A stretch of 64,000 bases of DNA from Lycium barbarum. Taxonomy: Eukaryota > Streptophyta > Magnoliopsida > Solanales > Solanaceae. Numbering within the stretch: position 1 is the stretch's first letter; every line of letters starts with the position of its first letter. Shown here one piece after another: positions 1 to 64,000 of this stretch. The notes beneath the pieces are model-generated. The model was not told the DNA's origin. It ran no database searches and worked only from the letters and a program-made list of their open reading frames with translations. The stretch is from NCBI RefSeq assembly GCF_019175385.1, contig NC_083341.1:89430321-89494320 (forward strand), written 5' to 3'. The position numbers were made by a program, and so were the translations under genes.

Positions 1-1295
1 AATTCCATCGAGCCCATTCTTTCGGCCATATCTCCTTTGGGATGCACTTATTTTGCTGGAAAATAATTATGTGTGCTTCGCTGTATTCATCTTCTAAGGA
101 CAAGACAGAGACGGGGAATTCCCACCATAGGATATATCTGGTTGAGCATAGACCTTCCCATCAATAATCTTTATCGGTCCATGTAACATGAACACTTTTG
201 CGGCATAAGAGTCTCGGAAACATTGAACCCAATATCTTCGTGGTTTAAACCATTGCATAAACATTTTGAGGGCAGGTTCAATCCTGTCAAAACATCGGAA
301 CATGTCGCACTTGAATTCCATGAAAATAAAATACTGGTGACATATGTACCAGAAAAAGCATAATAGCTCCTGTGGAAAATCATTGTGCATTGCTATGAAT
401 ATGTGACAGAATGGGTATTCCGAATTGACTCCGAATGGCTTAAGGATGGTACTCCATAATTTTTGAAAACTAGAAGCTCATAGAAAGTCCTTCTTTCTAT
501 AAGGATGGAAGGATCAAACGGGTCCACAAACTTGCTGAAGAATTCCAGCGGATGATCTGCTATTCGGGATGAACTAGCTCCTGGGGAGTTTGCAAGTATG
601 AAAATTTGGCTAGTTAGCCTTTTCTGCAGCTTGGTTTGAAATCTCTTTGAAAACTCATCTGGCCTGGATAGGAAATCCGCTAGAATATTATCCATCCCTT
701 TGAGGTGATTTACTTGGAATTTGTAAGGGGAGAACCATTGTGCCATCTGAGAATCTACGGATTTTGGATAATTTTTAGATTGATCTGGATCATCTTCGGG
801 AAAGCCTTCATATCCATCTCGATAAGAAACTCTGTGTGAATTAAAAAGAAATTAAACTTTTTAATCCCATTCTTTATGGAAAGAATTTCGTTTAATGTGG
901 AATGATAGTGTTGTCCAGCATCTTTGAACTTTCCACTGGCATATCTGCATATTTTCCGTTGGCCATCTTTTTCTTCAAAAAGTACCGCACTCCATTATTC
1001 GCTGCTGGCATCCGTCTGCCGGAATATGGAGGGCTTTGACTGCTTTTGAGATTTCTTTTATCTTCTTTACTGCTTCATCCTATTCCTTTCCCCAACCAGG
1101 GGCATTCTTCTTGAGCAGTTTTGTAACTGGAGAAATGAATGTAGAGATATTAGGGATAAAATCTCTAACATAATTAATCACACCTAAAAACGGTTGGAGC
1201 TGCTTCGTCGTAAAATTAGTGTCTGGGAATTTGAGAAGTTCTTGACAAATATGTAGTCCTGGGCTGTATGCTCTATGAACAAAATGCATCCCCAA
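1..1295 (-). pseudogene. Endogenous pararetrovirus (Caulimoviridae-like) RT-RNase H remnant
   Basis: The minus strand reads, in several shifting frames, as the end of a caulimovirid reverse transcriptase and its RNase H. The RT thumb segment lies at about 1080-1295 and contains QPFLGVINYVRDFIPN. The RNase H end lies near 667-725 and contains GMDNILADFLSRP. A further downstream fragment lies at 94-390. Frames change and stops occur throughout, so nothing here can be expressed as a whole protein. The motif wording fits florendovirus/petuvirus-type plant pararetroviruses better than Ty3/gypsy, which is inference from family knowledge. The 5' side stops abruptly at 1295/1296 against an unrelated LTR fragment, and the 3' side runs out of the window. 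It is an old genomic fossil. Confidence 0.75.
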
Positions 1296-2639
1296 AAAAT
1301 CTCTAGACTTTGATTCATCATTACCTTTATCGCATTCATAACATATCTCTTATTCTTTTGTCTCATAAGAGGCTCTATATAACATAGACTCATAGTTCAC
1401 GGGATGTAAGAAGGTCATGGAGAGATAGAGGGATTCATGCCATCGGGATCATGCCTTAGAAAAGAAAGGATGTGCCTTACATACCTTGTATCTCTTCAAC
1501 TCTCTATCGTTCACTCGTGTGCCTTTGTAACTTGCGATTCTACCTTCAAGGGAATTCATACAAAAATTAGATAATCGATAACATAAGTATATTTGAACTA
1601 AAGCTAATGAAAATTTGGCAACATCTCCTTAGTTTCTACAACTTTCCCCATACCATACAACAACTCCTAAACAGTTGTAAGAACATTCATAATCTCCTAA
1701 TCCACAATATTCATCAACCATACATCATTCAATTCTCCTACTACCATTTCAAGGGCATCCATAGCCATGGTCATAATACAATATTGCATTCGTCCTCCTA
1801 TTATGCTTATCCCATGTTCTTAATATCATTTATAGCAATATTCTATTCATAATACATCAAGAGCCATGATTCATGTCAACTACTATTTAAGATTACTATT
1901 ATCTTCACATTTGCTCTATATTCTATTTTCTTCCACAATCCAAGTCTTTCAACCCCTCAATGCTCTCAACAATAGGAAATAAACATACAACTCACCTTAA
2001 GCACTTGGGAACAAGCCTTGAGTCACTCTACTCCATTAGAATGGAATCCTCCACTTGCATGCCAAAGGAATCCTCACTCTCCACAAACCCTAGTAGGCTT
2101 CGTAGTATATGAATCAATTAATTCTTGGCTTTGATCTTGGCTTTTTGGGATAGATTGTTGTGAAAATAGAGGGAGGGTTTTTGGAGGGTTCTAGAGACAT
2201 ATAGAATCTACTTTTTTGTGGAAAATAATGAAATAAAACGTGGGTTCTTATATTTATAGACAAGGCCGGAAACTTCCAGGTCCCAGTTCGGCGAGCCGGG
2301 TCGACAGTCGTCGACGTGGCCGTCGAACCGCCACCTAAGATGTCTGAGTTTAGAACCCTGTCGACAGTGCCAGTAGAGGGCTCGTCAACGTTTCGACGGC
2401 TCATCGACGTGGCCGTCCATGCTTGCTAGTTTCAGCAGTTTCACGAACTGCTTCGTTTTGCTCCGATTCGATTCGTTTCATTTCTAATTCCCCTATAATG
2501 GCAAGGATGCCTACTTATATTCCTGTACACATACAACGTAAAATATCTCATGAGTAAGGCTCTGGGGCGGACTATCGAACCGAGGATATGCACCGCCAAT
2601 AAGCCAAAATCTACTTGAAATAAAATGGGAGGTGTAACA
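1296..2639 (-). mobile_element. Element J: LTR fragment, minus strand, same family as B
   Basis: Read on the minus strand, this begins at 2639 with TGTTACACCTCC and follows the B 3' LTR (42973 onward) through the same modules. These are a U3 palindrome cluster (2283-2415), a TATA box (TCTATAAATA, 2251-2260), a leader ending AAG|GTGAGT (1996/1995), and a micro-exon-like stretch at 1485-1539 followed by GTATGTAAGG. Homology to B continues to about 1296, where pararetrovirus sequence starts. The LTR 3' third, the primer site and an internal region are missing. The neighbouring B LTR at 2640 runs in the opposite orientation and begins mid-LTR, so the two form a head-to-head arrangement. Confidence 0.75.
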
Positions 2640-3067
2640 GTATGTAAGGCTAGTCCCTTCTTTTTTCTGAGGCATGATTCTTATGGCATGACTTCCTTTG
2701 TCTTTCCATGACTTTCTTACATTCCGGAAACCATGAATCTATGTATATAAAGAGCTTCCCATGATATGAAGATAGGAGATATGTTACGAAGATGATAATG
2801 AGGATGATGAGTCTAAGTCTAGCGATTTTAAAGCTTATGATGGGATATTCCTATAAAGTTAATGACCCTTATATGACTCTTTGATATTTTTCATTGTTGC
2901 TAGACTCACCTTATAATGTTAGTTCCTTCAAGGTGAGACCTGATGCTTATGATTACTCCATAATGGAATCCGGGGTCCTCGACCTTACATCATCCCGATA
3001 AAATTATAGTATTTACCCGATTCTTGACGCATGCCTTATGATAAGTATATAAGGATGAGATAACAGC

Positions 3068-3223
3068 GTGCCTAGATGGCCGGGCATGACACCGCAAATG
3101 CGGGTTGCGTGTGATTACACTGTACCTAGATGGCCGAAAAAGACATCGCGAAGGCGGGCTGCGTATGATTACACCGTTCCTGGAAGGCCGGACCTGACAC
3201 CACTAGTGGGCGGTGTGTGATGG
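3068..3223 (+). repeat. Three-copy 54-bp tandem repeat in the B 5' LTR
   Basis: Units begin at 3068, 3122 and 3176 with GTGCCTAGATGG, GTACCTAGATGG and GTTCCTGGAAGG. Each continues with a GGCCGG-type core, GACACC/GACATC, and a GCGGGNTGCGT-type tail. The B 3' LTR lacks most of this stretch: near 44527 one partial unit joins directly to sequence equivalent to 12980. The array is therefore a deletion-prone segment. A similar CCTAGTTGGCCGGGCA motif occurs in the H1 and H LTRs. Confidence 0.75.
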
Positions 3224-3436
3224 TAACCCGGATGCGGGTTAACGATGAGGGTGTATTTGATATACATAACATGTGTTTTCCATTAAAAGCTAAGCAGGTT
3301 ATATCTTTGCTTCATGTTTCATCATTTCTTTGTTATGTTAGTATTATTCATGTCTTACATACTCAGTACAATTTTCATACCGACGTCCATTTGTTTTGGA
3401 TGTTGTGCTCATGCTCACACGTAGACAGGGAGGTGA

Positions 3437-3441
3437 CCCAG
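3437..3441. repeat. Target-site duplication of element A (left copy CCCAG)
   Basis: The 5 bp directly left of A read CCCAG, and the 5 bp directly right (12803-12807) read CCTAG. One transition separates them, as expected for an old insertion. Removing A joins the two halves of the B 5' LTR without a gap. Confidence 0.75.
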
Positions 3442-5149
3442 TGTCACGATCAAACCGGAGGGCCATGACGGGCACCCGGTGCTAACCCACCCGGGCACCT
3501 CTCATTGTACTTCACATCCCCACCTAGGTGAGCCACATGGCTTACGTATGATTTCTATACATTAATAATGCTAAACTCATAGGGTATCGACACATTCATA
3601 ACATCATCAACAACTATGCCCATATGCATATACACAAGCCGACGAGGCTATCAAAATAATATACAAAATATGAGCCGACAAGGCTGCAAGACATCTAACT
3701 ATACACAACTGTCTACGAGCCTGTAAGAAGAGTATGTAACCTCATATAGGCGGGACAGGACCCCGCCATGCCCATATGTATGTACATAAAAGAATAATAC
3801 CCCAAAGCTACAGCTCCGAATCAAATAGAGCTCCTCTATGCAGTCTCTGACACAAGTAGTCTATGGGTCAAGTCTATCTCCCTGTCCACCTGCGGGCATG
3901 AAACAGCGTCCACAAACAAAAGGACGTCAGTACGAATAATATACTGAGTATGTAAAGCATGATCAACATCATAATAGAAACGTAAGAAATAACATAAGAT
4001 GGAGAGGTCATGAGATAATTAAGCCAATTATACCTCTAGCGTTGTTCATCATATTTACTTATCCTCTTTTCTAATGGGAACCTTCCAATTCATACATTTA
4101 TACTTGTAGTAGTAGTAGTATCATACCCGACCATAGAGATTCGGTGTCTTACATACCCGTCCATGATAAGGTTCGATTTTATACGTACCTGGCCCTACCA
4201 AGACTCAGTGTTATCCGTACCTAACTACAGTGGTGTGCACACGATAGATATCATACCCGGCCATGTATGCTCGGTGCCCTTAGTAGTCATAATTTAATAT
4301 ATAAATATATATATATATACATAGAAGCACATACACGTTCTCAACATTATCATTATCATCATCATCATCATTTTCATTATATCCTTCCTTAGAGAATCAA
4401 CTATCATAGGATGGGCCCAATGGTATCATGAGATTTATCAAGAAACATGAGCCTTAGTGATTCTAGGAGTGAAGTCATTTGGAAGACGCTATGGAACTCA
4501 TATGAAGGTACTTAGCAATGGGACCATGCCTTAATGAAAGCAGGGTTATCCTTACATACCTCGTCGTCTTCTTAACTACTTAACGTTCAACATTGAAGCT
4601 TGGAAAATCTACATTTAAAGGGATTCATACCTTGGTTAAGCCTTAAAGATACTCTTAAATCAAAACTAGAACAATTCATGAGTTAACGAAAATTGGGCAG
4701 CATTTCCCCTATTTCGTCGACTTCCACCATATCAAAAAACAACTCCAAAATAACCATTATAACATCTACAATATCATAATCACGTAGTCACATTCCATTA
4801 AGTCTTCCATATTCATTCTCACATTCAACTTGCACTACCAACTTCACACCAACCCTTTGCACATTTTTCATAGAACACGTCTCATCATCATTTTGCCAAG
4901 TTTTCCCAAAGTCCTGTCCGAAAATTTTGCCAAGTTTTCCCAAAGTTCCAACAAACTCCATTCCTTAATTTGCTTGTTCTTAAATCCTTCCATAGCTTAT
5001 TTCATGGGCTTAACCCCCCCCCCCCCCCCTCCCATAACAATAATATGGGAACATATAATGTCATATATCCTAGAAGGTAACTCCAGTTTCCACGATTAGG
5101 ACAACTAACACCTAACGAACCTCAACGGACGAAACTACGAGGTGTAAGA
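3442..5149 (-). mobile_element. Element A 3' LTR (internally deleted)
   Basis: It reads minus from TCTTACACCTCG at 5149 (first G mutated; the 5' LTR has TGTTACACCTCG) to the TGACA-type end at 3442. It aligns with the 5' LTR except that about 830 bp, equivalent to 11762-12590, are absent. The lost part includes the U3 palindromes, the TATA box and the first splice-donor-like site. At the breakpoint a 34-bp tandem duplication (TTTTGCCAAG at 4891 and 4925) is present. It keeps the micro-exon-like segment (4560-4608) and the R/U5 hairpins (3889-3950). Confidence 0.85.
5014..5029 (+). repeat. Poly-C run (C16)
   Basis: Sixteen consecutive C lie within the A 3' LTR. The equivalent place in the 5' LTR (near 12682) has only five C. 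This is simple length instability after insertion. Confidence 0.9.
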
Positions 5150-5187
5150 TTCTCCCCCTCTTAGGAGCATTCGTCCTCGAATAATAG
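5150..5187 (-). promoter_or_regulatory. Element A polypurine tract and upstream palindrome
   Basis: On the minus strand AGAGGGGGAGA sits directly before the 3' LTR start and primes plus-strand DNA synthesis in LTR elements. Just upstream is the degenerate form of the ATTCGAGGACGAAT palindrome that is intact in B, D and E. Confidence 0.8.
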
Positions 5188-5347
5188 ACTCTTGGAGATT
5201 CTACAAAAATTTCGCCAAAGTTTCCCCTGTAATATGGCACTACCATCCTGCAATAGCAACCCAAAATATGTATATCACCTCATAGGGCTACTACAACAAC
5301 AACAACAACCATGGCCACACACGACCAAGAAAACATCGAACAAAGCA
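5188..5347 (-). other. Element A 3' untranslated spacer
   Basis: This is a non-coding stretch between the chromodomain and the polypurine tract. On the minus strand it carries AGCCCTATGAGG and, further on, a GGAAACTTTGGCGAAA motif. Both are shared with the equivalent spacer of B (42831 onward) and, in altered form, with internal regions of C, D, E and F. It has no reading frame of note. Confidence 0.6.
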
Positions 5348-6660
5348 TCACATACCTAGGGGCGATGGCGTCTCTGCCTGAGTCTCCTCTAAAGGTGGAA
5401 ATAAATACGAGTACCTGAACTTTATGTCTTCTTTCGCTTCCCATGTCATTTCCTCTCTGTTATTAGTTCTCCATAAGACTTTAACTGAAACTACATCTTT
5501 GGTTTTGAGTCTCTGTACTTGCCTATCTAGAATGGTAATGGGAACTTCTTTGTAGGATAATTGCTCAATGACTTGAACATCATCTATCGGTACAACTCTA
5601 GAAAGATCTCCAATGCACTTACGAAGCATCGATACATGGAAAACCAGATGAACTGACTCCAAATCCGCAGGTAGGTCTAATTCATAAGCCACTTGGCCTA
5701 CCTTGCGTACAATCTCATCAGGTCCAATGTAATGGGGACTAAACTTTCCCTTTTTGCCAAATATTATGACACCCTTCATTGGCAACACCTTCAAGAATAC
5801 CTAATCTTTCACTTGGAACTCTAAGTCTCTTCGACGATTATCTGCATAGGATTTCTGACGACTCTGAGTTGTTAATAATCGATCCTGTATAAGCTTGACT
5901 TTCTCTATAGCTTGTTGGACTAAGTCTGGCCTTATCAATTTGATCTCTCCTACTTTGAATCACCCAATTGGAGATCTACACTTCCGCTCATATAAAGCCT
6001 CATACGGAGCCATTTGGATGTTAGAATGATAACTATTGTCATAAGCAAATTCAATAAGTGGTAAGTGATCATCCTAACTACCTCCAAAATCCAATACATA
6101 TGTCTGTAGCATATCCTCAAGAGTTTGAATGGCACGTTCAGCTTGCCCATCCGTCTATGGGTGAAATGTCGTGCTAAGGCTCACCTGAGTCCCCAAACCT
6201 TCTTGGAAAGATTTCAAAAAATTGGTTGTAAACTGAGTCCCTCTATTGCAGATAATAGACATGGGAGCACCGTGAAGTCGCACTATCTCTTTAACATAAA
6301 GCTTTGCATAATCTTCTACTATATATGTAGTTCAAACCTGTAAGAAATGAGCTGACTTCATGAGTCTATCCAGAATCACCCATATAGAATCATATTTATG
6401 CCTAGAACGAGGCAAGCCTGCAAGGAAGTCCATATTAATCACTTCCCATTTCCAAGTTGGAATTTTCATACTTGCAACAATCCACCCGGTTTTTGGTGCT
6501 CAATTTTCACTTGCTGACAGTTAGGACATTGAGCAACGAATCCGCCATATCTTTCTTCATCCTATTCCACCAATATATAGATTTAAGATCATGATACATT
6601 TTCGTTGCTCCTGGGTGAACAGAATAATGGGAACAATGGGCTTCTCTCAATATTTGGTGG
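5348..6660 (-). pseudogene. Element A integrase and C-terminal chromodomain
   Basis: The minus strand from 6660 down to 5348 encodes an integrase in broken frames, then an open C-terminal stretch (5794-5348, 148 codons). The latter contains GKFSPHYIGP and FHVSMLRKC, followed by a chromodomain-like segment with VKVLWR and MTWEAKED. The chromodomain is what marks this element as a chromovirus; in that family it targets integration to chromatin. The integrase core between 5800 and 6650 is split by stops and frameshifts, so the protein is not functional. Confidence 0.8.
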
Positions 6661-7411
6661 TGTAATCCTACAACATCAGAAACACATAACCTACCTCGGC
6701 ATCGGAGAACTCCATCTCCAGAAATCTCAAATGATGACTTCTCCTTCTGAGGGAGTGTATTTCTGCATAAATTAGCATGGGATCTTCGTATTGACGCTCT
6801 TTCACTTCCACTACTAGTGAGGAGACGACTGCATTTTGAATGATAGCTCCCATACTGCCTGAGTCAACTACTTGAACTCCTAGGCTAGCTAACTACTGGA
6901 GCTCACGAGCTATCTCTCTTTTCTATTGCAGGACATCGCATAAACTTCCCATAGATTGACGGCTAAGAGCATCAGCCACAACGTTTGCCTTCCCGGGATA
7001 ATATAAGATATTAACATCATAATCCTTCAACAACTCCCACCATTGCCGTTGTCATAAATTCAGTTCTTTCTGCTTGAAGATATACTGGAAGCTCTTATGA
7101 TCTGTATAAATATCAACGTGGACGCTATACAAATAATGTCTCTACATCTTCAATGCATGAATTACTGCAGCCAATTCAAGATCATGGGTCGGATTATTTT
7201 TCTCATGTTTTCGCAACTGTCTTGAAGCATACGCAATTACCTTACTATGTTGCATCAACACACAGCCTAACCTAACGCCTAAAGCATCAAAATAGACAAC
7301 ATAACCTTTCGATCCCTCTGGAAGTGTCAGGACTGGGGTAGAAGTTAATCTATCCTTTAGATCTTGGAAACTACGTTCACAAGCATCTGTCCATTGAAAT
7401 TTGGATGATTT
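6661..7411 (-). pseudogene. Element A RNase H and linker to integrase
   Basis: Minus-strand fragments in more than one frame match the RNase H and linker of element I (62460-63180). They include the [10 protein letters not shown] segment within 6668-6853. Several stops interrupt the frame between the end of RT (7412) and this segment. Confidence 0.75.
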
Positions 7412-8371
7412 CTAGGTCAGCTTAGTGAGTGGTGCAGAAATAGAAGAAAATCCCTCTACAAATCTCCTGTAATAACCTGTTGAGCCCAAAAAGCTACGAA
7501 CCTCCATAGGTGTTGTGGGCCTTGGCCAAGTCTTCACCACCTCAATCTTTTGGGTATCTACCTGAATACCATAGGCTGAAATAATATGCCCCAAAAAGGT
7601 CACTGAATTCAACCAAAATTCACACTTAGAAAATTTGGCAAATAACTCTCGAGTTTGAAGAACTCTAAGAACAGTACGCAAATGATCTACATGTTCTGCC
7701 TCGGACCTAGAATATACCAGGATATCGTCGATGAACATAATCACAAATAAATCTAAGAAGGGCTTGAACACATTGTTCATCAAATCCATAAATACTGCCG
7801 GTGCATTAGTTAGCCCGAATGACATTACCTGGAACCCAAAATGGTCGTATCTGGTTCTGAAGGTTGTCTTAGAAATATCTTTCTCCCTAACTTGCACTTG
7901 ATGATACCCGGATCTCAAATCTATCTTTGAAAACCATTTGGCACCTTGCAATTGATCAAATAAATTACCAATCCTCAGTAGCGGATATTTATTCTTGATT
8001 GTCACCTTATTTAGCTGTCGATAGTCAATGCACATTCGCAAGGAGCCATCTTTATTTTGCGCAAACAACACGGGTGCTCCCCACGGGGAAGAACTAGGCC
8101 TAATAAAACCTTTTTCAAGAAAGTCCTTCAATTGTTCCTTCAACTCCTTTAAATCCGCGGGAGCCATCCTGTAAGGAGGAATAGATATGGGTTTTGTGTC
8201 CGATAGCACATCAATAGCAAAATCAATCTCCCGTTCAGGAGGGAGACCTGGAAGCTCTTCCGGGAATACATCCGGAAACTCATTCACCACTGGGACAGAC
8301 TGAAGAGTTAGCGATTCAGCTTCTACATCTTGAATCCGAACTAGATGGTAAATACAACCTTTTGCGATCAT
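7412..8371 (-). pseudogene. Element A reverse transcriptase
   Basis: A 319-codon open stretch covers nearly the whole Ty3/gypsy [53 protein letters not shown], and the catalytic FIDDILVYS (bases 7721-7736). It ends in the thumb region ([16 protein letters not shown]). Catalytic residues are intact in this fragment, but upstream (8372-8428) and downstream stops separate it from protease and RNase H. The start given is only the first in-frame Met of the fragment, not a native start. Confidence 0.9.
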
Positions 8372-8428
8372 TTTCCTTACCTTGAGATAGGAAATAAACC
8401 TACCTTTCGGGGACGCAGAATTTCCTTT

Positions 8429-8995
8429 TCATTCTAAAACTTGTTCTCCCGGAAACTGGAAGCGAACCATTTTCATTCTACAATCAACTCTGGCATAGCA
8501 AGAAGCCAACCAATCCATGCCCATGATAACATCAAAGTCCACCATTTTTAACTCATGTAAATCAACCATAGTACGATGGTTACAAATCACAACTACACAA
8601 TTTCTATATACTCGACTAGCTATTACCGGTTCACCAACGGGTGTAGATACCTCAAAAGGTTTGATCGACTCAGGTTTGACCCCAAACCGACCCGCAATAT
8701 ATGGAGTAAGATATGATAATGTGGAGCCCGGATCTATCAAAGCATATACATCATGCGAAAATACCGATAATATACCTATGACGACATTGGGGGAAGACTC
8801 AAGATCCTGGCGTCCAGCCAAAGCATAAATACGGTGCTCAGGACCACTAGAACTGGGGGCTCTCCCTCTGCCTCTACCATGGCTGACTGGCACATGTGAA
8901 CCTATCCCCATAGGGCATATAGATGATGAACACCTAGCTGCCGACCTTGAAGGTTGGGCCCTACATTTGCTACCAACCGAGGGGCAATCAGGCAT
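8429..8995 (-). pseudogene. Element A protease region
   Basis: A 188-codon open stretch contains the aspartic protease. The active-site motif [10 protein letters not shown] is followed by [15 protein letters not shown]. The N-terminal part is the glycine/arginine-rich linker after the gag zinc knuckle. It ends at a stop right after FPGEQVLE, where element I reads through. Confidence 0.85.
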
Positions 8996-10130
8996 GATAT
9001 TACCTGGCCGATCGCATGCATAACAAACCTCTAAACCTAGTCGACACTGGCCCCAATGTAACTTCCCACACTAGGAACATTGTGGCCTTGCTTGAGCCGA
9101 ATCACCTCTGAACTGAGAACCTGAAGCATTGAAACTCTGACTCGGCCCGGAATAAGTAGATCTATCAAATCTCTAGCCTGTATACCGTGGAGGCGCACTA
9201 GTCATAGAATGGCCTGAATGCCTAGAAAACTGTTGTCTTTGTCTTCCTCTAAATTCACTCGTCGGACTCAAAGATCTAGCCCTCTTGCTATACCCTCTAT
9301 TATTCTCACGCTCACTTCTTTGTTGTTGTTAGCTTTTCTCTAAATTCTGGGCATAGGCTTGAATGCGTGAAATGTCCATGTTGTTTTGAAGGGATGCAGT
9401 CAAGCACCTATCCAACAGATGTGGCCCTAGGCCTCTCACAAATCGGTGCACTCAGTCACCCATATCCGCTACCATGGTCGGAGCATACCTAGCCAAAGAA
9501 TTAAAGCAGAGACTATACTCTAAGGCACTAATACTTCCTTGCCTAAGATTCAAGAACTTATCGGCTCTAGCTCACCGAACCTCTGGAGGCAAGTAATGTT
9601 GGAGGAAGGTACATTGACTCCCTGTGAAGCCATCCAAACTGTGTGCCAGTGAACTGCGACATCCCGTAATTTATAGGACGCTAACTCCACCGATTCAACG
9701 TCTGAAGCATGTATTAACCGAAGTTTCCTCAACATCCCATCAATAAAGTTTTGAGGGCCCTCATCCGATTTTGTCCCGAAGAATTCCGAAGCGTTCAAGC
9801 TAATAAAATCACAGGCCCTTGCACTAACAACCCTATCACCTTGCCTTGTACCTTGGCACTGAGTGTGAGCGGCAACCAACTGAGTAAGTAAATGAATAGC
9901 CTCTTTCACATCTTGGCTAGAAGCGTCCGGTGGAGGAGCTGGGGGTGCTGGAGCTGGGGTTGAGGTTCCCTCATGCTCCTCAGAAGTAGGTACTGTGTGA
10001 GAGGACTGAGATTGAGCCGCATTCTGGGACTCACCTTCATCTATATTCGTTGGCGGTGCTCTTTCAGCCCGCATTTCTGCCACTGTCTTGCCCTTTTGGG
10101 CTGCTGTAGCTTTTCTCTTTACCGTCGATT
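8996..10130 (-). pseudogene. Element A gag (capsid and zinc knuckle, frame-broken)
   Basis: The gag N-terminus (9550-10130) resembles element I: KRKATAAQKGKTVAE, a Pro/Ala-rich linker, then the capsid start with EAIHLLTQLVAA and EFFGTKSDE. The frame breaks after about 9600, and the rest of capsid plus a decayed CCHC region (about 8996-9100) is spread over other frames. The native start codon appears lost: where B reads AAATGCCGGTAAAG, A reads GAATCGACGGTAAAG just after an acceptor-like ATATCAG. Confidence 0.8.
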
Positions 10131-10238
10131 CTGATATACATAACACACGGTTAAGGAAAGAGAAATCCTTATATCGTGGCTCTATCGCACGACCTTATGA
10201 AGAAATAAGGTCATTCATTTCTAAAATGCCCACATCCT

Positions 10239-10278
10239 CCAGTTTATAAGTGTGGCATACAACACACCCATAAACAAG
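10239..10278 (-). promoter_or_regulatory. Element A leader hairpin (loop palindrome decayed)
   Basis: The minus-strand arms CTTGTTTATGGGTGTG and CACACTTATAAACT pair around the loop TTGTATGC. In D, H and I the same loop is TTGCGCGC. The three changes (C to T, G to A, C to T) fit methyl-cytosine deamination of GCGCGC. Confidence 0.7.
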
Positions 10279-10321
10279 ACTCTACTGGACACGGCTCGTA
10301 GACACACCCTAGGATAGAACT

Positions 10322-10333
10322 GCTCTAATACCA
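10322..10333 (-). promoter_or_regulatory. Element A primer-binding site (initiator-Met tRNA type)
   Basis: The minus strand reads TGGTATTAGAGC four bases 3' of the LTR end. It differs by one base from TGGTATCAGAGC, the complement of the initiator methionine tRNA 3' end used by most plant Ty3/gypsy elements. Confidence 0.9.
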
Positions 10334-10337
10334 CTTT

Positions 10338-12802
10338 TGTCACGACCCAACCAGAGGGCCATGACGGGCACCCGGTGGTAACCTACCCAGGCACCTCTTA
10401 GCGTACTTCATATCCCTATCTAGGTGAGTCACATGGCTTATGCATGATTTCTATACATTAATAATGCTAAACTCATAGGGCATCGACACATTCATAACAT
10501 CATCAACAACTATGACCATATCCATATACACAAGCTGACAAGGCTATCAAAATAATATACAAAATATGAGCCAACAAGGCTGCAAGACATCTAACTATAC
10601 ACAACTGTCTACGAGCCTCTAAGGAGAGTATGTAACATCATATAGGCGGGAAAGGACCCCACCATACCCATATGTGTGTACACAAAATAATAATAACCCA
10701 AAGCTACAGCCCCGAATCAAATGGAGCTCCTCTATGAAGTCTCTGACACAAGTAGTCTATGGGTCAAGTTGATCTCCCTGTCCACCTGCGGGCATGACAC
10801 AGCGTCCACAAACAAAAGGACGTCAGTATGAATAATATACTGATTATGTAAAGCATGATCAACATCATAATAGAAACATAAGAAATAACATAAGATAGAG
10901 AGGTCATGAGATAATTAAGCCATTTATACCTCTAGCGTTGTTCATCGTATTTACTAATCTCCTTTTCTAATGCGAACCTTCAAATTCATACATTTATACT
11001 TGTAGTAGTAGTAGTATCATACCCGACCATAGAGATTCGGTGTCTTTCATACCCGTCCATGATAAGGTTCGGTGTTATACGTACCTGGCCCTACCAAGAC
11101 TCAGTGTTATCCGTACCCAACTACAGTGGTGTGCGCGCGATAGATATCATACCCGGACATGTAAGCTCGGTGCTCTTAGTAGTCATACTTTTATATATAA
11201 ATATATATATGCACATACACGTTCTCAACATTATTATCGTCATCATCATTTTCTTTATATCATTCCTTAGAGAATCAAATATCATAGGATGGGACCAATG
11301 GTATCATGAGATTTATCAAGAATCATGAGCCTTAGCGATTCTAGGAATGAAGTCTTTTGGAAGACGCGATGGAACTCATATGAAAGTATTTAGCAATGGG
11401 ACAATGCCTTAATGAAAGAAGGGTTAGCCTTACATACCTTGTCGACTTCTTAACGTTCATCGTTGAAGCTTGGTAAATCTACATTTAAAAGGATTCATAC
11501 CTTGGTTAAGCCTTAAAGATACTCTTAAATCCAAACTAGAACAACTCATGAGTTAACGAAAATTGGGCAGCATTTCCCCTATTTCGTCGACATCCACCAT
11601 ATCACAAAACAACTCCTAAATAACCATAATAACATCTACAATATCATAATCACGTAGTTACATTCCATTAAGTCTTCCATATTCATTCTCACATTCAACT
11701 TGCACTACCAATTTCACACCAACCCTTTACACATTTTTCATAGAACACGTCTCATCATCATTATTACCTTCTACGAAGAATCATATCATACGAAGAATCA
11801 TAACTAAAGTTAGCTTACTACTCTAAAACTTCATAAAAACTACATTTAGAACTCATCTTCTACTTTCTCCTTCCACCCTAGTTGTTCAACAACTAAACAT
11901 TCTTGATAACATGTAATAAGTATGAAAACTAACCTTTTATCTCAAAAGAATGCGCTTTGGAGCAAGCTATCAACTTATATGAAAACCCTGGCTTCAATAC
12001 CTAAACAATTCTTGAAGTCTAATAACCCTAGCAAGATTTCTAACACATGGATATCTTGATTCTTGCCTCTTGATCTTTAATCTCTCTTATATTTTGGCTT
12101 GGATTAGTTTATGGAGTTGAATAGAGAGTTTTTGGAGAGCTTTCGGATCTTATTCGGTAAAATAAAATGTCCAAATGAAGTGGAATGAAATATATAAAGC
12201 GTAACTTAAAATCTCGTCGAGTAATCCTGCGCCCATTTTGACGGGCCGTCAAAATTCCTACGGATCGTCAAAATGCTCCGTAGAACTGCCCAGTCAAATA
12301 TTGCTCACTATGACTGTTGTACGCTGGGTTGGTGAAATTTGACGGGCCGCTGAAATTTCTGCGGTCCGTCAAAATTCCTACGGGCCGTCAAACTGGTCCG
12401 TTAAAATGTTCTACTCAGACAGTCTGTCTTGAAACACCCATAACGCTTTACTCCGATGTCACATTGACGAACGGTTTGTTGCGTTGGAAACTAGACTCGA
12501 TGAACTTTAATTTGGAAAGAAGAAACACACCAAAACTCCTCATATTCTAGGAGATATACCTCCCCCAATCTCGACCAAAATCCTATCCGAAAATTTTGCC
12601 ATGTTTTCCCAAAGATCCAACAAACTCCATTCCTTAATTTGTTTGTTCTTAAATCCTTCCATATCTTATTTCATGGGCTTAAACCCCCATAACCATACTA
12701 TGGAAACATATAATCTCATATATCCTAGATACACTCTAGTTTCCACGATTAGGACAACTAACACCTAACGAATCTCAACGGACGAAACTACGAGGTGTAA
12801 CA
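10338..12802 (-). mobile_element. Element A 5' LTR
   Basis: It runs minus from TGTTACACCTCG (12802) to TGACA-type end (10338), 2465 bp. Modules in transcription order are U3 palindromes (12236-12402), a TATA box (12190-12198), a splice-donor-like AAAG|GTTAGT (11934/11933), a 41-nt micro-exon-like segment (11438-11478) followed by GTATGTAAGGCTAACCC, and the paired R/U5 hairpins (10782-10845). It directly abuts the primer site. Confidence 0.9.
12190..12402 (-). promoter_or_regulatory. Element A core promoter: TATA box and U3 palindrome cluster
   Basis: TATATATTTC on the minus strand at 12190-12198 is a plausible TATA box. Just upstream (12236-12402) several palindromic motifs of the form TTTGACGG-N-CCGTCAAA and close variants are spaced over about 170 bp. 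Similar arrays with other flanks sit at the same place in B, J, H1 and I. Confidence 0.6.
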
Positions 12803-13049
12803 CCTAGATTCCTAGGAGCTACTCAGCAGACTACAGGAGCACTCCATTATTTCGGAGGTGCCATTTTTTATACATTATTTTGTGTCTATATTTGGGGCAT
12901 GACGGGGTCCTGTCCCGTCCCTATGTCTTAGTACTCTAGTAGAGGCTCGTAGATACGTATGTGTAGGTAGTAGATGTCCCATGATGACTACATTGTATTT
13001 TGTGTATCTTTTTTGCAGCCGCGAGGGCTTATATATATATATATATACA

Positions 13050-13102
<53 letters not shown>

Positions 13103-13231
13103 GCATATATATATATATGTATTCCCTTCAAGATTATATGTGTCCAAGATGAGAATGATGACTAGCAAAATGAGTGGTGCTCGGTAGTTAGCTCTGGGTA
13201 CACGTTATGGCCCTCTAGTCGGGTCGTGACA
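12803..13231 (+). mobile_element. Element B 5' LTR, right part
   Basis: This is the continuation of the B LTR after element A. It contains a cTTTTTTGCAGCCGCGAGG-type stretch and an AT microsatellite, and ends GGGTCGTGACA directly before the primer site. It corresponds to the last part of the 3' LTR (about 44555-44748). Confidence 0.9.
13030..13118. repeat. (AT)n microsatellite interrupted by ACATGCAT
   Basis: This is a long alternating A/T run with two symmetric ATACATGCATAT interruptions. The B 3' LTR has a much shorter run at the same place (about 44611-44630). Peptides such as YIYIYI predicted from it are artefacts. Confidence 0.95.
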
Positions 13232-13235
13232 AAAG

Positions 13236-13247
13236 TGGTATCAGGGC
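13236..13247 (+). promoter_or_regulatory. Element B primer-binding site
   Basis: TGGTATCAGGGC lies four bases after the LTR end and matches the initiator-Met tRNA complement with one mismatch. Confidence 0.9.
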
Positions 13248-13290
13248 AATTCCATCCTAGGGTGTGTCTACGAGCCATGTCCAGTAGAGT

Positions 13291-13330
13291 CTTGTTTATG
13301 GGTGTGAAGTGCGCCGCACTTAAAAACAGG
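13291..13330 (+). promoter_or_regulatory. Element B leader hairpin (degenerate)
   Basis: The arm CTTGTTTATGGGTGTG is followed by a loop around AAGTGCGC and the arm CGCACTTAAAAACAGG. The stem is partly mispaired, and the loop GTGCGC is no longer self-complementary. It corresponds to the intact hairpins of D, E, C, H and I. Confidence 0.65.
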
Positions 13331-13439
13331 AGGCTGCGGGACATTTAGGAAAAATGACCATTCTTCTTCCTATTAGATCATGCCATAGAGCTATGTGATA
13401 AGATGTTCTCCTCCCTAATTGTGCATTATGATTTCAGAA

Positions 13440-14760
13440 ATGCCGGTAAAGAGAAAACCTACCGCCGCCCAGAAGGGGCAAGGCTCCTATAGCACAGCGA
13501 GTTGAAAGGGAGACACCAACAGATATAGAAGAAGGTGAATCTCATAATGAGGCTCCATCCAAGACCTCTCACACTCCTCCTATTCTAGAAGAACAAGAGG
13601 GGGCTTCAGCTCCAGCTCCTATGCCTCCAGTTCCTCCACCGAGTGCTCTGGGCCAACAAATGACCGAAGTTATTCAGCTATTGACACAGTTAGTTGACGC
13701 TCAGGCACAGTGGCAGAGTACGGGTCCAGGTGACAAGGTGACTAGTGCTACAGCTCGTGATTTCATGAGTTTAAACCCTCTAGAATTTTTTGGGTCAAAG
13801 CCGGATGAAGACTCGCAATGTTTTATTAAGGAGATGCTGAGAACGTTGAAAATTATTTATGCCTCCGATACTGAATCTATGGAGTTGGAATCTTATAGAC
13901 TCCGGGATGTGGCGGTTCTTTAGTATGATAACTGGATATCTTCAAGAAAGGAAAATGCACCTCCCCCGGTTTGGAAAGAATTTGTAGATGCTTTCCTTCG
14001 TCATTATTTGCCACCCGAGGTTCGAAGGGCCCAAGCTGATAGGTTTATGAATCTAAAGCAAAGGAACATGAGTGCTCAGGAATATAGCCTTCACTTTAAT
14101 TCATTAGCTAGATATGCTCGACTATGGTGGCCGATATGGGAGATAGAGTGCATAGATTTGTGAGTGGCTTAGGGTCACATTTATTTAAAGACTGCTTGAC
14201 AGCTTCATTGCAAGAGGGGAAGGATATTTCCCATGTTCAGGCCCATGCCTAGAATCTAGAAGAGCAGCAACATCCGCAAAGGGGTGAGTGCGATATTGAT
14301 AGAGGGCAGAGTAAGAGGGCCATATCTGTGGGTGCTAGTAGCGATTATAGAGGGGGATCGAGGTAGCCATATTCTAGACATTCAGGCCAGTCGACGACTA
14401 GTGCACCCCCTCAGATTGCAGGCAGGAGATTTGATCGCTCAATTCATTCAGGACAGGGTCAGAGCTCGAGAGCTTTGGGTTCCCAGTTTGGAGGTGATTA
14501 TAGCAAGAGAAGACCACCGGTCCCACAATGTAATCAGTGCAGAAAGTAACATTCGGGCCCGTGTCGCCAAGGTTCAGATGCTTGTTATGTTTGTGGACAG
14601 ACTGGGCACTTGATGCGTGATTGCCCTCGAGGTATGATAGAGGTGGGGTTCAGCCGACAAGATCAGCAGCTGGTTCTTCCTCATCTGTGCGCCCGATAGG
14701 GCAGACTTCCCAGACTCTAGAAGGCCGTGGTAGGGGCAGAGGGGGAGCGTCCAGTTAAGG
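13440..14760 (+). pseudogene. Element B gag
   Basis: The start ATG at 13440 follows an acceptor-like ATTTCAG at 13431-13437 and opens with MPVKRKPTAAQKG. The frame shifts near 13490. Capsid sequence resumes at 13621-13923 (VIQLLTQLVDAQ, EFFGSKPDEDS) and ends at TAG, where related copies have Trp. The zinc knuckle CYVCGQTGHLMRDC is at 14583-14624. This is a structural polyprotein region, inactive because of at least two frameshifts and several stops. Confidence 0.85.
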
Positions 14761-15802
14761 TGGTACTCAGCCCCGTATTTATGCTTTAGTCGGTCGTCAG
14801 GATCTTGAGTCCTCCCCAGATATGGTCACAGGTATATTGACAATATTTTCTCATGATGTTTATGAGTTGATTGACCCGGGTTCCACGTTGTCTTATATCA
14901 CTCCGTATATTGCTGATCGTATTGGGGTTAAACCCGAGACAATAAAACCTTTTGAGGTATCTACTCCGGTTGGTGATCCCGTAATAGCAAGGCAAGTGTA
15001 TAAAGGTTGTGTGCTTGTGGTATGTGATCGCCAGACTACAGCTGATCTGATTGAACTTGAAATTTTAGATTTTGATGTGATTATGGGCATGGATTGGTTG
15101 GCCTCTTGTTATGCTAATGTGGATTGTAGAATGAAAATAGTTCGATTCCAATTCCCAGGAGAACCCGTACATGAATGGAAACGTAATACAACATCCCCAA
15201 GAGGTAGGTTTATTTCCTACCTTAAGGCAAGGAAGATGATCATGAAAGGCTATATTTATCATCTATTCCGAGTTCATGACACCAAAGCAAAGCCACCGAC
15301 TCTTCAATCTGTCTCGGTAGTGAACGAATTTCCGGATGTATTTCCAGATGAACTTCCAGGCCTTCCTCCCGAAAGAGAGATTGACTTTGCTATTGATGTG
15401 TTACTGGATACTAAACCAATCTTCATTCCTCCTTACCAAATAGCTCCTGCAGAATTGAAAGAGCTAAAGGCACAACTGAAAGACTTGCTTGAGAAGGGGT
15501 TCATTAGGCCCAGTTCGTCACCGTGGGGAGCACCCGTCCTATTTGTGAGAAAGAAAGATGGTTCCTTACGGATGTGCATTGATTATAGACAGCTGAATAA
15601 GGTAACGATAAAGAATAAATATCCTCTCCCGAGGATCGATGATTTGTTTGACCAATTAAAGGGTGCCACGTGATTTTCCAAAATTGATCTGAGATCAGGG
15701 TATCATCAAGTGAGAGTTAGAGAAGAAGATATTCCCAAAACAGCTTTCAGAACGAGATATGACCATTATGAATTTCAGGTGATGTCATTTGAGTTAAATA
15801 AT
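14761..15802 (+). pseudogene. Element B protease and N-terminal RT, cut by element C
   Basis: A long open frame (14822-15673) holds protease ([23 protein letters not shown]) and the start of RT ([26 protein letters not shown]). TGA at 15671-15673 stands where relatives have Trp (AKWFSKID). RT sequence then continues to SGYHQ and EFQVMSF and stops at 15802, where the C LTR begins. The catalytic FIDD part is missing from B. Confidence 0.9.
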
Positions 15803-17807
<2,005 letters not shown>

Positions 17808-17843
17808 TCCTTCCCCCCTTTAGAACATTCTTCCTTGAATGTT
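17808..17843 (-). promoter_or_regulatory. Element C polypurine tract and upstream palindrome
   Basis: The minus strand reads AACATTCAAGGAAGAATGTT, then CTAAAGGGGGGAAGGA, then the LTR start TGTTATACC. The outer stem of the palindrome pairs perfectly. Two bases in the centre have changed relative to the AACATTCGAGGACGAATGTT of B, D and E. Confidence 0.85.
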
Positions 17844-20800
17844 AAACTGGTCCTGAACTCCCAATACGTTTTCAAGTGTTCTCTTATTTAATTAAGCCCT
17901 TCACATACCACTTTATTTGTCGATTCGCTATAATTCACTATAACGTATTCCAGGTCTCTACGTAACCATTCCTGTAATACTTCCTTTTTCTGTTGCTTCT
18001 CGAGGTAATAATTCCACGTCATTGTCTTTACTTTCCTCTTTATTTCGCAGTTGGTTTTCAGTTGTATTGCGAGCTCTTCTGTTGAAGTGTTACTCTTTCT
18101 CTTGTTTGTATACTGTCACTGATTGATTCAGACTTGTACTCATGGTGCACTTAGTTATAACTCGACTCTTTCCTTTTTCTATAGTTACTCCCTTAATATG
18201 ATACATTGTTCCCTTCATCTTACCTCTTAGTCTTTAAATAAGATTTTTATAACGCGCAGACGTCCCTCATCGATTCATTAGACTTTACTATCCCTGGAGT
18301 ATTTCATGCCTCTGGTAACCTGTAGACCCTTCGCAGATTCTACGAGTAAAATGAAATTTCCCAAAGCGTAACATTATTCTACTCCAATAACCTTGCTTTG
18401 CTTTGCTCTCCTGTTACAGTCCGTATTCTGGAATCTTCAGCATCATGCGTCACTTTCTGACTTTCTTTTAAAGGTTTTTAACTATCACTTGCTTTTAGTT
18501 CTTGATCTCGATCTTTAGGGTTGGCTATCAAATAGCGCTAGGGTTCCCTCATATTATAACTTCACTGTCATCCAGTAACCAGTAACCCGCTTGTTCTGAT
18601 CGTCTCGGTTAAACCATTTCACAACTTCCCTTAATCCAACTCGTAATATTTTAGGCATATTATCTCGTGTCGTTTCTTTATATTTACTTCAACTCTTCTA
18701 TTGCTCCTTTATTTAAATTTGCTCTTAGTTCTCCTATCACACATCATATTTCAATCTTTACAATAGTACGTGTAGGTGCTCAAATCAGCCCGAGAAATAC
18801 CTTAGCGTCGCCTCACTAGTCTTTATGCAGATCCTATATTCTTCTCTTATATCTTTCAATTGATATCAAGGCTCAACTATGGCTTTTGCCCTCGGTACTA
18901 ATTTCATCTCGGTACTTTGGTTCAAACCATCTTGCACCTTTCCCTAATGTATCCAAAATATCATAATCACATTGTTATTACTGAATCCTTACTCTTCTTA
19001 TCAAGTACTCACTTGGTCTCATTCTTAACATACAAATATGCGTAGATTGCATAACTATTCTTGTATAACTTGTACAAAGTGCATCCAATCTTAGTCATAG
19101 TCTTTCCTTCTCCTGGTTCATTCTGCTTTACATATCTTATTTGTACTAAAACTCACTTGCTGTCTATCTTGTCGTACTACTTTCCCTTCCTTTACTTACC
19201 ATTCAATTTTCTCATATTCTACTATAAGAGATTCCCTATCCCTTCTTCTTTGCTACTTATAAGTCACAATATCATTAGCAAGCAACCCCATTGCCAACGT
19301 CTCAACCTCCAATCTGGTATAGCATTGCTATCCTTTATAATATCACTTAAGTTACTCGTTTCTATTCTCTTGTTGCACTCTTTCTTTTTATAGGCACCCA
19401 CTTTGTAATGCCATATCCTTTAATATTTTTACCGACGCTTCTCCGCACTATCTCAAATACCATCCCGACTTCTACCCATTCATTGCGGGCTTTCAGATCT
19501 TACTAAGTTGTCCCAGCGAGGGATCTCACTTAAAGTTTAAGCATTCATATCAAATATTTTACACTACCAACTGTTTTTATCTTATACTTGTAGTTCTCTT
19601 ATCCGCTTCCCCCCTTTTGGGGTGTACTTACATCATTATCTATTTATATTCTGCTCTATATCCCCATTTTCAATTTTCAAATTCATATGATTCTTTTTCC
19701 AATACATTTGGTATACTGCACCATATCCATGTCTTTTCTTTATCATCTATAACTTAGATTACCCATGTACGAAACCTTAACACAATCACGAGGTGATGAG
19801 AAATTTTCTATGTACAGTACAAAATCTCATCTAACCATCTATACTCGAGTAATGCAACCCATGTAGGAACTCATCTAAGGCCTCATTCCGCTTACTCCAA
19901 TTCGTAATTAATCAGTACTTATAGTCGTTCCAAATGCTCAATTGGTTAGCACTTATATTCCGATGATAAGTGTCCAAAGTTCACTTGTAGTATTATCTTT
20001 ATCCCAACGGATATCATCTGTTTCCTCTAATAAATTTATAATACATTATTTGTTCCTTAGGCCTACAGTCCTTGTCCTTTAAGGATTTCACTATTTCCGA
20101 GGTGAAGTCATATACACGCAGTACTCCTTTATGCCTTATCCTCTTACACCCTTGTGGTGTACCCAAAACTGACTTCTAACTTACTCAAATTCATATCGAG
20201 TTCATCTAAATGACGATCTCGTCTTATAACCTCACTGTTGTGCTGTACTTTTAAGCTCGTAGTTATATATTTCCCTTTCGTTCTATACCCATATTCAATT
20301 AATTGCATCTATCTTGGGTGCTTCCTTTAGAGTTTTCTTATCATTTCTCCAGTCTATACCCATCTTTTATTCTATGCACAACAAATCTTATGCTACCATT
20401 ATATCCTTCGGAAAACACTACTTCTGCATAATCCCTTCCTCATTCTCAGATAATATTTTGTTCCTCCCTATTTGTTCTTACCATCCCAGTCATTTCTGGC
20501 ACTCATTCGGCCTCATTGCTCATCGTTCTTTAGTTTGGTATTTCACAATTTTGTTGCTTATAATACTCGTTTTCTTAGCTTACATGTCATAACACACCGC
20601 TACACTGTAATCCCACTCCCTTTCTTCTTATTCTCTTCTTTCAATTAACTCCTTCTCTTCCTGTACTCGCTTTCATTTTCGTTACCACTTGATCTCTATT
20701 TTGAACTTTCCCTATAGGACTTTGTAAGTCTTTCTTATTCGTTCTATATTTGCTTTTCCGTTTCACATTGATCACATCATATCCTTTAGTTACTTCCTTG

Positions 20801-21744
20801 CTAGGCTTTACTCATTTCTATAACAATCCTTATGGTATTCACATTACATCCTGTTCGTAATGAATCCTGTAACGTACTACTTCTTAACCTTATTCACGAT
20901 TCTTACTATGTTTTAATTACACTCTTTGGAGTAGGCGTACTTAACCCTTCACCCTTTCTGATCAATCTTATTCTTAATATCTCACAAGCTGTCTTATTGA
21001 TACCTTCATAATTTGTCATAATTCTTCCTCCTCCGTACTTTTTTATCAATCATACTATTACTCCTTTTAACTGAAAACTCGTCGTAATCTATCCCTATTT
21101 ATCGGTTCACTCGATACCTCAATAAAATGTTTTGTTAAGATTTGCCATCTTTTTCTAAATCATCCCTTAGTATCACAAGCCCTTCCAAATTATCCTAGAA
21201 TTTCATCAACAACATATGAAATACCTGATCCCAGACAGCCCACAAGTTTGAGTTTTCCTTCCACAAATTCCATCTCCAATTGGTTGATTAAGAACTAATA
21301 AAATGTCACCATGAAGCGTTCTCCAACCACCACTAGAAGAAAAACTAGAATCCGACAAGCTCCACAGGACTTCTGGTGCTTGATTCACATGGTTTACCTC
21401 CAGATTTGTTCTTAAGTCATGAACGAACTATTTAGTTCATAACTACTTGTTGTATGCTTTGTACTTTTCAATAAAAGTGAAACTTAATTGCTGGACGTTT
21501 TTGCTCTTCAACATGAGTTTTTTCTAAGGTAACATGTGGCTGGAAAGTATTGAAGTATTCTGGTCCGTTCAAATGAATTTCAAACTTTGTTGTTCACATA
21601 TGCTTCTTCGAAATAAAATTTCCCAAATAAGAATGGTGTCTCTTACGGATGACATGGAGGGTATCTCTTAAAGCTTTAATCCAACATAATAAATTTACCC
21701 TATCGATATCGACTTTCATGACATATGATGAACTTATATCTCAT

Positions 21745-21870
21745 TCTTTTTTTTTTTTTGGGAAAATTTTGGCAGAGTTTCCTCTGTACTTCTTACTATC
21801 CCAAGACCTGCACGCAGGAAATACCAACAATGCCTCATAGGGCCAACATATATACATATATATTATATCG
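21745..21870 (-). other. Conserved internal block of the C/D/E/F group
   Basis: The minus strand reads GTTGGCCCTATGAGGCATTG, then TTGGTATTTCCTGCGTGCAG, then TAGTAAGAAGTACAGAGGAA and CTCTGCCAAAATTTTCCC. The same order occurs at 26335-26450 (D), 31560-31670 (E) and 49755-49850 (F). It is the most conserved internal sequence among the non-autonomous elements apart from the ends. Its function is unknown. Confidence 0.75.
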
Positions 21871-22154
21871 TATTGTAGCTAAACAAGGCTTCCCATATCA
21901 ATAACAATATGAAAATGATGAACTTACCTCGTATGTCCAACTCAAACTGCACCTATTATACTTTTCTGTTTATTTTCCCTTTCAATCTTTAACTGCAGGT
22001 TTCAATCATACCTGCAACATTCACACTATATTTGACATGTACCCTGCTTACCTATCTTTTTACTGATTCGTTCAGCTTCTTCTGTTCACACCTTATACTG
22101 AACTTTTCAACAATATATATACATTCAATCCATTTTCTTACTATACCTCAATAA

Positions 22155-22159
22155 CTCAC
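22155..22159. repeat. Target-site duplication of element D (CTCAC)
   Basis: CTCAC directly precedes D here and directly follows it at 40107-40111. Removing D restores the internal sequence of element C. Confidence 0.95.
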
Positions 22160-25100
22160 TATTATATCCCGTACTTTCGAGTGTTCGGGAAAATTTGAGA
22201 TAATTTTGATTTGTAAGGAATGAAGTCATGTGTTGATTTGAATTCACACATGTGTGTGTTTTTCATGAGAAATATTGGTGTGGAAATACGGAGGTAGGCC
22301 AAGGGCCAAATTTGGAATTTTGAAAATTAGTTTCGAGAATTACAAAACGAGAGTTATAAGTCTTTGGGCTCAAAAAAAACAAATATGAAAAATTAGGCCC
22401 AAAAGAGGGGGGTGGCCGGCCACTATGGCCCAAGCCCACACCTCACAATTTCCATGTGTTAAATATTAGATTAAGGGGGTCTTTAACCTTTAGAAGTTTC
22501 ATGAATAATTGAGAGAAAGAAAAAAAAATAAAGCAAGAGAGCAAGAACAAGAGGAGGGGTTTCGGCCCCTTCAAAAAGAAAAGAAAAAAATCTTAGCTCC
22601 TTGAATCATGGTCCAAAAATCATGATTTTCTAGTAATATTACTCACTCAAGTATGCTCTCCAACATGGTATAATTTTCAAGGCAAGAAGGTGTTTGTGTT
22701 GGCAAGTGGAGAATTGAAGAAGAGGTAAGGATTTCATGTTCTTGTGATGTTATGAAAGCTTGGTTTATGTTGTAGTGCATGGAAATGAGTGGAAATTATG
22801 AAAATATGGAAGTTTACATGGCATTTATATATATACATGTGTGGCCGTGTGTGTGCCTTGATGAATAGATAATATGAATTGAATTTTATGTTGTAATCTT
22901 GTTGTGGTTATGATGGAATTCATATTGAGAATGAAAGTGGAATGAATTTGGTTGAAGTTGGAAATTTATATGATTGGCCGTGTGATGTTTGAAAATTGAA
23001 ATGGAAATGAATTAATGTTGTTTAGTATGTTAATTGTGTCGTTGTGAAGTGAATGGAAGAATAATGGTTTTTGTTGAAATGGAAAGTTTGTTGTTGAGTT
23101 GTTGTAGGAAATATGTAACCTTATTGTAGTTTATGTAAATATAGAAATGGAAGTTTTGAGGTGTGAATTATGGTGATTGTTGATGAAGTGGAAGATGGAA
23201 ACATGTTATGAATATGTATGTTAAAGATTAGAAGTTTTGTATGATTTTATGACTTGGATGGAAAGTTGGTATATTTGGTATATCATGTGAATATTTCGTA
23301 AAAATGATATGAAATGCTTCCAAATGGCATTGTAATGATCTTGATTAATGATGACTATGAAAACATTGAGATTTGTTTGGAAGTGTGAAGTCGGAATGAA
23401 AGTTTTTGCGTTGTATCGAAAAGGAAGCTAGTTGTATTATGATGTGTTATATTGGTGATTGTTGTTGTTGTTAGTGTTGTTGTTGGTTTGGTTGTTGACA
23501 TATGGAGCCGAGCTAAGTCTCGGGGATGCTATGTATATAAAGGAAATGCTGCCGAAATTTCGGTAGGCAAGTATGTGCTTAAGTTGGGCCCTTAAGGCTT
23601 GAATTTGACAATTGGTAAAAGTGACCATTTGCAGATTTTGGACGGAACGGGAATCGAGTCTAGACGAGCGTAGAGCGCAACTAAGTTATCTAAAGCCTTC
23701 CCCTTCATTCTTTGGCATGTCCTAGACATACTAGGCTGAGATTTGAGCCTCGGGGGCAATTCTGCTCATAGAAATCCGAGATTGATTTTTGGTACTATTC
23801 ATTCAATGCAATTGAACTACAAAAGGTGCATTTTGTTAGAAAAATGGTTAAGCATCCGTAACTTTCACAAATGTAATCCGATCGCTCTGAAACTTTCCTA
23901 GGTGACTCCGTAGAGTATAATGCGCGTGATTCATGTCTGCCACCTCGACTTGACCCGAGGTGGGTCCGCAATCCCCGACTTCTCTTCTATGGTCCTGTTT
24001 GTTTCATTCTTGTACGATAAGTCAAAGGAACTTATGGTTATTGTTCCGACTACTAAACGGGAGTTATTTTAACTATTCTGAGTTTGATTTAATGTTTATT
24101 GAAATGATTGTTGAGACAGAAACCTTGATATCTTCGGAATGGCTTTAGCCAGCTCACTTTTGTCCGGAGCTCACAGGTAGCTCCTGGTTATTATGCTGTT
24201 CACTATACGATAGGTGCTATGACCACCGTTATGAGCCTTATAAAATATTTTTGACATCTAAACCGTTTTGAAAATCTTACCCTGATAATTTGGATAAACT
24301 ACTTATCTTCTGTATTTTCTGATATACGATTTTGGCATACCAGAATCTTGTGTGACGCATGATCCTGGCACGTGTGATTTATGTTTGGGAAGTAGTGATT
24401 TGGTATCCTGTATGGTTATTTTCTGTTTTACCGAGTCCCGGGCCGGTTATGTGAATATGCGTATATGTGATATTGGCCGCTGGACCCTCGACCGCGGCGT
24501 GTCCGACATTGACTGCTGGACCCTTGACCGCGTCATGCCGGACGTGTGGCATTGACTGCTGGACCCTTGACCGTGTCTGCCGCACTTGTGATTATGCCCG
24601 ACATAGACCGCTGGACCCTTGACCGCGGTATGTCGAAATTATGGTAGTGACCGCTGGATACTTGACCACGGTATGTATGATTGTGACCGCTGGATACTTG
24701 ACCGCGGTATGTGTGATTGTGACCGCTGGACCCCTGGCCGCGGTATGTGCGATAATGACCGCTGGGTACTTGGCCGCGGTATGCGTGATGGCGACCACTG
24801 GACTTATGGCCGCGGTAAGTGTGCGTTTGATTCTTTTGTATGCATGAAACAAAAATGATTTTCAAAAGAAAGTAAAGCATTTTGGCATTCTAATTGTCGT
24901 ATTCGTCAGCTGGAACCTCTTGTGTGTGACTTGCACGTCAGAGGTGACATTGTGGCATCCCGGTTATTCGTGCACACTCCGTTGCACTGTCTACTGCGCC
25001 CCTCATTAAATGGCCGAAACCTGATATAAATGTATATTATCTGTACTTGTGTAAGTTATGATTCTGTATGCATGGTTCTGCCTGTTACACTTCTAGACAG

Positions 25101-25860
25101 TTGATTCAGAGAATGATTCTGTCGGTGTTGCTTCTGTATGACTGAGCCGGACTATGATTCAGTCGGCTATAGTTCTGCACCCCTAGCTTTGGTTGCGGGT
25201 ACGTCAGTCGCACTCTGTGCCCCGATCCGCACGATGATCCTGTCAGTTAAGCTCTGTGCCTCTGTTTCATATCACGATTCAGACGGCTACACCCCGTGCT
25301 TATGATATATGTCGTGGTCCTGCACACACACTCTGTATTTCTGTTTCGGACTCGGGTCCGATCCTACTTGTTGTACTTCTATACTTCTGGCTCGGGTTTT
25401 GATTATATTGTTACATGGTCGCTTTACATACACGGTGCATTTCCGTACTGACCCCCTGTCCTTCGGGGGCTGCGTTTCATGCCGCGCAGGTACTCCCAAT
25501 TGAGGTGAGGACAGATGGAAGATATCTCAGCACAGATGGCAAGCTCCATTTGTTCCCGGAGTGCTGCCGAGTCAGAGCCTGTATGTTATGCGCTTGGAAT
25601 CTGGTTAGAGACTTTGCAGACAGTGTTGTGGGTGTTGGTTGTCGGTCTGTGTATGTAATGAATTTTGTATGTTCACAAATTTGTTCGGCCTGAGGGCCAC
25701 GGGAAAGAATTTTTCTGAAAGAAAAGTTTTGCTATGTACTTTATTATTTGATTTAAAAATAATATGACGTGATTTTATGTGTACCAAGAGTCTGAGGGTT
25801 CGCTCGGCCCTAAGTAAGGGTCGGGTGCCCATCACACCCTAGTGAGGTCGGGGTGTGACA
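22160..25860 (+). mobile_element. Element D 5' LTR
   Basis: 3701 bp from TATTATATCCCG (native TG changed to TA) to GGGTGTGACA. In order it holds a donor-like GAG|GTAAGG (22724/22725), the GGAAATGCTGCCGAAATTTC motif near 23546, a micro-exon-like segment (23635-23685), a 36-bp minisatellite (24474-24820) and the R/U5 stem GACCCCCTGTCCTTCGGGGG (25449-25470 region). The GT after the micro-exon has mutated to TT in this copy, while the 3' LTR retains GTATGT. Confidence 0.95.
24474..24820 (+). repeat. 36-bp minisatellite with CCGCGG core (D 5' LTR)
   Basis: About nine degenerate units of the form GACCGCTGGATACTTGACC then GCGGTATGTGTGATTGT. The central ACCGCGGT is palindromic. The same array is at about 38720-39066 in the 3' LTR with a few substitutions. 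Open frames across the array on both strands are by-products of its repeat length, a multiple of three. Confidence 0.9.
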
Positions 25861-25863
25861 GAG

Positions 25864-25875
25864 TGGTATCAGAGC
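25864..25875 (+). promoter_or_regulatory. Element D primer-binding site
   Basis: TGGTATCAGAGC, a perfect initiator-Met tRNA complement, starts three bases after the LTR end. Confidence 0.95.
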
Positions 25876-25919
25876 AGGTCTGTCCTAGGGGTTGTCTGCA
25901 AAGTCGTGTCCGGTAGAGT

Positions 25920-25958
25920 CTTGTTTGTGGTGTGTTGCGCGCCACATTTATAAACAAG
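25920..25958 (+). promoter_or_regulatory. Leader hairpin with GCGCGC loop (D)
   Basis: The arms CTTGTTTGTGGTGTG and CACATTTATAAACAAG enclose the loop TTGCGCGC, whose hexamer (25937-25942) is self-complementary. It lies 45 nt after the primer site. Placement and loop resemble the retroviral dimerisation initiation stem-loop. A function in RNA dimerisation or packaging is inference. Confidence 0.75.
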
Positions 25959-26043
25959 AGACTACGGGGCATCTAGGGATTGTTGATCTTCTTTGAATCC
26001 TAGACCGTGCGATAGAGCCAGCTGTAGGGAATGAATTCCTTCT

Positions 26044-26062
26044 TACTAACTCTTGATTTCAG
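26044..26062 (+). promoter_or_regulatory. Branch-point and 3' splice-site-like signal in the D leader
   Basis: TACTAAC at 26044-26050 is followed by TCTTGATTTCAG ending at 26062. This is a near-ideal branch site and acceptor. The same string appears in C (40219-40237, minus) and nearly so in F (ACTAACC ... CAACAG, to 49634). In coding elements the matching acceptor sits 1-3 nt before the gag ATG. Confidence 0.65.
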
Positions 26063-26755
26063 CTGGAGGACGATATCGACGTAAGGCAGCGACTGCCGAT
26101 ATTATAGGCTACACCGTACACAAGTAAGCAATGGTATGAAAGACGTATGCCGGGTAAGGTATTTGCAGTATGATTGAAACGTAAGGTTGAAAATTGAAAG
26201 GAAAAGTAAACAAGAATGTGTCGCCAGTGCCGTTTGAGTTGGGCACGTGAGGTAAGCCTCGACCTCTTTATACCCTCATCTGAAATTGTTAGCCCTGTGT
26301 GGCTATGATGCGATATGATATGATGTATATATACGTGTATGTGTTGGCCCTGTGAGGCGTGGTTGGTATTTCCTGTGTATAGGTTTTGCGATAGTGAGAA
26401 AGACAGAGGAACCTCTGCCCAAATTTTTCTAGAAATACGAAGAGGAAAATGAGATATAGATTCTTAACAAGTCTTGAAGGTCGATATCGATAGGGCAAAA
26501 ATGCCTAACGACCAAGTTTCCTCTAATTGGATGAATTCAAAGTGTATGACGGGTCGTTGAGAATTGAGCGGTTCGCTCACGACTCAGGAATATATATATG
26601 TACGCATAAAGGTAAACACTGAGGATTTACAGGGGACGACCCGGTAATCAGAAAAGTAAAAGAATCTTCTCTAGATCGGGGTGGGACCTGCTACGAGAAC
26701 GTTTTGAAAGCTGTTAAGACCCCGACTTGCCTTAAATTATGTGACCAAGGTCGTG

Positions 26756-26866
26756 TGGGGCAGTCGACGTAATTATGTCAGCATTAACGTGTCAAACGTG
26801 TGAAAGTTACGAAGTTAAGCGTGCTAGAGCCAGAGCAATTTTGGGATGGGTGACCCCCTGGGAAAT
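26756..26866 (+). ncRNA. 5S rRNA-derived segment inside element D
   Basis: GTTAAGCGTGCT at 26814-26825 matches the 5S internal promoter A box exactly. GGGATGGGTGACC then CCCTGGGAA (26843-26863) matches the C box and the following helix. The 5' half is aligned but weaker. The last roughly 20 nt of 5S are not recognisable. A TTTT run at 26876-26879 could act as a Pol III stop. It is a 5S-derived module, not a functional rRNA gene. Confidence 0.8.
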
Positions 26867-27403
26867 ATACCAAAATTTTCATGAATGTAAAAATGAAAGA
26901 CAAATAGGAAATCTGGGGTAACCCGAAGGAAATCGGAATGTACTAAACGATTGGGAACCCTAAATAGGCCGGGCAGGCCAAGGCCGACTCGGCTGGCGAA
27001 AGGGAAAGGAAACACAATACAATCCCTGGATCAGGGTAAGTTTGAATAAGCGTTTGGAAATGTTTTGCGAGCTAAATGGCAGTAGATGCATAGATGTGCA
27101 TATGATGTCTCGTTCGTGACTGTACCGATCCGTAGTGGGCCCCAGCGGCCAGTGTTACGATATCTGAAGATGTTAGCTAAACGAAACTTGGAAGGCAAGT
27201 AAAAGGTGTGATATAGAGGCGTTATGAAGTAAACGAGTACTGAACTTGTTAAAATAAGGGTTGAATCTTCCGTTACAGCAATATTAATGAAGAAGAGGAA
27301 ATGTGAGTAAGCGGAAGAAAGAGAGATAGCAATGGCAACTCTTGGAAATCTTCGAAGGGAAGACGGATACCTCCCCGGATGTAAGAGAAGACCCCATAAG
27401 GTC

Positions 27404-27408
27404 AGTTT
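27404..27408. repeat. Target-site duplication of element E (AGTTT)
   Basis: AGTTT directly precedes E and directly follows it at 36363-36367. Excising E reconstitutes the D junction leading into its palindrome and polypurine tract. Confidence 0.95.
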
Positions 27409-30400
27409 TGTTATGTCCCGTGTTTTCGTATAATTGGAAATCGAGAAATAATTAAGACTTGTGTGTTATAAGGGAATATTTTGATTCTAGTTGATGTGAC
27501 TATGTTGGTTATGAAATCATTGATGTTAAGACATTGGGGAAGGCCGAGGGTAAATTTGGAATTTCGGAAATTAGTTTCGGGAATTACAAAACGGGACTTT
27601 TAATGAATTGGGCCAAGGAAATTGAAATAACAATTTGGGCCCAAAGAGGTGGGGTGGCCGGCCACTAGGCATGGGCCAAGCCCACTTTTAAAAGTCATGT
27701 GCTATGCACATGACCTCTATATGGATATATATCAAGTAATACTTGGAAATTATCAAGAAAAAAATTGCAACTCCAACTTTGAGCTCTAGGAGCCCTTCGG
27801 CCGAACCCCTTTCCTTTTAAAAAAAACAAATTCCCAAGCCTTTGATTCTAATCCAAGTATCTTGATTCTCCCATATTTGTAAAGTACTCAAGACCCTCTT
27901 CAACGGGGTATAATTAATTTGGCAAAAGGTGCGCGTTTGCGGCAAGTCGGAAATTCAAGAGAAAGGTAAGAATTTTGCCCCTCAAATGTTATGGAATTGG
28001 TATGAATGTGTTAAGGATTGAGAATAGACGAGAATCCCGTAGTTTTGATGTGTGTAGAAAACCGTGGGTGTGTGTGTATAAGGTGTTGTGACCGTGTGCC
28101 TAAGAAGGAGAAAGAAGTGTGAATTTGATCTTGTTTAGTTTGTTTATTGCGTCGTTGTGACAATTATGATGTAAATGATCGTTTAACGAATTGAATTGGT
28201 GTTGAAAAAAATAATTTCGGAACATTATCGGAAAGTATATACCTTTGGTATATTTGTGTATATCATTGTATATCTATGATACTAAAAGACTTTAAATGTG
28301 ACTTATGGTTGATGTTAATGAATTTGGAATGAAACAAAGCGAGTTAGAATGTTCGCCGTAAGTTTTTGATGTTTTGGATGAAATATGGAAAGTAATGAAC
28401 TTTGGGAAATTTTGTATATTGTTTGGAGTGTAATTGGGATGGGTTTGAATAATCTTGAATGGGTGAATGAATACAATAATGTGGGCATAAGTTTGGAATT
28501 GTGAAGTTTGAATGAAAGTTGTCAACTTGTGTAGTAAGGTAGAACTTTAAAGTTAGAATGACTTGATTGTGGTTTATGTTGTTTGATGATGTTTGGGTTG
28601 TTGTTGTTGATGTATTTTGAGCCGAGCTAAGTCTCGGGGGTGTTAGATTTATAGGGGAAATGCTGCCGAAATTTCGGTAGCCAAGTATAGCCCAAAGGTT
28701 AAGATGTTAACTTTCATGAATAGTAACTGGTGAAAGTGACCATTTGCAGTTTTTGGACGAAACGGGAATTGAGATTTGACGAGCGTAAGGCGCAATCCAG
28801 GTATGTAAAGCCTACCTTTCCTTCTTTTGGAATGTCCTAGTCATACTATGTTAAGATCGGACCCTCGGGGATAATTCTGCTCTTGGAAATCCGAGTTCAA
28901 GTTTGGGCACTATTCATTCAGCGCAATTGAAACCTATTCCTTATATTTGGTTGAAAGAATGTTCAAACCTTCATAACTTTTGCTATTGTGTCCGAATCTC
29001 TCCGAAACTTTCGTAGATGGCTTTATGGAGCCTAAAGTTCGTGATTTGTGTCCGCCGCCTCGATTTGACTCAAGGTGGGCCCGTAAGCCCCGAGGCTTCC
29101 CTTATTTGGTTTGTTTGACTCATTTCCGTCCGATATGAAAAGTGATCGTTTGCCTAGGACTCAAAGGTCCGTTTGAAATTTCCTATATCGTTATTGAACG
29201 TTTGCACTATGAATGATGTTAGATTTTCGGAAGATGACTTGTGAATTGTTTTTCAAAGGTTTTGCAGTTTGGAACTTCGCAACTTCCATATATTAACTCT
29301 GATCGAACTGACTCCTACTCCGAGCCTTCAGGCGTCGGTATATGCCTATATGTAATTATATGTCGAGTCTTGTAATTTACTTTTGATATGCATATGGTTT
29401 CTGCACTACTCCGTTCGTGCCATTCGCTATGATTTCGTTCGTCGGTACCCGGGCCGGCTTTGTGATCGTGCGCGCTATACCATATACGGAAGTATGATGT
29501 GTTACGGTTTTTGAGGCCTCGCCATAGGCCGGTTACCGTTTATGGAGTTATGATGTGATATGGCATTTGATATGTTCTGATGATGTGATATGTGTGTGAT
29601 ACGATTTGTCTGGAGACTGTACGGAGATTTGAAAAACTTCTGGAGTATGATGTGTTGTGGCACCAGCGTCGGGGGGGGGGGGGGGGGTGACCACGTTCCT
29701 AAGCCCTATACATGACTTTTATTTGCATTTGTACATTTATCTTCCGTACAGGTTTGATTTGCTACTTTGACGTTTGTGTTTGTTCCTTCTGACTCCAGTT
29801 ATGATTGTGATTTCTGTACCTTCTGCTTTATATACTCAGCACTTCTCCCGTACTGACCCCCTGTTCTTCGGGGGGCTGCGTTTCATGCCCGCAGGTACAG
29901 AAGCTCGTTTGGGTGGTCCTCCGGTTTAGGCTACCTATTCTGCTATTTTGGAGATGTCCCCTTGATCCGGAGCTTAACTTTTGGTACATACCTTTTGCTG
30001 TGTGTGGATTCTGTACATTTGTGGCTGTGTGGGTACGGCGGTGCCCTGTCCCGTCATATGTTCGTATGTTCTGTTTTGTTTTAGAGGCCTGTAGTTATGT
30101 TTGTGGGTCGTGGGTCCGGTGTGTTTGTATGTGGATCTGTTTTGCGTTCTTAAGCGGCCCGTATGCTACTATGGCCAAGACGGCCCATGAGTTTGTAGGT
30201 GTGTGTGTGCATTTGGGCGATGTAAATTCCACCACCTTTCTGATTTTGATATGACTGTTCTGCAGGGGCGACCGCTTAAGATAAGTGTTCGATCAATGTT
30301 CGTGTGACGTCTGCTATTAGTTTCAGTTCGAACAACGTATGTTAAGTCTGAATGAGTCTTAATATGATGATCTGGTTTGTGACTCTGTTTGGGGTGCCTA

Positions 30401-30441
30401 AGTAGGGCACCAGTCGCGGCCCATGGGGTTGGGTCGTGACA
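27409..30441 (+). mobile_element. Element E 5' LTR
   Basis: It runs from TGTTATGTCCCGTG to GGTTGGGTCGTGACA. It contains a donor-like AAAG|GTAAGAATT (27965/27966), GGGAAATGCTGCCGAAATTT (28657 region), a 51-nt micro-exon-like segment (28750-28800) bounded by ATTTGCAG and GTATGTAAAG, a G17 run (29671-29687; G7 in the 3' LTR), and the paired R/U5 hairpins (29835-29898). A 113-codon frame at 29913-30254, also present in the 3' LTR, has no recognisable domain. Confidence 0.95.
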
Positions 30442-30445
30442 AAAG

Positions 30446-30457
30446 TGGTATCAGAGC
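30446..30457 (+). promoter_or_regulatory. Element E primer-binding site
   Basis: TGGTATCAGAGC, a perfect initiator-Met tRNA complement, lies four bases after the LTR end. Confidence 0.95.
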
Positions 30458-30498
30458 GGTTTGTCCTCGGAATGTCTACAGGCCGTGTCTCGTAGAGT

Positions 30499-30538
30499 CT
30501 TGTTTATCGATGTGTTGTGCACCACATCTATAAACAGG
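30499..30538 (+). promoter_or_regulatory. Leader hairpin with GTGCAC loop (E)
   Basis: The arms CTTGTTTATCGATGTG and CACATCTATAAACAGG pair with one mismatch and one wobble around the loop TTGTGCAC. The hexamer at 30517-30522 is self-complementary but differs from the GCGCGC of D, H and I. Element C has the same GTGCAC form. Confidence 0.75.
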
Positions 30539-30726
30539 AGGCTACAGGGCATTTAGGGTGTTACTCTTCTTTGGATTCTTAGATCGTGCGATAAAGCTGT
30601 ATGATTAGGACAATTCTCCCCTACGAATTGTTGTATCTACGGCGAGGCTCCAAAGAGCAGAAGTGTCGGTATTTGGGGAAAATGTTTCTGACCCTCTTCC
30701 TGCAGGTGATTATAGGTTGATAAATA

Positions 30727-31242
30727 ATGAAGAGGAGCGCTTCGGATGATGGGGATGGGGGTGCTAATAAGGCCCCTAGGACATCACCAGGACCGAGTAG
30801 GCAGACCCCCAGCTACTCGATTGAGACAGACCCTTCGGAGGATCCAGAGACAATTCCTCCAGAGTTTTTGATCCCCAGAGTAGAGGCTCCCAGGGAAGAC
30901 AGCTATGACACCGACCCTTCGGAGGACCCAGCGACGATACCTCCAGAGTTTCTTACTCCCAGGGAGGAGGATAGCCCCGATGCTGAACCACCAGAGCATC
31001 CCTCTGGGACGCCGTAGGAGGAGGTTCCCGAGGATGTGCCAGCAGCTCTGGTAGTGGAGCAGTATGTTAGACAGGCTTCCCCGGAGAGTGTTACGCCCTA
31101 CTCCAGCCCTTTGTCCTGGCCGTCGGTGAACCAGGAATTGCCAGGCTATCTACACTCCTCCGATTCAGATGCAGGTAATAGTGGGGGCCAGACAGACGAC
31201 GATGATGAGGGACACAGTTCCCACAGCAGCTCCCCAGGTTAG
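30727..31242 (+). pseudogene. Acidic, Pro-rich ORF of element E, interrupted by one TAG
   Basis: The ATG at 30727 lies 21 nt after a splice-acceptor-like CTTCCTGCAG (to 30705). The frame reads MKRSASDDGDGGANKAPR and includes two similar blocks containing TDPSEDPETIPPEFL and TDPSEDPATIPPEFL. It meets TAG at 31015-31017 and continues in frame to TAG at 31240-31242 with a Ser/Asp-rich tail (DSDAGNSGG, HSSHSSSPG). The length is 171 codons if the first stop is ignored. It lacks capsid, zinc knuckle or enzyme motifs. It may be a gag-leader relic or an element-specific protein; I do not recognise it. Confidence 0.55.
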
Positions 31243-31985
31243 ACCCGAGTTTGATCAGTTATGAGTACGTAAGTTTCCTAAGATTCTCGGTATGTGTATG
31301 ATATTTGTAAAACGTTGTTCAATGACGATAACAGAAATTTAAAAGGATTAGCGACCTAGTGATCGAAGGCAAGGGCGACTGAGATGTCCCCACCGTCAGT
31401 GTGAGTCTGGAAATCCTGGATGAAAGTAAACAGGAAAGTACCTCCAATGCCGTTTGAGATGGGCACGTGTGGTAAGTGTCGACGACGTTATAATTCTTAT
31501 TTGAAGTTATCAGCCCCGTGTGGCTGCGATACGACATGATATGATATGTATGTATGTGTATATATGTTGGCCTTGTGAGGCCCGGTTGGTATTTCTGGTG
31601 TACAGGTTTTGGATAGTAAGAAAAACAGAGGAACCTCTGCCCAAATTTTTCCAGAAATATGGAAGTAAATATGTAGATTAAGTGCTAAAGGGTTCCGCGA
31701 TACTTGTCGGAATTTAGTTTTCTTCTGTCGGTGGCCGGAGAACACCTTACGGTGACAATTATCAGACTCCACCGACTATTTGGAGGCGGAATTCGTAGGA
31801 CGAAGATTTAAATCTATGGGTTGTCCGTAATTGTGTGTATATGTGTATGAAAGTGAATGCTGAAGATTCAGAAAGGCAGCGCGGTAATTGTATGACTTAG
31901 CCCGGGGTGGGACCCGCTACGAGAATTCTTCGAAAAATTTGCTAAGACCCTGATCTTCCCTAAAATTTTGTGACAAAGGTCGTGC

Positions 31986-32098
31986 GGGGCAATCGACGAA
32001 ATTATATTATCCCTAACGCGTCAAAATGCATGAAAGTTTCGAGGTTAAGCGTGCTCAAGCCAGAGCAATTCTGGGACGGGTGACCCCCTGGGAAGTAA
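31986..32098 (+). ncRNA. 5S rRNA-derived segment inside element E
   Basis: GGTTAAGCGTGCT (32043-32055) and GGGACGGGTGACC then CCCTGGGAAGT (32073-32096) match the 5S A and C boxes, with one change in the C box. The 5' half is more diverged. The position relative to the conserved block and polypurine tract matches D and F. Confidence 0.75.
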
Positions 32099-32572
32099 TG
32101 CAAAGTTTCTCACAAGCGAAAGTATGATAAATATAAATGGAAATTTGGGGTAACCAAAAGGAAAATAGAATGTGTGGGGTAATTAGTGCCCTTACAGGAG
32201 TCGCGCAGAACGAGGCGGACTAAATGGGCAAAAAGAAAAGGTACCACACCGCTCGGGAAATTGAGCGAATTCGAACAACAGTCTGAGACATTCGCCAGTA
32301 AGGTATTAGTAAGTGTGTGTATGTGTGTGTGTATGATTTTCGTTTGGTGTCCATATGGAACAAGAGCCGAGTCCAGGCGACTAATATTGTGAGTGATGAA
32401 GAATAAGAGTGTGAATAAGCGGAACCTCTGAAGGAGCCGATGAGCGACACGCAAGACAATTTGTATGATCACTTGGCAAACAAGTTTACAAATAAAGGGA
32501 AATCCTCATGAATCATTGGAGCCATAATAGGAGCGATTTGATCCTAATTCGGTATTCTATCTGTTGTACTTC

Positions 32573-32970
32573 TACACTCCCGATTCCGATAAGGCTCTGC
32601 CTAGTACGCCTCTGTATTTCTGAGCTTGATTATGTTCCCATCTGATGAATTTTTGTGCGTCTGATTCTGAATACGTTTCTGTCTGGCACACCCCTGTATG
32701 TCTGACTCTGGATATAAATCCGTCTGATATGCCTTTGTACGTCTGATTTTGATCACGCGTCTGTCTGATACATCTTCGTATGTCTGATACACTTCGGTCT
32801 GTCTGACTTCGATCACGACTCTGTATGACACAATTCTGTACATCTGATTCTGATTTCAAATCTGTCGGATACCTCTCTGTACGTCTGACTCCGATCTCAG
32901 ATTTGTCTGACATACTTCCGTACCTCTGATTTTGACTATGAATCCGTCCGATATGCTTATACGCGTCCGG
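32573..32970 (+). repeat. Degenerate ~41-bp minisatellite in element E
   Basis: About nine units of the form CTGTATGTCTGACTCTGAT then CACGAATCTGTCTGATAC. Unit length is close to 41-42 bp with substitutions and small indels. Minus-strand frames across it (for example 32572-33099) owe their length to the repeat. Confidence 0.8.
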
Positions 32971-33300
32971 CCCTAGCTCTGAATCTGTTGGCATAAAGTG
33001 TCTGGTGTGAAGTAAAGTGAGATTACGACGATGTGGTAAGGAACCCAGAAGTGTAGCTAGAATGATATTGATTATAATGTCTGGGAAGCGTTTGTCCATT
33101 ACAAGAATATAGCGTATGGTTCGGTGATTACGTGGGGTATGAGAAAATGTATTAGGAAGGCATTTGAATCAGTGATGTGAAAATTTTTATTTACCCCCCC
33201 CCCCCCTAATGTTGATAAAGAAGCCATGTCGGAAAAGCAACAAAGGACAACTATAAAGAGAACCCTTCTGAAGTAGTATGACGCCCCATGAGGTCAACTT

Positions 33301-33336
33301 AACATTCGAGGACGAATGTTCTTAAGGGGGGGAGAA
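33301..33336 (+). promoter_or_regulatory. Element E palindrome and polypurine tract
   Basis: AACATTCGAGGACGAATGTT (33301-33320) is a perfect 8-bp inverted repeat with an AGGA centre. AAGGGGGGGAGA follows, directly before the 3' LTR. Confidence 0.95.
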
Positions 33337-36300
33337 TGTTATGTCCCGTGTTTTCGTATAATTGGAAATCGAGAAATAATTAAGACTTGTGTGTTATAAG
33401 GGAATATTTTGATTCTAGTTGATGTGACTATGTTGGTTATGAAATCATTGATGTTAAGACATTGGGGAAGGCCGAGGGTAAATTTGGAATTTCGGAAATT
33501 AGTTTCGGGAATTACAAAACGGGACTTTTAATGAATTGGGCCAAGGAAATTGAAATAAAAATTTGGGCCCAAAGAGGTGGGGTGGCCGGCCACTAGGCAT
33601 GGGCCAAGCCCACTTTTAAAAGTCATGTGCTATGCACATGACCTCTATATGGATATATATCAAGTAATACTTCGAAATTATCAAGCAAAAAATTGCAACT
33701 CCAACTTTGAGCTCTAGGAGCCCTTCGGCCGAACCCCTTTCCTTTTAAAAAAAAAAAAATTCCCAAGCCTTTGATTCTAATCCAAGTATCTTGATTCTCC
33801 CATATTTTTAAAGTACTCAAGACCCTCTTCAACGGGGTATAATTAATTTGGCAAAAGGTGCGCGTTTGCGGCAAGTCGAAAATTCAAGAGAAAGGTAAGA
33901 ATTTTGCCCCTCAAATGTTATGGAATTGGTATGAATGTGTTAAGGATTGAGAATAGACGAGAATCCCGTAGTTTTGATGTGTGTAGAAAACCGTGGGTGT
34001 GTGTGTATAAGGTGTTGTGACCGTGTGCCTAAGAAGGAGAAAGAAGTGTGAATTTGATCTTGTTTAGTTTGTTTATTGCGTCGTTGTGACAATTATGATG
34101 TAAATGATCGTTTAACGAATTGAATTGGTGTTGAAAAAAATGATTTCGGAACATTATCGGAAAGTATATACCTTTGGTATATTTGTGTATATCATTGTAT
34201 ATCTATGATACTAAAAGACTTTAAATGTGACTTATGGTTGATGTTAATGAATTTGGAATGAAACAAAGCGAGTTTGAATGTTCGCCGTAAGTTTTTGATG
34301 TTTTGGATGAAATATGGAAAGTAATGAACTTTGGGAAATTTTGTATATTGTTTGGAGTGTAATTGGGATGGGTTTGAATAATCTTGAATGGGTGAATGAA
34401 TACAATAATGTTGGCATAAGTTTGGAATTGTGAAGTTTGAATGAAAGTTGTCAACTTGTGTAGTAAGGTAGAACTTTAAAGTTAGAATGACTTGATTGTG
34501 GTTTATGTTGTTTGATGATGTTAGGGTTGTTGTTGTTGATGTATTTTGAGCCGAGCTGAGTCTCGGGGGTGTTAGATTTATAGGGGAAATGCTGCCGAAA
34601 TTTCGATAGCCAAGTATAGCCCAAAGGTTAAGATGTTAACTTTCATGAATAGTAACTGGTGAAAGTGACCATTTGCAGTTTTTGGACGAAACGGGAATTG
34701 AGATTTGACGAGCGTAAGGCGCAAACCAGGTATGTAAAGCCTACCTTTCCTTCTTTTGGCATGTCCTAGTCATACTATGTTAAGATCGGACCCTCGGGGA
34801 TAATTCTGCTCTTTGAAATCCGAGTTCAAGTTTGGGCACTATTCATTCAGCGCAATTGAAACCTATTCCTTATATTTGGTTGAAAGAATGTTCAAACCTT
34901 CATAACTTTTGCTATTGTGTCCGAATCTCTCCGAAACTTTCGTAGATGGCTTTATGGAGCCTAAAGTTCGTGATTTGTGTCCGCCGCCTCGATTTGACTC
35001 AAGGTGGGCCCGTAAGCCCCGAGGCTTCCCTTATTTGGTTTGTTTGACTCATTTCCGTCCGATATGAAAAGTGATCGTTTGCCTAGGACTCAAAGGTCCG
35101 TTTGAAATTTCCTATATCGTTATTGAACGTTTGCACTATGAATGATGTTAGATTTTCGGAAGATGACCTGTGAATTGTTTTTCAAAGGTTTTTGCAGTAT
35201 GGAACTTCGCAACTTCCATATATTAACTCTGATCGAACTGACTCCTACTCCGAGCCTTCTGGCGTCGGTATATGCCTATATGTAATTATATGTCGAGTCC
35301 TGTAATTTACTTTTGATATGCATATGGTTTCTGCACTACTCCGTTCGTGCCATTCGCTATGATTTCGTTCGTCGGTACCCGGGCCGGCTTTGTGATCGTG
35401 CGCGCTATACCATATTCGGAAGTATGATGTGTTACGGTTTCCGAGGCCTCGCCATAGGGCTGGTTACCGTTTATGGAGTTATGATGTGATATGGCATTTG
35501 ATATGTTCTGATGATGTGATATGTGTGTGATACGATTTGTCTGGAGACTGTACGGAGATTTGAAAAACTTCTGGAGTATGATGTGTTGTGGCACCAGCGT
35601 CGGGGGGGTGACCACGTTCCTAAGCCCTATACATGACTTTTATTTGCATTTGTACATTTATCTTCCGTACAGGTTTGATTTGCTACTTTGACGTTTGTGT
35701 TTGTTCCTTCTGACTCCAGTTATGATTGTGATTTCTGTACCTTCTGCTTTATATACTCAGTACTTCTCCCGTACTGACCCCCTGTTCTTCGGGGGGCTGC
35801 GTTTCATGCCCGCAGGTACAGAAGCTCGTTTGGGTGATCCTCCGGTTTAGGCTACCTATTCTGCTATTTTGGAGAGCTCCCCTTGATCCGGAGCTTAACT
35901 TTTGGTACATACCTTTTGCTGTGTGTGGATTCTGTACATTTGTGGCTGTGTGGGTACGGCGGGGCCCTGTCCCGTCATATGTTCGTATGTTCTGTTTTGT
36001 TTTAGAGGCCTGTAGTCATGTTTGTGGGTCGTGGGTCCGGTGTGTTTGTATGTGGATCTGTTTTGCGTTCTTAAGCGGCCCGTATGCTACTATGGCCAAG
36101 ACGGCCCATGAGTTTGTACGTGTGTGTGTGCATTTGGGCGATGTAAATTCCGCCACCTTTCTGATTTTGATATGACTGTTCTGCACGGGCGACCGCTTAA
36201 GATAAGTGTTCGATCAATGTTCGTGTGACGTCTGCTATTAGTTTCAGTTCGAACAACGTATGTTAAGTCTGAATGAGTCTTAATATGATGATCTGGTTTG

Positions 36301-36362
36301 TGAGTCTGTTTGGGGTGCCTAAGTAGGGCACGAGTCGCGGCCCACGGGGTTGGGTCGTGACA
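33337..36362 (+). mobile_element. Element E 3' LTR
   Basis: It is almost identical to the 5' LTR. The donor-like AAAG|GTAAGAATT is at 33894/33895, the 51-nt micro-exon-like segment at 34679-34729, and the R/U5 hairpins at 35754-35818. It ends GGTCGTGACA and is followed by the duplicated AGTTT. Confidence 0.95.
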
Positions 36363-36367
36363 AGTTT

Positions 36368-36403
36368 AACATTCGAGGACGAATGTTCTAAAGGGGGGGA
36401 GGA
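36368..36403 (+). promoter_or_regulatory. Element D palindrome and polypurine tract
   Basis: AACATTCGAGGACGAATGTT (36368-36387), then TAAAGGGGGGGAGGA, directly before the D 3' LTR. E integrated immediately upstream, leaving this signal intact. Confidence 0.95.
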
Positions 36404-39400
36404 TGTTATATCCCGTACTTTCGAGTGTTCGGGAAAATTTGAGATAATTTTGATTTGTAAGGAATGAAGTCATGTGTTGATTTGAATTCACACATGTGTG
36501 TGTTGTTCATGAGAAATATTGGTGTGGAAATACGGAGGTAGGCCAAGGGCCAAATTTGTAATTTTGAAAATTAGTTTCGGGAATTACAAAACGAGAGTTA
36601 TAAGTCTTTGGGCTCAAAAAAAACAAATATGAAAAATTAGGCCCAAAAGAGGGGGGTGGCCGGCCACTATGGCCCAAGCCCACACCTCACAATTTCCATG
36701 TGTTAAACATTAGATTAAGGGGGTCTTTATCCTTTAGAAGTTTCATGAATAATTGAGAGAAAGAAAAAAAAAATAAAGCAAGAGAGCAAGAACAAGAGGA
36801 GGGGTTTCAGCTCCTTCAAAAAGAAAAGAAAAAAATCTTAGCTCCTTGAATCATGGTCCAAAAATCATGATTTTCTAGTAATATTACTCACTCAAGTATG
36901 CTCTCCAACATGGTATAATTTTCAAGGCAAGAAGGTGTTTGTGTTGGCAAGTGGAGAATTGAAGAAAAGGTAAGGATTTCATGTTCTTGTGATGTTATGA
37001 AAGCTTGGTTTATGTTGTAGTGCATGGAAATGAGTGGAAATTATGAAAATATGGAAGTTTACATGGCATTTATATATATACATGTGTGGCCGTGTGTGTG
37101 CCTTGATGAATAGATAATATGAATTGAATTTTATGTTGTAATCTAGTTGTGGTTATGATGGAATTCATATTGAGAATGAAAGTGGAATGAATTTGGTTGA
37201 AGTTGGAAATTTATATGATTGGCCGTGTGATGTTTGAAAATTGAAATGGAAATGAATTAATGTTGTTTAGTATGTTAATTGTGTCGTTGTGAAGTGAATG
37301 GAAGAATAATGGTTTTTGTTGTAATGGAAAGTTTGTTGTTGAGTTGTTGTACGAAATATGTAACCTTATTGTAGTTTATGTAAATATAGAAATGGAAGTT
37401 TTGAGGTGTGAATTATGGTGATTGTTGATGAAGTGGAAGATGGAAACATGTTATGAATATGCATGTTAAAGATTAGAAGTTTTGTATGATTTTATGACTT
37501 GGATGGAAAGTTGGTATATTTGGTATATCGTGTGAATATTTCGTAGAAATGATATGAAATGCTTCCAAATGGCATTGTAATGATCTTGATTAATGATGAC
37601 TATGAAAACGTTGAGATTAGTTTGGAAGTGTGAAGTCGGAATGAAAGTTTTTGCGTTGTATCGAAAAGGAAGCTAGTTGTATTATGATGTGTTATAGTGG
37701 TGATTGTTGTTGTTGTTAGTGTGGTGTTTTGGTTTGGTTGTTGACATATGGAGCCGAGCTAAGTCTCGGGGATGCTATGTATATAAAGGAAATGCTGCCG
37801 AAATTTCGGTAGGCAAGTATGTACTTAAGTTGGGCCCTTAAGGCTTGAATTTGACAATTGGTAAAAGTGACCATTTGCAGATTTTGGACGGAACGGGAAT
37901 CGAGTCTGGACGAGCGTAGAGCGCAACTAAGGTATGTAAAGCCTTCCCCTTCATTCTTTGGCATGTCCTAGACATACTAGGCTGAGATTTGAGCCTCGGG
38001 GGCAATTCTGCTCATAGAAATCCGAGATTGATTTTTGGTACTATTCATTCAATGCAATTGAACTACAAAAGGTGCATTTTGTTAGAAAAATGGTTAAGCA
38101 TCCGTAACTTTCACAAATGTAATCCGATCGCTCTGAAACTTTCCTGGGTGACTCCGTAGAGTATAATGTGCGTGATTCATGTCTGCCACCTCGACTTGAC
38201 CCGAGGTGGGCCCGCTATCCCCGACTTCTCTTCTATGGTCCTGTTTGTTTCATTCTTGTACGATAAGTCAAGGGAACTTATGGTTATTGTTCCGACTACT
38301 AAACGGGAGTTATTTTAACTATTCTGAGTTTGATTTAATGTTTATTGAAATGATTGTGGAGACAGAAACCTTGATATCTTTGGAATGGCTTTAGCCAGCT
38401 CACTTTTGTCCGGAGCTCACAGGTAGCTCCTGGTTATTATGCTGTTCACTATACGATAGGTGCTATGACCACCTTTATGAGCCTTATAAAATATTTTTGA
38501 CATCTAAACCGTTTTGAAAATCTTACCCTGATAATTTGGATAAACTACTTATCTTCTGTATTTTCTGATATACGATTTTGGCATACCTGAATCTTGTGTG
38601 ACGCATGATCCTGGCACGTGTGATTTATGTTTGGGAAGTAGTGATTTGGTATCCTGTATGGTTATTTTCTGTTTTACCGAGTCCCGGGCCGGTTATGTGA
38701 ATATGCGCATATGTGATATCGGCCGCTGGACCCTCGACCGCGGCGTGTCCGACATTGACTGCTGGACCCTTGACCGCGTCATGCCGGACGTGTGGCATTG
38801 ACTGCTGGACCCTTGACCATGTCTGCCGCACTTGTGATTATGCCCGACATAGACCGCTGGACCCTTGACCGCGGTATGTCGAAATTGTGGTAGTGACCGC
38901 TGGATACTTGACCACGGTATGTATGATTGTGACCGCTGGATACTTGACCGCGGTATGTGTGATTGTGACCGCTGGACCCCCGGCCGCGGTATGTGTGATA
39001 ATGACCGCTGGGTACTTGGCCGCGGTATGCATGATGGCGACCACTGGACTTATGGCCGCGGTAAGTGTGCGTTTGATTCTTTTGTATGCATGAAACAAAA
39101 ATGATTTTCAGAAGAAAGTAAAGCATTTTGGCATTCTAATTGCCGTATTCGTCAGCCGGAACCTCTTGTGTGTGACTTGCACGTCAGAGGTGACATTGTG
39201 GCATCCTGGTTATTCGTGCACACTCCGTTGCACTGTCTACTGCGCCCATCATTAAAGGGCCGAAACCTGATATAAATGTATATTATCTGTACTTGTGTAA
39301 GTTATGATTCTGTATGCATGGTTCTGCCTGTTACACTTCTAGACAGTTGATTCAGAGAATGATTTTGTCGGTGTTGCTTCTGTATGACTGAGCCGGACTA

Positions 39401-40106
39401 TGATTCAGTCGACTATAGTTCTGCACCCCTAGCTTTGGTTGCGGGTACATCAGTCGCACTCTGTGCCCCGATCCGCACGATGATCCTGTCAGTTAAGCTC
39501 TGTGCCTCTGTTTCATATCACGATTCAGACGGCTACACCCCGTGCTTATGATATATGTCGTGGTCCTGCACACACACTCTGTATTTCTGTTTCAGACTCG
39601 GGTCCGATCCTACCTGTTGTACTTCTATACTTCTGGCTCGGGTTTTGATTATATTGTTACATGGTCTCTTTACATACTCGGTGCATTTCCGTACTGATCC
39701 CCTGTCCTTCGGGGGCTGCGTTTCATGCCGCGCAGGTACTCCCAGTTGAGGTGAGGATAGATGGAAGATATCTCAGCATAGATGGCAAGCTCCATTTGTT
39801 CCCGGAGTGCTGCCGAGTCAGAGCCTGTATGTTATGCGCTTGGAATCTGGTTATAGACTTTGCAGACAGTGTTGTGGGTGTTGGTTGTCGGTCTGTGTAT
39901 GTAATGAATTTTGTATGTTCACAAATTTGTTCGGCCTGAGGGCCACGGGAAAGAATTTTTCTGAAAGAAAAGTTTTGCTATGTACTTTATTATTTGATTT
40001 AAAAAAAATATGACGTGATTTTATGTGTACCAAGAGTCTGAGGGTTCGCTCGGCCCTAAGTAAGGGTCGGGTGCCCATCACACCCTAGTGAGGTCGGGGT
40101 GTGACA
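36404..40106 (+). mobile_element. Element D 3' LTR
   Basis: 3703 bp, TGTTATATCCCG to GGTGTGACA. Splice-like signals are intact here: AAAG|GTAAGG (36969/36970), the acceptor ATTTGCAG (to 37880), and a 51-nt segment (37881-37931) followed by GTATGTAAAG. The 36-bp minisatellite is at about 38720-39066 and the R/U5 stem at about 39686-39720. Confidence 0.95.
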
Positions 40107-40111
40107 CTCAC

Positions 40112-40403
40112 CTTGATGATGGCCAGTTTGCCATTCTGTATATACAATTTCTGATAACTCTGACCTCTGTAACTCCCAGTAGTATTATTTGCTTTCTCTT
40201 GTCGACACCACTCTCCTGCTGAAATCAAAGGTTAGTATAAGGGATTTCATTTCCTATGGCTGGGCTCTATCGCACGATCTTAGATATGAAAGAAAGGTAA
40301 CATCCTAAATGTCCTGTAGCTTCTTGTTTATAGATGTGGTGCACAACACACTGATAAACAAGACTCTACTAGACACGGTCTGTAGACACTCCGAGGATGA
40401 ACT
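40112..40403 (-). other. Element C leader region with splice-acceptor-like site
   Basis: Minus-strand sequence after the primer site. It includes the leader hairpin and, at 40237-40219, TACTAACCTTTGATTTCAG, a textbook branch site and acceptor. No ATG-led gag follows before the D insertion at 40106. Confidence 0.75.
40323..40362 (-). promoter_or_regulatory. Leader hairpin with GTGCAC loop (C)
   Basis: The minus-strand arms CTTGTTTATCAGTGTG and CACATCTATAAACAAG pair almost fully around the loop TTGTGCAC. The palindrome is at 40339-40344. Stem ends are CTTG/CAAG, whereas E has CTTG/CAGG and F has CCTG/CAGG. Confidence 0.75.
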
Positions 40404-40415
40404 GCTCTGATACCA
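40404..40415 (-). promoter_or_regulatory. Element C primer-binding site
   Basis: The minus strand reads TGGTATCAGAGC, a perfect initiator-Met tRNA complement, four bases from the LTR end at 40420. Confidence 0.95.
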
Positions 40416-40419
40416 CTTT

Positions 40420-40554
40420 TGTCACGACCCAACCCCGTGGGCCATGACTAGTGCCCGACCTGGACACTTGTATACGTACCAGTTGGATATAACCAAACTG
40501 AATCTAAGAACAATATGGAGACTTGCAAAAGAACTCCAAAGGTTCATAACGTCA

Positions 40555-40600
<46 letters not shown>

Positions 40601-40854
40601 CGAAATAAACTGTCTCCTGAGGAGTCACAACTAATCAAATCATAAAATGATACGCAAGCCGACAAGGCTGCCACGACATATCAATATCATATGCAAGCCG
40701 ACAAGGCTGCCACTATAGAGGAACATCATATCATAGCACATCGTATAGACACAGCTGAACATAAATTATACACAACCCACACATATGTCTACAGACCTCT
40801 AAGAATATCGATAGCGAAATATGATGGGACAGGGCCCCGCCGTACCCCTGGATA

Positions 40855-40885
<31 letters not shown>

Positions 40886-41198
40886 CATAAGATTTGTACC
40901 AAAAGTCTAGGCTCCGAAACAACGGAGCTCTCCAAGATAGCTGAGTAGAAGTCCTATGCTCAAGGGTCACCAACCGACTATCTGTACCTGCGGGCATGAA
41001 ACGCAGCCCCCCGAAGAAAGGGGGTCAGTACGGAATATGTACTGAGTATATAAAGCATGAAATATAGTAAAGAGGATCATAACTGAAATAGGGAGTACAT
41101 GAGACAAGTATAACATCCAGAATACCAAAACGCTTGCCTTTTGAACCATAAATCATGCATGTCAATATCATATATCATACCCGGCCCATTATGTGAGG
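40420..41198 (-). mobile_element. Element C 5' LTR, U3 side deleted
   Basis: It begins (plus coordinates) TGTCACGACCCAAC like the 3' LTR and carries a duplicated CAAGCCGACAAGGCTGCCAC unit (40656 and 40692 regions), a short AT run (40859-40884) and the R/U5 hairpins (40984-41050). Near 41198 LTR sequence stops and B pol sequence resumes, so roughly the promoter half of this LTR is gone. Confidence 0.8.
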
Positions 41199-42775
41199 CT
41201 CCTCTGGAGAAGAAAGAATTAATTCTGAGCTTCACCAACTAGCCAGCCTTGGAATTCGCCTAATTGATTCAAGCAATGCAGGACTTGGTATCCACGACCC
41301 AACTGTTTTGTCCCTAGATATGGAGGTGAGAGAGCGCCAATATGAAGATCCCCAGTTGATTCACTATAGAGATACATTTCGTGAGAAAGAGAAGTCGCAT
41401 TTTTTAAGTTACTACAGATGGAGTCCTTAGATATCGACACAGACTATGTGTTTCGAATGTTGCCGAACAACATCGTCGTATTCTAGAAGAAGCTCATTAC
41501 TCTCGGTACTCTATACAACCAGGGGCAACAAAGATGTATCATGATCTTAGGCTGATGTATTGGTCGGATGGAATGAAGAATGATATAGCAGAATTTATAG
41601 CCCAATGTCCAAATTGCCAACAAGTGAAGATCGAGCATCAAAAGCCAGGAGGATTGTTACAAGCCATGGACATTCCAACCAAGAAATGGGAAGTGATCAA
41701 CATGGATTTTATTGTAGGGTTGGCTCATTCCCGAAGCAAGCATGACTCCATATGGGTGATCGTGGACAGACTTACGAAATCAGCCCATTTTCTTCCGGTC
41801 AGAACCACACATTCGGCAGAAGATTATGCAAGGTTGTATCTTAAAGAGATTATGCGACTTCACGACATCCCGGTGTCTATTATTACTGACAGAGGAGCAC
41901 AATTTATAGCTAAATTTTGGAAGTCCTTCCAAGAAGGTTTGGGTACTCAGGTAAGGCTTAGCATAGTGTTTCATCCACAAACTGATGGACAAGCCGAACG
42001 CACTATTCAGACCTTGGAAGACATGTTAAGGGCATGTGTGCTAGATTTCGGTGGTAGCTGGAATGACCACTTACCTCTCGTGCAGTTCGCATACAACAAC
42101 AACTATCATTTCGGTATTCAAATGGCCCCATATGAAGCTTTATATGCAAGAAAGTGTAGATCCCCAATTGGGTGGTTTGAAGTAGGAGAGGTACAGCTAA
42201 TAGGCCCTGAGTTGATTCAACAAGCGGTGGAAAAGTTCAAGGTTATCAACTATTGACAGCCCAAAGTCGTCAGAAATCTTATGCGGACAATCGTCGACGA
42301 GACTTAGAATTCCAAGTTGATGATTGGGTATTCTTGAAGGTGTCACCGATAAAAGCGTGATGAGATTTGGTAAGAAGGGAAAGTTAAGTCCTCGATACAT
42401 TGAACATTATAAGATTGTGCGCAAGATAGGCCAAGTAGCTTATGAACTAGATTTACCTCCAGAACTTGAATCAGTCCATCCAGTCATTCACATATCAATA
42501 CTCCGTAAGTGTGTCGGAGATCCTACTAGGGTCTTGCCGGTAGATGATGTTCAAATGACTGAAAAGTTTGACTTATAAAGAGGTAACCATTGTCATACTA
42601 GATAGACAAGTACGGAGGCTTAGAAACAAAGAGGTAGCCACGGTTAAGGTCTTGTGGAGGAATAAAAATCAAGAGGAAACGACTTGGGAAGCGGAAGAAA
42701 ACATGGAGTCCAAGTACCCGCACTTATTTCAACCCTCGAAAGAGATCCAAGATGAGACTTCAATATTATGAGGTA
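41199..42775 (+). pseudogene. Element B linker, integrase and chromodomain
   Basis: After the C junction B continues with the linker before integrase (HQLASLGIR, ERQYEDPQLIHYRD), then a 240-codon open stretch (41534-42256). This has the second zinc-finger cysteines (CPNCQQVK) and an intact D,D-35-E triad: D in MDFIVGL, D in ITDRGAQF (41888-41890), E in GQAERTIQ (41996-41998). TGA near 42254 and a frameshift separate it from the C-terminal part (42324-42578) and a chromodomain-like end (42568-42771; VKVLWRNKNQEETTWEAEEN). The domain order confirms a chromovirus. Confidence 0.9.
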
Positions 42776-42972
42776 TGTATGCTTTCTTTTATGCTTTTAG
42801 TCATGTCTGGCCATAATTTCTTGCTATTGTGTTATGGCCCTGTGAGGCAATGTTATTATGGGCTGTTGTGACAGGATGGTAGCATCATATTACAAGGAAA
42901 ACTCTGGTGAAATTTCTGTAGGATTCTCAAGAACTTAACATTCGAGGACGAATGTTCTTACGGGGGTAAGAA
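42776..42972 (+). promoter_or_regulatory. Element B 3' spacer, palindrome and polypurine tract
   Basis: The non-coding spacer has GGCCCTGTGAGGCAATG and GAAAACTCTGGTGAAATT blocks, then AACATTCGAGGACGAATGTT (42936-42955) and CTTACGGGGGTAAGAA directly before the 3' LTR. The polypurine tract itself has decayed (C and T inside). Confidence 0.85.
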
Positions 42973-44748
42973 TGTTTCACCTTCCGCTTTATTGTAAGGA
43001 AATTTTGGCTTATTGGTGGTGTGTACCTTCGGTTCGGTAATTTGTACCACAGTTTTAGACATGAGATATTTTACCTTGTATGTGTACAGGTATAAGTATG
43101 CATTCTTGACATTACGAGGGAATTAGAAGTGAAACGAATCGAATCGAAGCAAAACGAAGCAGTTCAGAAAAACTGCTGAAACCAGTCAGCGTCGACGACC
43201 CAAAAGATGACCGTCGAGACGTCGACGAGCCGTCATCTTGCACCGTCGATAGGGATCTGCATACATACATCTGAGGCGGCAGTTCGACGGGGCATGTCGA
43301 CGGACCGTCGACCCTGCTCGTCGACCCGTGGATTTGGAACTTTCCAGCCCTGCTTATAAAAATAAGATCCCCATTATTATTCTATTATTCTCCCAAAAAC
43401 AGATCCTACATCTCTCTAGAACTCTCCAAAACCCTCCCTCTATTTTTACGTCAAATCTATACCAAGAAACCAAGATCAAAAGCCAAGATTAAGAGATTCA
43501 TATGCTAGAAAGCCTATTAGGGTTTTTGAAGAGTAAGAATTTCTTTGGTATACAAGTGGGGGATTTCATTCCAATGGAGTAGATTGACTCAAGGCTTATT
43601 CCTAAGTGATTAAGGTGAGTTTTATGTTTATTTCATGTTATTAAAAGTATTGGGAGGTTGAAAGACTTGGATTATGGAAGGGAGGAGAATGTGGAGTACA
43701 AACATGACTTGACTTGAATCATAGTTCTTGATATGTAATGAGAATAATCTTGCTATGAATAGTATTAAAGATGTTGTAGAGGCCTTGTATGAGGATGGAT
43801 ACGGTATGGTGCCATAGCTAGAGTTATGAAGGATTTTGATAGGAAATGTTGAGGATTTAATGATGTCTAGCTTGATTAAGTTATTGATATGATATTATGA
43901 ATGTTGTTATCGATGTTGGGAGTTGTTATAGCATATGGAGGAAGTTGTAGAAACAAAGGAGATGCTGTCCAATTTTCATTAGCTTTAGCTTACGCTTAAG
44001 TATGTTTCCGATTATCTAATCATAGTACCAATTCCTTTGAATGTAGAATTACAAACTTGGAAGGAAGCATTTAGTCGGCAAGTTAGAGAGGCGAAAAAGT
44101 ATGTAAGGCTGGTCGCTTCTTTTTTCTGAGGCATGATTCTTTTGGCATGACTTTCATTGTCTTTCCATGACGTTCTTACATTCCGGAAACTATGAGTCTA
44201 TGTATATAAAGAGCTTCCCATGAGATGAAGATAGGAAATATGTTACGAAGATGATTATGAGAATGATGAGTCTAAGTCTAGCGATTCTAAAGCTTATTAT
44301 GGGATATTCCTATAAAGTTAATGGCCCTTATATGACTCCTTGATATTGTTCATTGTTGCTAGACTAACCTTATAATGTTAGTTCCTTCAAGGTGAGACCT
44401 GATGCTTATGATTACTCCATAATGGAATCGGGGGTCCTCGACCTTAAATCACCCCGATAGAATTATAGTATTTACCCGATTCCTAATGAATGCCTTACGA
44501 TAAGTATATAATGATGAGATAACCCCATGCCTAGATGGCCGGGGATTCCTAATGCATCCCATGATTACTACATTGTATTTTTTGTATCATTTTTGCAGCC
44601 GTGAGGGCTTATATGTATATATATATATATGTATGTATGTTGCCTTCAAGAATATATGGGTCCAAGATGAGTGTGATGACTAGTGAAATGGGTGGTGCTC
44701 TGTAGTCAGATCCACGTACCCGTCTGGCCCCCTAGTCGGGTCATGACA
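42973..44748 (+). mobile_element. Element B 3' LTR
   Basis: 1776 bp from TGTTTCACCTTCC to GGGTCATGACA. It contains U3 palindromes (43188-43330), a TATA box (TTATAAAAAT, 43354 region), a leader ending TTAAG|GTGAGT (43614/43615), a micro-exon-like segment (44047-44098) and the GTATGTAAGG motif (44099). Compared with the 5' LTR it lacks about 0.5 kb around 44527, including the R/U5 hairpins. Confidence 0.9.
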
Positions 44749-46909
44749 CATCAGTTAAAGATTCAAGCAGAGGATGTTCCTAAAACTGCTTTTCAGACCA
44801 GGTGTGAGCACTATGAGTTCTTGGTTATGTCTTTTAGGCTAACAAATGCCCCAGCTACGTTCATGGATCTGATAAACAGTGTGTTTAAGCCCTATTTAGA
44901 CTCATTTGTAATAGTGTTCTTTGATGATATCCTAGTATACTCTAGAATTAATGAAGAACATGAGAAACATTTGAGGATTGATCTTGGGGTATTGCGAGAG
45001 AATGAGTTGTATGCTAAATATTCCAAGTGTGAATTATGGTTATCTCCTGTGTCTTTCTTGGGGCATGTTATTTCGAAAGAGGGTACGATGGTGGATCCTA
45101 AAAAAATTCAGGCAGTCAAGAAATGGGCTAGGCCCACATCAGTGATAGAGATCCGTAGTTTTGTGGCTCTGGCTAGCTACTATTGTCGGTTTGTGAACGG
45201 GTTTGACTCTATTGCTTCTCATTTGACCCATTTAACTTAAAAAGAGGTACCGTTTTAGTGGTTCGACGAGTGTGAGGAAAGTTTTCAAAAGCTCAAAACA
45301 TTATTGACCACAACACCGATTCTAGTGTTGCCCGCAGAGGGCAAGGATTTTGTTGTTTACGGTAATGCTTCACGTTCTGGTTTAGGTGTTGTTTTAATGC
45401 AGGAAAAAAAGGTGATTGTTTATGCCTCTCGGTAGTTGAAGGTGCATGAGAAGAACTATCCTACTCATGATCTAGAGTTGGCAACTGTGGTGTTTACATT
45501 GAAAATTTAGAGGCACTACTTGTATGTTGTCCATTGTGAGGTGTACACAGACCATCGCTGTTTGCAGCATGCGTTCACTCGGAAGGATCTGAACTCTAGA
45601 CAGCAGAGATAGATGGAACTGCTAAAAGACTATGACATCACCATTTTGTACCACCCTGGTAAGGCAAATGTGTTAGCTAATGCATTGAGCAGGAAGTCGG
45701 CTAGTATAGGAAGTCTGACTCGTTAGATTTCTTCTAAGCGTCCGTTGGCTAGAGAGGTTCAGACTCTGGCTAACAGTTTTATGAGACTGGATATTTCTAA
45801 CACAAGGAAGGTGTTGGCTTGTGTAGAGGCTCGGTCATTATTTTTAGAGCAGATTAAAGCTAAGCAGTTTGAAGATGCTAAGCTCTGTAAAATATGTGAT
45901 AAGGTGTTGCATGGTGAGGTCAAAGAGGCCGTGATTGACAAGGAGGGCATGCTGCGAATCAAATGGCGAGTGTGTGTGCCACATGTGGGCGACTTGATTT
46001 AGGCCATTCTAACAGAGGCTCATAGTTCGAGGTATTCTATCTATCCTGGTGCCACTAAGATGTATCGTGATTTGAGGCAACATTAATGGTTGACTAGGAT
46101 GAAGCGTGATATAGTGGAGTTCGTTGCATAGTGTTTAAATTGCCAACAGGTGAAGTATGAATATCAGAAACCTAGGGGTACACTGCGGAGGATGCCTATT
46201 CCTAAGTAAAAGTGGGAAAGGATAGCTATGGATTTCGTAATGGGTCTTCCGAAAATGCTAGGGAAGTTTGACTCTATCTGGGTTATTGTGGACAGGTTGA
46301 CTAGGTCTGCCTATTTATTCCTATCTCCATCGTGTCCGACAAGGGCACCACGTTCACATCCAGGTTTTGGGAGTGTTTGCATGAGGAGTTGGGTACGAAA
46401 TTGAAACTTAGCAAAGCCTTCCACCCTCAGAATTACGGGTAGTCTGAGCGGACTATTTAGGTTTTTCAGGATATGCTTCGTGCGTGCGTGATAGATTTTG
46501 GTGGGCATTGGGACCAGTTTTTGCCCTTAGCCGAATTTGCCTACAATAATAGCTATCACTTGAGTATTGATATGGCCCCATTTGAGGCGATGTATGGAAA
46601 GAGGTATAGGTCTCCTATTAGATAGTTTGATGTGTTCGAGGTGAGGCCGTGGGGTACCGATCATCTGAGAGAGTCCCTAGAGAAGGTGAAGGTGATTCAA
46701 GCCAAGCTTCTAGCAGTGCAGAGTAGGCAGAAGGAGTATGCGGACTGCAAGGTCCGAGATCTTGAGTTTGAGGAAGGAGAGTAAGTGCTATTGAAAGTCT
46801 CACCCATGAAGAGTGTGATGAGGTTTGGGAAGAAGGGCAAGCTTAGCCCGAGGTACATTGGTCCGTTTGAGATTCTCAAACGCATGTGAGAGATGGCTTA
46901 CAAGTTAGA
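44749..46909 (+). pseudogene. Element G: decayed gypsy pol (RT, RNase H, integrase)
   Basis: It starts mid-RT at [15 protein letters not shown], where B interrupted the SGYHQ motif. RT (44749-45237) keeps FFDDILVYS. RNase H (45241-45730) keeps HDLELATVV and YTDH. Integrase (46003-46909) keeps MDFVMGLP and [11 protein letters not shown]. More than ten in-frame stops and at least one frameshift occur, mostly at codons that are Trp, Gln or Arg in relatives. Wording differs from A, B, H and I, so G is a separate family, probably also a chromovirus. F interrupts it at 46910 after AYKLDV. Confidence 0.85.
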
Positions 46910-49428
46910 TGTTCTATCCCGTATTTTGCACATTCGGATATTTCAAGAAAATCGCGATAAGTTAAGGGCAAGGCTACTTTTTTTTCGATTTTATTTTTAT
47001 TCACAAGTTTTTTAATAATGGAATGGAAATATTAAGAATGGCTAGGGGTAAAAAGGGAAAATTCAAGAAGGTTCATGCCAAGAGCCATAAGTGGCCGTGT
47101 GGCTATGTGGGTCCCACCCATGACTTGGCCAATTAACTCAAGCCATGAGTGGGGGCATGTGTCCACCTTATATTCGTAGGGGCTAATTATATATATGGAC
47201 AAGAGATGACATAGCAAGACATATTCATCTTTCACAATTCAAGAAACTTCAAGAAAAAGAGGAGCCATATTCGGCCGTGGCTAGCCGAATTTGAGGCCAT
47301 AAAGTTGATCAAAAAAATAATAATTTTCTTCTAGTATTTCAACCAATTGGAAGGCCCTTATTAACGTGGAGTAGTTGTTGGAGCAAGCAAAGCATTCATT
47401 TGTGCAATTTACCAACCCTAGCCAAGTTGAGAAGTGAAAGGGTAAAGGTAAGGTTTAATCTCCTTTTCTATGTGATAGGGATGGTTTGTGAGTGTTGTAG
47501 TATGTAGAAATGGATGAAATTCATGAAATATGTGTGTGGGTTGTGGCCGTGTAGGGGCTGCCTTGGTAAGACGTGATGAATCGATTTTATTTAATATTTT
47601 TTGTTGTTGTTGTTGTGGATTCCATGATGAAAATGAAGGTTTGATGGCTTAAAATGAAGTTGTAATCGTTGTGGGCTGTTGTAGAAGTTAATGTGACGTT
47701 AGTATGGTTTCTTATATTTGCATGAAAGATGTTATTAACGTGTGGTTGTTGGTATAATTCATGAACTTGGAAGCGGGGAGTGTGTTGTTGTTGGTCTTAT
47801 TGAGTTTGGAAGATTGTGAGTTGGGTTGTTGTGGTTAATTTGAATGTAAATGAAATGTCGTCAAATTATGTAGAAAGGGTTGCTAACGTTAGGATGCATT
47901 TTGAATTAATTGTTGAAGTTGAAAATATGATTGTTGGTATTGTTGTTGATGATTTGGCCGAGTTGAATTCTCGGAGTTGGTTGAATTTACAGGGGAAATG
48001 CTGCCCGAATTTCTGTATGTGAATTGCTAGCGTAGAATCGGATTCCTAAATACCTATAGCTAATGTTTGCTATCTTCTGACATTGTTGTAGATCTTGGGA
48101 AAGTCGAGATTTAAGTTCGGATTAGCTTAGGAAGCGGACAAGGTATGTAAGGCTTACCCTTTCTTTCTTTGGCATGTTCTAGAGGTAAGTAAGATACAAT
48201 ATTCAACTTGGGGTAACTTTACTCTTTAGTTCCGAGCTTTTTTACGATTCTTATTCACTTCTTGATACTTTGGTATAACCGAGTCCATTGTATGATTGAA
48301 TAGCGAGCAAAGCATAAAGAGTCTCTATTCCTAAAAGGGTTCTATAAGGATTAATGTCCCTAACTTTCATAGGAGGTCTCGGATTGCTCTGAAACGTTCA
48401 TAGAGGTTTCTGTAATGAATAACGTCCATAACTTTCTTATACTAACTCAGATTGACTCGAAACGTGTTTATGATCCTTCAAGTGTCGAGTAGTGTACTTA
48501 CATATTGAGTCCCAAAAGTTGATTTATATGCATATGGTTTCTCACTACTCTGCCTCAATATGTCGTTCACTGAGTCCCGGGCCACGACACGTTCTCGTGT
48601 GTATTCCACTGCATTGTTCACCGAGTCCCTCACTAGAGGGCCGGGACACGTTATCTGTATATGTATATGATGATATGATGACATGATGATATGATGATAC
48701 GGGGATGGCCGCCAGGATGGCATATGATGATTCTATTCACCGAGTCCCTCACTAGAGGGCCGGGACACGTTATACGCATATGATATATGATGTTGACATG
48801 CATGACTTTATCCACCGAGACCCTCACTAGAGGGTCAGGACACGTTAGATGTATATATGATATATGATGTTGATATGCATGATTTTCATTTCATAAGGCA
48901 AGTGTATTGATGTTTTTAAAAGTCATAATTGTTTCGGGAAAATCTCCATTTTAGTTATGATCCTCTTTACTGTATTTCATGCCTTACATGCTCATTTCTT
49001 CGGGGGTTGCGTTTCATGCCACGTAGGTGTATATAGATGAGTAGAGGATATTGCTAGAAGATGTTCCAGCTGGGTTGACAAGCTCCATTTCTTTCCGGAG
49101 TTTTGCCGAGTCAGAGTATATACGTTATGGTATATAGCATGTTAGAGACATTGCAGACAGAGTCACGTATATAGTATGTCAGTCTTGTAAGCGGCTCTGC
49201 AAACCGACGTACAATTATGCATTATGTTACAAATCCCATATGATTACAAATTCTACTTGATTTGTGAACGACGAAAAGAATGGTTTTGACAGGATTTTCA
49301 TTATGCATTACATTTCGTAATTTAAGAGTCCAGTGAGGTTATGAACGTAACGAGAACCAGCGGGTTCGCTCGGCTCTGTGTATGGGGGTCGGGTGCCCAT
49401 CATACCCTATCAGGATTGGGGTGTGACA
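46910..49428 (+). mobile_element. Element F 5' LTR
   Basis: 2519 bp from TGTTCTATCCCG to GGGTGTGACA. It is related at its start to the C/D/E LTRs. It carries a donor-like AAAG|GTAAGG (47447/47448), a GGGAAATGCTGCCCGAATTT motif (47994 region), a 51-nt micro-exon-like segment (48092-48142) bounded by TTGTTGTAG and GTATGTAAGG, and a tandem repeat. The R/U5 stem is reduced to CTTCGGGGGTTGCGTTTCAT (49000 region). The left flank is TTAGA (46905-46909). The right half of F lies beyond the window. Confidence 0.9.
48560..48870 (+). repeat. Degenerate tandem repeat in the F LTR
   Basis: Four spaced blocks of CACCGAGTCCCTCACTAGAG then GGCCGGGACACGTTA, separated by ATATGATATATGATG-type filler. CCCTCACTAGAGGG inside each unit is a near-perfect palindrome. 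Confidence 0.8.
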
Positions 49429-49431
49429 AAT

Positions 49432-49443
49432 TGGTATCAGAGC
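49432..49443 (+). promoter_or_regulatory. Element F primer-binding site
   Basis: TGGTATCAGAGC, a perfect initiator-Met tRNA complement, lies three bases after the LTR end. Confidence 0.95.
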
Positions 49444-49496
49444 AGTTCATCCTAGGGGTTGTCTGCAAAGTCGTGTCCGGTAGAGACCTGTTTATG

Positions 49497-49526
49497 GGTG
49501 TGAAGCCGACCACACTTATAAACAGG
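49497..49526 (+). promoter_or_regulatory. Element F leader hairpin (variant loop)
   Basis: The arms CCTGTTTATGGGTGTG and CACACTTATAAACAGG form a continuous stem. The outer pair is C-G where C, D and H have T-A, a compensatory difference. The loop AAGCCGAC is not palindromic. Confidence 0.65.
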
Positions 49527-50904
49527 AGGCTGCAGGGCATTTAGGAATTATTGACATTCTTTATGTCTTAGATCGTGTGATAGAGCCAAGTCATAGGAAA
49601 TGAGATTCCTTGCACTAACCTTTGATCTCAACAGAAGCATAGTATCGACGAGAGAAGGTGAGTGATGATATGGAAAGTCACAGGGTAAGTTTTGATATTT
49701 TAATTCTTCTACCTGAAATTGGGAGCCCTGGGTGGCTGGGATATGTCGTATACATATGTATGCCCTGTAAGGCATTATTGGTATTTGCTGCGTGTAGATT
49801 TTGAATAGTAAGAATTGTAAAGGAGACTCTGTCAGAATTTTTTTCAAAATCAAGTCGTTTAGTTAGGTTCACTTAACAGGAAGAAGCGTGGAAAGGAAAT
49901 ATCGTAAATAGACAATAAGTGGGATGCGTTGTTTTAGAGGAGTTATGGATTTGGCATGGCATGAAGAACGATTGCGAGAAAGACGATTAGCGGTCCGAAG
50001 GATTAAAATAGGTTACATTCGAGGTTTAGTAGGAGCAAGGTCTATTGGGGGATTCAGGGAAAGTCGACAAATGAGTCCTCTTGTGGATTATTATATAAGA
50101 ATGGTGAGTGGAAATCCAAACAGGCTGATACCCGAGTATTTATAAGTAATGGCGACGAAGGTGTGTTCCCTACCCTCAGGAACCTGGGAATCCAGGATGA
50201 AAGGTAGCCATACACACAGGTGAAAGGTGAATATTGGGGATTGAAAAGGCTAAAATAGTAATTGTTAAAGGAGAGAGATGTGTTACGAGAATGTCTCGGA
50301 ATCTGTTAAGACTTCAACTTGCTCCAGATCACGTAATGAAGGTCATGCGGGGAGGTGGATGCGATTATATCGGCAGTAATGCACCGGATATCATCAAAAT
50401 TTCAAGGTTAAGCGTGCTAAGGTGAGAGAAATATTAGGATGGGTGACCCCCCTGGGAAGTGTACTAAAAAGTCCTATAGATTTAGACATAAGAGGCAAAT
50501 GAAAAGCTAGAGTAGCCTAAGGGAAATTAGAGTATACGAAATGGTTGGAAACCTTAAGAGGTCGCGTAGGACAAGGCAGACTAGACCGGTGAAGAGAAAG
50601 AAAGTGCATCACAGCACTGGAATTAGGATGAGTTTGAATAGCGTTTGGAAATATTTTGTAGGCGAGATGGTAGCAATTATATATACATATATATGAATGC
50701 GTATGATATCCCATATGTGATTGTATCAATGGGTATGGGTACCCCAGCAGTCGGCGTAGTGGTATATTGAAGGCATTGATCGAACAGGGTGATAAAGTTC
50801 AAGTGACAAAAGAACGTTACCAGGTAGGATGATGTTATCATCATCACAGGCGAGAACTGCAAAGTCCTAAGGTAATGACATCTGGAAAAAGGGGAAAGTG
50901 AGTA
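49527..50904 (+). other. Element F internal non-coding region
   Basis: An acceptor-like CTCAACAG ends at 49634 and is followed by the conserved C/D/E/F block (49755-49850), short frames without recognisable domains (for example 49924-50145), and a 5S-like segment (50355-50465). No gag or pol was seen before the solo LTR at 50905. Confidence 0.75.
50355..50465 (+). ncRNA. 5S rRNA-derived segment inside element F (best preserved)
   Basis: It can be followed along most of plant 5S: GGTGGATGCGAT at the 5' end, AATGCACCGGAT in the first third, GGTTAAGCGTGCT (A box), GAGAGAAATATTAGG (intermediate element region), GGATGGGTGACC and CCTGGGAAGT (C box). The 5S 3' end is lost after about 50460. There are too many changes for a working rRNA gene. 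Confidence 0.88.
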
Positions 50905-53279
50905 TGTTACACCTCGGAAATTTTTCTGTTAGTGTACAGTGAGTAGGGTAGCAAAGGACATAGCGTATGCGGTGTTTTGGAGACGAGTGATAACGTCCTA
51001 TAGATTGGTATCGAAGTGTTGAACAATTGTTAAGAAGGTTCCATAAGGATCGGAGATGAAACGAAGTGAAAAAAATGAGATTCAGTGAACTGGTGGGTCA
51101 TATGGTCAACTATATGGACCGTAAAAGGGTTTTACAGCCGTATAATGAACAGCAGAAGTGTCACAGAAGAGACTGTTGAAGAGTGAGTTTTACGGTAGGT
51201 TATACGGACCGTATAATGGTTTGACGATCCGTAAAATGAACCGTCAAGTTGACACAGAGAAGAGTGGCCACTGGATCAGTTTTACGGTCAATTATACGGA
51301 CCGTATAATGGACCGTAAAATGGCATCGGGACTGATTTGCATTTTATAAAAATATGATCCAAGTTTCATTTTCTCATTTCCTCTTCTCACTCCATGACCC
51401 TCTCTCTCTCTAGAACATTCCATACTCTTCCAAAACAAGACTTCAAGTAGAAATTTAGGATCAAGATCACCAATCCACAAAAACCTAGTGTAAGAACACA
51501 TCAAAAGGATCATTTAAGGCAAGAAATTCCATAGAAGGTGGAACTAGGGTTTGGCCAAAGTGAAGCATTCCAACTCAAGACTTGTTCAACTATTATCTAA
51601 GGTATGTTTCATGACTTTATCATGTTATTTAAGGTATTAGGAGGCTAGGAAGCTTGAATGGTAGAAAGGCATGGAAAATGGGTCTTAAATGGATTAATAG
51701 TGTCATCATGGGATGATAGTGGTATTGAATCATGAATGTTGAAGTGTTAGGATTACGAATACGATATTAATGATGTTTATATCATCAAACAAGTATTAAA
51801 GGTGCGAGAACACAATAATGAGCTATACGGATAAATGTGGGAAAATTGGAGGGAAATGGTGAAATATGGTGAATAGATATAAGTGATGGTTGATGGTTGT
51901 AATATTGTGGATATTGTGGTGAACATTGGGAATTGATATAGACGATGGGAAAAGTAGTACAAATAAAGGAAGTGCTGCCCAATTTTCTCTAGAAATAGTG
52001 ACGCATTCTGTTAAGTCAATTAACTAATGTTAGTCCAATTCTCTCGTGAAGGTAACGACGTGACCTTGAAGGAAGACAAGGGATCGATAACGTAGCTAAG
52101 AGACAAGGTATGTGAGGCTAGTCCTTTCCTTCTAACGACATGAATCTTATAACTCGAATCCCTATCTTCTTCATGAGTTCCTATATTCCGAAAAGTTAAA
52201 AGCCAACTTCCATAAATGCTTATATGAGATAAGAGACACAATATGTTGATGCTAGAATGATGATGATGTTATTCATTGCCTACACTCACCTTATGTGCTA
52301 GTTCTTTCAAGGCGAGGCAGAATGTCCATGATTGTTCCATAATGTAATCGGGGGATCACGACCTTACGTCACCCCGGTAGAGTAAAATCAATCTCGAGTC
52401 TTATGCAGGTACTATGATAAGATAAGTATTTTATAATGAGCACATTATTATGATTATTTTATGATAAGCATGGCATGAGCATTTCACACCAGGCCTAGTT
52501 GGCCGGGCAGTCACCGCTGAGGCGGGCAGCTATACGGATACACCATGACCTTCTGGCATGGGCAGACACCACTAGTGGGCGGCATGAGATGGTACCTCGG
52601 ACGCGGGAAGCCCTGATGTGGGCTAATGTTATTGATTATCACACCGTTCCGATATGGACGGGCAGCTTGCATATGATGCATACATGTTATGATGATAAGT
52701 ATGAGTAAGACATCATGCATTATTTCATTATGAATGTCAGTCGGGTCCAGATGTTTCACATTGATGTTCTCATTATACTATTAATGTCTTTCTTCATTAT
52801 TTATGCCTCTCATACTCAGTACAATATTCGTACTGACGTCCATTTTCTTGGGACTCTGTGTTCATGCCCACAGGTAGACTGGGAGGCGAGCTTGATCCCG
52901 ATTCTTAGGAGCTGACAACGGATTGAAAGCACTCCATTGTTCGGAGGTGCTTATGATTATTCCTTTGGTGTATATACATTTTGGGCACGACGGAGTCTTG
53001 TTCCGTCTATATGTACAATATGTCAGTAGAGTCTCGTAGATGCGCAGTGTGGGTAGTATGGTCTCACATTTTTCATGTATATGTGTACTTATTATTTTGA
53101 TATACTAAAGATCTATATACATGTTAAAGTATTTATGTTTCCCTATAAATTATGACTTTTCCATGCTTTGAGTTAAAAGAAATAAAAAGGGCATTAATCG
53201 AGTAAGGTGAGTAATTGAGCGGGTGGTGCTCGGTGGTTAGCCCCGGGTACCCGTCGCAGTCCCTAGATGGGTCGTGACA
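50905..53279 (+). mobile_element. Solo LTR H1
   Basis: A full 2375-bp LTR, TGTTACACCTCGG to GGGTCGTGACA, flanked on both sides by GAGTA (50900-50904 and 53280-53284) with no primer site after it. This is a solo LTR left by LTR-LTR recombination. Modules present are U3 palindromes (51096-51323), a TATA box (TTTTATAAAAATAT, 51341 region), a leader ending CTAAG|GTATGT (51601/51602), GTATGTGAGG (52108) and R/U5 hairpins (52815-52875). Confidence 0.93.
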
Positions 53280-53340
53280 GAGTATAAGGAAGCTAAGGAG
53301 ATCAAATGTCGAACTTGAAGGTAACGGCGTGACCTTGAAG
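53280..53340. other. Short junction between H1 and the H LTR fragment
   Basis: 61 bp: the GAGTA duplication, then TAAGGAAGCTAAGGAG, then a GAAGGTAACGGCGTGACC copy that repeats sequence just downstream. The first part is probably F internal sequence. The second looks like a local duplication of the H LTR. Confidence 0.5.
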
Positions 53341-54581
53341 GTAACTAATGTTAGTCCAATTCTCTCGCGAAGGTAACGACGTGACCTTGAAGGAAGACAT
53401 GGGATCGATAACGTAGCTAAGAGAAAAGGTATGTGAGGCTAGTCCTTTCCATCTAACAGCATGAATCTTATAACTCGAATCCCTATCTTCTTCATGAGTT
53501 CCTATATTTCGAAAAGTTAAAAGCCTACTTCCATAAATGCTTATATGAGATAAGAGACACGATATGATGATGCTAGAATGATGATGATGTTATTCATTGC
53601 CTACACTCACCTTATGTGCTAGTTCTTTCAAGGTGAGACAGAATGTCAATGATTGATCCATAATGTAATCGGGGGATCACGACCTTACGTCACCCCGATA
53701 GAGTAAAGTCAATATCGAGTCTTATGCAGGTACTATGATAAGATAAGTATTTTATAATGAGCACATTATTATGATTATTTTATGATAAGCATGGCATGAG
53801 CATTTCACACCGAGCCTAGTTGGCCGGGCAGTCACCGCTGAGGCGGGCAGCTATACGGATACACCATGACCTTCTGGCATAGGCAGACACCACTAGTGGG
53901 CGGCATGAGATAGTACCCCGGACGCGGGATGCCTGGACACGGGCTAAAGTTATTGATTATCACACCGTTCCGATATGGACGGGCAGCTTGCATATGATGC
54001 ATACATGTTATGATGATAAGTATGAGTAAGACAGCATGCATTATTTCATTATGAATGTCAGTCGGGTCCAGATGTTTCAAATTGATGTTCTCATTATACT
54101 ATTAATGTCTCTCATACTCAGTACAATATTCGTACTGACGTCCATTTTCTTGGGACACTGTCTTCATGCCCACAGGTAGACAGGGTGGCGAGCTTGATCC
54201 CAATTCTTAGGAGCTGACAGCGGACTGAAAGCACTCCATTGTTCGGAGGTGCTTATGATTATTCCTTTGGTGTATATACATTTTGGGCACGACGGAGTCT
54301 TGTTCCGTCTATATGTACAATATGTCAGTAGAGGCTCGTAGATGCGCATTGTGGGTAGTATGGTCTCACATTTTTCATGTATATGTGTACTTATTATTTT
54401 GATATACTAAAGATCTATATACATGTAAAAGTATTTATGTTTCCCTATAAACTATGACTTTTCCATGCTTTGAGTTAAAAGAAATAAAAAGGGCATTAAT
54501 CGAGTAAGGTGAGTAATAAAGCGAGCGGTGCTCGATGGTTAACCCCGGGTACCCGTCGCGGCCCCTAGCTGCGTCGTGACA
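53341..54581 (+). mobile_element. Element H 5' LTR, 5'-truncated
   Basis: It matches H1 from 52020 to its end with scattered substitutions and one 19- to 20-bp deletion near 54107. The first 1.1 kb of LTR, with the promoter, is missing. It contains the R/U5 hairpins (54114-54178) and ends GCGTCGTGACA. Confidence 0.9.
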
Positions 54582-54585
54582 AAAG

Positions 54586-54597
54586 TGGTATCAGAGC
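54586..54597 (+). promoter_or_regulatory. Element H primer-binding site
   Basis: TGGTATCAGAGC, a perfect initiator-Met tRNA complement, lies four bases after the LTR end. Confidence 0.95.
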
Positions 54598-54639
54598 AGT
54601 TCGTCCTAGGAAGTATCTACGAGCCGTGTCTAGTAGAGT

Positions 54640-54678
54640 CTTGTTTATGGTGAGTTGCGCGCCACGCTAATAAACAAG
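54640..54678 (+). promoter_or_regulatory. Leader hairpin with GCGCGC loop (H)
   Basis: The arms CTTGTTTAT and ATAAACAAG pair perfectly. The upper stem GGTG/CACG is partly broken. The loop TTGCGCGC has its palindrome at 54657-54662. Confidence 0.7.
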
Positions 54679-54787
54679 AGGCTACAGGGCATTTAGGAAA
54701 ATGACCATCCTTCTTCTCATGAGATCGTGTGATAGAGCCGTGCCTAAGATTACATCCTTCCTAAAAGTGTGTTATGGTTTCATAAAA

Positions 54788-55979
54788 ATGCCGCCAAAAT
54801 GAAAAGCTACTGCCGCCCAGAAGTGCAAGGCTACGACAAAAAGGCGGGCAGAACAAGAGCTTTCGCTGAATGTAGAGGAAGGTGAATCGCAAAATGCAGT
54901 CGTGCCCGATGTAGAAGAGCAAGGAGGAGCCTCAGCTCCGATTCCTCCACCGGGTGCTTCGGGTCAACAATTATCCGAGGCCATACATTTATTGACACAA
55001 TTGGTTGCCGCTCAGGCACAACGACAGAATGCGGGTCCAAGTGATCGTTCAGCTAGTATGAGAGCCCGTGATTTTATGACCTTAAATCCCCCAGAATTCT
55101 TTGGGTCGATGACGGATGAAGATCCGTAAAACTTCATTGATGAAATGTTGAGGACCTTAAAGATTATTCATGCCTCCGAGATTGAATCCGTAGAGTTGGC
55201 CTCTTATAGACTCCTCGATGTGGCGGTGTTATGGTACAAAAATTGGATGGCATCAAGAGGAGAGAATGCACCACCTCCCGTTTGGCAAGAATTTGTGGAT
55301 GCCTTTATTTGTCATTACTTGACACCCGAGGTCCGTCGAGCTAGAGCGGACAGGTTCTTGAATTTAAAGAAAGGAAGAATGAGTGCCCGAGAGTATAGTG
55401 TGCAATTCAATTCATTGGCCAGGTACGCTCCAACTATGGTGGCCGACATGGGAGACCAGGTCTATAGATTTGTGAGTGGTCTAGGGCCACATCTGTTCAG
55501 AGATTGTTTGACGACCTCCTTGCAAGACGGGATGGATATTTCCCGGATACAGGCTCATGCTTATAATCTTGAGGAACGACAACAGCAGCAGATGAGTGAT
55601 CGCGATAATGATCGAAGACAAGGTAAGAGGGCTAGATTTATGAGAATGAGCAGTGAGCATAGAGGGGGACCGAGACAGATGCATTCTAGGCACTCAGGTT
55701 AGTCAGCGACCGGTGCGCCTCCCAGATTCTCAGACAGGAGGTTTGATTGTTCTTTCCAGTCAGGACAGGGCCCTAGATTTTCAGTTTAGGGGAGATTCTA
55801 GTCAGAGGAGACCTCCAGTACCGCGGTGCAGCCAGTGCGGTAAATTGCATTCTGGACAGTGTCGTCAGGGTTCGGATGCTTGTTATGCCTGCGGGCAAGT
55901 TGGTCATATGATGAGAGACTGTCCTTCAGCAAGAGATAGGGCTGGGACTCAGCCTACAGGTTCAGCAGTGGGTTCTTCT
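54788..55979 (+). pseudogene. Element H gag
   Basis: The ATG at 54788 (MPPK) is followed by an early TGA at 54800. The same frame continues through EAIHLLTQLVAAQAQ, PPEFFGSM, TAA at 55126-55128, then 185 codons of capsid (WQEFVDAFICHYLTPEV, NSLARYAPTMVADMGD). A frameshift near 55770 leads to the zinc knuckle CYACGQVGHMMRDC (about 55880-55921). The acceptor-like site before the ATG is mutated (TTTCAT instead of TTTCAG). Confidence 0.88.
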
Positions 55980-57159
55980 TAGGTACACCCGACAGCACAA
56001 ATTCCCCAGACTTCAGCAGGTAGAGGTAGAGGCAGAGGGGGAGCATCTACTTCAGGTGTTGTCCAGCCCCGCGTATATGCTCTAGCTGGGCGGCAGGATC
56101 TTGAGTCCTCCCCAGATGTTGTCACAGGTACATTGGCTATATTTTCCCGTGATGTATATGCTCTGATTGATCCGGGCTCTACTTTCTCATATATTACTCC
56201 GTATATTGCTGATTGTATTGGGGTGAGACCCGAGCCAATTAAACCTTTTGAGGTGTTCACTCCGGTTAGTGATCCCGTGATAGCGAGACAAGTATATAAG
56301 AATTGTGTAGTTGTTATACGTGATCGTCAGACAAAAGCTGATCTAATTGAACTCGAGATGATAGATTTTGATGTGATTATGGGTATGGATTGGTTGGCAT
56401 CGTGCTATGCTAATGTTTGTTGCCGGACAAAAGTAGTTCGATTCTAATTTCCGGGTGAGCCCGTACTTGAATGGAAGGGTAATATAGCTTCTCCAAAGGG
56501 TAGGTTTATTTCCTACCTTAAGGCAAGGAAAATGATAGCTAAGGGTTATATTTTTCACTTAGTTCGAGTTCATGATACCGAGGCAAAGCCACTAGCTTTT
56601 CAATCAGTTCTGGTAGTGAGCGAATTCCCCGATGAACTACCAGGTCTTCCTCCAGAAAGGGAAATTGATTTTGCCATCGATGTATTGCCGGGCACCAAGC
56701 CCATTTCTATTCCTCCTTATCGGATGGCCCCAGCAGAATTGAAAGAGCAAAAGGCACAGTTGAAAGACTTGCTTGAGAAGGGTTTCATTAGGCCCAGTTC
56801 ATCACTGTGGGGAGCACCAGTCTTGTTCGTGAGAAAGAAAGATGGGTCCCTACGAATGTGCATTGATTATAGGCAGTTGAACAAGGTGATGATAAAGAAC
56901 AAATATCCTCTCCCAAGGATTGATGATTTATTTGATCTACTACAGGGTGCAGAGTGGTTTTCTAAAATAGACTTGAGATCGGGCTATCATCAAGTGAGGG
57001 TTAAAGAAGAAGATATCCCCAAAACGGCTTTCGGGACGAGGTATGGGCACTATGAGTTCCTAGTAATGTCATTTGGGTTGACGAATGCCCCGGCGGTGTT
57101 CATGAATTTAATGAATAATGTCTTCAGGCCATTCTTGGATCTCTTTTTGATAGTATTTA
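55980..57159 (+). pseudogene. Element H protease and partial RT, cut by element I
   Basis: Protease has LIDPGSTFSYITPY and [18 protein letters not shown] at 56446 replaces a Gln codon of relatives (RFQFPGE). RT resumes at 56532 and runs through [35 protein letters not shown] and LTNAPAVF to FLIVF at 57159. There element I is inserted one codon before the catalytic I-D-D. Confidence 0.9.
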
Positions 57160-59486
57160 TGTTACACCTCGGAAAACTTCCCGTTGGTACGCAAGTAAAT
57201 GAACTAATGATGTGTGCGAGGAGTGCGAGTGTATAATGTTTCATGGGAAATGTATGTAAAGGGATGTGGATGATTAGAATGAAAAGTCAAGAAATGAGAA
57301 AAATTGAAAGTTGGCAAAACTGCCCAGTGGTCGTATAGTGCAAAATACGGACCGTAAAGTGCAATACGGTCCGTAAACTTGACGTCGTAAAATGGCATGT
57401 CCAACTTCAACTTTCTGCCAGCTGAGGAAATGGCTAAAATACGACCTGGTGGACGGACCGTAAAGTGATTTACGGCCCGTAAACCATTGTCGTAAATCAC
57501 CATGCATGCAGGCCAAAGTTTCTGGTTCTGCTTAAGCTTAAAAATGACCACTAGGGACGGTCCGTAAACTGAAATACGGACCGCAAACCTCCATGGACGA
57601 CCACTGTTCACCCAGCACAGATTTTTCAATTCATTAAATATGAGGATCAAGACTTGTCTTATTTCATTTACAACATTACACCACTTCTCTCTACATTTAT
57701 TATATGAGTTTCCAAGGATTATAAGTCATCCATAACATTAAGACAAGTGAATCAAGGATAAGGGAGTTATCAAGGATCATCCAAGTCAAGAAATCCAAAT
57801 GGAGAAAAACTAGGGTTTTGCTCAAAGAAGAGTATTATCAACCAAAGCTTGTTCCTACAACTTCTAAGGTAAGATTCATGATTTTTACAAGATGTTTAAG
57901 GTATTGAAGAATTAAAATACATGGATTGTAGAAAATGTGGTCAACTAGGTCATGAATGATGAATAGTGACATTTTGAGAAATAGTTTGAATTGAGTTATG
58001 AATGTTGTTGTGTTGTGATATGAATGTGTTATAAATGGTATTAAGATCATGAACTAAACAATTTAGACGAATGGACGAAGATGGGTGTTATAATCATGAA
58101 TGTGGGTGAATTAGAGGCAAATTGAGGAATCTAGATAATGTGGTTAATGTGAATGACTAATGGCCATTGTTATGACATTAATGAAGGTATAAACGCTAGC
58201 ATTGGAAAGGAACGTGCAAGTGTAGAATAGTTCGATGGAAAGGTATGTAAGGCTAACCCTTCTTTCATAAGGCATGGTTCTTGGCCAAATTCCTAAATTC
58301 CTCTATATGAGTATGTTGTCTCTACATGGTTGGCATTCCGAGCTCATAAGCTCACTACCCTTGATATGTACTATGATTTTACTATATTCCTCGCTTGACG
58401 AGTAAGTCCATAATGTAGATGTAACGATAGTGATGAGGATAGAAATGATGATGAGAGTAAAATGAGATTAAAGATGCTTACGAGCTATGATGTATGTATA
58501 TGTGCCTATGAAGGGCTATAGTGATACCCCGAGCTTATTACGCCGGGTAGGATATATATATATATATATGTATATGATTATGTATAAAGTATGTATACGA
58601 TTACGTAATGAGCGTACACCTCTGCAGAGGGTACGGATAACCCTGATGCCTTGGTAGGGCCAGGTATGTATGACCTTGAGCCTTGGTTGGCCAAGTATGT
58701 ATAAGACACCGATCTCATGAGGTCGGGTATGCTATGTAAATGATATGTATATGAAATGACTATGTATATAATATGAATATGAATGTGAAAAGACTATGTA
58801 TAGGAATACGAATAAGGACATGTATACGAATATGAGCACAAGTATGGTACGAGTATTATTATGGGATATGAACGACGGTGTATGCAAGTAAGCGACATGA
58901 TGATGATATTACTGTCTCCCCTCCTATGCTATCTTCATATGATATATATTATGCTTCTCTATTGATGCTGATCATGCTTTACATACTCAGTACATTCTTC
59001 GTATTGACGTCCTTTTGTTTGTGGACGCTGCGTCATGCCCGCAGGTGCGCAGGGAGACAGATTTGATCCTTAGCTGCTTATTCGGAGATTTCATAGAGAG
59101 CTTCATTTCCTTCGGAGCCATATCTTTTGGGTACTAAATATTTTGTGTATATAATTATGGGCATAGCGGGGTCCTGTCCCGCTAATGTGATATGTTATAC
59201 TCTTAGAGGCTCGTAGACATGTGTGTGTGGGTAGATGTGTTTGGCCTTGTCGGCCTATGTTTTGTATATCATTTTGTCGGCCACGTTGGCCCATGTATAT
59301 TGATGTGGCATGAATGCCTATGATGATATAAATGTGCGGTTGTCCATATGGGACTAGTTGACGAATGAGTGGAAATGCATGTATGATTATGTGGATCACC
59401 TAGATGTAAGTATAAGAGTAAGCTAAGAGGGTGCTCGGGTGGGTTAGCACCGGGTGCTCATCGCGGCACCGAGTTGGGTCGTGACA
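57160..59486 (+). mobile_element. Element I 5' LTR
   Basis: 2327 bp, TGTTACACCTCGG to GGGTCGTGACA. U3 palindromes of the TACGGACCGTAAA type lie at 57335-57595. The leader ends CTAAG|GTAAGATTC (57868/57869). A possible micro-exon (58200-58242) precedes GTATGTAAGGCTAACCC. The paired R/U5 hairpins (58986-59045) are well formed, followed by ATGCCCGCAGGTGCG. No clear TATA box was seen; ATTAAATATG near 57633 is the nearest candidate. Confidence 0.93.
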
Positions 59487-59490
59487 AAAG

Positions 59491-59502
59491 TGGTATCAGA
59501 GC
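59491..59502 (+). promoter_or_regulatory. Element I primer-binding site
   Basis: TGGTATCAGAGC, a perfect initiator-Met tRNA complement, lies four bases after the LTR end. Confidence 0.95.
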
Positions 59503-59545
59503 AGTTCAGTCCTAGGATGTGTCTACGAGCCGTGTCTAGTAGAGT

Positions 59546-59585
59546 CTTGGTTATGGGTGTGTTGCGCGCCACACTTATAAACGAG
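59546..59585 (+). promoter_or_regulatory. Leader hairpin with GCGCGC loop (I)
   Basis: The arms CTTGGTTATGGGTGTG and CACACTTATAAACGAG pair with wobbles and one mismatch around the 8-nt loop TTGCGCGC. The palindrome is at 59564-59569. It lies 43 nt after the primer site. Confidence 0.75.
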
Positions 59586-59696
59586 AAGATGCGGACATCT
59601 TAGGAATATATGACCTTCTTTCTTCATAAGGATCGTGCGATAGAGCTATGTTGTAAGAAATTCTTATTCCTAAATCGTGTGTTGTGTATTTCAGAG

Positions 59697-60953
59697 ATGC
59701 CTAAAAAGAAAAAGGCTAGAGCAGCCCAAAAGGGCAAGACGGTGGCAGAAAAGCGGGCTGAAAGAGCGCCGCCACCGGTAGTAGAGGAAGATGAGTCCTA
59801 GAGTGCGTCTCAATCTCAGTTCTCCCAGACAGTGCCTATTACTGAGGAGCACGTGGGAGCCTCAGCCCCAGCTCCAGCTCCTCCACCGAATGCTTCAGGC
59901 CAAGACATAAGAGAGGCCATTAATTTGTTGACTCAGTTAGTTGCGGCTCAGACTCAGAGGCCAAGCGCAGGGCAAGGTGACAGGACTGTTAGTGCAAGGG
60001 CCCGTGACTTCGTTGCTTTGAAACCCTCGGAATTCTTTGGGTCAAAACTGGAGGAGGATCCCCAGGACTTTATTGATGGTATGCTAAGGATGCTCCGGTT
60101 GATACATGCTTCAGACACCGAATCGGTGGAGCTAGCGTCATACAGATTGAGGGATGTCTCAATCCAGTGGTACACGGTTTGGATTGCTTCGCGGGGAGCC
60201 AATTCACCTCCGCCGGTATGGCAAGAGTTTGTCGATGCTTTTCTCCGTCACTACATCCCTCCAGAAGTTCGGCGAGTTAGGGCCGATAAATTCTTGAATC
60301 TGAGGCAAGGTAGCATGAGTGCTACAGAGTATAGTCTCCGTTTCAATTCCTTGGTTAGGTATGCTTCGGCCATGGTAGCGGATATGGGTGATCGGGTGCA
60401 CCAGTTTGTGAAAGGCCTAGGGCCACACTTGATGGATAAATGTTTGACTGCGTCCCTTCAGGATGGCATGGATATTGCACGCATTCAGGCACATGCTCAG
60501 GAATTAGAGGAACACCTACAGCAGTGGAGAAATGAACGTGAGCAGGATAGGGGCCATAACAAGAGGGCTAGACCGTCGGGTTCGAGGAGCGAGTCCAGCG
60601 GCGGACACAGACAGCAGTTTCCCAGCCATTCAGGCTATTCTATGACCAGTACACCTCCACAGTTGACGGGGCAGAGATTTAACAGATCTACTCGTTCCGA
60701 GCCAAGTCAGGGTTCTTCGGGGTCTCAGTTTAGAGGTGATTCAGGCCAGCCAAGGCCACCCGTACCATGATGTTCTCAGTGTGGAAAGTTGCATTGGGGT
60801 CAGTGCCGATCAGGTTCAGACGCTTGCTATTCATGTGGTCGGCCAGGCCATATTATGCGTAATTGCCCCTCAGTGCAGGGTAGAGGTAGGACCCAGCCAT
60901 CAGGGTCGGTAGCCGGATCTTCGGCATCTGTACGCCCTACGGGGCCAGGTTGA
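59697..60953 (+). pseudogene. Element I gag (capsid, zinc knuckle) with three nonsense codons
   Basis: It starts MPKKKKARAAQKGKTVAE, followed by a Pro/Ala linker. Capsid includes EAINLLTQLVAAQTQ, EFFGSKLEEDPQDFIDG and WQEFVDAFLRHYIPPEV. The zinc knuckle CYSCGRPGHIMRNC is at 60825-60866, then an Arg/Gly-rich linker. Stops are TAG at 59799, TGA at 60768 and TGA at 60951, all in one unbroken frame and each one C to T change from CAG or CGA. Otherwise this is a complete structural polyprotein for particle assembly and RNA binding. Confidence 0.93.
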
Positions 60954-63900
60954 CATGCGCCAGTTGGCCACGGTAGGGGTAGGGGCAGAGCTCCCAGTAC
61001 TAGCGGTCCTCAGCACCGTATTTATGCTTTGGCTGGACGCCAACATCTTGAGTCTTCTCCTGATGTGGTCACAGGTATATTATCGGTATTTTCTCATGAT
61101 TTATATGCTTTGATTGATCCGGGCTCTACATTATCATATGTTACTCCATATATTGAGGGTCGATATATAATTGAGCCGGAGTCTATCAAACCTTTTGAGG
61201 TGTCTACACCCGTGGCTGAATCGGTAATAGCTAGCCGAGTATATAGGAATTGTGTGATTGTGATTTGTGATCGTCGTACCATGATTGATTTACATGAGCT
61301 AGAAATGGTAAATTTTGACGTTATTACGGGCATGGATTGGTTGGCTTCTTGTTATGCCAATGTTGATTGCCGAATGAAGATGGTTCGTTTCCAGTTTCCG
61401 GGAGAACCACTCTTAGAATGGAAAGGGAATTCGGCATCACCAAAAGGTAGGTTTATTTCCTATCTAAAGGCAAGGAAGATGATCACGAAAGGGTGTATTT
61501 ATCACCTCGTGCGAGTTCAAGATGTAGAAGCTGAGTCGCCGACTCTTCAGTCAGTTCCGGTAGTGAACGAATTTCCGGATGTGTTCCCGGAAGAGCTTCC
61601 AGGCCTTCCTCTCGAGCGAGAGATAGATTTTGCGATTGATGTGTTGCCAGACACTAAACCTATATCTATTCCTCCCTATAGGATGGCACCCGCAGAGTTG
61701 AAAGAGTTGAAGGAGCAATTAAAGGACTTGCTTAAAAAAGGCTTCATTAGGCCTAGTTCATCCCCGTGGGGAGCACCCGTATTGTTCGTCCGGAAGAAGG
61801 ATGGCTCTTTGAGAATGTGCATTGATTATCGACAATTGAATAAAGTGACAATTAAGAACAAGTATCCCCTCCCGAGGATTGATGATTTATTTGATCAATT
61901 GCAAGGTGCCAAACGGTTTTCAAAGATTGATTTGAGGTCCGGGTATCACCAAGTAAGAGTTAGGGAGAAAGATATCCCTAAGACAGCTTTCAGAACAAGA
62001 TATGGCCATTTCGAGTTCCGAGTAATGTCGTTTGGGCTAACTAATGCACCGGCAGTGTTTATGGACTTAATGAACAATGTATTCAGGCCTTTTCTGGATT
62101 TATTCGTGATTGTATTCATCGATGATATGCTAGTGTATTCTAGATCCGAGGCAGAACATGCGGATCACTTGCGTGTTGTCCTTGGAATTCTTCGAACTCG
62201 AGAGTTATTCGCGAAGTTTTCCAAATGCGAGTTTTGGTTGAACTCAGTGGCATTTCTGGGCCACATTGTTGCAGCTGACGGTATTCGAGTGGATAGCCAA
62301 AAGATTGAGGCTGTGAGGACCTGGCCAAGGCCCACGACCCCTACGGAGGTTCGTAGCTTTTTGGGCTTAGCCGGTTATTACAGAAGATTTGTTGAGGGTT
62401 TCTCTTCTATTTCTGCACCGCTCACCAAGTTGACTCAGAAGTCAACTAAGTTTCAATGGACAGATGCTTGCGAGCGTAGTTTCCAAGAGTTGAAAGACCG
62501 ACTGACTTCAGCCCCAGTCTTGACACTTCCAGAGGGATTGGAAGGATATGTTATTTATTGTGATGCTTCAGGCGTCGGGCAAGGCTGTGTATTGATGAAA
62601 AATAGCAAGGTGATTGCGTATGCTTCTAGACAATTACGGAAACATGAGCAGAATTATCCTACCCATGACTTAGAATTGGCCGCGGTGGTCCATGCTTTAA
62701 AGATATGGAGACATTACTTATATGGTGTCCACGTGGATATTTATACAGATCATAAGAGTCTCCAGTACATCTTCAAGCAGAAAGAGTTGAATTTGCGGCA
62801 ACGACGATGGCTAGAGTTGATAAAAGACTATGATGTTGAAATCCTATACCACCCCGGAAAGGCAAATGTTGTGGCTGATGCTCTTAGCCGTAGGTCGATG
62901 GGAAGTCTAAGTGAGGTACGACCAGAAAAGAAAGAGATGGCCCGTGATCTTCAGCAGTTAGCTAGCCTAGGAGTTCGAGTGGTGGACTCAGGTAGCAGCG
63001 GAGCTACTATTCAGATTTCAGCAGTTTCATCGTTAGTAGCGGAAGTAAAAGAGCGACAATATGAGGATCCTATGCTAATGCAGTATAGAGATACACTCCC
63101 TCAGAAGGAGGAGTCATCATTTGACATTTTGGAAGACGGAGTTCTCCGATGTCAAGGCAGGTTATGTGTTTCCGATGTGGCAGGTCTACGCCATCAGATT
63201 TTGAGAGAAGCTCATTGTTCCCGTTACTCCGTTCACCCCGGAGCGACGAAAATGTATCATGATCTTAAGGCTATATACTGGTGGAATGGGATGAAGAAAG
63301 ACGTAGCAGAATTCGTAGCTCAGTGTCCTAATTGCCAACAAGTGAAGATAGAACACCAAAAGCCGGGTGGCTTATTGCAAGCTATAGAAATCCCAACTTG
63401 GAAGTGGGAAGTGATTAATATGGATTTCATTACAGGGTTACCCCGTTCTCGACGTAAATATGATTCTATATGGGTAATCGTGGATAGGCTCACAAAGTCA
63501 GCGCATTTCTTACCGGTCAGAACGACCTATATGGCAGAAGATTATGCCAAGGTTTATCTTAAAGAGATAGTGAGACTCCATGGCGTTCCGGTATCTATTA
63601 TCTCCGATAGAGGAACTCAGTTTACAACCAAGTTTTGGGGGTCTTTCCAAGAAGGTTTAGGGACCCAAGTGCGCCTAAGCACGGCATTTCACCCACAGAC
63701 CGATGGGCAAGCTGAACGTACTATTCAGACTCTTGAAGATATGTTACGGGCATGTATGATAGATTTTGGAGGAAATTGGGATGACCATTTGCCACTCATT
63801 GAGTTTGCTTACAATAACAGTTACCATTCTAGCATTCAAATGGCACCGTATGAAGCTCTATATGGGCGAAAGTGTAGGTCCCCAATTGGGTGGTTTGAAA

Positions 63901-64000
63901 CCGGGGAAGCTAAGTTGATAGGGCCAGACTTGGTCCAGCAAGCAATAGAGAAAGTTAAGCCCATACAAGATCGGTTGCTAACGGCTCAAAGTCGTCAGAA
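60954..64000 (+). CDS. Element I pol polyprotein: protease, RT, RNase H, integrase (partial)
   Basis: The frame is the same as gag and stays open to the window edge (about 1015 codons). Protease has [14 protein letters not shown] (Asp codon 61116). RT runs from [14 protein letters not shown] to FIDDMLVYS (catalytic Asp codons 62121-62126). RNase H has [27 protein letters not shown] and VVADALSR. Integrase has an HHCC finger ending CPNCQQVK and the D,D-35-E triad at 63423, 63606 and 63714. No missing catalytic residue was seen. The C-terminus with the chromodomain should lie to the right. As in related elements, gag and pol form one ORF. The start is set after the last gag-linker stop, not at a Met. 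Confidence 0.95.

Follow-up and report, generated by a model that had tools for sequence, protein, structure and literature searches.

A conserved leader hairpin with the anatomy of a dimerisation initiation site in Ty3/gypsy elements of Lycium barbarum

LTR elements make up the majority of many plant genomes and, to our knowledge, it is hardly known how they choose and pair their RNA. The stretch of Lycium barbarum DNA analysed here (64,000 nucleotides, hereafter the window) raises this question at a precise place, just 3' of the primer-binding site (PBS), where several elements carry a hairpin with the self-complementary hexamer GCGCGC in its loop. Is this hairpin a dimerisation initiation site (DIS), by which two genomic RNAs meet through a kissing loop? 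Our results reveal a conserved and abundant RNA hairpin with DIS anatomy, and the comparison of its natural variants suggests that this is also its likely function; we put the probability that it acts as a kissing-loop DIS at about 0.6.

The leaders were located with TGGTATCAGAGC, which we take to be a PBS of the tRNA-iMet type. Allowing up to two mismatches, nine places were found in the window, eight of which adjoin an LTR-like end (...GTGACA) and were taken as the PBSs of elements A (10322-10333, - strand), B (13236-13247, +), D (25864-25875, +, exactly TGGTATCAGAGC), E (30446-30457, +), F (40404-40415, -), G (49432-49443, +), H (54586-54597, +) and I (59491-59502, +). The ninth, at 55054, lies inside the gag region of H and is without hairpin. 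Directly 3' of the PBS (25876-25890 in D and the equivalent place in the other leaders) stands a stretch RGTTY..TCCTMGG, which presumably resembles a sequence complementary to the T arm of the initiator tRNA and could be an extra primer contact; in the predicted fold, it also pairs with TTTAGGA 3' of the rod described below. Extended pairing of the tRNA with this stretch (TTC..TCCTRGG) was set aside as a candidate, its score being reached by 7 to 454 of 500 shuffles across the leaders and by under 5% of them only in A (12/500) and B (7/500).

The loop TTGCGCGC occurs three times on the + strand of the window (25935, 54655 and 59562) for 0.21 expected, and three or more occurrences were obtained in 0/100 shuffles. 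Each copy sits in a hairpin 41-43 nt 3' of the 12-nt PBS match of D, H or I, which confirms the GCGCGC-loop hairpins reported for these three elements in the preliminary description. The feature is wider than first noted, with the Ty3/gypsy-type leaders of A, B, E, F and G carrying it as well, so that it is present in 8/8 window elements with a PBS, 40-43 nt downstream of it. As for the stem, a hairpin stem is found as first described, but the single shared GTGTG/CACAC stem turned out to be a composite: D combines CTTGTTTGT with GTGTG/CACAT, the stem of H contains GTGAG/CACGC and is interrupted by an A.A mismatch, and I has CTTGGTTAT/ATAAACGAG with one mismatch.

When the 175 nt 3' of each of the eight PBSs were aligned and folded together with RNAalifold, the hairpin appeared as the tip of a longer rod of ∼68 nt (alignment columns 43-110). 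In D, the rod spans 25906-25972 (+), with its tip at 25919-25959, the loop TTGCGCGC at 25935-25942 and the hexamer GCGCGC at 25937-25942. The same hexamer is found at 54657-54662 in H (rod 54626-54692, tip 54639-54679, +) and at 59564-59569 in I (rod 59532-59599, tip 59545-59586, +), while the GTGCAC variant announced earlier was recovered in E (hexamer 30517-30522, rod 30485-30552, +) and F (hexamer 40339-40344, rod 40309-40376, -). Five of the eight hexamers are thus perfect palindromes. Two others are self-complementary with G.U, namely GTATGC in A, which is so only with G.U (10255-10260, rod 10225-10292, -), and GTGCGC in B (13309-13314, rod 13277-13344, +), and one, GCCGAC in G (49505-49510, rod 49473-49540, +), is not self-complementary; the nearest fetched leader to G (L052, four differences away) has GCCGGC. 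Across the whole window, Rfam gave no match at gathering score, and a match over the leader of I (E 3.1) was taken as chance.

The stability of this structure was compared with column shuffles keeping gaps and conservation (500 each). The rod reached an alifold z of -9.0 and its tip (columns 55-98) a z of -8.4, none of the 500 shuffles being as stable in either case, whereas the alignment on either side of the rod showed no excess stability (z 1.6 for columns 1-42, z 0.2 for columns 111-181). Taken singly, the hairpins ranged from z -1.8 (H) to -7.5 (G). The hexamer is predicted to be free in six of the eight window elements (P 0.83 in A, 0.91 in F and I, 0.93 in E and 0.99 in B and G), but not in D (P 0.04) or H (P 0.35), two of the three elements first described, where an alternative register buries the hexamer against the 5' strand of the stem; this burial counts against a kissing-loop site. 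Such burial seems unusual genome-wide according to the same kind of prediction, as the hexamer is unpaired with P over 0.5 in 91/100 sampled leaders and still so in 17 of the 19 sampled leaders that share the one-base gap of D and H.

How general is the hairpin? Genome-wide counts rest on one genome, that of the window itself (1,669,677,424 bases in 164 contigs). When any 8-nt loop was allowed, the inner stem, written GTGTG(N8)CACAYYTATAAAC, was found at 24,304 places (12,063 + 12,241) and the reversed-pattern control at none; a PBS with up to three mismatches was found 63-66 nt upstream of the inner stem in 28 of the first 30 loci, the upstream part being damaged or rearranged in the remaining two. 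In the first 100 stem-pattern loops, the hexamer is perfectly palindromic in 76 cases and, once G.U is allowed, self-complementary in 85. Because selection by the hairpin itself was to be avoided, a pattern limited to the PBS and the next bases was also used, yielding 27,925 places (13,937 + 13,988; control 0), of which the first 100, all on contig C1, provided a sample of 115-nt leaders picked without regard to the hairpin and sharing 26 loci with the stem-picked one. On visual inspection, 100/100 of them show the hairpin, one (L198) having a 3'-arm deletion; each of the 16 tip pairs is formed in 90-99 of 99 or 100 leaders and each of the ten outer pairs in 81-100/100. Their hexamer is a perfect palindrome in 81/100 and self-complementary with G.U in 87/100 (GTGCAC 44, GCGCGC 36, GCCGGC 1, the remaining 19 being spread over 14 forms), where a random 8-nt loop would contain a 6-nt palindrome in ∼5% of cases (3/64, computed by hand). 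Beyond this genome, the PBS-hairpin pattern gave only two phage-like matches in viral_contigs, taken as chance, a second pattern gave no match in genome_contigs and viral_contigs, and RT and gag pieces used as queries returned no confirmed relative.

Loop states were counted over all loci of the stem pattern. GTGCAC (9,563) and GCGCGC (6,997) dominate the 24,304 loci, places 2 and 5 of the hexamer are matched in 94.6% of the loci with one of the four states C..G, T..A, C..A and T..G, and the mixed states GCGCAC (357) and GTGCGC (581) are rare. Among the 2,495 CG-centred loops, the 100 listed comprise GCCGGC 89, GCCGAC 8, GTCGGC 1, GACGGC 1 and GACGAC 1 by an eye count, and from these sequences GCCGGC is a third palindrome group in which both central bases have changed. 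In three leaders of this group (L046, L047 and L054), TCCTAGG is missing from the segment that separates the PBS from the rod, and L046-L050 follow each other on C1 at 5-11 kb in one orientation, perhaps as a tandem array of elements. A/T-centred loops are found at 164 loci, of which the 100 listed include GCATGC 70 and GCTAGC 5, the rest being mixed. GCATGC leaders have as nearest neighbours mostly GCGCGC leaders or decayed forms, in several groups, and the two GCTAGC leaders examined neighbour GCCGGC or GCCGGT.

These states bear first on the possibility that the rod is an RNA element of another kind, involved in Gag/nucleocapsid binding, packaging, reverse transcription or translation control, whose loop is conserved in sequence and whose palindrome is incidental, with no kissing. 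The strong conservation of the rod would suit such a role, as would the nearly fixed G...C ends of the hexamer (90/100 leaders), which could equally belong to a protein site, and the non-palindromic GCCGAC does occur, in G and in 8/100 listed members of its group. However, the founder loops GCGCGC, GTGCAC, GCCGGC, GCATGC and GCTAGC differ at 4/6 places and are still self-complementary, and the mixed states remain at 357 and 581 of 24,304. We therefore regard a sequence-conserved loop as unlikely, although it is the best of the alternatives to a kissing-loop site.

Tests of selection on pairing gave a more nuanced picture. An absence of significant stem covariation, named in the preliminary description as a refutation, was indeed the outcome: in an R-scape-like test with tree-based null columns, no significant pair emerged among all 4,465 column pairs, the best one (E 0.64) being non-structural, hexamer places 2-5 ranking first among structural pairs (E 7.7), and the central pair and the best stem pair reaching E 49 and E 119, respectively. 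For the majority of pairs, however, variation is too slight, or consists of G.U steps alone, for covariation to become visible. The 115-nt tree offers only two supported independent pairs, which leaves such a comparison underpowered, and a single clade for GTGCAC gave p-AU 0.478, a single origin not being rejected. Transitions starting from Watson-Crick pairs of the stem keep pairing in 56 cases and break it in 27 (13:9 on internal and 43:18 on terminal branches; 59:26 with the all-column tree), which speaks for RNA-level constraint. An RNA rather than a protein constraint, as put forward in the preliminary description, is also reasonable because the leader is non-coding in all elements. In the loop, terminal branches show ten transitions that keep and 11 that break pairing, plus three coupled changes, a ratio expected of dead copies. 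On internal branches, three changes are coupled, and one step breaks a loop pair that the following step restores; a statement that all internal loop changes are compensated was dropped on account of the breaking step revealed by this stricter count. Loop drift away from self-complementarity, named at the outset as a second refutation, is seen in individual decayed copies, but no large group has it as its prevailing state.

Most loop changes on terminal branches are C>T or G>A, which brings up a second alternative, a chance ancestral palindrome followed by CpG decay, self-complementarity merely reflecting common descent. GTGCAC, GTGCGC, GCGCAC and GCATGC can indeed be derived from GCGCGC by one or two C-to-T/G-to-A changes, GTGCAC may have a single origin, and GCATGC leaders are mostly nearest to GCGCGC leaders of several groups. 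Such decay fits poorly with GCCGGC, whose derivation from GCGCGC requires two transversions, and with the 9,563 copies of GTGCAC versus 357 and 581 for the one-step intermediates, which makes GTGCAC a replicating state. Moreover, GTGCGC and GCGCAC are reverse complements with the same trinucleotide context and yet occur at 581:357, an asymmetry that favours self-complementarity (binomial p 2.6e-13, the copies being non-independent). The opposite asymmetry was observed for GCCGAC (8) versus GTCGGC (1) among the 100 listed, which is the wrong direction for wobble tolerance. The five palindromes, the dominance of matched states and the 581:357 ratio argue for selection on self-complementarity, while the 8:1 ratio, the covariation test, the possible single origin of GTGCAC and the two independent pairs argue against it; decay from a chance palindrome appears improbable. 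As for a function in DNA, inverted repeats can act as cruciform, recombination or silencing targets and the elements are very numerous, but many stem pairs are G.U (e.g. T.G in 62/100 at one pair and G.T in 48/100 at another), which is good pairing only in RNA, and the 56:27 split keeps such pairs, making this role very improbable.

The preferred reading, a kissing-loop DIS, would work as follows. Directly downstream of the PBS, the leader of the genomic RNA folds into a long rod presenting an 8-nt loop, whose six 3' bases would pair with the corresponding loop of another such RNA. This loop-loop pairing may start a dimer, which would then be packaged and reverse-transcribed. In line with such pairing, the predicted gain upon co-folding of rod homodimers is 7.4-14.7 kcal/mol for self-complementary loops and 0.9 for G, these energies, like the duplex energies given below, being predictions for strands and not for kissing complexes.

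The closest parallel is the HIV-1 DIS (stem-loop 1), which likewise lies in the leader, between PBS and gag, and exposes a self-complementary hexamer in its loop; its three prevalent palindromes, according to PMC5874298, are GCGCGC, GUGCAC and GUGCGC, and all three occur in the leaders of this genome (as GCGCGC, GTGCAC and GTGCGC). In contrast to HIV-1, the plant hexamer lies at the 3' end of the 8-nt loop on a much longer rod, and it has no following purine (none in 100 stem-picked loops) and usually TT before it (65, with AA in a minority of 21); we treat purine flanks as an HIV-1-specific trait rather than a general DIS requirement. The dimer is known in HIV-1, whereas the plant hairpin is a candidate by its sequence, and no kinship by descent is implied. 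Closer in class, yeast Ty3 depends for dimerisation in vitro on a palindrome that occupies an apical hairpin close to the 5' end of its RNA, but this PAL6 sequence, CUGCAG at +391-396, is one of three in the GAG ORF according to PMC11381356 and is not directly after the PBS. In plants, the Gag-less barley element BARE2 is packaged and reportedly retains the signals for dimerisation and packaging; the BARE1/BARE2 couple is Ty1/copia and not gypsy, and the comparison is one of description, without loop sequence or structure (PMC3735527, in its account of the couple). Encapsidation of Ty1 and Ty3 is reviewed in PMC4974528, dimerisation is named in general terms only in the pertinent parts of PMC3902901, and the main text of a 2025 review of the plant LTR-element life cycle does not contain 'dimeri' (PMC12786077). 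In the full-text literature, most subscription papers being outside the scope of the search, no such site was found described for plant Ty3/gypsy elements, so that the DIS kind is known and its membership in these elements is apparently new.

The distribution of the hairpin over coding and non-coding elements adds a further dimension. Retrotrans_gag, zf-CCHC, RVT_1 and Integrase_H2C2 exceed their Pfam cut-offs on domains spread across different window elements, with a gag frame 3' of the leader of I, zinc-knuckle and RT frames 3' of that of H and an integrase in frame at 41408-42253; rve (31.0 bits) stays below its cut-off of 32.6, and Chromo reaches 19.8 bits versus 25.1 in the frame at 5351-5800. 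Taken together, the window elements display the gag, zinc knuckle, RT, integrase, LTRs and PBS of Ty3/gypsy elements, possibly of the Tekay/Del-like chromovirus lineage. Element D (22160-40106, +; LTRs 22160-25860 and 36404-40106) is flanked by the duplication CTCAC (22155-22159 and 40107-40111) and hosts the nested element E (27409-36362, +; LTRs 27409-30441 and 33337-36362), itself flanked by AGTTT (27404-27408 and 36363-36367). The longest + strand frame is 58 aa in the internal piece of D (1,548 nt) and 97 aa in the internal region of E (2,894 nt). D is unusually LTR-heavy, with LTRs of ∼3.7 kb versus an internal region of ∼1.6 kb apart from the insertion of E, whose LTRs measure 3 kb. The H LTR is present in two copies, 94.4% alike, in the same direction and 62 bases apart, directly before the PBS of H (52021-54581), perhaps through recombination or an adjoining solo LTR. 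Hence, coding and non-coding elements alike carry the hairpin, as the preliminary description stated for H and I on the one hand and D on the other. The LTRs of D (over 3,701 aligned columns) and those of E are both 98.4% alike, which indicates that these non-coding carriers moved not long ago (92.0% for the LTRs of A). Since D and E have the same hairpin as the gag-bearing H and I, their entry into the particles of other elements is possible, and non-coding elements may retain the hairpin because packaging by Gag made elsewhere needs it.

More speculatively, plant Ty3/gypsy RNAs might dimerise via a kissing loop that has converged on the three hexamers of HIV-1, the hexamer being a self-recognition code that contributes to how non-autonomous and autonomous RNAs are matched within particles. 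This rather doubtful extension comes from modelled energies, as GCGCGC, GTGCAC and GCCGGC are predicted to pair better with themselves (-10.9, -7.9 and -11.7 kcal/mol, respectively) than with each other (-6.6, -2.8 and -2.2 kcal/mol).

To conclude, this work uncovers a compact, family-wide candidate site whose natural loop variants make RNA pairing in plant elements directly testable. For non-coding elements, the site is a plausible ticket into particles. If true, it would also represent a striking convergence of plant Ty3/gypsy elements with lentiviruses.
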